NCBI GenBank assembly: GCA_964036295.1
Contig: OZ038464.1
Span: 12,634,001-12,698,000 of the forward strand
Direction of reading: 5' to 3'
Length of the DNA: 64,000 nt
DNA from: Plumapathes pennacea
Taxonomy: Eukaryota; Cnidaria; Anthozoa; Antipatharia; Myriopathidae
The position numbers and the translations under genes are program-made. This document shows positions 1 to 64,000 of this stretch, piece after piece. The notes beneath the pieces are model-generated. The model was given only the letters and a program-made list of their open reading frames with translations. It did no database searches and was not told the DNA's origin. Each line of letters begins with the position of its first letter. Position 1 is the first letter of the stretch.

Positions 1-372
1 TGAGAACGGTTTTGTAAGTATAGGGTTGACATGTTTATCCCTGAGTTTCTTGTGAAAACTGAAAGGTTCTCCCTCTGTTAGCCATCTGGAGTTGTGAAAA
101 TTAAATTAATTTTTTTTTATTTAAATAAATAAAAAACTCTGTCATAAGAAAGAGCACGTCCAAATTAGTCAGTAGTCCAGGTTTCAGCATGATTGGTCCA
201 TCAGAAACTTAATTACGAGCTTTAGAAAATCGTTAAAATTGGGGAATTAGTATTGAATTGAGGACGCGCGAGTGGGAGGGGTTGGTTTTCGACAGTCATC
301 CGAAAACCACTCGATCAATTTAGCGAAACACAAGATATATCTTTCTGTTCCTGATTTCTGCTTCTATTACAG

Positions 373-446
373 TTTCCCAAATGCCGGCAAATCTACTCTT
401 CTGGGAGCTCTGAGCAGAGCCAAGCCAAAAACCGCAGATTACCCAT
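373..446 (+). CDS. GTPBP10: GTPase exon with P-loop (G1)
   Basis: The acceptor AG is at 371-372 and the donor GTAAGT starts at 447. Read with one base completing a Gly codon, the exon gives [20 protein letters not shown] and then ADYP. This is the Walker A loop (NAGKST) of Obg GTPases. The exon ends one base into the next codon (phase 1), where the family expects Phe followed by the switch I threonines. Confidence 0.88.
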
Positions 447-3400
447 GTAAGTCTATTTCCTCTCAAATTTGTGTCACGGATCCCCTTTCTTTCCCATTCG
501 TAGAGGGAATTTAGGCTATGACCAAAGGTTTTGTTTCTAATAGTAAATAAGACTTTATCCAATCCAATCCAGTGCAGGCATATAATATACCAGTATTGCA
601 TGAAGTTGTAGAAATTGACCCTCGAATAGTTTACAATACAGCAGTACAGTTGTCTGTATATTTCAATAACTCACACAAAGAACTAACCTGCTGCATTTGT
701 AAATGAACTTTAGGCGTTTTACTGATGGTGCTGAAAGGTAATCATAGTGAACTACCAGGTCGAAATAGGAAACCATAGGAGGGAGTCGTATTGTTAGTGT
801 TATAAGGAGATTTGTACAAGCAAGTGAAGAGTTGTTTAACTCAATAAGCGCTATGTACTTGATGATACTGGTGCACCAAAAGTGACAAGTTCCACCGTTT
901 CATTTGCAGTTACCACCATTCGTGGAGTATCCAGATTTTACACAGGTTAGAACATTCCAAGACATTATTTAGTTTCACACTCACCAAGGGACCCGTAACA
1001 CCCTCACCCTCCTCAAGTCACCTTAGGCGCGCCCACCCGAAGGTACAAATGAAGATACATTTGCTTTTCGTGATGCGAACTTTATCATTTCCTGTGTTTT
1101 TTTTTTGTTGTTGTTTTGTTTTTTTGTTTTTTGTTTTTGTTTTTGTTTTTTTTTTAATTTAAGGTTAGTGTTGCAGACATGCCCGGTCTCCTGGAGGGCG
1201 CCTTTATGAACAAAGGAATGGGACACAGATTTCTGAAACACACGGAACGCACACAAGTTTTGGCGTTAGTGGTACGTAAAGATGACAAAAGTATACAATA
1301 AGCAAAAGTCAGCAGCGGCAATAACAACAGCACTGGCATCAACATCAATCGCAAATGCAACAGCGACAAGAGCAGTTACTAGAACAGCGAGAACGTCAAA
1401 CAACTAATTTTATTGTGACAACGTCAAAAGGAGCCGTTTAAACTAGTGGCAAATTGCAATCGAATCTTGTCTACGTGACGATCCGTTATTTTCATCATTT
1501 TTCGTCTCCGTTTTGATGAGTTGATAGTTTTGTTAATCCCAAGAAAATAGTTGAAAGGGCATCTCATATATAAACACTTATAACAAGACTAAACTTGAGT
1601 GCTTCAACAACAACAACAACTTGCAGCTTGTCAAACGGTGACAGCGGCTATACATCAGCAGACAGTTTCAGCCCAACAAGAGATTCCAAGTTTTGTAAGC
1701 AAAACTTGGATTTGGTAAACTATTTTCCTTATTTTTAAGGTTGATGTGAATGGTTTTCAGCTGTCAGCGCAGTCACCCCACAGAACAGCCTTTCAAGCCG
1801 TTTGCGTCTTGTTAAAGGTAACACACAAATACAGGAGTATTTTGTCACGATACATAGTGTATGTTGACAAAATGTATAAATAGAAAAGTATAAAATAGAG
1901 AAACATTGCAACACTAAGCCCTCTGTAAGAAGTGTTTTTGCTCTGCGTCAGCGTAGAACGTATCAACGAACACATACCGACCCGACCACCCGACCACATA
2001 ACGAGAACTAGTTTTGCTATGGTTTCCTATTTCGGCGGTAAAACGTAGAACGTATCAACGAACACATACAGACCCGACCACATAACGAGAACTAGTTTTG
2101 CTTTGCGTCAGCGTGGCGGTAAAACGTAGAACGTATCAACATAAGGCTGATGTTGACTGATGTTGAAATGTGTTGACTGACGCTTAAGCGTCGACTCAGA
2201 CGAAAGTCCAATAATATTCCAATAATACGAATAGTAACGAATTACTATCGACAGTCGTCCAAATGCAAAGAGGAACGCTTGATTACGAAGCTATAACAAT
2301 CTCAAGCTGAAATGGAAACTGCTAAGAAGCTGACAGAATTTCGCTTTATTTCTTTTTTTTTTTTCCTTTTTGTGATCATGCTGAAGAGGATTTGTAAATC
2401 TCTACAGGAACTGGCATTATACGAGCCATGCACGCTGTTGTCTAGGCCCAAGGTGCTCATAGTAAACAAAATGGACTGTGATAAAGCGCAGCACAGTTAT
2501 GAGGCTCTGTTGAGACAACTGGAGAGCATGGAGAAGCATGGTGAGCGATCAACTGTTTTTTGTATACATCAGTATATGAAATATCAATTCCTGCCAAATA
2601 ACACGGACTGACATGCAGTAATTATCACATTTTGTATGTTGTGTATTTTTCTGGCCCGGTTGCTTAAAACCCAGTTAAAGGGACTCTCTCATCCACAGTC
2701 CTTTGCGCGCCGAAACCCCCGATCCGACATTTTTATGGCCCCCGAAAATCGAAAGATTAATAGCAATCCACTTCCATCCGACTCATTTGAGAAGTTCAAA
2801 AATGGCGCCGCGGGCTAGCTGACCTTTTGTTTTCAGCCCAGGACTGTATAAAAATGGCCTGTTACAACAATCAATACTCTATTCAGTAAAACCACTCGGC
2901 TGTGGTATATTTTTGTCACTAGCACTAATTTGCCGCGCCACTTTTGAAACTGGTCCCTGTGCATCAGCTGAGTCGATTAAGGCCCTGTTTACATGGAAGG
3001 AGGGTAACCCTCCCAGGAGGGACAGGGCCTTAAACACATGTGGAATGGACGGCGCGATGACCCAAGAAAGCGATGTCTGTGATCGGGAGCTCTTTTCAGA
3101 CCTCAATGAACCCCCGATCCACCTTTACTTATTCACATGATACCTCCCATTGATGAGATATACAATAGCACGAAAAGGTTCATTGTTTCAGTGATCCGCC
3201 CCCTCCAAGTTTATGAGCTACGCCTGTATTCCCTGCGGAGGATAGCGCGCGTTTTTGTTAACCAATGAGACTCGCGCTGCTCACTCTTATTAAAATAACA
3301 ATACACATTATGACCGACCTAAGAATTCCATCAACTGGAAGTAAATGTCCCGAGAACGATGGGCATTCTGCGCGATGGATTAGCTTTTTTTGACCTAAAA

Positions 3401-4075
3401 GTGCTACTTGCCCGCTATTATTTTGATTTGTTACGTTTTGTCATGTTGGAAACCAAATTCAGGTAGATCTTTTTACACGGCATTTCTAGATATAAACAAA
3501 AACATTGAATTGGCTGAGAGGGCCCTTTTAAGCTATACCTGGATTAACCAAATTCTTTATCTCGATTTTTTGCCCAACAAACTGGCAATTTTTTGAAAAT
3601 AAAAGACCAGCTAAAAAGCTTGTTCAAGCTCCAAACATCGAGGAAGTCTTTCAGTCAATGAACACTTCTCACTTTCAGGCTTAAAAGTGACAGCAAAGTT
3701 TAGACCTAATCCAGGACTAAATCGTACTTTGAACAACTGGGCGCTGGTATTATAATGTCACGATTTGGTACGGTTTTGTGTGCATTTCAGAACCAAAGCC
3801 CTTGCCACAATTAACTCGATATTTGTACATGTATGCACAGGCCCCACTTGCCAGCACTGGAGTCACTCCTAGTTTCTTAATCTTCAGGGAGTTTACTTGC
3901 TGTCTTGGAGGAAATGGAAACCACGCAAAACCTGTTTTCTCCCGGAGGAATATACCAACTCTGTGAACATCCAGAACTTTCCCACATCAAGTTCAAGGAC
4001 GTTATACCTATCTCCGCCATTAACTCTGTTGGTCTTGACAATGTTCGTGAAATATTTAGAGAAGTTATCCTATAA
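373..4075 (+). CDS. GTPBP10: GTPBP10/Obg-family GTPase, 5'-truncated by the window edge
   Basis: Obg-family GTPases of the GTPBP10 type act in mitochondrial large-ribosomal-subunit assembly (family knowledge). Exons I can place are 373-446, 910-945, 1164-1271, 1740-1817, 2408-2540 and 3888-4075, all with AG/GT borders. In order they encode the P-loop [13 protein letters not shown], a short switch I exon ending FVEYPDFTQ, the G3 motif [12 protein letters not shown] followed by [30 protein letters not shown], the G4 motif NKMD in [13 protein letters not shown], and the G5-like [10 protein letters not shown] before a TAA at 4073-4075. Phases agree at every junction except the one around 910. The N-terminal Obg glycine-rich domain should lie upstream of position 1. 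The MNKGMGH segment favours GTPBP10 over MTG2. The gene could be functional or a recent pseudogene (see the switch I finding). Confidence 0.85.
910..945 (+). CDS. GTPBP10: GTPase switch I exon, frame problematic
   Basis: This 36-nt exon lies between a good acceptor (TTTGCAG) and donor GTTAGA. Read in the phase left by the previous exon it starts FTTI, the expected switch I threonines. The family-like end FVEYPDFTQ is in a different frame, the one that continues into the next exon. About 20 nt that would encode the usual loop between FTT and the VEY strand appear to be missing. Confidence 0.6.
1164..1271 (+). CDS. GTPBP10: GTPase exon with G3 motif
   Basis: Thirty-six codons, phase 0 at both ends, acceptor TTTAAG and donor GTACGT. 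The product begins [20 protein letters not shown] and ends [13 protein letters not shown] is the switch II (G3) motif of Obg proteins. A long T/G-rich tract (about 1095-1156) precedes the acceptor as an extended polypyrimidine-like region. Confidence 0.88.
1740..1817 (+). CDS. GTPBP10: GTPase exon VDVNGFQ
   Basis: Twenty-six codons, phase 0 at both ends, encoding [18 protein letters not shown] followed by QAVCVLLK. It continues the beta strand LALV of the previous exon, as in GTPBP10 homologues (LLFVVDI-type strand). Acceptor TTTTTAAG, donor GTAACA. Confidence 0.82.
1952..2140 (+). repeat. Local direct duplication in a GTPase intron
   Basis: A unit of roughly 90 bp containing GTAGAACGTATCAACGAAC and ACGAGAACTAGTTTTGCT occurs twice in tandem. 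A third partial copy of the start (GTAGAACGTATCAAC) ends near 2140. It lies in the intron between the G3/VDVNGFQ exons and the G4 exon. No coding potential was seen. Confidence 0.75.
2408..2540 (+). CDS. GTPBP10: GTPase exon with G4 NKMD
   Basis: The acceptor is CTCTACAG and the donor is GTGAGC at 2541. The translation starts [20 protein letters not shown], then reads [20 protein letters not shown] and MEKHG. NKMD is the guanine-specificity G4 motif. The exon ends in phase 1. Confidence 0.88.
2675..3570 (+). mobile_element. Decayed LINE-related repeat in the last GTPase intron
   Basis: The stretches at 2675-2800 and 3300-3570 match, in opposite orientation, the repeat at about 37570-37995 (for example CTAAAAGTGCTACT, and the peptide VLSCW.PNS...D.NKNI...AERA). 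The piece at 37570 also carries a reverse-transcriptase-like C-terminal peptide, so this is probably a relic of the same non-LTR element. It is interrupted by unrelated sequence at about 2810-3300. It does not contribute to the GTPase. Confidence 0.6.
3888..4075 (+). CDS. GTPBP10: GTPase terminal exon with G5
   Basis: Entered in phase 1 from the previous exon, it reads [20 protein letters not shown], then [18 protein letters not shown], then [20 protein letters not shown] and VIL, followed by TAA. SA in PISAI is the G5 motif. The reading frame is not the one a naive ORF scan favours, so this exon is easy to miss. A further small exon between 2541 and 3887 cannot be excluded. Confidence 0.8.
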
Positions 4076-5416
4076 TTCCAGCAATGATAAAAATAAATCA
4101 ATTTTTTCTTCCGCTTTTCATTTTCAAAACTTTAAGAAAATATGGCCACGAAATTTGAACAGGGCAACTTCTGCCCTCGTGTCGAAGGTACAATGACATG
4201 ACGTATAATTAATTTGTGTGGTCGATTTTCTGACTTCCAATTTTTGTTTCTAATTTGAAGGATCTACAGACTCACATTTATATATACCCAGTCAGTTTTG
4301 TTGGCGCAAACAAAATTTGGAACTACAAAATTGCTTCAATTTCACAACGTTCCTATGTTGTTTCCAGTCTTCCGCATGGCTGTGGAGAAAGCGTACATAC
4401 CTAATTATTGTGGACGGTCATTTTGCGAGCGCTTTTGTGATGTCTCCAAAAGCAATACGTCCTGGCATCATAACGGACATCTCTCACAAGAGGAATATTT
4501 GTTACTGCTAAATTGCTTTTCGTTGGAAACGTAAGTCCCACACGGATTCAGAGCTTAACATGAACAACGTACCTGCACTTATTTCAGTCCGCTTGAATGG
4601 TTTTCAGGTCTTGGAGTTTGATCTTTCGTCTGGAAAAGTGAAGTTTTAAAGACGACAAGTTCGCCGAACGAACTTCTAGAGTATTTGCTCATATGCAAGG
4701 TAGGATGTTAAATAAAACTATATTTGTAGAACGTGACAATTAATTTTTATAAAGGTGATTAGTGATTTGTGCTCGCTAGTTCAGATCATGGCTCTACTTT
4801 TATTTTGTAGAACTTCTTCTTTCCATTCTTTTGCTACACGGTCTTTCTAAGGGGACCAACTACGGCTACAGCCGTAGAAAATTACGCATTTAAACTACCT
4901 TCATTTTAGTCTGACCGGTTGGTTATGATCGTCCGGGTTAGAGTAGTCTCCAGGAAGACTGTTAGAGTTGGTGACTGAAGCTTTGACTCCCTTTGTTGAA
5001 GTTTTCCTAAGTTTTGTCAGATGGTGGTATTTATGTCTCTGGTCGTTCTCGTTTTGGCGTCTTATGGTTATAATTATTTCATCTCAATAGTTCATATGAA
5101 ACAAGAAGCAAAAAATGTAGTAAATAATTTGGTTTACACAAGGACCCGCCCTCTGTAAAAGCTCAATCCGCTCTTTGGACCGATATTTGTTTACTGAAGT
5201 TCATTGCTAAATGAGCTAAAATGTTTGCTCATTTTCATTGCAAAGTTTCACTGAAAATTGCCTAAAAGTGCATCTAAGATTCACCTTGAAAGGCCAATGC
5301 AACGTTGAGCTTAAAAAACTGAGTAATTTGAGAGGAAGAGTTACTTTAGGCTGCAAAAGATACTTTGACTTTTGCAAGAGTGCCGCGTATTTAATTTGCT
5401 TTGAAATTGCATTTGT
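4076..5416. other. Intergenic DNA downstream of the GTPase gene
   Basis: No gene recognised. Short ORFs here have no family features. The start probably contains the GTPase 3' UTR. AATAAA-like words occur at about 4090 and 4710. Confidence 0.5.
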
Positions 5417-5871
5417 GCACATAAGCCCAAAAATGATATCTTCACAATCGATTCTACATAAAGTAAATAGTTGACTATTAGATTATTTCTGTGTTTCAAC
5501 ATTGCGCCTATAAGTTATAGAGGTTTATATTTCGAATATGGTAATGACTTGACGTCAAAGGAGTTATTCAATGTTATTTCTTTCTCTTCGTGATTGGAAC
5601 TGTTTCCAGATTCATACAAAGTATTTGGTAAAATCATTTACACAGAATTCAAATATGAAATGGACGTTGATAAAATGTCAATTATCTCTGCCAACAAGAT
5701 TTTGTATAATAAATTGTTCCTTCTTTGACGTCACGTCATTACCATATTCAAAATATAAACCTTTATAACTCAAAGGCGCAGCGTTAAAACGCAGACTTAT
5801 TCTAATAGTCAACATATTTCCGTCATGTAGATTCGATTGTAAAGATATCATTTTTGGGCTTATATGCACTG
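5417..5871. repeat. Fold-back (inverted repeat) element
   Basis: A left arm at about 5417-5573 and a right arm at about 5712-5871 are reverse complements with scattered differences. Matching words include AAGCCCAAAAATGATATC with GATATCATTTTTGGGCTT, and CATATTCGAAATATAAACCT on the reverse strand. The spacer is about 140 bp. This looks like a non-autonomous fold-back transposon. No ORF of note. Confidence 0.7.
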
Positions 5872-5879
5872 TAACTCTA

Positions 5880-6290
5880 ATAACATGCATAAAATAATTT
5901 CGGCATCCTGATTGGCCGGGAGCATGTCAATTTATCCCAAACAATGCAAAAATGTAAATTAACAGTGCAGAAATTGAAAATTGAAAATTGCTGACAGCTG
6001 GCGCGCGTATTAAGTTGCAAAGCTAAACGAAACAGAAAGCGTGCTTTCGTTCCTTAGGACTATTCTGATTCTGTTTACGAGAAAACAAAGTTCTTGAGAG
6101 ACACTTGTGAATTGTAACGAAATTGAAAAAAATTGCGTGACGTTATCTATGTATGTATGTATGTATGTAGGTATGTTATTAACAAGTATAATCACACGAT
6201 TTCTCACCACAAATTTTGTGGGCTTTAAAAAATTTACTCGTGCTCATTTATTCCAATTGCACTCGAAATCATGTGATTATCTATACAAGT
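5880..6290. repeat. Dispersed repeat, copy 1 (second copy at 17575-17935)
   Basis: It shares blocks with 17575-17935: CTGATTGGC..GAGCAT, CAATGCAAAAATGTAAAT, AAATTGAAAATTG with TGACAGC, and GTGATTA..CTATAC at the right end. The divergence suggests an old family. An (ATGT)n microsatellite lies at about 6147-6172. Confidence 0.6.
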
Positions 6291-6322
6291 TAACCGAAAC
6301 ATGAATGTTTATTGGTTTTCTA

Positions 6323-6695
6323 GGCCCGGTCCAGACGCCGCTCCAGTTATGTGTCGAATCTGATTCAATAAGGTTCGACTTTGGAGCGACGTTGGAGCGA
6401 CAGCCGATTCAGACGGCGTACTTAATTTGTCGGATCTTTTCGATCGGCAGGGGAATGGATTGTGGGAAGATTTTAATGCCATAGTTTGTCATAATTTATG
6501 CATTGTAGGTACGGCACATGAGAAGAGCGCCGTATAGATCAGCCGCCGCTCCAACGTCGCATAATGCGACAGACCCTGCCGAACCTTATGTTTGCCGTAC
6601 CAAATTAAATTTGCCGTACGAAACTGATTCAGACGCCGCTCTTCTACCAGACCTAATTCCGCGCAACCAGGTTTGGCGCATGAGTGGAGCGGCGT
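6323..6695. mobile_element. Degenerate MITE of the GGCCCGG family
   Basis: It begins GGCCCGGTCCAGACGCCGCT, nearly the terminal sequence of the intact element at 44983-45369, and holds internal GATTCAGACGCCGCTCTTC and GGAGCGGCGT blocks. The right terminus is not clean. Its relative has TAA target duplications, so the family is probably PIF/Harbinger-like. Confidence 0.55.
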
Positions 6696-8627
6696 GACGT
6701 CGCACAATGTGTGCAAGTTGCGCAATGTTTAGATAAACTAGACTGGCAGTGCCAGTGTACTCATGCCGGGTATGATGTTTCATAAGGAATAATATTTTCA
6801 ACGAGTGATTTGCTTTTGTCTTGAGTGATCGTTTTTGCCGGGAGCATTTTGAACTTGCTTTCCGATGCACGTGACAATACTGGTGTGACGCTTGCTATAT
6901 ATAACCTGGCAACCTTGTTGAGTAATTTCCAAGCCGACATGTTTTGTGGAGGAACTGTGTTGTCATTTTGTAATGGGATTGACTGGGGAAATAGCCTTAT
7001 CTCATGTTGGAATGCTTTTAGAACATGATGCCCGGTATCACTTTCGGCTATCTGTAGTGTCCACATCTCATAAAACTGGTGACTCACACCTATCAACCGA
7101 CTGCACAGTGGGTGAAGTTGCTGCGTCATCTCCACTGGAGTTCTCGTCTTGACACTGCCGGGTTGTAACGAAAACGAATACCCATGACCCGGAAAACGAA
7201 GACCCTAACAGCAACAACAAATAGCTTTTCTCAGTGCCACTCTCTTTCATATTGCTTGTTTATGCCTATCTCTGAAGCAGATGTTGGAATTTTTGCGTAT
7301 GTATCATGTACAAGTAGCTGTAATAACAGCTTTTTAGTCTTATCTTGTCTTTGCTAATCTTCCCAGCGTGTGCATCATGTTCAAGTAGCTGTAATTGACT
7401 AATTGGCTTTTTAGACTTGTCTCTGCAGCACATTAAAACATGATACTTCCCATTTTATCTGCTCGGTGGTGAAGTTGCTTGCTTCGTATGAAAACGCCAT
7501 CTCAAAAGTTACACATCCTACATGTACAAGTCTGATACACAAGTATGTTCAAGACTGCTATGCATTAAGCTTTAATGCAAAATTCTGGGTCGATACGAAA
7601 TTAATCTCTATCGGAAGCTGCAGACGTTTGAATACCGTGACAACAAAGGCGTGCATCACGCTTGTGGAGCGAACATTAGGCTCGGATAGTCGGATATCAA
7701 CCTTGAGCTTTTGACGACTTCGAGGTAATTAGTGACAAATATTCTCGATGTAATAGCCTGCCGGTCTTCCCTGCTTTTGTTAAAGCGGCGTGAGTGAAAG
7801 CTAAGTAGCTGATGATTCGGTATTCCATAATACCCTCGTGACATTTCATTGACAGATCTTGTATCTCTCGCGTGATATTTGCCTCAAACCTATTCTTAAT
7901 TTAGTATCCTCAGACAATAAACAAAGAACCTTTACTTCACGCAAAACGAAGTTAAACGCCGACTGTTCGTATACGCCGCACGTTACACAGAGCCCCCGAG
8001 TTTCCGACAAAGGGAGACGCTCTCCCCGCAGGGTAAATTCGAGTTCAAGTTTTATTAAGTTTCACCACGTCTTCCGCTTATTCGATGTTTTTCCACACAA
8101 ATATTGCTCAGAACACAGATACATTGGTTGAAGCGGTATCTATAATCGAGCATTTGCACTCGGGAATGTTAAAACGACGCGAATCACGTACGGCCGAGTG
8201 AAACTTGTTTATACATTCTCAGACGCTTCATTTACGACAGAAAGAATATTGCAAAGCAAGATAATTCCAACATAATCCTTCGAGCGACTGGGACTGCCAG
8301 ATTCAGTTCATGACGGCGCATCAATATTATTGCTTCTGAAGCGGAGCAGACTAGTAAAGTTGAAGGCGCATATTAGCTATCACAAGGAAAACCATACAGA
8401 CATTGACACTTGTCTTTCTCTCTCTTCAAATTTGCTCGCCAATAACAAGTAGGTCATCACAATCACGTGATCGCGAACAACCAATTACCGTGTGCAGATT
8501 CTCGACGGAGGAAAAAAGAAATATTAACGACCTGCATTGCTAGACTCATCGCCCCCAGGGGGCATGAGTAATTACACCGACAGCTGTAGAAATGCAAACT
8601 TTTACTGATTTATTTTTTCGTTTTTTA
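6696..8627. other. Intergenic DNA without a recognised gene
   Basis: A minus-strand ORF of 124 codons (6761-7135) and a plus-strand ORF of 90 codons (7859-8131) are present. Neither shows a recognisable motif, splice-compatible neighbours or a coherent flanking gene. CACGTGAT occurs at about 8465. I see no supported feature. Confidence 0.4.
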
Positions 8628-8651
8628 TTTTTTATTTATTTATTTGTTTGT

Positions 8652-8726
<75 letters not shown>

Positions 8727-8730
8727 TTTT
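8628..8730. repeat. (TTTA)n microsatellite
   Basis: More than 20 perfect tandem TTTA units, preceded by a few TTTG variants. The YLFI-repeat ORFs that cross it are artefacts of the tetranucleotide. Confidence 0.97.
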
Positions 8731-9556
8731 TTACGAAAGAAAAAAAGAAAACGCGGTTCGGTAATTATCACGTGGTGGAAGCGTGACCGACAGTTTGATT
8801 CCGAGAATAAATTAGGTGAGGTGATGAATTCTCGGAAGAGAATACTTCGTCGTTGGACACTGCCCCCTTGTCGCTAAAGTCGTCGCTGGTCTCTGTAGAA
8901 CTCTTGAATGCGTAGCCTGTTGTTGAGGTATATATGTTCGACGATTCTCTGCTTTCCATTATTGTAGGCAGTCCTATAGCGTTTTGATTTTGTCGTTTGA
9001 AATGTATTGGTTAGGTCAGGGTGCGGTTCTTTAAATTAACACGCCCGTCAAAGTGAAGGTCAAAATCTCACACTTACCGTGGTGCACATATTACTACAAA
9101 GCGGCACCACTATCGTCACAATCTGTTTCATTTGTTGTTTCGTTTTGCAGCGGAAATTTATGCCACTATGAAGAATCTAGTGTCGTACAGTGAGCTATAA
9201 TTTGTACTATATACGAGGTTGTTTGCACCCAAAGTCGGAGTGTTCTTTGTCTTTCCTTGGTTACTTTTCCCGTGGTTCTTTGGTTGAAATGGCGCAAAAT
9301 GATTTTGTTCGAGGCAACGCCTTACAGTGGCTATTCGTACGGCACCCGTACTGCGACTTGCATTTCCTATTCGTACGGGAGTCCGGTATTTTTGTCGAAC
9401 TTCTATTGAACTAACTTATTCTTGCCTCTCCAAAGTTATATATGTTTGTTTAGATGTATTAAGCGATTCCAGTGAGCGCCGTTTATTTGAGTCAGACGAA
9501 TTTGCTCAGTCTCTACATGCTATAAGAACAGCTCACTTCGCGACACGTATTTGTTA

Positions 9557-9957
9557 TGCACCAGTCAATTGTAACCCCCACCCCCCCCACCTCGGGGAAT
9601 AGTGGGGACATGGATTTTCTTTGTTGCAGTAATCGACTATTCCCCCACCCCATGGGACATAATGTGCTGACAAATCCCCCACATTGTGGGGCCAAAAATT
9701 TGGCAAAATCTTACAAGAGGCTTTGCACAGAAACTTCTCTCACGAAAGAACCGCGTGGTCGAACTGGACGAGGCTGCACTGCATCATATTTTTGGTCAAA
9801 TCTCCCACCTTGAGCCCCACCTCCGCAGGTCGGGAATCATGAAGAGAAAATCCCCCACCCCTTCGGGCTTAAACACCTTTCAAATACGAAAAAATGCCCC
9901 ACATTGCCCCACCATTCCCCGAGGTGGGGGGGGTGGGGGTTACAATTGACTGGTGCA
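9557..9957. mobile_element. MITE with TTA target duplication, nested
   Basis: The left end TGCACCAGTCAATTGTAACC is matched by GGTTACAATTGACTGGTGCA at the right end. The complementarity continues through a C-rich/G-rich stretch and CCTCGGGGAAT / ATTCCCCGAGG, giving TIRs of about 45 bp. TTA flanks both sides (9554-9556 and 9958-9960), a 3-bp duplication typical of PIF/Harbinger. The 401-bp interior has CCCCAC-rich motifs and no gene. Confidence 0.85.
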
Positions 9958-10436
9958 TTATTCGTACGGGAGTCCAGAATTTTCGTTGAACTTCTATTAA
10001 TTAATTATTCTTGCCAATCCAAAATAACACATGTTTGTTTTGATACAATTAGCGATTCTAGTGAGTGCCGTTTATTTGAGTCACGAATTTTCTGTCTCTA
10101 CATACTATGCGAACGACTCCCTTCGCGACACTTGGAATTTTTATCGGGTGGGACCCGTACGGCGACTTGTATTTGCTATTCGTAGGGGATTCTGTTGCAT
10201 GAATGTCATACAAGTCTCGTTCAAAACAAGTAATTAACAGAATTTCAACGACAATTCTGGACTCCCGTACGAATAGCAAATACAAGTCGCCGTACGGGTC
10301 CCGCTCGGTAAAAATTCCAAGTGTCGCGAAGAGAGCTGTTCGCATAGTATGTAGAGACTGAGCAAATTCGTCTGACTCAAATAAACGGCGCTCACCGGAC
10401 TCCCGTACGAATAGGAAATAGGGACTTTAAGATATA

Positions 10437-10764
10437 GGACGCGAGAGGACGACGGCAACGTCGGTGAAACAAAACTAATCACAGAAGACAAAAAAAGCAC
10501 GTGAATATCTGAAATTGACATGTTCTCGGGGTCGCCGTGCTCTCCGCGTGCGACTTCAAATGCTTCTTTTTTACGTCGCTGTCAGGACGTGGACGACAGT
10601 TCGATAAAATAACGGCAGTCGTTCTTCTTAGTAGGAAACGATGAAATCAATAGAACCTCGGCAAAAACGGAACAAATTGAGCAACCTAAGAATAGGCAAA
10701 GTTACAAAGACATAGGGAAAACAGAGACACTATTTTTTGGTTCCTCGCGTTGCCGTCGCCGTCC
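10437..10764. mobile_element. MITE, GGACG..GACGGCAACG family, copy 1
   Basis: TATA (10433-10436 and 10765-10768) flanks termini GGACGCGAGAGGACGACGGC and GCGTTGCCGTCGCCGTCC. Related copies lie at 43695-44155 (inverted) and about 52463-52749, sharing AACGGAACAAATT.GAGCAACC, AAAGTTACAAAGACA and GTCGTTCTTCTTAGTA. Non-coding. Confidence 0.8.
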
Positions 10765-10792
10765 TATACGGGTGCCGTACGAATAGCCACTG

Positions 10793-11242
10793 CGATACTC
10801 GCAAAGTATTGGCGTCTTGTTGTGTTCGTTCTTTGTTCTTTGCGGGCCGTCGTCATTCACTAAAGTGAAACGTAAAACAAAAGCAGTTCTAAAGGTGATT
10901 CAGTCAGATCGTACTGTATAAAGTATGCAGAATTGCTCTGCCATTTCTGGAGAATCTTTACTATGCCCCGACTTTACACTAGAGCGAATTCATCCGAATT
11001 CGAGGCATGTTTCCGGATTCGTAAAAGCGTTTACACTAGTTTTTTGTGAATCCCGGGTCATTTTTGTGAATCCGGAGAGAAAACGAATCCGGAATTGAAA
11101 GTGGGAACTTTGTATCCAAAATAGTTTTCAAGTGTAAACGGGACCTGTAGCTAACTATAATAGTCTTTTGGGGGAACATTCTAGCAAAAAGCATTGTCAA
11201 AACTGCTGATTTAATTGTTGTATGTTTTATGACTCCTTATAG
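10793..11242. other. Region upstream of sacsin-like gene A
   Basis: No coding sequence. The coding-start exon at 11243 follows a splice acceptor, so the promoter and a non-coding first exon should lie further upstream. I could not fix their positions. Confidence 0.4.
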
Positions 11243-11316
11243 GCAAAATTATGTAAACAAACAAGCCTAAAGAACCATTTGCGATACTACCAGCAAGGAG
11301 GCTGTAATTGTCATGG
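11243..11316 (+). other. Gene A first coding exon (5' UTR plus ATG-G)
   Basis: A 74-nt exon with acceptor CCTTATAG and donor GTAAGT at 11317. Only ATG plus one G is coding. Joined to 14853 it gives [18 protein letters not shown]. An in-frame TAA near 11269 blocks any longer N-terminus through this exon, so a Death or TRADD-N module cannot be read in through it. Confidence 0.7.
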
Positions 11317-14300
11317 GTAAGTATTCAATCAGTGACTGCATGCAGTTATTTTACTTCTAGTATCTTTGAAATATATTGATATATCAGATCATATATCAGA
11401 GATCATATATCAGAACATATACAAAAATAAGATATAGTCTTTATTGCTAGAAGTTGAGATATTACTAAATTACTATACACACTGAAAGAAAGCTATAATA
11501 TACTCAAAGTATATTTAGTAGCTAATTATTGAAATGATTAAGCAGAAAAAAAAAATATTGACATTTTAATACAAATGTAGAGGTACATGTACATTATTTT
11601 CCTTAAGTGTTTCTATGGGTAATGTTACACCCAGAGTTTGAAACTGAGAATCTGATTCAAGCAAAGTGTGTAGTTTAATGTAAATTTATGTGGCTCAGGA
11701 TTGTTAAAGGTTAAGGTGACTCTGGTGTTTCATGGCACACTGACGTCCATGACGATTTTGAATCATAACTTTTTTGGCTTTAATGTGATTCCACTTATAA
11801 AATCTTTGAGAAACATTTTCAGGAATATGATAGAATTCAACTTAACTGGGGAAAAATATTTTCAGTGATATTATAGCTTAAGTGGACAGCACTTTTTGAG
11901 CAAAACCACATCCAGTGAAAAATATTTCTGGTTTTTATTAGATTTCTGGAACCAGCTTAGAGTGCTTTTCAGATGACCATTGCAAAAACCAAAATCAAAG
12001 CAATTACAGAGCCAACCACTGAGTTGAGCAAAAAAATCACCCAACCTTATTAGAAGTATGAGCAAAACCAAAACTAAAACCAAGTATAATATTGCAATAG
12101 TTTTACTAACCAATCATTAGTGAGAACATGTCATCACCACTTGCTTCCTTTCATGAGAATATCGCAACCAGGTTTTGCTTTTGCTCTTGATGTGCCAAGA
12201 GTATTGCTAAACTTGTTAAGACCAATCGGAAAGCCCCTTACCGAAAAAGTAGTATGGACCATATATGGGCCTGATACATGGGTTTTATATGGAAATATAC
12301 ATGGGCACAATATGGTTCTTTTATGGCATTTACATGGCCATGTTTAAGCCATACTTGATAAATGTGATGGCCATTTTTTTGTGCAACTGAGCTCTCTTTG
12401 CACTTAATATGGGATTAATATTTGTATTTTGCCAAAATCCATATTTCACCCATATGTGGGTAAATGAGAAATTTCCATGTTAAAACCATATATGGGGGAA
12501 ATATGGTCAATCTTAATATGGGATTAATAGGTATTTTGCCATGAACCCATATATGTGGAAAGTATGGGTGATACATTCAAGCCTGGAAAATGTGGTTGAG
12601 TCCCTCCTTAGGATCATTGAGTGCATGGAATTATAATGGACTTCACCAAATGAGAATAGCTACCTGCATACATTTGACCTATAAAATCTAGTTAAACATT
12701 GCAACTCGTTCAAATGGAAGCTGAACATCACAGATTTGCAATAATTTTGACCAGCAGTTTTTTATTCAAACATTTTAATGCAAAGTCTACTTTTAATCTC
12801 TGCATATAATATTTACAATTCATCCTGAACAAGTAAACTATCAAAAAATGGTTGTATACAATACATGCATCATTCTCACTGTTTATAGTTGTCAAGATTC
12901 AAATAGTCAACAGTAAAAATACTCAGGTATAGATTTTGCCTGACCTTAGCTTTTTGCTGAATTTTGCACTAGCACAATCCATCTCTTTTCCTTTCCTTGC
13001 CAGTGAATTTTCCAGGCTCTTATCTCCTTTCAAGTTCCTAGTCCTTTCGTTATCTTTTCCATCTTTCCTAATCGGTCAAAACCAGTGCAAAAGGCTTGTA
13101 GTAACTTCAAAGTACGCTGTGATGAAAGAAAACTGCACTTCTGTCTGGCTCTCGACTGAAAATGTACATCCGCGCACCGATTTTCCCACTTCACGATTCT
13201 GTGATTTTGATTGGTCAAAATGCAACATGTGACTTGTTTCCAGTGTCCACTCGGTAATTTTCTATGACGTTTTTACGTTGCGTGTCGATTGAGTGTTTGT
13301 GCAGTTTTCCAAGGCTTTTAACTAAATCTATGGAGTTTACCACAAGATTACATCACTTTCCAGCGAGAGTTTGTTCCTTTGGCCATGTTTGGAGGAGTAT
13401 CTTCCACATGTAAACTGTGTGATGAATACTATTTGTGCTGGAGCTGTTTGCACATGTACCGTATTGGAACTTGGAAGACATTTTCAAATATTTCAAAGAC
13501 TCCACTGCAGGAACTTGAAATGTCACTGTAAACTGTTGCACCAAAGAAGCCAGGATGTGTAAATACATGGAACTGCGAGGAATTGCCATTACGCTCGCAA
13601 AAATTGACTGTCTTTTGATTCCTGAGTGAGACTATAAATTTGCCATACGGCCGGTGATTTATGAGGTTAGTGCAGCAATTAAATGTCAAGATATTTGATG
13701 TCAACTTTCTTGTGACTGAACTGATGAACAGAGTAATAAACTGAAACACTTCCGCTAATGACTTGTGTGACTGAACTGTATTGTTGCAGTCCTGTCACAT
13801 ACATGGTGTAAACACAAACATGTACATTTCAGCTTGCAAGGGCTTTTGTTAACTATATTTTGCCCATATAATGTCCTCTGTAATTGAGATTAAATAATAT
13901 GGGAAATGTATGGGTTGTTATTAACCATATTTTGCCCATATAATGTCCTCTGTGATTGAGATTAAATGATATGGGAAATGCATGGGTTGTTGTTAACCAT
14001 ATTTTGCCCATATAATGTCCTCTGTAATTGAGATTAAATAATATGGGAAATGTATGGGTTGTTGTTAACCATATTTTGCCCATATAATGTCCTCTGTAAT
14101 TGAGATTAAATAATATGGGAAATGTATGGGTTGTTGTTAACCATATTTTGCCCATATAATGTCCTCTGTAATTGAGATTAAATGATATGGGAAATGCATG
14201 GGTTGTTGTTAACCATATTTTGCCCATATAATGTCCTCTGTAATTGAGATTAAATGATATGGGAAATGCATGGGTTGTTGTTAACCATATTTTGCCCATA

Positions 14301-17300
14301 TAATGTCCTCTGTAATTGAGATTAAATAATATGGGAAATGTATGGGTTGCTGTTAACCATATTTTGCCCATATAACGTATTTTCCCATAGATTCAAATAA
14401 ATATGGGAAGTGCATGGGAAGCTTAATTCCCATATTTTACCCATGCATCACTGACTCACATTTTCTCACCCATGTTTTCCCCATATATCGAAAATGATGC
14501 CCATATGAAATCCGTATTTAAATTCTAAGACCCATATCATTACCATATATGGGACATATGTGGCCCATATTAAGCCAATGTATTACCCATATTAAACGTT
14601 TGGTAAGGGGCATAGCAAATGCAAAACTAAAACAGTCACCTGATTGCTTTTGACAGTCAAGCGAAAACAGCTCTATATTGAATTAATACATACCTTAACC
14701 AAGTTTTCGCAAAGTCATTGGAGCAGAAAAGTGGAGGTGATAAGGCTATCTAAATTTTGCCATGAAGTGAAGGAGGCCCAATGAAACACTGGAGTCACCT
14801 TATATTTAAACAGAAATTTTTGACTGATCAAAGATAATTTTATTCTTTACAGACGCCTCTCCTGCTGGTACTTTTGGTATACGCCAACCATCACTAATCC
14901 AGCAACTTAAGTCAATCTTGGACCAATATCCAGATGATGGGCAGATCCTGAAGGTAGCTGGGGGATACTAAATAATGCAATGAGTTATATAATCAGCTCA
15001 CACATGGCCTACTCCCACAAGGTTTTGACAATACATTGTATGGGAGTTTCCATTATTTTTGGGGGTGGGGGTGGCAAAATGGGGGAAGTCAGTATTTAAA
15101 AATAGTTCTACCAAACTTTTGTGTCCAAAGCATGGGGGAGGGGGGCATAACCACACTCTAGCTTTAGCTTGGTAGTGAGGATTTCTAGTTTGATTGAGTT
15201 GTTTTTTAATTAAGTTATGCTGTAATTAGAACATTCTGCTTAGCAAGAAATTGACCAGCCTGCTGATTTTGGGTTTAACGAACTACTAGGAACATGAAAA
15301 TCAGATATCCCCTGCCCTGTAGTGGGTTTTCAGGAAGCAGGATTCTAGTCTATTTCTGCTTGGAGATTATTTATCATTTTTATAAACCTCGTCATCAGTC
15401 GACCCCTAAAATTATGTTTGTCACACAGCAGTCTAGCTGGTTTTTAATGGTTCAGACAACATGCACAGTCAGATGTGTCTCAAGTTTTCTTGGACAAGTT
15501 AAACTTCAAAATTCACTGGGACAACTTTTAATTCTGCACTCAACAACAGAATACATCCGAGATTAGAATCGTGACTCAATGAGTTTTGCACAGTAAGGAA
15601 AGTCTTTAACACATTTTAATTTTAACAGAAGCCGCAACTGCTCCAGCCAACTCTGCATTCTAACCAAATGTGTGTATAGTTTTTTACCTCATGTGTAAAT
15701 TGCATTTCTTCATGTGTAACAGCTTTAAAACTGAAAGCAAAAGTCACTTGTTTATTCTTTCAAAGTCTTGGAAATATGTTAATTATGCAAAAATGTCTTC
15801 ATTTGAACACAGTTTCAAATAATGGCAAACCAGGTTATCTTGCATGAAGGCACCCTGTAATAGTTTTGAATGTTAGCAAAAAGGTCACAATAGTCCTATT
15901 TGGCCTTTGTCGCAGTTCTCAGGCATCAAACTACAAATATATGGCAACTGCTAAAAAAAAAGTGATAACACAACCAAAATTAGCTTACCACAAAAGATTG
16001 TTGATTGTAATTTATTAAACTTCCTGGTTCCTGAAAGTTGTAGTTTTAGCTCCTTCCAGCAAACAAAACAGAACCCAAATTTAAGGGTCTTTGTTATCCT
16101 TCGGTGATTTTGAAATATAGAGCAGCCCTTATGTAGTTTGAAAAGTCCAATCTTTATTGCATTGAGCACTTGCAGCAGTCTGTCAAAACTTGGATCTTCC
16201 AGTAAATGTCAAATGTTAAAATTTCCACCAACTGTATTTTGCTCATCCTTTCTAGAGAAGTATCTGAGTTTAAAAAACAATATTGGGGAGGTAACCCCTT
16301 CAGTCATGCCTTAAAGAAATTGTTTCGCTCCTTTTACGGCTAGCATGCTTGCCTTTCATGCATTGGAAAATATCCCTGCTGATTACAGCCGTTCATCGAA
16401 CAACTTCGCCTTGTATCTGCAATGCGTACAAAATCACTTCCATTCATACTCTCACTTGTCACTGCGAAATGGTTAAAACTTGAACTGCTTAGCAACCTCA
16501 CCTGGAGGTAGTACGCTTGACAGACTGATAACGTTAAATTTCGAGATGGGACTTGCTTGGAATTCCCCAAAAGTCCAATACTACACCATTCAGCATCATG
16601 ATTATCCTCGTAGAGCTTGGGGATGATCAGAAGCATTAATTCATATATATGTACTGTTAAAGTGATGAAGTCATCCAGTTTTGTACTTGGCTTCAGAGTG
16701 GTATACTCTTTTGAGTCTATAGCTACATGAGGTAGAAGTGTAAGATTCTTTATCAGTACTAATAATAGGCGAGCTATAAGCTAGCAGCCTGGTTCCTACT
16801 TGTAACCTTCAACCAAGATATTCTTTATGAAAAAGTTTATACTCTAGTCCTTATTATCACACTGGACATGCAATTTACACGTTTGTTCGATAAGTACATT
16901 ATAGTATTTCTAATGTATCTTCACATTAGGAACTGATCCAGAATGCTGAAGATGCTGGAGCCTCCAAAGTAAAGTTCCTGTGTGACTATCACAGTTATGG
17001 TACAGAGAAACTGCATCACCCAGGACTGGACAAGTTCCAGGTTGGTTTTGTGAAAGCCTTACAAATTATTAAGTACCCATATTAGTAATTAATAACTAAT
17101 ATGGCATGTAGAGTGGTATCAAAACAGAAGTAGAACTATAGAGAGCAAAGGTAACTGTTTACAGCATTACACTTACATTATACAAAATAATTATATGCAT
17201 ATTTAATGCATTCTGTACAATTGTATTACAGATGAAATGATACTAGAATGAAGTACATGTCATTGCTTTGCGTTTCAATACTTTGTCATCACAGTCAGAT

Positions 17301-20300
17301 CAGTCTAATGGTCCTTACACGAGGAAGACCAGAACAAATTAAAAACAAAATAGTATAAGTCATTGGAGATGCATTTCTTATGTATCATGAAAAGGGTTAC
17401 TGTGGATTTTTCAAGGTCCAGGTAGCATTGTATGTGCAGTAACTTTATTCATAATGAAAGGTATAGTTATGTTTTCTGTATACTTATATCTCAATGGAGA
17501 CTAGGCCAGCTGTTGATTTTCTCTATTTAAAGATTGTTCTGAATAAACTTGTGCGTTTCAGTGCATAATACCTGTTTTATAACATGTGTACAATAATTTC
17601 TCTATTCTGATTGGCTGAGAGCATATCAGTTTATCCTAAACAGTGCAAAAATGTGAAATTGACAGTGCAAAATTTCAAAATTGAAAATGATTGACAGCAG
17701 AGCTAAACCAAACAAAATGGCTGACAGATTTAACAGAAATTATTGTATGCATGTTGTTAACAAGTATTCACACGATTTCTCGAGCAATTTTGGAATAAAT
17801 GAGCAATCATAATTTTTTCAAAGAAAACAAATTGCACTCCTGCGGCACTCCTGCAATTTTGTGATCTTTGAAAAATGTACTCATGCTCGTTGATTCCAAA
17901 TTGCACTCGAAATAATGTGATTACCTATACTAATATTGCTTGCATTTTCAGTTTGTTTGCCATATGTGACCCTTATATGAATTAATCGAGTGTCAGGGTG
18001 TTACGCCCCGAAATGTAACAATCAACGCAAAATGTAACATTAACGCAAATTGTAACAACTTCCACCGCAAAGTGTAACATTACCCCAAAATATAACAACT
18101 TTTGACACAAAATGTAACAACTCCTTTAGCGCGAAATGTAGCAACTTTCCGACGCAAAATGTAACAACTTCGTTAACGCGAGATGTAACAACTCTGTCGC
18201 AAAATGTAACGATGCAACTAAGTGGAACAATTAAGATGTTGAATGTTGAAATCTTAACTACACATTCACACCTTATTTGCAGCTTTTGTATCAACGAAAG
18301 AAACGCTAAATTTGAATTATCGCCATGAAAAACGTGTGCTGTGAAGCTGTTGAAACAATGACAGCAGGCGCAGGCGCTACATACGTACAGTTTCAGAGCA
18401 CGCCGGGAGAAAAAAGAAAATGCCAGGAGAGTCTCTCGTACCCCCACATCAACTGAATCAATATTGTCCAAATAAATTGCTTATTTCTTGCGGTTCTTCC
18501 AGTAGATATGGGTAATGCCATACCAGCCAGATCCTCGTGCAATAAAACTCAACCATGCCGACGCCCACTTAACATGATTTATGATCTCGCGAAGTCGAAT
18601 AACCGCCCCGCTTGCCTTTCCTTTGATGGACATAGCTTTTCGCACGCTAACCTGTCGAATATCTGTGATATCGTCAAGTTCTGGTATGTATACCATCGGT
18701 GCAGGTTCTTTATCAGTGATATCTCTAAATAACGGCGAGAAACGGCTCTCAAGGCTTGCCTCATATACGGGAATAGTGTAAGAGTTTGTTGTATGATGTG
18801 TTCTAGAATATCTTCGTTTAAGACAGTTGGATGTACTTCTGCACTTGTTGATTCGTAAGACAGTAGTGGATTGTTTCCAATTGGCATTTCACTCTGTACG
18901 GGCAAGTCCGAAGTCCGGGACGAGGGTCGATCATCACGATCTGACTCAGGGCGTTGGTCCACCTCTTCTTGGGCGTGCCAGTGCACATCAGGTGGGCCTT
19001 CATTGATGCTGCCACTTGAGTCGGAGAAAGGCTGTTGGTCCAATGTGTTGGTCGACCCAGGTAGTCTGATCGCCGGTGATAATGTTGCCATGTCGTGCCA
19101 CGCAGGATTGTTCTGCAGTCCAACATAGTGTTCCCCGTCCCCTTCTGCAAAGTGACTAAGGTAAAAAGTGCAAATGGGAAATGAATTCATGGGAGAAATA
19201 ACTGCAGTTGCGGCAGGTCCAAGGGAAGAAATGACAACAAACGCCACATTATAGAGTTCAGCCGCAGCTTGTAGAGTGAGATGATCTATTGTCGACCAAA
19301 CTACACAGCCGTGAAAAGAGTGTCTGTCCCTCATAAATATTTGAATCTGATCCGGGACACCTCTTTCGACTCTTTGATAATGGTAAACAATTGTCCAGTT
19401 GGATTAGCCGGCTATTCCTGTCACCTCAATTTGAACAGCAGGTTGCTTTAGGGTCTATTTATATGGAGGTAGGGACACCCGGCTACCCGAGTTACCTGGG
19501 TCCCCGAGCCACTCGGGTAGGGTCAAATCTGTATACAAACCGCTTTTGATGCGAACACCTCTGTTTATACAGCGTGCGGTAGAACTGTCCCGGGTAGTAG
19601 GGTCACCCGGGTGCTAAGGACACCCGGGGATGAACGAAAAAGTTCATGTAAACACGTTCGCCCCGGTCAACTCTCTCCTCGCTCTCGTTTCTTCCAACTT
19701 CACCAATGAATAATTGTATCGAACAGAAGATTCTACGCAAAAGCTGTCCTCTTGTTGACCTAGATTAAGTAAATAAACCCTGAAAGCCCCCTGGAGTTCA
19801 ATGTAACTGGCAGCTATGAAATTTATCAAACCGATCAGGAAAGCCACGAGAGCTCTTGGATTCGCCATGGTCAAACTGAAGGCAAAACCGAATCGGCCAC
19901 GCCTGCTTTGTTGTTTACATATGAACATGCGACAAAAGTGTCTCGGGGTGCAGGGTGACTCGGGGCCCCGGGTGCCCCTTAGGCATCGTCGCAGAGAAGG
20001 TTGGCCTCAACAATTTGTTACATTTTGCGTTGTTACATTTCGCGCTAAAGGAGTGGTTACTTGCGTCGAAAAGTTGTTACATTTCGCGCTAAAGGATTTG
20101 TTACATTTTGCGTAAAAAGTTGTTACACTTTGGGTTAATGTTACATTTTGCGGTGGAAGTTGTTACAGTTTGCGTTGATTGTTACATTTCGCGGCGTAAC
20201 ACAGGGCCATTTCCTGCAACTGTCACCTTTTGATGTGCTGTGGTTGGCAACATTGTTTAATACTGTAAGTAGTTTAGTAAGAATAACTAAATCTCTTTTT

Positions 20301-23300
20301 ACAGGGTCCAGCACTTTATGCCTACAACGATGAAATGTTTACCGATGATGACTGGGAGGGAATTCAAGACTTGTGTGTCAGTATCAAAGCAAAAGATCCA
20401 ATGAAAGTGGGTCGATTTGGTCTCGGATTCAAGTCTGTTTATCACATAACAGGTAATATTCTATTAATAATTTCATTAGTAAAATATAGTGAGAATTTCA
20501 GCAAGTAAAGCAAAAGGATGTGAAATTGATACTGTCATAAGTTAGTGTCATACGCTCCATGGCAATTACACCTCTAGCGCAATGAGATCAGTTCTAACCA
20601 ATCAGAAAATTCGATTCGCATGCGAAAGTGCTTACTCGGTGACGTTAATTATTCAGCTGGTTTAAATGGTTATGTTACCCATTTCAAATCGCCGTTGTAG
20701 AGTCTTATTGAACAATCCGGATGTTTGGAAGAGAAGACAACATTTTTCACTCAATCATCCCATACTGTATTTCATTCCTAAGAACATTAATGTCGTTCAT
20801 CTTTTGTGCAAGTCAGCGTGTCGGTTGTAGATTAAATCACTGACCATTTGCGTCAAGTGGACATTAAATTTTGTGAGTATCGTATTTCTAAATTTAAAAG
20901 TCATATGCAGGCAAGCTTTGAATTAAACTCTCACTGTGATCTTCCTGGTTTCTTTCTAGATCTCCCCAGCATTGTGAGTGGTACGCACTTGGGTATGTTT
21001 GATCCCCATGAAACGTATTTCGGTGAACGAACAACGGGACATCGCTGGTGCTTTAATCAAGATCGTGAGACAGTGGATATGATTCCTGATCAGTTTGCAC
21101 CGCACGAAGGTATATTTGAGTGTGGAACTGAATGCATCCGTGCTGACTACAGGGGCACCTTATTTCGCTTCCCTTTGAGGGAGAGTCCTTCTCGCTTGTC
21201 CGATAACCTATATTCTCCAGAGAAAGTCTGTGAACGGTTTGAATCCTTCCAGATAGATGCCCACTTGGTGTTGCTGTTCCTCAACAATATAGAATCTATC
21301 GAATTTTACGTCAGAGAGGAGGAAGAATCCAGCCCAAGGAAGACATTTGAAGTGAAGATTGATGAAAGTAGTCTTGAGGAGGTTCGTGCCAAACGTAAGG
21401 AGTTCATGAATGAAATTAAGCATCTCAAGAAAGGAGAGGTGCCAAGCAACTCGGTCTCTGTGACGTATCCTGTAACCGTAGAGTGTACATCGTATAAGGG
21501 ACATGAGGGCTTTAGTAGCCTACATTTCTATTTACTGACCAATTACATCTGTGGAGAAGAAGTTGTTGCAGAAGTGAAAACGCTGTCAGAGGATCTGAGC
21601 TATTTGCCTAGGGTTGGTGTGGCAATACCGCTGGACGAGCAGGCGGAAACTGCAGAGGACCCTACAGGACATCTCTTCTGTTTCCTTCCCCTCCCCATGC
21701 AGAAAAAGAGTCTGACGGGACTGCCGGTGCATGTTAATGGTTTCTTCGCTCTCAGTCAAAATCGACGCCACCTGAAATGGCCGACCACCGATCAGGAGGA
21801 GGGAGGCAAAGAGCTGACGGACAAAGCCTTGCTGTGGAACAAGTTCCTTGTGAAGGAGGTGGTGCCCCATGCTTACGCTGAACTGCTGCTTGAGTCAAGA
21901 GGTGAAGTTCCACTCGAGGTGTTCTACAAAGCATGGCCTGATCCTGTGAAGACTGACCCCAAGTGGCAAGAGATGCTCCCTCCTTTGTTCGAGCAGCTGC
22001 TCCAGCATAAGTCCTTTCACACGATTGCGAATGGTGGTACATGGCTGAAGATAGAAGACGCAATTTTCGACACTCTGGACCGCGGAGACCCGGAAACAAG
22101 GCAGGTCATACTGAATGCTCTGCAAGCAGCCAACACGGGAGTTGTCAGTGCACCATGTCACGTGATGAATGTGATCGCTAAGCATCATGGTGAAATCGAC
22201 GAAATTACACCAAAACGGGTGCGTGACATTCTGAGACGGACGCCATCCTGCTACAGAAGCTTACAGAGAAGCGAGAAGTTGTTACTCTTGAAGTACATTC
22301 TTGAGGATTTGCCACGCTCTGATGAACTTGACGACCTGGAACTCTTACCTCTCTCAAATGGACAGTTTACAAGATTTCTTCACACAGGCCCCTCATGTGT
22401 ACCCATTTACATCTCTTCTGAAGAGCACGAGCAGGCCTTGCTTCCTGGGTTGGACAATTTGTTCGTGGACAACAGCATCAAAGAAGACATTCTTGTAAAA
22501 CTAAAGACGGCTGCTACACATGGTAGGTGTATACTTGTGCCAATGTCAGGGTTATGTCAGTGAAACGGAAACACTACAATGTCACAAAATTTATTATTGT
22601 TTAAATATGTTATTAGTACTAATATTAGTAGAGCCACGAACTGTATATTTGGTCGGTTTAGATGCTACTGTGTCTACACCGTGCGGAAGATACAGAAGGT
22701 ACGCTGTAGCTGTGAGATGACTTCTTAACTTGCTAATCCTGTTAACTAATTAGCCCGAAGCTTAACGGAGACAAAAAAAAAAAAAAGAAAATGGCGAAAT
22801 AGACTAGCCCAGACGCTTAATAGAGGTATTATTTGCAGTGCTTGGCAGACAAAACTAACTATTAATATCTGTTGAGGATTTCAAATCACTACAGTAAAGA
22901 TTTACACATGTATTTTACAGGTAAGACTACAAAATGAACTTAAATGTCTGCATAGCGTGTGGATGCAGTCTGGAATGTACAGTTTATGCAACAGTATTTG
23001 GTCGTGGTGTTGTCTTAAATTGCCTTAAAATGTAGCTATTTTATCCAACTTATAAATAACACTTGCAAGTGATTTATCTAATTAGTCCTGGGTGTTCTTC
23101 TTGGATATAATCTAGTTTTAAAAGGTGTGCTGGACATTATGCTAATAAATACTTCTTGTTTACAGGCCACCCCCAACTAAAGCACCTGGATGAGAATGCT
23201 GTCATAACGTTGCTTCCGAGGTCCTTTCCTGGCGATTGGTCGAGTGGTGATCAGGTGACTTGGCACCCAGGAAACGAAGGTCACCCACCACAAGAATGGC

Positions 23301-26300
23301 TTGAACTTCTCTGGAGGTACCTATCACAACATTTCCCACATGATTTGAGTGAATTCGAGAACCTGCCATTAATCCCTGTTAGCAGGTCAGAGAACACGGT
23401 AACCCTGGCAAGACTACACTGTCCATCTACATTAGTGTTGCAGTCTCCATCGTATGGCAGTCTGGACGGCATTGTGGTTGAAGTGCTCCAGGGTCTTGGA
23501 ATTACAATTGTAAGCGAGTTACCAGATGTCGTGAAGTCTCACCCAGCTATCCTGAAGTATATTCGTCTTCCATTGGTCTCTCCAGTACTCCAAGCCATGG
23601 TAACTCAGTTTTCCGCGGGATATAAGGACGTCGAGAAGCGACTTCAGCGCCTAAGCATCGAATACAAGCGAGCCCTAAGGAGCTTTATCGCCAAGGCCCC
23701 TACATTCAGCACTGAAGTGCAAGAACTCGTCCAACACCTTCCTCTGTTTGAAACCCTACAAGGCAGTGGATCCAGAGCATCCCGGTTTGTGACATCTCGA
23801 AAGATCTGTACAGCAGCTCCTAAAACGCCCCTGCCCGTGAAAGTGTTGACTGAGTTGATCGACATAAGCCACAGTGATTCTGAAACTCTTGCAAGATTGA
23901 GCGGAGTAAATATGCTGAAGACAACCGAACTCCTGGATCAATTTGTATTCCCGGATGTTCAGAGTGGAGAATACTCAGAAGATGATATTGACGAACTGAT
24001 GAAACATATCTTCGAGCATTACTCAGAATACAAGAAAGAAATGTCAGAATTTCCGAATGCCATCAAGGATTTACATTTTGTTCCCAGGAGAGATGGCAAA
24101 CGTGTGAAACCGTCAGACCTCTTTGACCCTACAGTAACATATCTTCAAAACATTCTGGCAGGTGAAGATGTCTTTCCCAATGATCCAGTCTACACCCAGC
24201 TTGGTGTGCTTGGAATTCTGAGAGAACTCGGTCTGAAGAAAGAGAAGAAGGACTTGATAGCTTGTGATGTTCTGAAGAGTGTTTGCCATACCGAGAAAAT
24301 GGCTAAAGAGGGCAAAGCTAACGATGCTCAAGGAAAGGCCCGTGCCATACTTGAACATCTGAACGACAATGTTCAGATGATGCAGGACATTGCAGATGGA
24401 GAACCACTTGGAAATGTCCTCAGAAGACATTCCTGGATTCCGACAATGACAGCAGGCCGACCACCTTCATACCCAGAGAAGCTACCTTTTTGTATTCCAA
24501 ACAATGCGCATTTACTCAAGCCAACAGAATTGACAAGCTCTGACTTTGTTCATGTAATAGGAACTGTCAAACCAGTGGTAAGAATTGAGGACAACTATCT
24601 ATCAAACATCGCTGAATTTTTCGAGTGGACAAAAGCACCGGACACCGAGGACGTTATAGTGCATCTGACAAAGGTCGTTGAGTTTTACAACGAAGCAGAG
24701 AAGGAGACCTACATGAGTATCGTAAAGAAGATCTACCAGTACCTTCATGATCATCCCAACAAGATTACAGAGGCCTTGTCAAAGCTTCATAAGCAGAAAT
24801 GGATCTGGAATGGAGATGGTTTTTCCTCTCCCCAAACTATGGTCTTTGCGAAGCCATTCACTGATTTGACACCGTACATCTGTCCGCTGCCGTCAGAAGT
24901 GAGCAAGTTCAAGGATGTATTCATGGCAGGTGGAATGAAGCAAGAGAGCAAGATGTCACTTCTGTTGCGAGTGTTAGAATTGATTAAAGAAAAGTACGAC
25001 AAAGAAGAGAACCACAAAAGTGTGGACGTAAAACACGACCTCCAGCTGTCCACCCTCATTCTCAACGAACTAAAGCCGAGTCCCGGAAAGTGCTTGGATG
25101 AAGAGGTAAAAGCGAGGCTTCTCATCCCTACAGACGTGATGGACGATTCTACTCTGTGCTTGGCTTTGGTTGGAGAATGCACATACTGTGATAAAGAGTG
25201 GCTTCAACAAGGCCGTGACAGTAGCGACGTGGATGAAGATGGCTGCATAATCCTGTATGTTCATCGCAACATTTCAAATGACACAGCAGACAGCCTGGGA
25301 GTGCCCAGTCTCATGAGCCGCATTGTGGATGCCGATGAACTGGACGTAGGAGAGGAGTTTGGACAAGAAGAGCCCCTCACTCGCAGCATTAACCGCCTTT
25401 TAGAGGGTTACACTGATGGCTTTGCCGTGCCCAAAGAGCTGATTCAGAATGCTGACGATGCTGGAGCCACCGAAGTCAAATTCCTGTACGATGAACGAAC
25501 GAATGAAGATTACATGACTTGCTTGCTTGATGAGGGTATGAAAGCATGTCAAGGGCCAGCCTTTTGGGCGTACAACAACGCAGTGTTTACCGACGAAGAT
25601 TTCCAAAACATTACTAAACTGAACGGTGCCACCAAAGAAAGCGACACAGAAAAGATTGGAAAGTTCGGTTCTGGATTCAATGCTGTGTACAACCTCACAG
25701 ATGTGCCAAGCTTTGTGAGTAGAAACAGTCTAGTGATCTTTGATCCTCACAAAACCCATCTTGGGAAGGCTATCCGAAATGGCAAGCCGGGTATCAGGAT
25801 CGACTTGAGGACAGAGCAGAAAAACAAACAGAAACTTCGTCAACTTGCCAACCAGTTCAAACCATTCAACGGTATCTTTGGGTGTGACCTCAGTCCCGGA
25901 GCAGAGAGGAAGTCTTATGCTGGAACTCTGTTTCGGTTTCCTCTGAGGACCAAAGAGCAAGCTTTCAAGAGCGAGTTAAAGGATCTGCATTACGATGACA
26001 TGGAGATGCGGGAGCTGCTAACCAAACTCGTGGAAGGCACAGAATCACTGCTACAGTTCACCCAAACAGTGTGTCGGGTTTCTGTGTACCATTTACCCAA
26101 AAGCTCATCTGGAACACCAAAGCCACAAAAACTGTTTGAGTTGACGAAGTCAGCAGCAAGAGTGATCCGGAATGTATCTCTGTCTTTCCCACTTCCACCC
26201 ACCGTAGAAAGTCTTAAGCAGCAGGAAAAAGACTTTGCAAAACAAACCAGCTTCCTTCGAGCGTCGTCGTATGCACTAAAAATATTCAAGTGTTCGGAAG

Positions 26301-29300
26301 ATTTTCCAAGGTCGTCCATGGTGATTGACATTGAAATGAGGTACACGGAAAAAGGAGCCCATTTTTTTAGTCTGAAAGTAGACAGACAGAATACAGTTTC
26401 GTGGCTAGTATCGTCAACAATGGGAACCCGGTTGGCGTTGGAGCTCGCCAAGAAGGAGAAGAATCTCGTTCCCACAGCTGGCGTTGCAGTTTGTTTACGG
26501 CGTGACTCACCAGCAGCATACATCCCTAGACCAATCGATGGCAAAGTGTTCTGCTACCTTCCGTTGCCGTTGCACAGCGACAGTCCTGTTCATGTGAATG
26601 GTTTCTTTGCTGTGGCTTCAAACAGGCGCCATCTGAAAGAAAGAACGGAGGATGACAAACATCAACGTGGGGATGACTGGAATGAAATTCTGATGAAAGA
26701 TGCTTTATCCGAGGCTTACATTTCAGCTCTTGAAGATCTGAAGTCATTGCTCCCAGATCGCCAGGGGTCCTGTGATATCTACGAGCTTTGGCCTAAAGCG
26801 AAGAAAGATTCTTCTGCATTCCAACCCTTGGTAAAGTCATTTTACAGTCGTCTCTTAACAGAAACACCAAGCTCCCCTTCCTTGTTTTCGGATGGAGAAA
26901 AGTGGGCGAGCATCGATGGAGTAGTTTTCTTGGAATCTAGTCTGAGAAACCACCACGAGATTGGAGACGTTGCTTTCAAAGTATTCAAAGCCTGGAAACC
27001 AGACTCGAAAGTGGTTGTAGATGTGCCACTTGAGGTAATGGAATCATTCAAATATTGTGGCTACGAAAGCGAAATCACGAAGAGGACGTATGACAGGGTA
27101 AAGTTCTACCAGGAGATTGTGCTGCGAAACATCAAACACATTGACCCTGTGGAGAGAGATGCCCTGGTGCTCTATGCGGTTGATCAAGTAGACCTCAGAG
27201 CGCTGTTAAAGGACATCCCCTGTATCCCAGCCTCACCCAAAGGAGAGGAGTTAAAATGTCCAAGAGAGCTTGTTGATCCACGTGGAGAGGCATCAGCGCT
27301 GTACAAACCTGAAGATGGCAGGTTTCCATATGGCACCAAGGACACCTTTCTGAGCCCTGTACGACTGGAGACACTCACAGGAGAACTGGGTATGCAAAAA
27401 GATAATCTAAGTTGGGAAGAAGTGGTCGAAAGAGCGCAAAGTGTTCAACCGTTGTCCGTGACCTCAGCAGACCATGCTGGTGCACTTAACCGGAGTAAGA
27501 TGCTTGTTCAGTTCTTGAACAAGAAACTCACCAGAGAAGAAGGCGTCCTTCAAGCAGATGTTTGGAAGAATCTTACTGAAGCTAAGTTTTTGCCAATTCT
27601 TTCAAAGCCAAAATACTTTACATTGAGCTGGAAGGGAGATGACCATGGAGCCAATGCACTTCTTGCTCCGAAGGATGTCTTTCAGAAAAAAGACAAGAAC
27701 CTAGTGTCGTGTACTTGGCCAATCCTCGATGACTCCGCAGATGGTTGTGGACGCCTCTCGGCAAAAGCAGAAGAATTACTTGGATTTAAAGCAAAATCTG
27801 TTTGCTTGAAGGATGTATTGTTTCAGTTAGAAGCCGCAATTACCTCCCCCATCAATTTGCAAAATGTGGACAACTACAAGGTCATAAAAGAGTTGTTGCA
27901 TTCTGTGTACCAATACCTACAGGTGCATCTGGACCAGAAGCGGGGACAAGTAATACCTTTTTTGGCTGGGAAGCAGTTTATTCTAGGGGAGACACACTTT
28001 CTAAAGGCCAAGCAAGTAGCAAGTAGCGAGCATCAAGAAGGCTACCCTCCATATCTCTACAAGCTCCCTTGGGACTTGCTCAGGAACTTTCCTAAGCTCA
28101 TGAGTGAAGCGGGAGTGCGACAATATTTTGATGCAGAAGACTACCAAAAAACCTTGGTTTTGCTAAAGGAGCGATTTACAGACGGCATGCTCGATGATGA
28201 AAGTGTGAACCTTTCCGTTCGTTTGGCGAGTTCGATTGATTCATGTGGTAATGGAGAAAGACTTTCGCTTGCGTCTCACATCTACCTTCCAGACACACAG
28301 GGGTGTTTGTACAAGACGTCTGAACTGTGTGTCAAGGACAGCCACTGGATGCCTGACGAGGAAGGAATAAAGTACGTTCATGAGAAGATCCCTTTTCAGA
28401 CCTCTATTAACCTTGGTGTGAAGACAAGACGACAAGAAACTTTGAGCAAGTGCAGTGAAGGCATTCCTTTTGGCCAAAATGAAAAACTGACCACCCGCAT
28501 CAAACATATCTTAACAGCGTATCCTTGTGAAAAGGAGTTATTGAAAGAACTGCTGCAAAATGCCGATGATGCCCAAGCTACAGAGTTATGTTTCATTAGA
28601 GACCTAAGGCAGCATAAAGATGAACGCGTTTTTTCAGACAGCTGGAAACCGTTGCAGGGACCTGCTTTGTGTGTGTTTAACAACAAACCCTTCACAAACG
28701 CAGATATCAGAGGTATCCAGAGTCTCGGAGAAGGCAGCAAGAGCAATGATCCCAACAAAACGGGTCAATATGGTGTTGGATTCAATGCAGTTTATCACCT
28801 CACTGATGCACCATCATTTTTGTCCAAAGGAAGCGAGATCGGGGAGGTTCTGTGTGTTTTTGACCCGCAATGCAAATTTGTTGATGGTGCAACATTACTG
28901 GAGCCTGGACGGATGTACAAGAATATCGATCATCTCAGAAAATTGTTTACAGATGTCTTTCCTTGCTACTCGGTAAAGCCTTTTCCTGTGGAGAATTCTA
29001 CTATGTTTAGGTTTCCTCTAAGGACCAAGGAGATGGCAGAAGACTCGAGCATCTGCAAAACACCGGTGACCGTGGAGAATCTGGGAGAGATGATGAGCAA
29101 GTTCAAGTCGGAGATATTTGATGTGCTTCTATTCGTGAACTGTGTGAGGAAGATAACACTTTGTGAGGTTGCTGAAAATGGAGAACTTGCAAAGAAAGCT
29201 ACCTATGAAGTTACTGCAACATTAAGCGACGAAGACGCAAAAAACCGCACTGAATTTGCTGACTACGCCACTATGGTTGGAACTCAGCTGAGAAAGAAAG

Positions 29301-32300
29301 CCTTTAATTTAGCCGATGTGAAACAAAAGGAAGTTTCTTATGTTGTCGATCTGAAAGACAACAAAGGTTGCCAGGAGAAATGGTTGGTTGTTCAAAGAAT
29401 TGGTTTTGAAGCAGGGGTGAACATCCCTAGCAGCCTTCTAAATGCCTTCCGAGCAGGGGATCTGACTCTGCTCCCACGTGGAGGGGTGGCACATCTTCTT
29501 CAAAGAACACCCCACACACTCTACCCCAGAAAACCAAAGGCCTTTTGTTTTCTCCCATTGCCCTTTAAAACGGGTCTCCCAGTGCACATCAATGGCCACT
29601 TTGCTCTGGACCATGAAGCCCGCCGACATCTGTGGCGAGACGAGGCTGGAGGGCACCGAAGTGAATGGAACAACACGCTTTTGGGTCAGGTTGTAGCACC
29701 TTGCTATGTCACTTTACTGGCTAATGTACGGAAGTACTTGCAACTGCAACTTGGACCCGATGGGAAGACAGTACTGAACTGTAAGAGGGAGGATGCCGAA
29801 CACCGCATTACCAGTTATTTGGGCCTATTTCCGTCCCTTTATCTTGATGATCCCTACTGGGTGACACTGGCGAAAGAAGTTTATCGGTATATAGACAAGC
29901 ACAGCGTATGCCTTCTGCCTGTAGTGCGCAGCAGTTATTTCAAGCCGATGAAGGCTGACGAGAGAAAGGATGTGGAGATTACCTGGTTTCCTCCATCAGG
30001 AGAAGGGGAAAACAAAGCTTTTTTTAACGACCTACCAGTAACAACGTCCCCCTCCGTCTTAACATACGGCGATTTGAAATCATCAAGCGTACAGAAACCA
30101 AGGAGCCTAAAATCCATTCTCCTTGATGCTGGATTCAACCTAGTCGAGGCTGACTTGAATCTGTACGAGAAATTCCGCAACTCTGATGTCCCCGTCACCT
30201 GTATCACACCTGACGCTGTTTTGACATTTTTCAAGTCGTACCGTACGTGGCAGTCACTCTCCCATCTACCAAACCTCCCACAGCCCGTGAAAGACACCCT
30301 TCTGGAAGATGTTGAATCGGTTCGTATTGTCTTGAATTACTGCAAGAAAGACAAATCTTTTCTTGGGTCCTTGCAGGGACTTCACTTGTTGGTGACGCAA
30401 GATAGCGTGCTTAGAGTGTTTGATTCTTCATGGCCGTCTTTTCTGTCTGGACATGTCGAGGTTCTGCCACAGTGTGCATCAGAGTTTGTCCATCGTTCAC
30501 TGTTCAACGACGTTTTCCACAACGTAGATCCCAAGGAACAACGTACTTTTAAAGTCTTTGATGTGAATGCCATGGCCAGCCGTCTCGACCTCGCCCTCTC
30601 AGCCGATAAGTTCAAGGTGAACCATTACGTTCCATGGGATCCTATGAAGGACCTCGGAACGCTGCCTAGGTCCTGGATAGCTCAAGTGTGGAGGTTCTTG
30701 TACAGTGAGACGAAGAGCGTTCTTAAGGCAAAGGAGTTGTCTGATCCTGGGAAAAGGCTACAAGTTACAGAAAAGCTCAAGCCTTTGAATGACTGGTGTT
30801 TGCTTCCGGCTACGGAAGACAGTCCTACCAAAATGCAATCATCGATTGTCGCTTTGAATCAACCCACTGCTCCATGGCATTACCTTGTACCAATCCATAT
30901 GGCAGATACAGTTATTGATTTTCCAGACGAGAATATGATGTCCCAATTCATAAGAGAAGCACTTCGTAAGCTGGGTTTACCCGAGCTGAACTGCAAAGTT
31001 ATTAGCTTTAACTCGGACCTTGCACGAATGTTGGTGGCTTCCCTTGATAAACCCAGCGAAGTCTTGCGATCCCTGCGTCGAAAGCTCAAGTTGACATCCT
31101 TGAAGGAAGTAGCCCAGCCAAAGGAGTGTGAAACGATTTTGCAGTACTTTAGCAATCATACAAGCTCTCTCAAAGTCGAAGACGCAAGCATACTTAGAAT
31201 GCTGCCTTTCTATCACACTGTCGGCGATGAGCTCGTCAACCTAGCAACTCGGACAGCCTACGTCATCAAAGACCATATCCTAGAGAAAGGGATGGACGTT
31301 TGGCAGAGAAAGGTGGAAACCGTGTTTCTCAAAGGAAATGTTCTATTAAATGGCTTGTATGCATTTTTGAACATCAAATCACTCAGCGAGATTGATTTTT
31401 ACTGCAAGTTCGTTTTCGAACATTTTGATGAGATGGAAGCTGGCGATCGGGTTGCCCATTTGGACCACATTCGCAAGTGCACGCTCCCGTCTGCAGAAGA
31501 ACCCCACAGTGCCAGACTACTGAACTGTCTTCGTAGCCTTCGTTTTCTTCCAGCAGAAGATGGATCTCTGCAACTGGCCAGCTATTTCTACGATCCTGAA
31601 GAACCGGTTTTCAAGGAAATGCTGCATTCAAGTAAGTTTCCTCCAGAACCGTTTTCTTGTCCGGTGGTCTGGCTACCTTTCCTACGTGAGACTGGTCTTG
31701 TTCACGAAGTGACTGCACGCCACTTTGAGGATTTTGCCAAGCAGGTTGCGAAAAGGGCCCTTGACAAGGAGAACAGATGTACACAAACAATGTCACGAGT
31801 CCTACTGACTCATCTGTTTCGGAGACCAAACGTAGCAACGGAGGGTCTACTTGAGAAAGTTCGCCAAATACCCTTCATAAAGCCTCATAAAGCCTCCGAT
31901 AGCCTTTGTAGCGTTCATCACCAATTTGGACGAAGATTAAATGGCGCTCAACCCTACATTTGCTTTGAGGGAGCCGTACCAAAAGATCAAGAGTACATTG
32001 CGTGGACAAGTGTCAATCTGTTGCCCGGAATAGCAAACCCACGCGAGCACCGATTTGAATTTCAGAATAGCTATCCAGGCAAACATCCTCTCAATCAGCG
32101 TTCCAAGTTCTGCACAGAAATTGCCCGACATCTTGGAATTCTGGACGAACCTACGCCTGAACAAGTAGTTACTCATTGTGAGAGAGTCTGCCGACATTGG
32201 GCTGTGAAAACCGACGACCATGACGATCTTAAGGATACAGTCATGAGGCGTATCTATGCATTTTTGCAAAATCATCGAACTCATGAGGCCCTCCTGAAAT

Positions 32301-35300
32301 TACAGCACACCCTCTGTGTACTTGTCGACGAAAGTAAACACCTTGTCCTACCTCGCCAAGTTGTTATTGAACTTATGAGTGAGCAGGAAATCAAGCCTTA
32401 CCTCTACAGGGTTCCTTTTACGTTTGTAAACTTTCGAGAGCTGTTTTTGTCCCTTGGCTCCACCTCTGTCGTAACAGTTGACCAGTACGCTGCGGTGCTG
32501 ATGGCGATACACCAAGAAAGTGGCGGTGAAAAACTGGATCCCAACGAAATCACGAAAGCTTTTAGGGCAGTGAAAGGACTCTTTGAAAAGTTGGAAGAAG
32601 ATCCTGACAAGGGCATTGAAGCTGATGCCCTTTACCTGCCAGGAGCCAAGAAAGATGATCCATCTCGAGTGTTTCTCCGAAGATCTATTACGCTTGTCTT
32701 TGATAATGCTCCACAGTTTCGATATCGTATAAGAGGGTTGGATGAAATGCTTCTCGTAGACCTCACACAGTGTCACCTGAAATCAAGCAACTTCGAAATG
32801 TTGGTTGGAATGCTACCAGAAGAGCTAAGACCCAGGATGTTGACCTCTTTGGTTCAAGAACGTCTCACTGGATCATGCGAGGGATTGCAATTACGAGGGA
32901 AAGCCCAGGAATTGAGTCAACTTCTTACAAGCCAGCCGTTTTCCCGTGCGATCGTCCGGTTGATTCGCCATGAAGATCACAAAGGGGGGAGAAGAACCGA
33001 TGATGGTATTCTGGCAACAGTTCAGAGGAGTTTAAGTGGCATCCGGCTTCATGGTGTTGAGGTTCTGAAGACTCACTTAGTGTACCAGGGAAAGGTTATT
33101 CCAGGAAGTACAATGGTACAACCTTGCTTCGCTGAGAAGTCCGCTAAAGATGGGGAAGTGTGGAATGTGTACATTGCAACTTCCGGCCGCGAGAAGACCT
33201 GGATTTCACAAGTTTCAAAGATTGTGAACGAGATTACAGGCGGCCTCCTGCAAGGATCATTGGTCTACCTTCCTGAGCTCTTGACATGTGCTCCTCTAGA
33301 GATATGGCCCTATTTGGATGTGCAGGGAATCCGTGAAGACAGCTCCTATGACTTCGATGAGGTACTCTACCTCCCAACGCCTGGTACGTTTATTCGTATT
33401 GAAGATCACCATTTGCTGAAAGACGAACTGGAAGACTTCGACCCTGGAGAATATGTTGGCTATGAAGTCGACGATCCAAGTCTAACGAGTGAGGACGACG
33501 CTGCAACATACATCTACGCTGTGATAATCGAAGAAGTCCAACTTGAAGAAGCGCACGTTGTTTCATTTTGGAGGAAGAGGTACAAGATTAACATAGGAAA
33601 TGACAAAGATCCAATCGAAGTCGATGCTGTGGATCTGTACAAGTTCCGCCGCGTAAAGGGTCGGGAATTGGTCCCTTACGAAGGAGATGAAGGAGCCTCT
33701 GCTAGCTCTGCGCCCAAGGACTTGAAAAAAGCAATGGACGAAATCACAAAGTTGCTTGAAGAAGCGTGGAAATTGCCGAAAGAGAAAAGAGACAAGATCA
33801 TCAAACGGCTCTACCTCACTTGGCATCCAGACAAGAATCCAGGAAATGAAGAATTTTGCACCAAGGTATTCCAGCACCTCCTGGTTGAAATCGAACGACT
33901 TTTAGGAGGGACGACATCAGCATCACTCGGGAATTACTACCACGGCGGTTACGGTTCATGCTTTAGTAGATGGAATAATCGCGCACGGACACACCGCGGG
34001 TACCACGACAACTTTCAGGGATATCACTGGAGCTCAGGATTCCGCTCTCACGGAGCCAATCCACAGCCACGCGAGGCAAGAAGATGGCTTCGTCAAGCCA
34101 AAGCTGATCTCGAGGCTGCCGATAACGACATTGGTGGAGGAAAACCATCCTACGAATGGGTTTGTTTCAAGTGTCATCAGGTGATGAATTCACTTTTGTT
34201 TTGCAGCTTTACTACCCCCCACTACCTATTTTGTTGGCTTTTTACCGGTTTCCAGACAACTGCTTTGGAAGCTTTAAAGAATCCTCCTAAATTATTCGTT
34301 TTCTCTGACGTAGGGTTCACTGCTTGGAACATCGCTTGTTGATATCCAGTGATCACAGCGTATAGTGTGTTCCACCAATTGTTAGATATGTATCATCACT
34401 GTCAACGCTTCCAAAATTCTTTAATTATTTTGCTTATTTTTAGCAGCCTCGCACATTTATATCATTCCTTTAATTGCTTTCTCTTGTTTTCGTACGGGTG
34501 GAACGACTTCCTTTTCTTCTCTGGGTCATTACATTTCTTCAGTTGTCACTCTTTTTTTTTTTGCGCTGGTCCTGTTTTTAGACTTTTGTATTACGAATGA
34601 AGCACTGCAGCAAGAATTTTTATTTGAATTGCGCTATTTCAGATGCAACACTTGCAGTTGATTTGGTTATAAAAGAGATCTTTTACTCTGGAAAGCTACT
34701 ACTTCAAGCAATGAGGCACACCAATCACAATTCAAACATTGAAACAAGTTATTGGAGTTCGAATGGAACAACTGGATGAATTGTCTTTCTGGCTTGTAAA
34801 GGCTCCAACAACGACGAGTCATTTACGAATACACGCATTAATTCTAACCTATATTTATCATCTTCCAAATTAGTGACTCCTCTTTTGCATCGTCCAATTT
34901 AGAACTCGTGTTCTTTACAATAGCTCTTGAGCTATATCAGCGATACCAGCTTCCATTTCGTTTTGTTCTCTTTCGTTTATTTGATGTCAACATCCCGGGT
35001 TTGCACCCAGTCCAGGATGTAACGATGACCTATTTTTGGTCAACTCGACTAAGAAACTTCTTTTTAGGCTCTTTAGTTTAATCTCTGAGATGTACGTCTA
35101 AGGCTTGGAAGTGGAGCTGCGTTTATCTGGGCTGGACTTGACTCAAGTCAGCTTTCCTGATCAGGCCAGGCCTTCAGTCTCTGTAGATCATGTGTGGCTG
35201 AGCATCTCTGGGCATTAAGACATCGTCGCCATGTTGGGTGGAACAATATATGGAACAATGATCTTTTGCCAACGTTTATCCAACATAGCCGCCATGACGT

Positions 35301-35659
35301 CACATGGAAACCAATAATAAGTAAGCGTGCTTGGTTTTTTTTTTTTTTTTTTTTTTCATGTCTGTGAAGGCGGCGGAGAAGGCCCTAAAAGCAGCGCAGT
35401 ACGCTAAAGATGCTGACAAAACCTATGAGCACAACCTTTCCTTCATCGCCAGTGATCTTGATGATGCTGAACTCAGCAGCTTGGCCTCTAGACTGGAGGG
35501 ACTTTTGGGCGGCTCAGCACGCATGCGCTACCCAGACCAGACAGGTTTTCACAAGATTCCCCACGACGTGTATGATCGTCAAATGGCAATTCAAGCCCGC
35601 GACTACGCAACGAGTATCCTTACGGCGGCGGAAAGATTCATTGATTCGAGGATAACATG
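11313..35659 (+). CDS. Sacsin-like giant co-chaperone, gene A
   Basis: Coding exons are 11313-11316, 14853-14953, 16930-17040, 20305-20452, 20960-22522, 23166-34180 and 35370-35659. Phases agree at all junctions, giving about 4,410 codons (human sacsin is about 4,580). Domains: sacsin repeat/GHKL ATPase 1 (residues ~12-640; [11 protein letters not shown] and [15 protein letters not shown]), repeat 2 from ~1376 ([26 protein letters not shown]), repeat 3 from ~2412 ([26 protein letters not shown]), J domain with HPD at ~4196, and HEPN from ~4280. No ubiquitin-like N-terminus is seen. Known sacsin acts with Hsp70 in the cytosol in proteostasis and cytoskeletal organisation. Start: ATG 11313 is the only ATG after an in-frame TAA in the same exon. 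A paralogue (gene B) follows downstream on the same strand. Confidence 0.9.
12234..14610. mobile_element. Inner CCCCTTACC element, rich in CCATATATGGG words
   Basis: It begins CCCCTTACCGAA and ends TTTGGTAAGGGG. The ends are packed with CCATATATGGG-like palindromic words (12255-12560 and 14370-14600). The middle includes the 72-bp tandem array. Some unrelated sequence (about 12600-13840) lies between. No ORF with known motifs. Confidence 0.6.
13849..14376. repeat. 72-bp minisatellite, seven full units plus a partial
   Basis: Units start at 13849 and then every 72 bp (13921, 13993, 14065, 14137, 14209, 14281, 14353). They read TTAACCATATTTTGCCCATA, then ATGTCCTCTG and ATATGGGAAATG. Because 72 is divisible by three, the minus strand stays open as a 24-residue peptide repeat ([10 protein letters not shown]...). 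This is most likely incidental. Confidence 0.95.
14853..14953 (+). CDS. Gene A exon 2, start of first sacsin ATPase repeat
   Basis: Entered in phase 1, left in phase 0. With the upstream ATG-G it encodes [20 protein letters not shown] then [15 protein letters not shown], the helix that precedes the ATPase N-box in sacsin repeats. The gene B exon 53270-53382 encodes the homologous segment ([20 protein letters not shown]). Confidence 0.88.
15290..16640. mobile_element. Old repeat copy in gene A intron 2
   Basis: Its left part (TCAGATATCC...TGTAGTGGGTTTTCAGG, CTTGGAGATTATTT) parallels 38145-38560. Its right part (GAAGTATCTGAGTTT, TTTACGGCTAGCATGCTTGCC, ATTACAGCCGTTCATCGAAC) parallels 41310-41540. 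It therefore belongs to the same family as the elements between genes A and B, but is more decayed. The ORFs at 15294-15566 and minus 16340-16636 fall inside it and are not host genes. Confidence 0.6.
16930..17040 (+). CDS. Gene A exon 3, ATPase N-box
   Basis: Thirty-seven codons, phase 0 at both ends: [20 protein letters not shown] then [19 protein letters not shown] and DA of [11 protein letters not shown] are the GHKL N-box residues that bind Mg-ATP. The gene B exon at 61961-62071 has the same length and differs at only a few residues. Confidence 0.93.
17575..17935. repeat. Dispersed repeat, copy 2 (first at 5880-6290)
   Basis: It shares CTGATTGGCTGAGAGCAT, CAGTGCAAAAATGTGAAAT, AATTGAAAATGATTGACAGC and GTGATTACCTATAC with copy 1. 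Non-coding. Confidence 0.6.
17999..20201. mobile_element. Transposon with TGTAAC-repeat termini and OTU-like ORF
   Basis: The left end TGTTACGCCCCGAAATGTAA and the right end with GCGGCGTAACA are inverted. Both about 200-bp termini are arrays of spaced ATGTAAC / GTTACAT words with GCGAAA or GCGCTAAAGGA spacers. CAGGG occurs immediately outside both ends (17994-17998 and 20202-20206), which looks like a 5-bp target duplication. The interior holds a minus-strand ORF (18579-19334) and a GGGTAG/CCCGGGT-rich inverted region at about 19445-19990. It sits in gene A intron 3. Confidence 0.8.
18579..19334 (-). CDS. OTU-like cysteine protease fragment inside a transposon
   Basis: 251 codons from the ATG at 19334. 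The ORF is open further upstream (to about 19405) without another clear start. The N-terminal third reads [20 protein letters not shown], then VVISSLG, and later [17 protein letters not shown]. This resembles the C-terminal half of OTU-type deubiquitinase domains, including the GEHYV strand that carries the catalytic His. The N-terminal half with the catalytic Asp/Cys is not seen, so the protein is partial or needs another exon. The remainder is Ser/Asp-rich and unrecognised. Its position between the inverted termini suggests that the transposon carries it. Confidence 0.55.
   Translation of the reverse strand: MRDRHSFHGCVVWSTIDHLTLQAAAELYNVAFVVISSLGPAATAVISPMNSFPICTFYLSHFAEGDGEHYVGLQNNPAWHDMATLSPAIRLPGSTNTLDQQPFSDSSGSINEGPPDVHWHAQEEVDQRPESDRDDRPSSRTSDLPVQSEMPIGNNPLLSYESTSAEVHPTVLNEDILEHIIQQTLTLFPYMRQALRAVSRRYLEISLIKNLHRWYTYQNLTISQIFDRLACEKLCPSKERQAGRLFDFARS
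20305..20452 (+). CDS. Gene A exon 4, ATPase G1 box
   Basis: Phase 0 in, phase 1 out. It encodes [20 protein letters not shown] through [28 protein letters not shown] is the G1/ATP-lid glycine motif of Hsp90-like folds. The donor is GTAATA. Confidence 0.93.
20453..20959. other. Gene A intron 4
   Basis: A plain AT-rich intron ending in TTTCTTTCTAG. No repeat or gene recognised. Confidence 0.6.
20960..22522 (+). CDS. Gene A exon 5, rest of first sacsin repeat
   Basis: A 1,563-nt exon, phase 1 at both ends, with acceptor TTTCTTTCTAG and donor GTAGGT. It begins [18 protein letters not shown], continuing the ATPase, and includes LFRFPLR and [20 protein letters not shown], the conserved sacsin signatures after the ATP site, followed by [16 protein letters not shown]. 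The ORF extends upstream of the acceptor, but that part is intronic. Confidence 0.92.
22523..23165. other. Gene A intron 5
   Basis: AT-rich with a short poly-A tract near 22775. The acceptor is TTGTTTACAG. No other feature recognised. Confidence 0.6.
23166..34180 (+). CDS. Gene A giant exon 6: sacsin repeats 2 and 3, J domain, start of HEPN
   Basis: A single 11,015-nt exon, uninterrupted, entered in phase 1 (Gly codon split) and left in phase 0 at CAG|GTGATG. Repeat 2 begins near 25365 (N-box [26 protein letters not shown]). Repeat 3 begins near 28471 ([26 protein letters not shown]). Each is followed by the sacsin signature FRFPLRTK and then CYLPLPL / CFLPLPF with VHVNGFFA or VHINGHFA. The J-domain helix II/III loop [14 protein letters not shown] (HPD at 33824-33832) comes near the end, and HEPN starts at [16 protein letters not shown]. 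The open frame runs on to 34342, but that tail is intronic because the next exon completes HEPN. Confidence 0.95.
34181..35369. other. Gene A intron 6
   Basis: No gene. It ends with a long T tract (35336-35356) before the acceptor GTGAAG. The short ORFs at 34349-34779 have no motifs. Confidence 0.6.
35370..35659 (+). CDS. Gene A exon 7, HEPN domain
   Basis: It follows CFKCHQ of exon 6 in phase 0 and reads [20 protein letters not shown], then [20 protein letters not shown], and ends [18 protein letters not shown] plus [12 protein letters not shown] is the classic sacsin HEPN helix. A donor GTTAGT follows at 35660. If it is not used, the frame continues to a stop at 35763-35765. If it is spliced to a strong acceptor at about 36365, TG joins A to form TGA. 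Confidence 0.85.
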
Positions 35660-36365
35660 GTTAGTACAACAAATTTATTTACTGTTTTGTTGTTGTTTTA
35701 GGCCTAGTGCTCTTGTCACTGCCAAAGGAGAATTTTTGCGGTTTCCTTCGTGTTTTTGCGAATAAATCCGCTCCGAGTCGGTGAATTGTCTTTATTTTTT
35801 CCTCATTCAGTTAACTAAAGCCGAGAAAAGCCGACGTTTATTTTAAAGAACTTCTGTCAACAGAAAACCAAATGAGAGAAAAAATGGATTTCCTGCAAAA
35901 CGTGTTGACAGAATTTTACCAAATTTATTTATTTACTTTGTCGCTTTCCGTACACAAAACAATTGTGCAAAATTTCAAAACAATTCACGGAAGGAATATG
36001 AATATAACTAACTTTTTCCCGCAATCACTCACAACAGGTGACGTTTGTCGCCATGGTTACCGATATCTGCTCACAATTTATGAGAACACTCTTCATAAGA
36101 ACTCAATGCCATAGACATAAAACCCTTTTGAGAAAGTAAACGCCGATTAAACTAAACAGCAGGTCATTTCCTGGTCTATAAACTGCCAGAAACTATTACG
36201 AGCCACCTTAAAGCGTGCTTTTGGGACTATTCCGTCTTTTCCTATTCCGGGTAATCATGTTCTTTTGGGACCTATTCTGATTCCGGAATGAACGGAATAG
36301 TTCCAAACGATTGCACCTTTAGCACAATCTTCTTTCACACTTTATTTTCTATTTTCCTTTGTAGA

Positions 36366-37560
36366 ATCTTCACGCGCCTTGGATTTTTTGCTGTAAACCA
36401 AGTGCATAGGCGTATCAAGTAAACCTATAAAGAAGTAACCAAGTACACTTATAAGAAAGTAGGACTTCAGCATTAAGCCTGTTAGACACATTATTTTGTT
36501 ATTTGTAGACTAGACGTTAATGCTGAAACTGAGGACACTAAAGATAAGAACCAAGTACATTTTTAACCAAAGTTCAGAAATGGGATTTCAGTATTGTTTG
36601 CTAGAACATTCGTTACATATATGTAGATTAGACGTTAATCATAAAGTTTTACGCGTTTATCCGTTATACATTTTAAACTAGCTATCATTAGTGTATTCTG
36701 AGGTTGTTGCTGTTGTTGTTTATTATTGATGAAAATGTAGTTGTGTCGTCTCGTTTTACTTGATTTGCTATCGGCTCGTCAAGGCGTGCTCTTTTCCCTC
36801 CTTCAACCAAACTTTAAAAATAAGACCAGTATATTATAGTTTATTAGAAATATTTGTCATATGTTAATCGAAAGGTTTTATGTATTTAGCCGTTAGAAAA
36901 ATCATGAGTACATTTTCCTCCTTTTAGTATTGTATATTGACCCTTTCACGCCTCAGCTCCTAATACTCAACCCACGTTTTCGACACTAACGAAAGCCTAA
37001 AGGAGAGAGCAACTAATTCTAACCAGAAACTACCTAGCCCTAAACCTAACCCCGGCTTCTTTGATACCATTTGCCGTTCGCCACACTGCTCGGTAGTTAG
37101 ACTATGACATCGGCAAAGAAGCCGACAGTACTGGACATCAGACTATAGTAGTTTTAGTCGGGCAGGACTAATACAAATTCTCTTTATATAAAATATTCAA
37201 AGAGAAATTCGCACAAGTGATTTGGTGAGAATTAATAGGTAAGTAAGCTTTCATTGGAGCAAGGCAAGGTTTCCACACTGGCGAGAGATTGAAGGGGAAA
37301 ATCGAAGTTAATCACAGTTGTCAGAGCATTGAGTCCTAACGCTGAACCGATGATTTAGGTTTTATTTATGAAAGTGGTATTTGTCGCTGTTGTTTGTGTA
37401 GTATTTTCTTTAATCAAATTAGATCACCATATGCTGCTGTTAATTAAAAGTCTTGCGTGAATATATGGGTTCAAGTTTATGTTTGCCTGAGGCTTTACAG
37501 AAATGCCATATGAGATGGCAGTGAGTGAGATAAGGTAAAATAGCTGTTCTGTAGAGCTGC
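36366..37560 (+). other. Possible 3' UTR exon and downstream DNA of gene A
   Basis: CTATTTTCCTTTGTAG ends at about 36365 and would be a good acceptor. The DNA beyond contains a loose direct repeat (TAGA.TAGACGTTAAT near 36507 and 36626). No coding sequence was found. A terminal-exon assignment is inference from the split stop codon. Confidence 0.3.
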
Positions 37561-37569
37561 AGTTTAGCT

Positions 37570-37995
37570 TTAATCAATGGGAATTGAATTGCGTAATCGG
37601 AACAGAACTCCTACTCTCTGACTATTTGTTTTACACACTTCAGTTATGCGTTCGTTAAAATTTAGATGTTCATTGATGTGCACACCAAGTAGCTTGATTT
37701 GGGTCGTTTTTGCTATATCCTGACAATCTTTGCTTAAATAGGCCCTCTCGGCCTTTTTAATGTTTTTGTTTACGTCTGGAAAATCCAAGGCTGAATTTGG
37801 TTCCCAACACGAAAGAACGTCATTAATCAAAATAAAAACAGGTAGTAGCACTTTTAGATCAAAAGAAACTAATGTTCTCCTCAAACGAATTGGATGGAAG
37901 TGGATCGCTATTCATCTTTCGACTTTCAGGGACCCCAAAAATGGCGGAACCAAGGATTTTGGCGCGCCAAGTACTGTCATTGAGAGGGCCTCTTT
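37570..37995 (-). mobile_element. Non-LTR retrotransposon fragment (RT C-terminal region)
   Basis: The minus-strand translation ends TTQIKLLGVHINEHLNFNER then ITEVCKTNSQRVGVLFRLRN. This pattern (LLGV.I...L.F..HI..VCKK...R...L.RLR) is typical of the segment after the reverse-transcriptase catalytic core in LINE elements of the Jockey/CR1/RTE type. The upstream part VLSCWEPNSALDF matches 3390-3560. Truncated, without an YXDD motif in view. Confidence 0.65.
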
Positions 37996-38017
37996 AAGGA
38001 GGGCCTAGATGGGGTTT

Positions 38018-38121
38018 ACTGTTAAGTGTTATGGACCTGAATTTTTTACTGTTAAGTGTTATGAAGCCCAAAAAATTAATGTTAAGTGTTATGTAAAAAA
38101 AAATACAGTTAAGTGTTACAA
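38018..38121. repeat. Four spaced GTTAAGTGTTAT(G) words
   Basis: ACTGTTAAGTGTTATG occurs twice exactly, followed by AATGTTAAGTGTTATG and CAGTTAAGTGTTAC. The words are separated by 11-18 bp of unrelated sequence. They sit between a LINE fragment and the start of another repeat (38129). No inverted partner array was found nearby. Confidence 0.8.
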
Positions 38122-38551
38122 GACCAGATACTAGAAATACGATAATCGCAGATATCCTCTCGCTCTGTTGTGGGTTTTTGGAAAGCGGGGTTCTTGTTTA
38201 TTTTCCGCTTGGAGATTATTTTAAAATCTTTTTTACAAACCACGGTTTGTGTAGCGACGTCACCAGTCGGCCGCTAAAAAATCTTTGCGGCATGGAAGTC
38301 TGGTTTATTTCAGACGTGCACAGTCTGCAATTTTCGTGGACACTAGCTGAACTCCAAAATTCGCTGAGACAACTTTTACACGCAACTACAGAATACTCCC
38401 GAGACTTGAAAGCCAAGAAAAGCGCAAATAGAATAGTGACTCGGTCAGTTTTGCACAGTCAGCAAGTCGATCTTCGACACCAAAATTATAATAAATATTA
38501 AGAAATGCCACGATTTCTTAAGCCAACCCTGTATCCTAACCACATACGTGT

Positions 38552-38584
<33 letters not shown>

Positions 38585-39312
38585 CAAAGCGAGAGTCGCT
38601 TGTTTACAAGCTTTCGAAGTCTCGCAAAATGTGTGAATTTTGGCAAGGATTCAATTTTGAACACAACAACTTTTCAAACCGCGTTTGACGAATTTAAAAT
38701 CTTTGACAGAAAAAAGAAATCAAGTCACTAAATAATGCAAGTTCCGATTGAACTGAGCGGGCAAACCCGGTTAATAATACTAGGTCCGATTGTGTTGAGC
38801 GAGCAAATTCGGCCACCCATCACAGTTCCCGGGGCATCAAACGACAAAATATACGGCAATTGTTGAAATACCATAACTATAACACAACTTTAAAAGTAAC
38901 ATACGTGTACTGTACGTTAATTGATGTAATTTTTCAAAACTCACCGGTTCCTGAAAGCCATAGCTTTAGCTCTTTTCCAGCAAAGAAAACAAAACCCAAA
39001 ACACTAGTGTTTATCCCCGAACGAAGTGAGGGAAATACTCACGACACTAATGCAGTAATATTATACCGCCTACTTGGGGACTCCAAGCCTGTCGCCATCT
39101 CGAAATTTAACGTTGTCTGTCAGTCAGTCAGTCAGTCAGTCAGTCAGTCTGGCGTACGACTTTAGGCGCGGTTACCCCGCTAACCAATAACAAAGGCCGG
39201 ATCGATCACGTGTGCCCTGTTGTTTTACTCGGAATAACTTAGAGAAATTAGATTTGAACGAAGCATTTAGATTTGAACGAAGCAACAATATATCGTAGCT
39301 GCGTTCACGAAA

Positions 39313-39603
39313 ATGGAAAACTTAACTGAAAAACTTGAAACAGAACAGTCTCGCGAAGCTCGTCTTCAAATGAGAAGGGAACAGGCACGAGCAAGGCGAA
39401 ATCGTGAAACGAGCGAACAACAGCGCATGAATGCCGATCGAAAGCGACATGAACAGAAGCGGATAACGCAGACAACTCTGCAAAGAGAACAGCGCTTGAA
39501 TGCAAATCGGAAACTTCAGGAGAAAAAGCGGGCCGAAGAGAAGACTCCGCAAAGACAACAGCGCATGAATGCCGACCAAAGCGACGTGAACAGAAGCGGG
39601 TAA
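39313..39603 (+). pseudogene. STPR-like arginine-rich repeat ORF, transposon fragment, copy 1
   Basis: It begins MENLTEKLETEQSREARLQM and continues RREQARARRNRETSEQQR, with about 23-residue repeats of the form QR..N..R..QEKKRAEE.TPQR. It then shifts frame (the next repeat unit continues in another frame to about 39660). It is highly charged and presumably coiled coil or DNA-binding. Homologous ORFs lie at 45952-46263 and minus 58700-59445. Alone it is only an N-terminal fragment. Confidence 0.6.
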
Positions 39604-40225
39604 CACAAACAACTCCGCAAAGGGAACAGCGCTTGAAAGCAAATCGAGAGCTTCAGACGCCGTTTTGTGTTAAACTCAGATACTTATTTAGAAAGGACAA
39701 GCAACAAAGGTTAGTCAGTGGAAATCGAACAATCATCGTGACAAAGATATATTTTGTAACTCGATCACTTCAGGAATGTATTAAAATCTGTATGCTGATC
39801 ATTTTCCCTCGAAGTATTGTTTTACTACGCTTCTGTCGCCAGTTTCGGCTACCGTATTCGCTCAGAGCAATCGGAACTTGGATTCTTGAATGATTTAGTC
39901 AGATGTCTTATTTTTCTGTAATCTGACTCGCGGTGATTGCAGCGAGAATCGTTCACAAGCCCTTAGAAGTATTACTGGGTCTGAAGCCCGTGTATAATTT
40001 GAAGTAAACTGTTCAAGTTTTGCTTTGATTCTGGGAGAAATCTTGCTGTTTTGAGTGGGTTCACATACAAAACAATTCGAGCCTATTAAATATGCATGCC
40101 TGAGTCTGGTGCATGCAGTAGTAAAAACAAATCGCACAGGAAGCCTATTTAATTGTACTGCCTATGAATTCAAAATTGGAAAATCGGTGTTCTTTTTTTC
40201 CTGTACTACGACGGCCGACCAACTT

Positions 40226-40908
40226 CGGTCCGTGGGTCTTCCGTCCATTCAATTTTCGTATAAATTACAAAATCAAAAATTGAATATTAAAGTTTCCAAT
40301 TTTAATATTTTATCGTTTATGCGGCAATGAAAATTAGAAATTCCTCTTGGACTTTGCATCGATGTATATTTTCAACAATCCAAAACTGAATTTAGTTTTC
40401 CGATTTCTCCTTTTCGATGTGTTCGAAAATCAGAAATATAACCACCAGTTTCCCTTTTCCATCCGCTGAAAAGCGACAAAAACAGACGCATACTTCGTAT
40501 GATTCGAACGGGAGATCAATTTTCAATTTTCGTACATACGAAAATTGAAACATCGAATTTTGACAAAATTTCCCGAGGGGGAGGGTATGGCTAGTCTGTT
40601 TCGGCTGCTACTTGGCTCTTCGTTTGTCAAGGGGAGGGGACACGGGATTTTCTGGACCACTCTTAGCCCGAAAATGGCGGCGCGCAAGAGGTTTATTTTG
40701 TAAGGACGACGAATTGATGTGCGATTGCCTGAGTCTACAAAATGTGGTAATGACTGTGGAATGGAAACGCCGAAGATTAGGCGCCGATGTGGGCTAAGTA
40801 TGGCCGCCAAACGGCGTAATATGTAATATGAAAATTGAAAACTTTAATATTCAATTTTTGATTTTGTAATTTATACGAAAATTGAATGGACGGAAGACCC
40901 ACGGACCG
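40226..40908. mobile_element. MITE with CGGTCCGTGGGTCTTCC ends
   Basis: The left end CGGTCCGTGGGTCTTCCGTC is mirrored exactly by GACGGAAGACCCACGGACCG at the right. The complementarity continues through CCATTCAATTTTCGTATAAA and an AT-rich stretch (about 70 bp). The related repeat copy at 46795-46880 lacks it, so it inserted into copy 1 after the repeat spread. A solo end-like piece occurs at 45673-45705. Confidence 0.8.
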
Positions 40909-41249
40909 TACTTCGTCACGCAATCGATTCTTTTTTCAACGCAAAAGTATAACACACACCATCCTTTTTCTCCTTCCTTTGCGTGTAGCACTTGAGTTCG
41001 AAGAAAACATTGAGTCAACATTTCGGTAAAACAAAGGCTACTCTTATTGGGAGTTACCAAAGTAAAAGTCCCATCAATGGCAGAGTGAGGGGGTATATGC
41101 GATTATCGTATTTCTATTAACTTCAATGATTTCAAAACACACTGTATAGAGCAGTCCTAGTAAAGTACGAAATTTCCACTTTCCATTGTATTGTGCGTCG
41201 TCATCTTGTCAAAACTTGGATTCTGAAAACTACAATCCTGTTATTGTAA

Positions 41250-41560
41250 AAGGTGAAATTTGCCACGGTGATTGTTCGATTTCCACCCACTGTAATTTGC
41301 TATTCCTTTATGAAGAAGTATCTGCGTTTTAACACAATACTGGTGTCTGGGATTGTGTTCAGGTCGGCCAGTCGGTGCCTTAAAGAATTCGTTTCACGGC
41401 TAGCAAGCTTGCCTCCGATACATTGGCAAAATATCCGGGCAGTTTACAGCCGTCCGTCGAACTGCTTGGCCTTGTATCTGCATCTTGTTGTACAAAATCA
41501 CTTCCGTTCGTACTCTATTGCATGTCACCAAAGAAAATGGCGGTTTACAGTTCTTGCCTA
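41250..41560. repeat. Repeat segment shared with 16250-16600
   Basis: It shares GAAGTATCTG, CGGCTAGCAAGCTTGCC, TACAGCCGT..TCGAAC and CCTTGTATCTGCAT with the older intron 2 copy. Non-coding. A poly-C tract follows at 41583-41603. Confidence 0.6.
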
Positions 41561-41924
41561 AGAGCCTGGGAACGAGGTCGTACCCCCCCCCCCCCCCCCC
41601 CCCTCCCCTCTAGGCTCTCTTTAAGGCCACATTCCCCATGCTGACAGTTGCGGTTAACGGTTGGTAACTGAAACTTGCCGGGTTCCCCCCTAGATAATTG
41701 TTCCTGTACCAACACGAGGCCAACTGCCCTTCTGTCTCAGTATCCTTTCCCGTTATGTATAGTTAGTGATAGTCTGCATACATAGTGAGATTGGCACTCT
41801 TTGACGCAAAAAGACATGTCGTTTTGGAACATTTAATGTTAGAGTTCCAAAAGACGATCCTTGTGGACATCCACGTGTCATTTCCTTCCAAAATTTGATC
41901 CCGTCAAGAGCATTTTATGCAAAG

Positions 41925-42140
41925 TGCACTTGTTTATTAATAGAAATATTTTGATTAGTTTGTCTTATGCCCTAATTTACCCGTATCTATATTATGGGAA
42001 TGTCATATCAGGAGCAATAACTATGCGACAAGGTTAGAAAGATTACAAAAAATGCAGAAAAAGGCTTCACGTGTGATTACTTTTCTTCTTACATTGCGCC
42101 ATCCAAACCATTATTTCATAGTGGGATTGCAATTACAACT
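41925..42140 (+). mobile_element. LINE reverse-transcriptase C-terminal relic
   Basis: A broken reading gives YALIYPYLYYGNVISGAIT, then after a frameshift LERLQKMQKKASRVITF, and then ..APSKPLF. This is the conserved block after the RT core in LINEs (YPYL.Y.N..WG...L..LQ..Q..A.R.I). The region just downstream (42150-42560) recurs at about 59690-59960. Confidence 0.65.
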
Positions 42141-42149
42141 CTGTCGCCG

Positions 42150-42560
42150 CTAATTATTTAGTCCCGACGAAACTTTCTGTAGCGACACGAAATACTTTGG
42201 GAAGATACCAGAGCGAAACACAGACACAAAAGCTATATGATGAACTTTAGCCGTAAACAAACGACGATTTATGCTTTACACTGTACTTAACATCTCTTGC
42301 CTCATACATACTGTAGCTGTTTCGTAAAGTATTTTTCGCCGAAAATATATCCGTTCTTATGATGAAGATATCAATATTCGCGGCTCAAGACTCTACTAAC
42401 GCAGCTCTGCGAATATATTTCATGTATTATGCCGCAAGCCTGTGACAGTGGTCAAAATGGCTTATCGAAAGTGCCTGTTGAAGTGTATTTTTTCCATTCG
42501 ATCATGTAGCGTTTTTTTCGTGGAAATCGTATGCTAGAAATGGAAAATACACCGAAAAAG
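42150..42560. repeat. Dispersed repeat, copy at 59690-59960
   Basis: Shared words include TATTTAGTCCCGAC, GCGACACGAAATACTTT, CTTTAGCCGTAAA and CTGTTGAAGTGT..TT..TTCGATCATGTAGC. Same orientation as the second copy. No gene. Confidence 0.7.
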
Positions 42561-43317
42561 CACAATCGCAGAAAGGGGGTGGGCGGGGCAAGTTTGTCAC
42601 ACGAACGTTCCAACGAAGTGCAGTGGCAATTCGTCGCGGATAACCGAGCTCGAAATGGTCGAATGTCTTGAGTTGTACGAAATTTTGTCAAACCAACTTT
42701 CGTCTAGGGCATTTTCGAAGTGCAATCTTGTAAACTGTGGAGTTTATTTCGAGCAATCTGTCTTATTGGACTGACCGAACCGTGCAATTATTTCCATTTT
42801 GTAATTGCAATTTATTTTGTTTGGAATTCTTTATAAACACTAAATTGCTGCCCTCAAAAATAGTATACCAAGAAAGGCCCTGTTTACAGGCCATTACAGT
42901 GCCACAAGAAACAAGAAACGCATCCTTCGGTCGTTCAAAAACCAAGATGACTGGAGGGAACGCCGCGCGATTTAAAAATAGGCCGCCACGCTGAATCTGT
43001 TGCTCTGCCTATTGCTGACAAACACAACATAAAAAAGCATAATTGGGGAATTGTAAACGTAAAATGTTGCTGTGTAAAACCGTTTATTTAGCGGACGGTT
43101 TTGTTCGTGCCAAAAAAAGCGAGAGGCTTCTTGCTTGCTTTCTTACGTACGCCATTTTGTATTTAATATCAAAATAATTCCCCGTGGGGGGTCCCCTTTC
43201 ATAGCGCGCCCCCGCGTTTAATTAATATGCATGTTCAGTTACGCGTGGAATGCTGCGTGCGCGATTTACAGCCGCTTGTTGGGAACCTGTGCCCTGTGCC
43301 TCTCGAGTAATACAAAA

Positions 43318-43456
43318 TGGCGACCAGGCGTGCTATTGACCTGTGCGCTTCTACTGAGACCGCCACTTCTACGCAGGCTAAGTGCCTAAAAGGAGAGAAA
43401 ACCAATTGAAATCTACCCAGGAACCAGAAATAGACGACAGCTCACAACTCAGTTGG
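43318..43456 (+). promoter_or_regulatory. Candidate promoter-proximal 5' exon upstream of gene B
   Basis: A locally GC-richer stretch (about 42950-43400) leads to AAAATGGCGACC, a YY1-like word, and then to a good donor GTAAGT at 43457. The short ORF from ATG 43317 stops after about 30 codons. Gene B's start exon at 48231 needs a 5' non-coding exon upstream, and this is one possible source. It could equally be transposon sequence. Confidence 0.2.
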
Positions 43457-43694
43457 GTAAGTTCGATTATCGATTCATATTTACCCGCATGCAGAATTTG
43501 TACAACTGCACTTCTTTCCCTGCCGAAAATTGATTTGCCTCATGATATGGTCGATATACAGAAACTTATAAAAGTTTCAATTTAATCGAGGCTCGGGAAT
43601 CGAAGTTGATAGACGTCCCTAAGATGGATGTTGGTCATTTTGAACAACACCCATTGAGTGATCAATTCAGGAGATTTACGTAGTATTTTTTAAC

Positions 43695-44155
43695 CACGGC
43701 GACGGCAACGGCAACGGAGGAGCCAGAAAAAGAGTGTTTCCATATTCCTTACGTCTTTGTAACTTCGCCATTCTTAGGTTGCTCATTTTTTTCCGTTTTT
43801 GCCGAGGTTCTTTTGTTTTCATCGTCTCTTACTAGGAAGAAAGCCTGGTAATTTCTCGAACTATCGTCCACGTCCTGACAACAACTTAAGCCTGGTTTCC
43901 ATATGATTGCTTCGATCACCGGAATCGCTGCAACCGCCCAGAGATTTCCATATGATCGTGTCTCGATCGTCCGAGGTGGTTTCCATTATTACAAACATTT
44001 CTCCGATTGTCTGAGATAGAACCGGGGCGATATCGCTTCGATTGCTTCGATCGCCGGATTCGCGGTGACTGTGTTTCCATATAATTGCGGCTTATATCGC
44101 TCCGATCGTTCCAAATATTGTTTCACCGACGTTGCTGTCGTCCTCTCCCGTCCTA
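43695..44155 (-). mobile_element. GGACG MITE family, copy 2, with replaced interior
   Basis: The outer parts are the reverse complement of 10437-10764 (GGTTGCTCATTTTTTTCCGT, TTTGTAACTTCGCC, CACCGACGTTGCTGTCGTCC). The interior at about 43888-44116 is instead a sequence with repeated TTTCCATATGATTGC / TCGATCGCCGGA words, apparently a second insertion. Confidence 0.65.
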
Positions 44156-44982
44156 TATCCCGTACCAGACACAGAGAATCGAAGACAGCTTGGGATTAAT
44201 TCGGCAAGACAGTATCATATATACTGTATAAAGGCACAGTTACAGGAGTGAACTCAATTGTACTTTTGGTAAATGGAATTGTGCGTGGATCTAAACATCA
44301 TGACACTTACTCGTGGTGATGATACAATGTATATTCAAGGCCTAAGACCAGGTTCAAACGTCGAACTTCTTCCATGTCAAATCTAATGTTTGTACGATGA
44401 AAAAGTGCGACAAAAGTCGGACTTTTGAATCAGTTAAGCTCGACAGATTTGACTGAAGTTTGACCTCGTTTCAAACATAGTATTTATCATGTGCTGAATC
44501 TAATACATGAAAATTATGCATATTTGAACAACAGGCGCTGACCACGGCGGGTGTATTTTGCAGAATGCAGAACGTGCCCCTGCACTGAAATGAAGACAAA
44601 CCTATAAACCCTCAAGTCTTAACTTTATCGATCGGTTGCAAGGGACCCTTTCTGAACGACGCGGGGAAGGTTTTATTGTAAAATGGTAACAGCGATCGGT
44701 ATGTAGTGCGAAAAAGAAGCCACATGCCACAGACAAGCCGCGTTGCATGACAAAGGTGACAATATATGCTAATTTAAAGATCGAATCATGTTGTTTTCAG
44801 TCGCCGCGTACGGAATCCGTGAAGTCACATGAAAATATATTGACATTTGTTGGGTAAAACAGTATCAAAGTTAAAGTACGACCGGATTGAAGTGCCAGCT
44901 CGCTTTTCTGAATTCGTGAATATATGTGGAAATTTTCATCTTTCTTCTCTTGGTTTGTGTTTCAACAACCACAAAATACTAA

Positions 44983-45369
44983 GGCCCGGTTCAGACGCCG
45001 CTCCTGACATGCGCCGAACCTAATGCTTGAATTAAGTACGGCAGAAGAGCGGCGTCTGAATCAATTAGGTTCGGCATATTTGAATTAGGTACGGCAGCGG
45101 TATTAGGTTCGACTGACGCTGTCGCATAATCCGACCTGGGAGCGACGTTGATTCAGACGCCGCTCTTCACATGTGCCGTACCTATATCATGAATTATTTT
45201 TAATCATTTTGAATTAAAAACATGTATCCTTAAACATAAGCACTATTGTGTATTTGGTGCGGCAGGAAAAGCTCGCCGTTTGAATCAACAGTCGCTCCTA
45301 TGTCGAACCAGGGTCGAATCTATTACTATTAGGTTCGGCGCATGTCAGGAGAGGCGTCTGAACCGGGCC
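44983..45369. mobile_element. Harbinger-like MITE, GGCCCGGTTCAGACG family
   Basis: The left end GGCCCGGTTCAGACGCCGCT and the right end AGGCGTCTGAACCGGGCC are inverted over about 40 bp. TAA is duplicated at 44980-44982 and 45370-45372. The interior is inverted copies of GTCGAACCTAAT / ATTAGGTTCGGC words and AGAGCGGCGTCTGAAT. No ORF. Confidence 0.88.
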
Positions 45370-45470
45370 TAAGTCAACAACCCGGATTTCCTTTGACAAT
45401 TCGCTGGAAACTTCCCCACATTTTACGGAGCCCCTTAGGTTTAGAGTTAAGTTTAGTTTGTCTTCAATTA

Positions 45471-45664
45471 GGGTCCGGTCACACAAGGAAGTTTTAGTCA
45501 ATAATAACTCAGCATCGAGAGCAATACGACGGCTTTGTAATTCAATCAGTTTGCCGGTAGCAGCTTGCTGACATATATTTCTGGTGACAAGTGCTGTTTG
45601 TACTTCAAATGATGCAAATATTGATATTAATGTCGTTAAAGTTAATACGAGTGTGACCGGAGCC
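45471..45664. mobile_element. Harbinger-like MITE, GGGTCCGGTCACAC family, copy 1
   Basis: The ends GGGTCCGGTCACAC and GTGTGACCGGAGCC are inverted, and TTA is duplicated at 45468-45470 and 45665-45667. The 194-bp body matches copy 2 at 52281-52459 (AACTCAGCATCGAGAGCAAT, GACAAG.GCTGTTTG.ACTT). Confidence 0.88.
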
Positions 45665-45699
45665 TTAATTACTGGTCGTGGGTCTTCTGTCCATTCAAT

Positions 45700-47090
45700 T
45701 TTCCCCGAGCGAAGCGAAGCGAAGTGAGGGTAATAATCACGGCGCTAATGCAGCAAAATCGCTTTGTTTGGAGACTCCAAGCGAGTCGCCATCTCGAAAT
45801 TTAATGTTCGTCAGTCTGTCATAGGGCGACCTTTTAGGCCAGGTGCCTAAGCCATTAGCCAATGAGCTGCCTAAGGCAATGACGTAATAATAATTATCGA
45901 TAATTATTCCGGCCGGTTCATGTGCGTGGTTAGTTTTACTGACAACAATTATTGTACGTAACTGCGTTCACGAAAGTGAATTTGAAAACTGGAAAACTTG
46001 AAACAGAACGGTCTCGCGAAGCTCGTCTTCAAAAGAGAAGGGAACAGGCACGGGCAAGGCGAAATCGTGAAACGATCGAACAGCGCCAAATACGTCTAGA
46101 GAAAAGACGACAAACATATTATAACCGACAGCATCATGAACGGAAGCGTGCCGAAGAAACGGCTCCACAAAGGGAACAGCGCTTGAAAGCAAATCGGGAG
46201 CTTCAGACGTCGTTTGTGTTAAACTCAGATACTTATTCAGAAAGGACAAGCAACAAAGGTTAGTCAGTGGAAATCGAACAATCACCGTGACAAGTATATT
46301 CTACCCGTATCTTGTAACTCGATCACTTCAAGAATGTATTAGAATTTGTATGCTAATCATTTTCCCCCGAAGTATTGTTTTAGTACGCTTCTGTCGCCAG
46401 TTTTGGCTACCGTATTCGCTCAGAGCAATCGGAACTTGGAGTCTTGACTGATTTAGTCAGTGTCTTATTTTTATGTCAAGACTAAAACTGTAACAAATGC
46501 TGTAATCTGACATGCGGTGATTGCAGCGAGAATCGTTCACAAGCCCTTAGAAGTATGACTAGGTCTGAAGCCCGTGTATAATTTGAAGTAAACTTCAAGT
46601 TAAAGTTTTGCTTTGCTTCTGGGAGAAATCATGTTGTTTTGAGCGGGTTCACATACAAAACAATTTGAGTCGTTAAATAATGCATGCCTGAGTCTGGAGC
46701 ATGCAGTCAAATCGCATAGGAAGCCTATTTAATTGTACTGCCTATGAATTCAAAATTGGAAAATCAGTGTTCCTTTTTTCCCGTACTACGACGGCCGACC
46801 AACTTCAAAATTTGAGTATTAAATTTTGAGAACGTGCTTGGCAGACTGTTTGAATTAATTTGACGTGCCGACCGTGGGAAATACGTACTTCGTCACGCAA
46901 TCGACTCTTTTTTTTCAACGCAAAAGTATAACACACACCCTTCTTTTTCTCCTTCCTTTGCGTGTAGCACTTGACTTCGAAGAAAACATCGAGTCAACAT
47001 TTCGGTAAAACAAAGGCTACTCTTGTTGTGACCAAAGTAAAAGTCCCATCAATGGCAGAGCGAGGGGTATCTGGGATTATCGTTTTCTAG
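45700..47090 (+). mobile_element. Composite STPR-ORF repeat, copy 2
   Basis: It starts CCCCGAGCGAAGCGAAG...GAGTCGCCATCTCGAAATTTAA (as near 39018), contains the STPR ORF at 45952-46263, and runs through AAATCGAACAATCACCGTGA and CTTCTGTCGCCAGTTT. It ends GGGATTATCGTTTTCTAGT at about 47088. It is the least interrupted of the three copies and so the best for defining the element. Confidence 0.6.
45952..46263 (+). pseudogene. STPR-like ORF, copy 2
   Basis: It reads ...KLETERSREARLQKRREQAR, ARRNRETIEQRQIRLEKRRQ, then KRAEETAPQREQRLKANREL, and ends SERTSNKG. At its end AAAG|GTTAGT could be a splice donor and is conserved in all three copies, so the ORF is probably the first exon of a longer transposon protein. 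Confidence 0.6.
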
Positions 47091-48230
47091 TAATTTTATA
47101 ACATGGATCGGAGTCGGCTTATAAAGACCACGTTTAGCCGTTTTCCGTTAAGCATGGCTATTGTTTAAACTACCCGGTCTGAACCTTGTTTAGAAAATCC
47201 AAAGGGTTTACTTCAAGGTACACGGACCTTAGGTTTAGTAATACCTCAAACGGCTTGTTAGACAAGGGTCAAAACAGCTTTCCAACCCGCCGCAGACATT
47301 CTAAATCTTGAAAGAAAAATCTGCCTAAATAGTTCAAGTTCTAATTGTGCTTGAGCGGAATGCGGTAGCCGAAAGTGGCGACAAAAAATATTCGTTTTAG
47401 CGAATAAAATCACTTGCCCGTAACGTAAACAAAACCTTCGTTGGAGCAAGTAAAGGTGAAGTAATACGGACAACATTTTCTTGCAACTTGTCGCCCAACA
47501 AATTTGCGTAGCAAGTTGTGGCAACATGTTGCAGAAAATAGACTCGACTTCTTAAACTTCTTTAACGACGTTTAGCTATCCCACGTCGACTTTTGCGGCA
47601 GTTGATTCGTCAAACAATTGAATCTAGTACTTGGGAGAACTAATTTTAGACTCGTCGGCGTGGAGAAAAACGTATGATGAATCAACTCGGGGTTCGATGT
47701 GTAAAATCTTGACTCCGTTAAGAATTATATTTTAAAATTTATTATACGTTTGGTCTTTGCAGTGTTAGCCTAATGTTTTGGCTTCTGCAGTAGTTAACCC
47801 TTTCGCTTCCAGGTTTATAATGCAGGCTATCCCTCTCCATTCAAGAAGAAAATGTATGAGTCAGTGATGTAATGAGAATTTATGTTTGAAGCAGCTTAGT
47901 TTCATCTAAGCAATCTATCAAATGCCAAATTCTCTTTACCTAATGATATATGTATCTAGTGAAAGACTGAAAGAGAAAATTGGCGATAACCCATCTTAGG
48001 AGTGGAATGGTTAAGTCTTTTGATTGACATAAATCAGAGTAGCTTCCTCTAATAAGATACAGAACTCACAACTCAATGTTTGTTGCGCAACCATGCGTCC
48101 GGCGTTTACCACTGGAATGGGATGGGAATACACTTTTCTTCATAAATCGCATTAACGCGGTTCCAGAAATTTTCCTGAAATCTAATCAGTCACTTATCTA
48201 TGAAATTTTTTACTGCTTTGTTTTAAACAG
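47091..48230. other. DNA immediately upstream of gene B's start exon
   Basis: No coding exon is recognised. It must be intron (if a 5' exon lies further up) or promoter. The minus ORF of 89 codons at 47258-47527 has no motif. Confidence 0.4.
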
Positions 48231-48547
48231 GCTCTTGCGAGCCATGGCAACGAATATTGACGTGCAATATCGAGGCGGGGTACCGAGTTTGAAAAAGCTT
48301 AGCGACCTGTCGAAGGAGCTCAGTGACTGCTGGGTTCCCTTGGGGATTCAACTTGGTGTAGGCGGAGCTGCAATAGAGGGCATTAGGAACAATAATGTTC
48401 AGTACGCCGGTCCTCAAGACAAAGCTTACGCGATGTTAAAGAAGTGGCATGACAAGGGGAGAGCTTCAAATTACTGCGAGTTGGCAAAAGCCTTGATCCA
48501 CGAAGGCAGGCAGGGCCTCGTGGAAAAATACTGCGAAGTTGCTAATG
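48231..48547 (+). CDS. Gene B exon with Death domain
   Basis: The acceptor TTTTAAACAG comes 13 nt before ATG 48244, and the donor GTAAGC follows CTAATG. The 101-codon product starts MATNIDVQYRGGVPSLKKL and continues SDLSKELSDCWVPLGIQLGV, IEGIRNNN, then DKAYAMLKKWHDKG and ALIHEGRQGLVEKYC. The pattern L..LS.EL...W..LG.QLGV...IE.I....DKAY.ML..W......Y..L...L...GR..L...YC is that of a Death-fold domain. The exon ends in phase 1. Confidence 0.85.
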
Positions 48548-51500
48548 GTAAGCTATGGTTGGTGTAGTATTTTGGACAATAAAGAAAGAGAATATAATGA
48601 CATGTCTTAAGGCCTGTGCAAGTGAACGCAACATTGTTGGGTAGATGTTGTGTGATGTTGGCTGAGGGTGTTCAAATGATCACAACATGTTGGGCAATGC
48701 GTGTACGGCGAAACTGTATAGGGTTCTTGTCATCCGCCAAGTTATGTAGCCCGATGAATATGGACGATGGAAAACGCGAAATCGCAGGTTTCTGCTCTTA
48801 ATATCGCATGAAGCATTTAGTGCACACGCGCGAGCCCTTACAATGTTGCGTGAACCGTGCAAACGATCCCAACATGCTGTGACATACTTCATTGATCATG
48901 AAAAGTTAACTGGTTTCAGACTTCGCGCGACATTACTACAATTATGACGAACCTGTTAACCTTCAAACGTACGAGCCCCACCACCGTGGGAAATAGGGGG
49001 CCGAATGAAACCGCTCTCTGGGTTCAACTTGTATTAAGATAGCTTCAGAAGATTAGACCTTCAGTATGTTTTCTGTACTTTTCGACCTATTTTGTTGAAA
49101 GGGTCAGGAATTTTCAGATCCAATGCCCTAACTTACCCCTATCTCCCTTTATGGTTGAAGAGGTCACACATTTGGGACACAGCGGAAAACGTCCTTGACA
49201 TCACTTCCGTTGATCAGCGTTCGTCACCAATACTGTTTAACTTCCTATCATTCGAAGTAAAATTTCACCTCGTGTGCAAGCCTCGTTTTTCTTTAAACAA
49301 CTTATGTTATAGATAAGGCATCGAACTATTTATAGTATAGAGTATCGGGTCCTAGTTTTGAGTTTCCTAGCTTAGTCTTGAAGTTACTTGATACATTGTT
49401 ACGTGATACATTGTATGGGTTCACACTACGCGGCTTCTAATCGATTTCGCGGGGAAGGATTGTGTTTAGACTGGTGACAAAGAAACGTTATGTATAACTC
49501 AGCAAGGCTAACAAACCTATACAGTCCGCGAGCACGACCGTTGGTTATATAGCTCGTTTCGCAAAATACAAATTTAACTCGCCATTAAAATTCGAAGCGC
49601 AAGTAATACTCTATATACGTCTCTTAATGATTCCTGAAGCCGTCAGCGTTTGTTTATCTGTCGGCTGTACACTTTTCCATTTATATTAGGTCGTCATTCT
49701 GCTTATTTCGTTTCATTTCGTTTCGTTTCGTTTCGTTTCGCAAAATACAGTAAGCTGTAAGATCGAATGAAACGTCCGTGTTTTTTTTTTTGTTTTTGTT
49801 ATCACACATTTGTTTTTAAACAAAATATCAAAATATCCGTTTCTGTTCTCAGATTTCAATATTCTCCTTCTTCGGACTGTCCCGGCGGCTTTCCATTTCC
49901 ATCATTTCCCTACGGAGGGTTTGAGAATGCGAATCCACGTTTAATGCGTTTCGACCTGGAGAATAGCGGAGTTGGTTTTCTGATTTATGTGACTTGGCTG
50001 TCTTTTCATTAGGACACACTTCGTTGATTTCCCCCGGACCTTGTCTGACAGGTGGGGCGCGATTTATAAATTACTGAGTCAATTTTCAAGTCGCGAGTCA
50101 TAACGCATGTGAATTACGCACTTGTAAACAAATGATACCAAGTCAGACTTGAAATGTCTCTGACTTAAGTCAGTGAACCCATACATTGACTGCTGACTAA
50201 AAAATAACAGGACTGCACGGCCGAAAAACGTTTTTCCCCAGTGTCAACATTTGGGTTTCATTTAAGAGTTGGAAATATTCAAAATTAACTGCGCCTTTGA
50301 TAATGAAAACTTGTTTACAGATCGACTGATGAATTCTGAATTAATGCACCCACTGAATTTTTGAAATTGTGCCCCCATCCTCAAAAGTCAGCATCAGACT
50401 GTAGCTTTGGATGCAGAGCGGACAGCTCAAGTCAGTTTCTTTTAACTAACGTTTATCAGTTAGACGCCGGATTTAAAGAGTGTACTATTTCAGTATTATT
50501 AAAACTTTCATAATTTTATCTGCCATTTTCAATCGATTTTTTTTTCTTTTTTTCATTAGCTGGTGCAAGTCTTCATGTCAATGTAAGAGGCCACAGTGGA
50601 GTTCAGAGGGATGGAACAAACCTGGCCGAACCGCCAGTTGAGGAGATCATGAGAGCAATTACTGCAAGCTATTTGCAGTCATCTCCCCCTCAGAATATTG
50701 AAGACCATCATAACTTATTCGCGTATTTGCGAGATGTTCGAAATCTTATTGTTGGCCCAGTGGTGTTATCAAGCCTGCGTATAACAGTAAGGTGCACGTG
50801 TCTGGAGATACTGGAGGATCTATGGCAGGATTACACCAGTGGGGCGCTTAACAAGGCTGCCGAAAAATATCTAGTTACAGATGAAGTTCTCAAGAAGTAC
50901 AATCTCAAACACTTCAAGCTTGTGACGATTATAGACGAAGAAGAGTACAAAAGGTGTAAAAAGGACCTCAAAGAAATGGAAGGTAACTATGGAGACTGTC
51001 ACTCACAGAGAGCGGGAGCATAAAACAGCCAGATTGATAGAAAGTTCATATTAGTAGATATTAGAGGTCATCACAGTCCCACAGCTGAACTTTGGAAGTG
51101 CAGTCAAATGTGCAACGATTTAAGTGCGCTACAGATAAAATAATATTGGAGCAGATGTACGTACAGGACGAGTAACAAGTATTGCTTGATTTAAAGCTGG
51201 GGTGTATGTTGTCGGGGTTTCTTCTATTCCAAATAGACGGATAACAAAGTAGAGGAGGGTAGATGAAAGGAAAAACACTGCTTAACTTTGCCAAAGGCTT
51301 ATATTATGATTGACAGGTGTAAACAAACAGCTAAGCAGTGAACTGTAGTAGAACCGTCCGTCGGTGACCACCCTTGGTGCCAGGCATCGGTGGCTGTTTT
51401 ATACGTGAAGTTTTGTCGAAAGAAATTTGACTGAAAAACCCCTAAAGCGAGGCCTTTCCACTACACACTGAGAATCTTGTGTTGAACTGACGTGTAGATT

Positions 51501-54500
51501 GGTCGTTTTCAGAATTATTGTGTTTTCAGTGAGTTGCTACCACTTTTTCTCTCCTCCAGTCGAACATGTTTCCCTGCAACTATCATTCCTTTCATATTAA
51601 CTGTTTTAATAATTAAATTTTATATCGACTCTCACATTTTTAGGAAACCAGGACAATCCTTCAGCTTCTGACTCCGAAGCAAGGCGTTTTCAAACACCCA
51701 CGTCTAAGATACCCGAGCCTAATCTCCCCCCGCAAAAACCTGCTACTTTTTATGCGAAGAAGATAAGGGATGTGGCAGGTATGCAGGAGGAAACTCCAAT
51801 GCCAAGAATGACAAGTGCAGGTAAAGTGCAAAGAACGGTTACGTTGGTATTTGTGTCAGTCTTTAGGGGGTGTTTTATGACATGGTGGTACTTCGATCAA
51901 ATTTGAGAACCAAAAAGGTTCAACACGGATCGAATCTACATCACCTGGTTCCATGTTTTGTATCGACCGTATAGTCCGTCGTCTGTTGTCCAATCCTTTT
52001 TGGGATTCGCCATGTTGTAGAACAGCTCATGCAGTTTCACTCGGCGCGATGAAGACAACGTCGTTCAGCCACTTACACCATTGACATGGCGAAGAAATTG
52101 ATAAGCCCGGGAGGATCTTCGATTGGTTTAGTGCTCTTCTGACACGATGTAAAAGTATCGATGCAGTTATGATGTTGTAATCAACTTTACTGGCAACTTG
52201 ACTATGTGCTTAATACACGGCTATAGACTTATAGCGCATTGCATTATGACGTATGTTGGCAGCTATATTCGGGAACTTAAGGGCCCGGTCGCACTAGAAA
52301 GTTTAGTCGATGATAACTCAGCATCGAGAGCAATACGACGGTTTCTTCAATGTTCGGTAGCAACTTGCTAACATATATTTCTGATGACAAGCGCTGTTTG
52401 CACTTCAAATGATGCAAGTGTCGATATTAATCGTTAAAGTTACGAGTGCGACCAAAGCCTAAGACAAAAAGAAAACAAAGGGCACGTGAATGTGAAATTG
52501 ACGTTATGTCGGGGTCGTGGTGCTCTCGTGTGTGACTTTAAATGCTTCTTTTTAGGTTGTTTTCAGGACATGGACCGTCATTTTGAGAAATAACGACAGT
52601 CGTTCTTCTTAGTAAGAGACGATGAAGGAAATAAAACTTCGACAAAAACGGAACAAATTTGAGCAACCTATTAAAAATAGGGAAAGTTACAAAGACAAGG
52701 AATACGAATTCACATTTTTGCTGGTTCCTTGCGTTGCCGTCGCCGTCCTAGTTTGCATCACGTTTTAATTTGGTTTTCAGATACACTCATAAGTTGTTCT
52801 ATAAAAGTATTAGGGCATACGTTAGTGTGCTATGTTGAGTTATAGAAGCATGCGGGAATTTTAAAGAATCAATCGATGTCCTCTCGACTTTTTATGTATT
52901 TGGTACGAATGAAAGAACTGTGAACATAAAGACGCGTCTTGAAATTTACAGGGGTCAGGGAATTCCGGAAGTTGTGGGGGGGGGGGGGGGGGGGGGGGGG
53001 GGGAGGGGGGGTAAAATGAAACCCCCTGGAAATGGAAATTCCTAGAGGGGAGCCTTCAAAAGGATTTCCTCCGTGGTCGGGTATGGATAGTTTCTGGAAC
53101 TACACATTCGTCCCTTCATCTGTTCCATGCATTTATAAACCACAACCAAAACAACGAACCCAAATAGCATTTGTAGCACTAAAATACCTCTTTCTGGGTT
53201 TACACAAATTGATTTTAATTTATGTCAATTATGTATAATTGAATGACATCTGAGTGTTCTTCTTCACAGAGGACATCTCCACTGACTCATCTGATGATGG
53301 TTTTGACATGATACAGCCTACATTAATCCAGAAGCTTAAAAAAATTTTGGACCAGTACCCTGATGATGGGCAGATTCTTAAGGTGAGACACTGTGGTTTG
53401 TTTTCCCATACCTACAATGGAAAGTTGGGTCTACCTGGCTTTGCAGAGTACATAAATGGTCTGCCTTTGGCATAGAGATAAAACATATTTCAAATGTGTA
53501 TTATTAAAACCTTGAGGTGTTTTGTTACTTAATATAGCTCTAATGCTCATGAAAACATCAACTTACATGCTTTCCCTTGCAGCTACTAAAAGTGCTGAGG
53601 TGTTGATGCAAATAATCACAAACACTTGAATGGGTGGGTGCAAGAGGGCCCTATGTAGATTTTTACTCTGCTCTTTTCCACATAAATTACTTATGAAGTA
53701 CTACGTAACAAGCAAAGTGGACAGAAAAAAAGAGCAAAAGAAAACAAAAACCTGCTTAAAGACGTTCGCGCGGATTGTTTATGCGCACATTTTCTGCGCA
53801 CGTATTAACAATGGATGACGCAATGCAAGGTCATGCACGTGCGGCGCAGATGTTAACAAAACATGGTTCTTGGATACTATTCGTCAAAATAACTTTCTTA
53901 AAAGTCTGGTGACCTCTACTTTTCTTTTAGTAAGTAAGTTTCTCACCGATCCTCTAGATAATATTTTTAAAAAAATCTGAAAGTTAAGTTCTTTAAAAAT
54001 CCACTTTTACACTCCTGCGGACACTAAAACATCGGTCACGGAAGTCTTCAAGAAGCTGCAAAAATGGCTATCGACACCTTATCGGGCCTCAGAAAAGGTC
54101 TTAAATTGAAGTACTTTTCTTAATGTACCCATTAAGTTCAAATTCGATCATTGCCGATGTTCGAAAGACATTTTTTTTCTGTTCATAAACAAGCGATACC
54201 GACGACGACTGGAATGACCAAATTTGGCAATTCATGACACCAATTATCCCCGAAACGAGTCCGGTGACCCCGATATTTTTTTGCATTTCATGAATTAGTT
54301 TATAATAATGTAACTATAGCAGAAATTTTAAAAAAGTCTGAACGTTAGAAGTCTTTGGTTGATCAAGAGAGCCTCCGATAAAGAATCGGTAAATGTCGGT
54401 GAAACTCGTTAAGCCGAAGCTGACAAGTCGCCAAAGTAACAGCTAATCAAATGAATCAAATCTGGGGCAATTCAATAAACATTTACACGTGTATTTTACG

Positions 54501-57500
54501 AGTTAAACCATTATTCAAACACAAATAAACGGATTCTTGTCAAGCAAGAGTCTGCAAAATATTACAGATACCGGTCTCACAGGCATAACTGTAACAGTTT
54601 TTAGCCGTGGTAATGGGCAAAGTGTGTCTTAACGTACAGAGGAATTAGTCGAACTTGTAAAATGCACTTTAAATGCTGTATTTGATTTGCCCCTGGTTGT
54701 TCAAAGCATGAACTTAGGCTAACCTTTCCAAAAATTAGCAATTTACTTTATGTTTTGGCTAGTTTCCTTTAGCCCGGCTCTGCCACATATGCGAGAATCG
54801 AAAATACACTTTGAACACCGCTGCCGCCCGTACGGACCGAGTGCGAGGTCAATAAATGATTTATTATATGGCTTCAATGTTTTATACTGCAAAACATAAA
54901 CCAAGAAGCACTTGACCAGTTTGCGTGCGTACGCAACCGGCGTATCAACTATTTAAAAATTGATTTGTAGTGATGTAGCTCTCCATTTCCTTAACTCGAA
55001 ATACTTAAGAGAAAGAAGCAGCTAATTTACTGTATGGTTTGAGTTGAACACGATACTTTAAGTGCAAGCCGTATCCACAGTGACAGTCACACAGTAAACC
55101 CGTCACGATGACAAAAGTTTAGCTTTTTTTCGACTTTTCAAGTGTTCCTTGTTTGAAAATAAACAAGCACTTTGCAGCTTAAAACAGTAAACGTATTCTA
55201 ATTCAATTTTTTCGAATGCATTTATTATCACACATCACACAGGCATTCAAAGAAAACATTCAAGGAAAAAATTCACGAAGAAAATTCAATAGCTCAACTG
55301 GGTCTCCCTTAAAAATCAAAACTCACCCATCTCTCCCCAGCTTAATTCTCGCAGACTATTCGTCCATCACAGTAAAGATAAACATCAGTTTCGTAAAATC
55401 TTCGATGATTTGAAATGAAATCGCTTTCATTCATTGTGAAATCCATACTTGCAGTGTTTACAGCACAGCTACTGCTAGCGGCGCCACGATCGCAAAACAG
55501 TGTGGCCGACAAACATTCCATCTTCTCAGACTCGTTCACGGTGACTGTTCACATTCTTTGGCCGATCACTTTGCTTTCCTTCCACGTTGAACCATCCAAG
55601 TTTTTGGGCAAAGAGCTAATCTGCCGTTCACGATGCCACAAGCACCGGCAATACAGGTCGAATCTTTTCTCCAACTGTTGACTTGTTGACTTGTCTCCAA
55701 CTGTTGCACGTTTTTCCCGTGAAATGGATTTATCTCCTTTACAGATTCTCGTTGTACCGCTTTGGTTCAGCACAGACTTTATCAAAACCAAAAAGCTGCA
55801 CAACCTCGTGTGTGAAACTTTTGACAAACATATTAACTGTGACCGTAACGGTCCATCTGCCCGGTCCGTACTTAAGCAATATAACACGAGTTTCCATGTC
55901 TTCTATTTTCCTTCGAGTTTCTATGTACTATATGAACACGCGGGATATTGGGCGAACACGAGAAGAAGGTCAAAATCACGAGCCGCTTCAGCGAGTTGTT
56001 TTTCTCGTGTTCTCCCAACATCCCGTGTGTTTATATAAGAGTACAAAGACATGGAAACTCGAGTTATATTGCTTAAAATAAATAAAGCACGCTCCTCCGT
56101 GTTTTGTAATATTTAATGCACGCTTACGCCATTCTGTCAAAGAAAAACTCACGTGTAGTTCTTGGCTTTAAGTGAAAGACACCGGCTATTACGGTATGAT
56201 CAAAGCAGTTCACGTGAATCGGTAAACGTCTACATCAAAAAGCACTTTAACAGTTTGGAGAGGGAAAATCTACGTCAAAGAACGGCCGCGGGGCTTATGG
56301 TATTTAGCGAAACGAAACGAAACAAAACCTGGAATGAAGTAATACACAAATAAAAGACGTTTCAGTACGAATTCGCGAGTCGGTTGCCCGACCGGTTGGT
56401 ATTCGCGGCAAAGCAAAGTTTAATACGTTTCCAACAGACGAAGCATGGAAGAGCTAATTTGATAAACATAGAACAATAAATAAACTGACCGACAGCGAAG
56501 TGATCAAGCTAACGAACCAATCATAGAATGCTTCATTTCCATCATGGACCGGTGAGCCATGTAATACATTTAATTAAGGCCCAGGTTAAATGTCGATCTT
56601 AGCATGCGTCGAACTCAGTGCGTATAAGCAAACTTTATTATATGACTGTGACGTAGTTTTACCATATAAGGTCGCAACAGAGTGCCGGTACGGGAGCGTA
56701 TTAGACACTTCAAATCCGTATTACACTGTAGAAAACCGGTTTGACCGGTTTAGACGCGCGCGTATCACAAATGAATCAAAGATTTTTCTGAGTGCAAGGT
56801 AAAACGGTGCAACGAAAGTCTATGACTTTTCAGATACAAGACCCTTCCATCGAAAGAAACTGTTACTGGATAATTTGTCAAGGAAGAGAAAACACAGTTC
56901 AGTTGGTGGAAAGCGAGCAATCGCCATGGACAAACGGCAGTTCTGACTCCGTAAAGTTTTCCGCACGATGCCGTCACTGTAAACACTGCAAAATGATTTT
57001 CGCCGTGTGCGAACACTGTTTTGAGTGGTTCCTTTGCTGGAAGGGGTCTTAAATTTTCTACAACCAGGCAGGAAATCGGTGAGTTGTTAACAATCTAACT
57101 TGACAACGTGTCGGCGGTAAAAATCCTAGTTGTGTTATGAAAGTTTCAGATTCTTCAACGTACACATTCGCTGGCTCTGTTCTTGTGTTTATTCCTTAAC
57201 TACTCCGAGAAAATAAAAATCCTGTTTTGAGTACAAAGCTGCTTGCTATTGAAGAACAAAAATGGTTAAAAGTTTAAGCGAAATGATCGATTTCAACCGC
57301 TCGAAGCACGTTTGTTCGCTGAATATTTATTCTGTCGAAGCAAGCATTTTCGTCTCCAGCGCATTTATCTCAGCACATTTAATCTGAATTGAACTTCGAT
57401 CATTTGGTGGCATAACTTCTTTAATTTTCTCTGTCAAGATTTTTTAAATCGATGACCGGATTGGAAGCTGTAAGTGAATCTTTGTGTAAATGAGTGTGCG

Positions 57501-60500
57501 TACATTTTGCCTGGGATTGAATGAAAACAGTTTTGCTCGAAGTCTCTGTTTTATGTTTGCTGAAATATATTTTATATAAAGGTAAAACTACGTCACAGTC
57601 ATATAATAAATCCCTCATTCGATGGTTTAGCGCGTAATACGGGCCGGCATTTTACTCGTTACTAGCATTTTTCCTCGCCCCGCGGCGGGGCTCGGAAAAA
57701 TACGAGCAACTCGTAAAATACCGGCCCGTATTACGCGCTAAACCATCGAATAAGATTTATATATTGTTTGAGTTAATTTGCATTGAGTTCGACGCATGCT
57801 AAAATTATGAATAGTTTCATGCTTAGCGTGCGTCTATCGAGTTATGGATGCACGCGGGAAGTTGGGAGAACACGAGAGAAGCGGAAGAGTTTCTCGAGGC
57901 GTAGCCGAGTTTTTGGGACTTTTTGGTACTCCCAACAAGAGCAGCTTTTGTTTTACCGAAATGTTGACTCAATCTTTTCTTCGAAGTCAAGTGCTACTCG
58001 CAAAGGAAGGAGAAAAAATATGGTGTGTGTTATACTTTTGCGTTGAAAAAAGAGTCGATTTGCGTGACGCTGTTCTTATTTCCCACGGTTGGCACGTCAA
58101 ATTAATTCATACAGTCTGCCAAGCGTTCTCAAAATTTAATACTTAAAATTTTACTTAAAATTTGAAGTTGGTCGGCCGCCGTAGTACGGGAAAAATAAAA
58201 CACTGATTTTCCAATTTTTAATTCATAGGCAGTACAATAAAATAGGCTTCCTGTGCGGTTTTTTAACTCTGTACTGCATGCAACCAGACTCAGGCATCCA
58301 TATGTAATGAGCGCGAATTGTTTTGTATGTGAACCCGCTAAAAACAGCATAATTTCTCCCAGAATCAAAGCAAAACTCGCACGGTTTACTTTAAATTATA
58401 CACGGGCTTCAGACCTAGTCATACTTAAAAGGGCTTGTGAACGATTCTCGCTGCAATCACCGCGTGTCAGATTACAGCATTTGTTACAGTTTTAGTCTTG
58501 AAAGAAAAAAAAAAGACATCTGACTAAATCATTCAAGACTCCAAGTTCGGATACGGTAGCCGAAACTGGCGACAGAAGCGCATAAACAATACTTCGAGGG
58601 AAGTGATCAGCATACAGATTTTAATACATCCTTGAAGTGATCGGGCTACAAGATACGGGTAGAATGTATTTGTCACGGTGATTGTTCGATTTCCACTGAC
58701 TAACCTTTGTTGTTTATCCTTTCTGAATAAGTATCTGAGTTTAACACTAAACGGCGTCTGAAATTCAAGCGCTGTTCCCTTTGTGGAGTATTTTCTTCGG
58801 CTCGTTTTTTCTCCTGAAGTTCCCGATTTGCTTTCAAGCGTTGTTCTCTTTGAAGAGTATTTTCTTCGGCCCGTTTTTTCTCCTGAAGTTCCCGATTCGC
58901 TTTCAAGCGCTGTTCTTTTTGCGGAGTTGTCTGTGTTACCCGCTTCTGTTCATGTCGCTTTTGGTCGGCACTCATGCGCTGTTGTCTTGGCGGAGTCTTT
59001 CGGCCCGCTTTTTCTCCTGAAGGTCACGATTCGCTTTCAAGCACTGTTCTCTTTGCGGAGTTGTCTGTGTTACCCGCTTCTCTTCATGTCGCTTTCTATC
59101 GGCATTCATGCGCTGTTTTCTTTTCGGAGTCGTTTCTTCGGCACGCTTCTGTTGATGATGCTCTCGGTCATAGTTCCGTCTTTTGTCAAGACGAACTTGG
59201 CGCTGTTTGATCGTTTCACGATTCCGCCTTGCTCGTGCCTGTTCCCTTCTCTTTTGAAGACGAGCTTCGCGAGACTGTTGTGTTTCAAGTTTTCCATTTT
59301 CGTGAACACAGCTACGATATAATGTAGTTGCTTCGTTCAATCTAATTTCTCTTATTGCTCGCGGGGACCTGGGGCCCAGCGCGACCTTAAAAATGCAAAT
59401 TTTTATTTTATCTTTTTCCTTTTTGTCGGTCGAGAATGGGCACACGGTGATTGGTTCATATTATCACGTGCTAGGCAATGACGTAATTGACTTCGCTAAA
59501 CAACTCGAGATGTGGCCAGTGAATTGCTCGTTACTTGTGTGTAAAAGTTAACTGCATCCCATCCAAGCTCAACACCATTTGGCTCTGTGGAATATGCACG
59601 GATAAACTGGATTTTCGGGAACGATTTTGGATCGCGTTCACCGCGGAAGCTTTGAGAATAGCCGTAAACAAATATTTGATGGATACCGCTGGGGGATTGC
59701 TAATATCTCTGTCGCCGATAAATATTTAGTCCCGACAAAGCTTTCTGTGGCGACACGAAATACTTTTGGGAAGATAACAGGGCGAAAACAGAAACCAAAG
59801 CTACGGTGAGCTTTAGCCGTAAAACAATGACGCTTTTTGCTTTACTATGTACATGACATGTTGCCTCATAAAATTCTTAGTCTGCGTATCGTACATTGCC
59901 TGTTGAAGTGTTTCTTTCATTCGATCATGTAGCCTTTGTTTTGCAATGTTCATTAAATAACAGAAATGAAAAATACACCGAAATAATTTTGAGGATTGAG
60001 TTTGCAGTCACAAATGGACTGAACACACTGTGAACAAAACCGCAATAATATTTTAAACATCTTTCGTGTGACATTCCTCGCTTTCAATTTTATATTTGTT
60101 ACAGAGCACGAATACTCGAAAGCTTGATAGAAGAAACGTACTGAGTTAATAAAAGAAGAAACATAAATAGTGAAGCGAAGGCTGGATTAATCGTGGCCTC
60201 TGATTAGAAAGAGTCAAGGTCAAACTGTCATAATCGATTGTGCATAAAAAGATATGTCACGCATTCTCAAGATGCAGGGTCGCTCAAGCAAGTGTATGAG
60301 TGTTGTAATAATAATTTTTAGTTTAATAAAAGTGTCAAAAGCCAAGTTCTCTATACTGTGTGATATTTTTATGGTGAGAAATTGGAAGTCTCTCTTGGGA
60401 GTTCCGCTCTTGTCCCCTACTTTCCATTTTATATTCTGGTCTCGACCCAACTCACACCGCGAGCTCACTGGCAGGGCCAGTCTGATTGCGAGTAAAACTA

Positions 60501-62071
60501 CAGGGCCACACGTGATCGATCCGGCCTTTGTTATTGGTTCTGCAGCGACACGATAGGAACTGGGGACGAGGTCGCACGACAGACTGACAGACGAACATTA
60601 GATCTCGAGATGGCGACCCGCTTGGAGTCTCCGATAAGGCGATAATACTACTGCATTAGCGTCGTGAGTATTTCCCTCACTTCGTTCGGGGATAACATAG
60701 ACACACGAAATTACGAGCGAAAACAAATTTTCATTTCTGATTGAATGCAAAATTCTCTTTCGACGCGCAAAAGGCAAAACAAACTCTCTCATTGGATGAT
60801 TGAAAACACGCCACAACTTACTAACATTTCTGCCAGCTAAAAGTTGATGAGTGTCGATGAAAAAGATGTCGGTTAATCGACGAAAACACTGAAAGTACTG
60901 TTAACCTGGCGTGGTGAAAGCCAGCAGCCTTCGGTGACTTTGGAATTCGTGACAATGTAAATGTTTTGAACGGTACAATTGTTGAAGATGAACTCTTCAA
61001 GTCGCCGCTTCAAAACAACGTGAGATTCACCTTGAACTATAGCAGACAATGCGGGTCTGGAGAAGCAAAGTGATCCGTCGAAGAATGTAAACAATCACCA
61101 TAAGCGAAAGAGATGGAAATGTTTGCCAAGCGGACTTGTTTGTTATTCGAGCTGCCAGCAAACTGTACTGTAAACACAAGTATAGCGGCTTTCGAAATGA
61201 ATGAACGCCGTTTCATTGCAAAGCCATTGAAGGCTTGACGGATATTTATCTTTGCTGTGATGGATTTCACTAGTCCATGAGAATTAAGCCGTCGAGAAAT
61301 AGGTGAGTTTTGATTCATACAATTTCCTGTGCCGACCGTTGAAATACAGAATTTTTCAGACTTGATTACTAATTTCCTTTGGGTGCCGGTTTGACTTCAT
61401 GTAGTACAAATTTCTTCGGAAAATAAAGCTATTTTCTTCTTAGTTGTAAAGCTTCTGTTAATTTATAAACGAGGAAAGCTAGAAAAAGTCGAAAGGAAGC
61501 GGCATTTGCTCACGTCATATTATTGAGCACGGGCGTGCACGATAAAGTTACGAAGCACGCTCTTCGACCAATCAGAACGTGGCTTATATCGCGACTATGT
61601 TATAATCGACGTTTAACCCGGGCCTAAGAGATGCATAAGGAAAAATTCCATAATCGTCCTCTAGCTATCCTCTAGCTATGAGGACAAAAATTAACGTATT
61701 TTTTAAAACATGATCATAAAGAGCTCTGGGCCGATTGCATAAAAACCATGAAAATTCACATTTTTATTCTTAGGAATTTCTAGGAGGTCCTAGCCTAATT
61801 TCAGAAAGGAAATTTTTACTTTCCAGACATTGAATGGCAGAGGTAGCTGGATCAGATATTGATGTTCTTGCTATGACGATAATGGGTACATTCTTTTTGC
61901 TTAGTTTTATAGTGTAGCTGGTGTGTAGTCATCTCAAAGATTATGATTATTGTCACGTAGGAACTGATCCAGAATGCTGAGGATGCTGGAGCCTCCAAAG
62001 TAAAGTTCCTGTGTGACTATCACAGACATGGTACAGAGAAACTCCACCACCCAGGACTACACAAGTTCCAG
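48244..62071 (+). CDS. Death-TRADD-N-sacsin fusion protein, gene B (3' part outside window)
   Basis: Exons: 48244-48547 (Death domain), 50560-50982 (TRADD-N-like), 51644-51820 (linker), 53270-53382 and 61961-62071 (start of a sacsin ATPase repeat). All splice phases agree (1,1,1 and then 0). This gives 376 codons in the window, and the frame is open at the last donor, 62072. The next expected exon ([12 protein letters not shown] G1 box) is not found before 64000. Death domains and TRADD-N are adaptor modules of TNF/NF-kB-type signalling, while sacsin repeats are Hsp90-like ATPases. The fusion suggests a signalling chaperone or an immune receptor-like ATPase. Whether one transcript joins all the exons is inferred from phase and order, especially across the 8.6 kb transposon-filled intron. 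Confidence 0.72.
48548..50559. other. Gene B intron after the Death exon
   Basis: AT-rich with a TTTCG microsatellite and an extended T tract before the next acceptor. I see no other gene or clear transposon. Confidence 0.5.
49705..49741. repeat. (TTTCG)n microsatellite
   Basis: About six TTTCG units with one TTTCA variant, in gene B's first intron. Confidence 0.9.
50560..50982 (+). CDS. Gene B exon with TRADD-N-like domain
   Basis: A phase 1-1 exon of 423 nt with acceptor TTTTTTTCATTAG and donor GTAACT. After ASLHVNVRGHSGVQRDGTNL it encodes PVEEIMRAITASYLQSS, then LSSLRITVRCTCLEILEDLW, DYTSGALNKAAEKYLVTDEV, and FKLVTIIDEEEYKRCKKDL. The order (beta strand with ECTSLE-like motif, LW.DY.SG.LN..AE..LVTDE, then beta T.I.EE.Y..CK..L) is how I recognise TRADD-N-like domains of cnidarian proteins. 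This is family pattern memory, not an alignment. Confidence 0.72.
51644..51820 (+). CDS. Gene B linker exon
   Basis: A phase 1-1 exon of 177 nt with acceptor CACATTTTTAG. It encodes a low-complexity, proline- and charge-rich linker: GNQDNPSASDSEARRFQTPT, then SKIPEPNLPPQKPATFYAKK and IRDVAG. An internal donor (GCAG|GTATGC at 51779) offers a shorter form in the same phase. The longer one ends GTAAAG at 51821. Confidence 0.6.
52281..52459. mobile_element. Harbinger-like MITE, GGGCCCGGTCGCAC family, copy 2
   Basis: The ends GGGCCCGGTCGCAC and GTGCGACCAAAGCC are flanked by TAA on both sides (52278-52280 and 52460-52462). The body matches 45471-45664. It sits in gene B's intron directly beside the third GGACG-family MITE. 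Confidence 0.85.
52463..52749. mobile_element. GGACG MITE family, copy 3, left-truncated
   Basis: It shares GACAAAAA.AAA..AAAGGGCACGTGAAT, GCTCTC, CAGTCGTTCTTCTTAGTAA, AACGGAACAAATTTGAGCAA and the right end TTGCCGTCGCCGTCC with 10437-10764. The left terminus is missing, cut where the neighbouring Harbinger-like MITE begins. Confidence 0.7.
52974..53011. repeat. Poly-G tract
   Basis: About 30 consecutive G with one A interruption, in gene B intron DNA. Such tracts are error-prone in assemblies. Confidence 0.95.
53270..53382 (+). CDS. Gene B exon, start of first sacsin repeat
   Basis: Entered in phase 1, left in phase 0, with acceptor TCTTCACAG and donor GTGAGA. It encodes EDISTDSSDDGFDMIQPTLI then [18 protein letters not shown], homologous to gene A exon 2. 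The acidic Ser/Asp stretch replaces MDASPAG of gene A. Confidence 0.85.
53383..55309. other. First part of the 8.6 kb gene B intron
   Basis: No gene is recognised. GCCCGTACGGACCGAGTGCG and TTATTATATGGCTTCAATG at 54830-54880 parallel 62200-62285 (CGAGTGCGCGGTCCGTAC, TTATTATATGGCTTTAGAT), another dispersed repeat. Confidence 0.5.
55310..55560 (-). repeat. Dispersed repeat family (further copies at 60880-61370, 62640-63130, 63640-64000)
   Basis: The copies share CTTAATTCTCG.(C/A)GA, CATCACA..AAAGATAA, TCATTCATT and a tract ending near TGTAAACACAAGTAT / ATACTTGCAGTGTTTACAG. Copies at 60880 and 63640 run plus, those at 55310 and 62640 minus. No ORF is shared between copies, so it is non-coding. 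Confidence 0.5.
55872..56076. repeat. Hairpin-forming inverted repeat
   Basis: TTAAGCAATATAAC at the left pairs with GTTATATTGCTTAA at the right. Inside, GAGTTTCCATGTCTT pairs with AAGACATGGAAACTC, and GAACACGCGGGATATTGGGC with GTTCTCCCAACATCCCGTGT. The core GAACACGAGA / TCTCGTGTTC recurs at about 57868. The arms are imperfect in the middle. The overlapping ORFs are artefacts. Confidence 0.75.
57617..57751. repeat. Near-perfect 135-bp palindrome
   Basis: The left arm starts ATTCGATGGTTTAGCGCGTA and continues ATACGGGCCGG.ATTTTACTCGT. The right arm is ACGAGT.AAAATACCGGCCC, then TTACGCGCTAAACCATCGAA. The centre is CCCCGCGGCGGGG. The arms of about 60 bp differ at only a few positions. A transcript would fold into a strong hairpin. 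It lies inside the GGCCCAGG element. Confidence 0.9.
57880..60710 (-). mobile_element. Composite STPR-ORF repeat, copy 3 (inverted)
   Basis: The reverse complement matches copies 1 and 2 block by block: CATTAGCGTCGTGAGTATTT with TTCGGGGATAA at 60655-60695, the STPR ORF at 58700-59445, GATTGTTCGATTTCCACTGA near 58680, AACTGGCGACAGAAGCG near 58564 and AATGTTGACTCAATC..TTCTTCGAA near 57960. A segment shared with 42150-42560 (59690-59960) is also present. Confidence 0.6.
58700..59445 (-). pseudogene. STPR-like ORF, copy 3, one frameshift
   Basis: Two overlapping minus frames (59445-58972, then 58975-58700) together give the longest STPR version: REARLQKRREQARARRNRET, then KRAEETTPKRKQRMNADRKR, and four or more further units ending KRAEENTPQREQRL and SERINNKG. 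A single frameshift at about 58973 separates them. The terminal ..AAAG|GTTAGT donor is conserved. Confidence 0.6.
61961..62071 (+). CDS. Gene B exon, ATPase N-box
   Basis: Thirty-seven codons, phase 0-0: [20 protein letters not shown] then [17 protein letters not shown]. It differs from gene A exon 3 at three residues (SY to RH, D to H). Both have acceptor ..TAG or TTAG and donor GTTGGT. This is the last exon of gene B in the window. Confidence 0.92.
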
Positions 62072-64000
62072 GTTGGTGTTGTGAAGAATTGGAGTTGCTA
62101 TATACGACTCATGGGAAGCTAATTCACAGGACACCTGTTAATAACAGTTTCTTGTAAGCTGAAAGGTTCACCCTGTATAAATAAATACGTCTTATTAACC
62201 GAGTGCGCGGTCCGTACCGTAAGGATCCATAACTTACGGTACGGACCAAACAAACGAGGTTAAATGAATATTTATTATATGGCTTTAGATCTTTCGGCAA
62301 GCATAAATCAAGGCCCCAAAGAGTACTCGTCTCGTTCATTCAACAACATCAATCGCGATCAGGCATGAATTACGCACGTTTGTTTGACAACAAATTCAGT
62401 TAACAGCTTACAATTCTACCGATTCGAAAACCTTGAAAGAAAAAAAGCGTCTGTCGAATCAACTGCCTAAATAAATCCCAATTATTCTGAGCTGAATGAA
62501 ATGGCCGATGGCGTGTGTCAAACGACGACATTGCAGTGAACTTTAATCAGAGAATGAACTCGAGCGGTTGCTCGCTCGCTAAAGCTTTTAAAAAACTGCA
62601 GTCTTATCTTTTTCCAGAAGGAACCGCTTCGTAACTCAGAGTATTTTTTATTCTTTAAATAAGTTTCTTACACATAAAATAGTGAAGAAGGCAAAATGAC
62701 ACTAAAGAAAAATCTATTCATCACACACTGCGACCGACACATCGTTGAAAGTTACGTTATTCAAAACTCAACGATTAGAGTTTCCTGCCTCCTCGTGTGT
62801 AGCGTTTAGGTCGGCTTCCAGCAAACGAAACATCCTCAAATCACCACAGCGTCTTTGTCCCAGTCAATGATTTCTAAATATAGAGAGTTATCGTGCATTG
62901 TGAAAAATATATTTACAGTCTTCACAGTGCGCCATGACTGGCGAGCAAACATGTCTGCAAAACTTGATTTTTGCACGGTTCGTTTTAGTCGTAACTGTTC
63001 ATGGTGATAGTTCGCTTTCCACTTTCTTCCTGACAAGTGTGCGAATTTTAACACAGGGGTGAAACAACTCTCCATATATCTGCAGCACTTATTGTCAATG
63101 ACGGCTGAGGTCGCAAGCAAACTTTTCCTCCGAAATTTTCCTTCTTCATAACGGTCTTTTTCCCAGATTGTAAGCTTTTCCCAATCATCATAACTTAACA
63201 GTGAGTATCCGGAACATTTAAACTTCCCATTACACTTCTGGGCCTTCTATGACAAACGTTTAGCAACTTTTCAAGTAATCATTTGCGATCCACATGTGCA
63301 AACTGATTTTGCGGTCCGTACAGTGGGTTATGGACCGGTAAAAATTGACCAATCAGAACGTGCATAAAATCAATTTGCGGTCCGAACAGGAAAGTATGGA
63401 CCGGTAAATTAACCAATTAATCATAAATTTTACAATTTCCTCGAATGTGATTGGCTCATAACACCACCGATTAATCACTAATTGGACACCTATTGTTCTG
63501 TAATTGGATACTTCTTTGTTCTGTAATCGGACAGTTGGCTTAACCAATCATAAGCAAGAGCGAAATTTAAATGCACCAATCAGCATTACACTGCTTTTCA
63601 GTGGAAAAAGCGATTGCTGGTGTAAGTTTGTGGCATCTCGAAAGGCGAATTTTGTTAATTCTTGGACAACTTAACATGTAAGGAACAGTTTGTGGTCAGT
63701 CGAAGAACGTGAAAAGTCACTATGGACCGAAAGAAGACAGGAAATTTTCGCCGATCCGCGTTTGTTTAGTGCACGACGTCGCCAGCAAGCTGTGCTATAG
63801 ACACTCTGCAATTTACGGCTCAATGTCAATGAACGTCGTTAATTCATTTCAAAATCATGGAAGACTTTTAACTTTGTTGTGATGGACTGTGATGGACAAA
63901 TATTCCTCGAGAATTAAGCCGTCAAGAAATCGGTAAGTTTGGATTTGCTGTGCCGACCCGCCACTAAGATACAGATTTTTTCAGTCTTGAATATTTCCTT
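62072..64000. other. Gene B intron running off the window
   Basis: It holds a palindromic GGTCCGTACCGTAAGGATCC / TTACGGTACGGACC hairpin at 62210-62250, repeats of GCGGTCCG.ACAG...TATGGACCGGTAAA at 63310-63412, and two copies of the family described at 55310. No exon resembling gene A exon 4 was found. Confidence 0.6.

What the first reader, a model, noticed from the sequence alone, without database searches (positions are those of the whole stretch)
48231..62071. Death + TRADD-N module fused in phase to a sacsin-type Hsp90-like ATPase
Seen: consecutive plus-strand exons encode a Death-fold domain, a TRADD-N-like domain, a linker, and then the exact N-terminal exons of a sacsin repeat, with compatible splice phases throughout. 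Known: Death and TRADD-N domains are adaptors in TNF/NF-kB-type signalling, and sacsin is a DnaJ/HEPN co-chaperone that normally begins with a ubiquitin-like domain or directly at the ATPase. Inference: this could be a stress- or infection-sensing signalling chaperone, with the GHKL ATPase used like the NTPase of an NLR. I do not know this architecture as a described protein.
Basis: partly seen in the sequence, partly recalled or inferred. Interest (0 to 1): 0.88.

Follow-up and report, generated by a model that had tools for sequence, protein, structure and literature searches.

The report
Coral sacsin gene with death-signalling head
A coral-like genome carries a giant chaperone gene (sacsin) whose front end appears to be a cell-death signalling module; relatives in two corals share part of this fusion, so it is a good example of a described class of animal immune proteins rather than a new invention.

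Summary
Five plus-strand exons (48244-48547, 50560-50982, 51644-51820, 53270-53382, 61961-62071) form one open frame with GT/AG sites and entry phases 0,1,1,1,0. Exon 1 is a Death domain (E=2e-9). Exon 2 scores below Pfam's TRADD-like_N cut-off (15.4 against 23.7 bits) but is homologous to the segment directly before sacsin in two annotated coral proteins, Stylophora P0026 (24.4 bits) and Oculina P0023. Human TRADD-N tops a structure comparison, weakly. Exons 4-5 begin a sacsin repeat. The TRADD-N-sacsin junction is thus not unique; the head differs: Death here, GT4 in Stylophora, HEPN_DZIP3 in Oculina. TRADD-N-sacsin fusions and Death-headed sacsins are in print (PMC8195603, PMC3710099). The exact trio was seen in 0 of 228 retrieved proteins. 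Likely role, inferred: an immune or stress protein whose Death/TRADD-N head couples a sacsin body to death signalling. The gene leaves the window, there are no transcripts, and the own genome could not be searched.

The parts
48231..48547 (+). Exon 1 of gene B: short leader, ATG at 48244 (gccATGg), Death domain; donor after 48547 (phase 1)
   Evidence: PF00531 2.1e-9 (on ORF 48043-48564); splice site and frame; acceptor-like tttaaacag just before 48231
50560..50982 (+). Exon 2: TRADD-N-like domain, 423 nt, symmetric 1-1
51644..51820 (+). Exon 3: linker, 177 nt, symmetric 1-1; optional, since exon 2 could also splice straight to exon 4
   Evidence: splice sites and phase only; no family; not similar to P0026's linker
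53270..53382 (+). Exon 4: start of the first sacsin repeat ([30 protein letters not shown])
   Evidence: about 64% identity over the exon 4-5 stretch to P0023 and P0026; matches gene A 14853-14953
61961..62071 (+). Exon 5: Hsp90-like N-box of the first sacsin repeat ([12 protein letters not shown])
   Evidence: PF25794 SACS 1.9e-7, just below cut-off; 93.75% DNA identity to gene A 16927-17054
14853..35762 (+). Gene A: tandem sacsin paralog, no Death/TRADD-N head detected. Pieces: exons 14853-14953 and 16930-17040; ORFs 20287-20505, 20836-22560, 23111-34339 and 35325-35762 (the last assigned by eye to the HEPN end)
   Evidence: SACS 8.9e-156 and HEPN 3.5e-6 in ORF 23111-34336, SACS 3e-24 in 20836-22557; no Pfam family in three plus frames of 3001-14966

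Best explanation
Gene B is a member of the marine-invertebrate TRADD-N family of presumed immune/cell-death proteins: a sacsin whose front carries a Death + TRADD-N module on exons joined by phase-1 introns. Shown: exon order, frame, phases, domain homology, and the same TRADD-N-sacsin junction in two annotated coral proteins. Inferred: the sacsin body (Hsp90-like ATPase repeats, perhaps with the DnaJ-like and HEPN parts seen in the relatives; not visible here because the gene leaves the window) binds misfolded or foreign protein, and the Death/TRADD-N head then assembles with other Death-fold and TRAF-type partners to start a death or NF-kB-like response. Fusion: about 0.8. This mechanism: about 0.35.
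For: One frame over five phase-compatible exons. Death E=2e-9. P0023 and P0026 are the top two of 510 hits to the gene B start and the only 2 of 229 held sacsin sequences with a TRADD-N match. The junction aligns (STDSSDDGFDMIQPTLIQKL / [19 protein letters not shown] / TAEKDDDGFDLIRPTLIQQL). Their sacsin parts form one clade at 100/100. PolyA-like hexamers between exon 2 and exon 4 are not enriched, 3 in 2.37 kb against 1.19 per kb in the window. Precedent: PMC8195603, PMC3710099.
Against: No transcript evidence. No retrieved protein has the exact trio: no match to gene B's Death domain in 229, best E=1.8. The TRADD-N profile score is under the cut-off and not the best in its scan. In a weak 72-residue tree gene B groups with gene A (87/73), not with P0023/P0026. 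Gene A's matching exon also enters in phase 1, so the phase does not by itself prove joining. The start-exon scan does not discriminate: 1 candidate (53032-53080) in 1.4 kb before exon 4, against 2 in 5.8 kb upstream of gene A, and stretches further upstream of gene B's exon 4 were not scanned. The linker exon has no homolog support.
Confidence: 0.55

Rival explanations
1. Two separate neighbouring genes: a short Death-TRADD-N adaptor (DEDD2-like) ending soon after exon 2 or 3, followed by an ordinary sacsin with its own unrecognised start exon.
For: The exon 2 frame runs 13 codons past the donor to a stop at 51021-51023. Phase-1 entry is shared with gene A. Several ordinary coral sacsins begin with M and a few residues at this point. 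One candidate start exon exists at 53032-53080.
Against: P0026 and P0023 are annotated as continuous TRADD-N-sacsin proteins, though these are themselves gene predictions. No excess of polyA-like hexamers between the exons.
Confidence: 0.17
2. Independent head capture: the Death/TRADD-N exons reached this sacsin separately from the Stylophora/Oculina fusion, perhaps helped by mobile elements. This differs from the best explanation in origin only, so both can hold.
For: Gene B groups with gene A in the 72-residue tree (87/73), where the TRADD-N label needs three changes. Copies of one repeat lie in opposite orientation on both sides of the module (46144-47048 and 57914-58807, 84% identical). 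PMC8195603 proposes transposon-driven fusion for this family.
Against: The junction is at the same place in all three genes. The tree is short and exon 5 may have been converted by gene A (93.75% DNA identity). A third copy of the repeat lies elsewhere in the window, so its position may be chance.
Confidence: 0.35
3. A non-functional or mis-assembled fusion (gene B is a decaying copy).
For: The rest of the gene is outside the window; intron 4 is 8.6 kb and holds a repeat copy.
Against: Five intact exons with usable sites. Exon 5 keeps 34 of 37 residues of gene A, and part of the base changes are synonymous: 4 against 3 in exon 5, 8 against 5 in the last 63 nt of exon 4.
Confidence: 0.08

Closest known systems
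Stylophora pistillata sacsin-like, P0026 (4937 aa): GT4 + TRADD-N + 3 SACS + HEPN
   Same: TRADD-N segment before the sacsin start; 41.5% identity over 106 residues of TRADD-N and 64% at the sacsin start
   Different: GT4-conflict glycosyltransferase head instead of Death; longer linker without detectable similarity
Oculina patagonica ACROYT_G025008, P0023 (4966 aa): HEPN_DZIP3 + TRADD-N-like + 3 SACS + HEPN, DnaJ-like below cut-off
   Same: TRADD-N-like segment (39% over 110 residues; 15.8 bits, below cut-off) then sacsin start (64%)
   Different: HEPN_DZIP3 head instead of Death; almost no linker
DEDD2-clade TRADD-N expansions in marine invertebrates (PMC8195603)
   Same: Death-like + TRADD-N constant part with a variable C-terminal part; sacsin is named among the fusions
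   Different: The paper says the Death-like domain is usually a DED; its figure 4 and source data, which would show the exact sacsin architectures, were not seen
Death-headed sacsin paralogs, e.g. sponge Amphimedon (PMC3710099)
   Same: N-terminal DEATH on a sacsin-like protein
   Different: No TRADD-N mentioned in the passages read
Vertebrate TRADD and DEDD2
   Same: Death-fold domain coupled to TRADD-N
   Different: In TRADD the Death domain is C-terminal, in DEDD2 the head is a DED (PMC8195603); neither carries a sacsin body (recalled)

Membership tests
Death domain (PF00531) | Profile match above the curated cut-off | tested here: met
   37.8 against 22.6 bits, profile 4-81 of 86
TRADD-N (PF20694) | Profile match above the curated cut-off | tested here: not met
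   15.4 against 23.7 bits; PF02059 Interleukin-3 scored 17.9 against 25 on the same ORF
TRADD-N (PF20694) | Homology to a protein that passes the cut-off | tested here: met
   phmmer 4.6e-19 to P0026, whose TRADD-N scores 24.4 against 23.7
TRADD-N (PF20694) | TRADD-N fold | tested here: inconclusive
Sacsin | SACS profile above cut-off in the exons visible here | tested here: not met
   Exon 5 ORF 31.6 against 32.8 bits; exon 4 ORF no match; each holds only a small part of the 247-position profile
Sacsin | Homology of the repeat start, with N-box, to known sacsins | tested here: met
   [11 protein letters not shown] in exon 5; 58-76% identity to named coral sacsins over the exon 4-5 stretch
Sacsin | Further repeats, DnaJ and C-terminal HEPN | not testable with these tools
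DEDD2-clade TRADD-N fusion family (PMC8195603) | Death-like domain + TRADD-N constant part with variable C-terminal domain | tested here: met
   Exon order and domains, TRADD-N by homology
DEDD2-clade TRADD-N fusion family (PMC8195603) | TRADD-N falls in the DEDD2 clade rather than the NCOA6 clade | not tested
   No clade references were fetched
NLR-like switch | STAND/NACHT NTPase between adaptor head and sensor | tested here: inconclusive
   Pfam lists no NACHT or NB-ARC in the visible exons or in full-length P0023 and P0026; the rest of gene B was not seen

The most novel reading that the evidence does not exclude
The N-terminal phase-1 intron of coral sacsins is a swap site: a conserved TRADD-N-sacsin core takes interchangeable heads (Death, GT4, HEPN_DZIP3) by exon shuffling, giving a family of sacsin-based immune receptors whose signalling or effector head is exchanged between species and between tandem copies.
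Probability: 0.35. Interest if true: 0.65.

Novelty: new member of a known kind. Interest (0 to 1): 0.42.

Why it matters
It shows at exon level how a stress chaperone can be wired to a death-signalling head, in animals where papers on heat stress, disease resistance and thermal selection mention sacsin (search listing only). If heads are swapped at one intron while the TRADD-N-sacsin core stays, that is a tractable case of immune-gene assembly by exon shuffling, and a way to test the 2013 suggestion (PMC3710099) that Death-headed sacsins link protein-folding stress to cell suicide.

Tried and rejected
A wholly undescribed architecture: rejected after PMC8195603 and PMC3710099. Literature searches made: sacsin with TRADD-N, with cnidarian and death domain, with coral, at least 4 of sacsin, TRADD, innate immunity, ATPase, death-like, with death domain, at least 2 of sacsin, lineage-specific expansion, cnidaria, with exon shuffling, sacsin-like with immune, N-terminal, TIR and fusion. 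I do not claim that the exact trio is absent from print.

A hidden head on gene A: three plus frames of 3001-14966 gave 0 Pfam families at E 0.1. A further module between the genes: three plus frames of 35763-48243 gave 0. Minus frames were not scanned, and such a scan would miss short exons. Linker homology to P0026: rejected. A homolog search with P0026 residues 225-500 returned only P0026 among 890 candidates and missed P0023, so it is insensitive. PDB sequence search: the Death exon gives RIPK1 (E 0.07) and Fas (0.18) among 8 weak rows, one of them a designed binder; the TRADD-N exon gives one chance-level row, a histone. Foldseek: 0 of 391 matches at E 0.001 or better, 1f3v rank 6 at E 0.14.

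The tree used 23 of 228 retrieved proteins, chosen as coral/anemone-type plus outgroups and unnamed close hits; the tool flagged long branches. Searches list 120 of 858 and 120 of 510 hits; the others were not inspected. One search admitted only proteins of about 1580 to 5030 residues, so shorter fusions would be missed.

Full report
What is there. Gene B on the plus strand starts with ATG at 48244 and reads without a stop through 48244-48547, 50560-50982, 51644-51820, 53270-53382 and 61961-62071, 1128 nt, with GT donors and AG acceptors and entry phases 0, 1, 1, 1, 0. Exons 2 and 3 are symmetric 1-1 exons (423 and 177 nt). Crude donor scores are 9.2, 8.4, 7.6, 10.7 and 6.0 (weights recalled from human donor frequencies).

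Relatives. Of 228 retrieved proteins plus gene A's body, 229 in all, 2 carry a TRADD-N match, both just before the sacsin start; none matches gene B's Death domain (best E=1.8). These two are the top hits when gene B's start is the query (1.9e-56 and 3.7e-54). Their heads differ: GT4-conflict in Stylophora pistillata, HEPN_DZIP3 in Oculina patagonica; both are scleractinians of the suborder Vacatina, in different families. Their sacsin parts form one clade at 100/100 in a 23-row tree, apart from other Stylophora and Oculina sacsins. So the TRADD-N-sacsin core was probably formed once in their ancestor and the heads exchanged or gained afterwards (inference). Several ordinary coral sacsins begin with M and a few residues at the same point. 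Whether gene B belongs to that clade is open: with 72 residues it groups with gene A at 87/73, and the TRADD-N label then needs three changes.

Neighbour. Gene A is a tandem sacsin paralog. Its exon matching gene B's exon 4 is 14853-14953; it too enters in phase 1 without an in-frame ATG. Hence the phase-1 intron at the front of sacsin probably predates the pair and is a ready entry point for 1-1 exons (inference). Gene A's first exon was not found; no Pfam family lies upstream in three plus frames. Exon 5 is 93.75% identical in DNA between A and B while no similarity of the flanking introns was reported, which suggests recent exchange between the copies or strong constraint.

One gene or two. 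For one gene: the annotated corals with the same junction, compatible phases, and no excess of polyA-like hexamers between exons 2 and 4. Against or neutral: exon 2's frame can run to a stop 13 codons past the donor, phase 1 is not specific to the fusion, the coral proteins are themselves gene predictions, and the start-exon scan does not discriminate (1 candidate in 1.4 kb before exon 4, 2 in 5.8 kb upstream of gene A). I put the fusion at about 0.8, resting mainly on the coral relatives.

What is known. PMC8195603 (section 11 and passages read) reports expansions of DEDD2-clade TRADD-N domains in cnidarians (17-168 copies), a constant Death-like + TRADD-N part, fusions to sacsin among others, and associations with retrotransposons. 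[quoted passage not shown] Figure 4 and the source data of PMC8195603 were not seen, so I cannot say whether the exact trio is listed there.

How it likely works. Inferred from the families: the sacsin body binds clients with its Hsp90-like ATPase repeats and may carry HEPN activity on RNA; Death and TRADD-N mediate homotypic and TRAF-type contacts. The simplest model is a sensor-effector that, when loaded, clusters its heads and starts a death or inflammatory-type response. It may work like an adaptor-headed sensor, but it is not filed as an NLR: no NACHT or NB-ARC was listed in the visible exons or in P0023 and P0026.

Mobile elements. Copies of one repeat lie at about 39267-41123 (plus), 45957-47096 (plus) and 57914-59345 (minus), 73-91% identical in their matching stretches; the last two flank the segment with exons 1 to 4 in opposite orientation. 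This fits the published transposon idea but proves nothing.

Coral proteins head the named matches, and with Branchiostoma, which points to an anthozoan (inference).

Noticed in passing
window 39267-41123, 45957-47096, 57914-59345: Three copies of one repeat with a coding-like stretch rich in R, E and Q; two lie in opposite orientation around gene B's first four exons.
   Followed up: partly
window 16927-17054 and 61958-62085: Exon 5 is 93.75% identical in DNA between the two tandem sacsin genes with no reported similarity of the flanking introns, which suggests gene conversion or constraint.
   Followed up: partly
window 257-511 and 2297-2608: Exon-like stretches with a P-loop-like [22 protein letters not shown] and an NKMD motif, perhaps an OBG-type GTPase gene upstream of gene A; motifs recalled, no family scan made.
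   Followed up: no
window 13846-14375: Tandem array of a 72-base unit, 7.4 copies, just before gene A's first recognised exon.
   Followed up: no
window 10485-10766, 43701-43889, 52469-52750: A short interspersed repeat family, one copy inside gene B's intron 3.
   Followed up: no
   Followed up: partly
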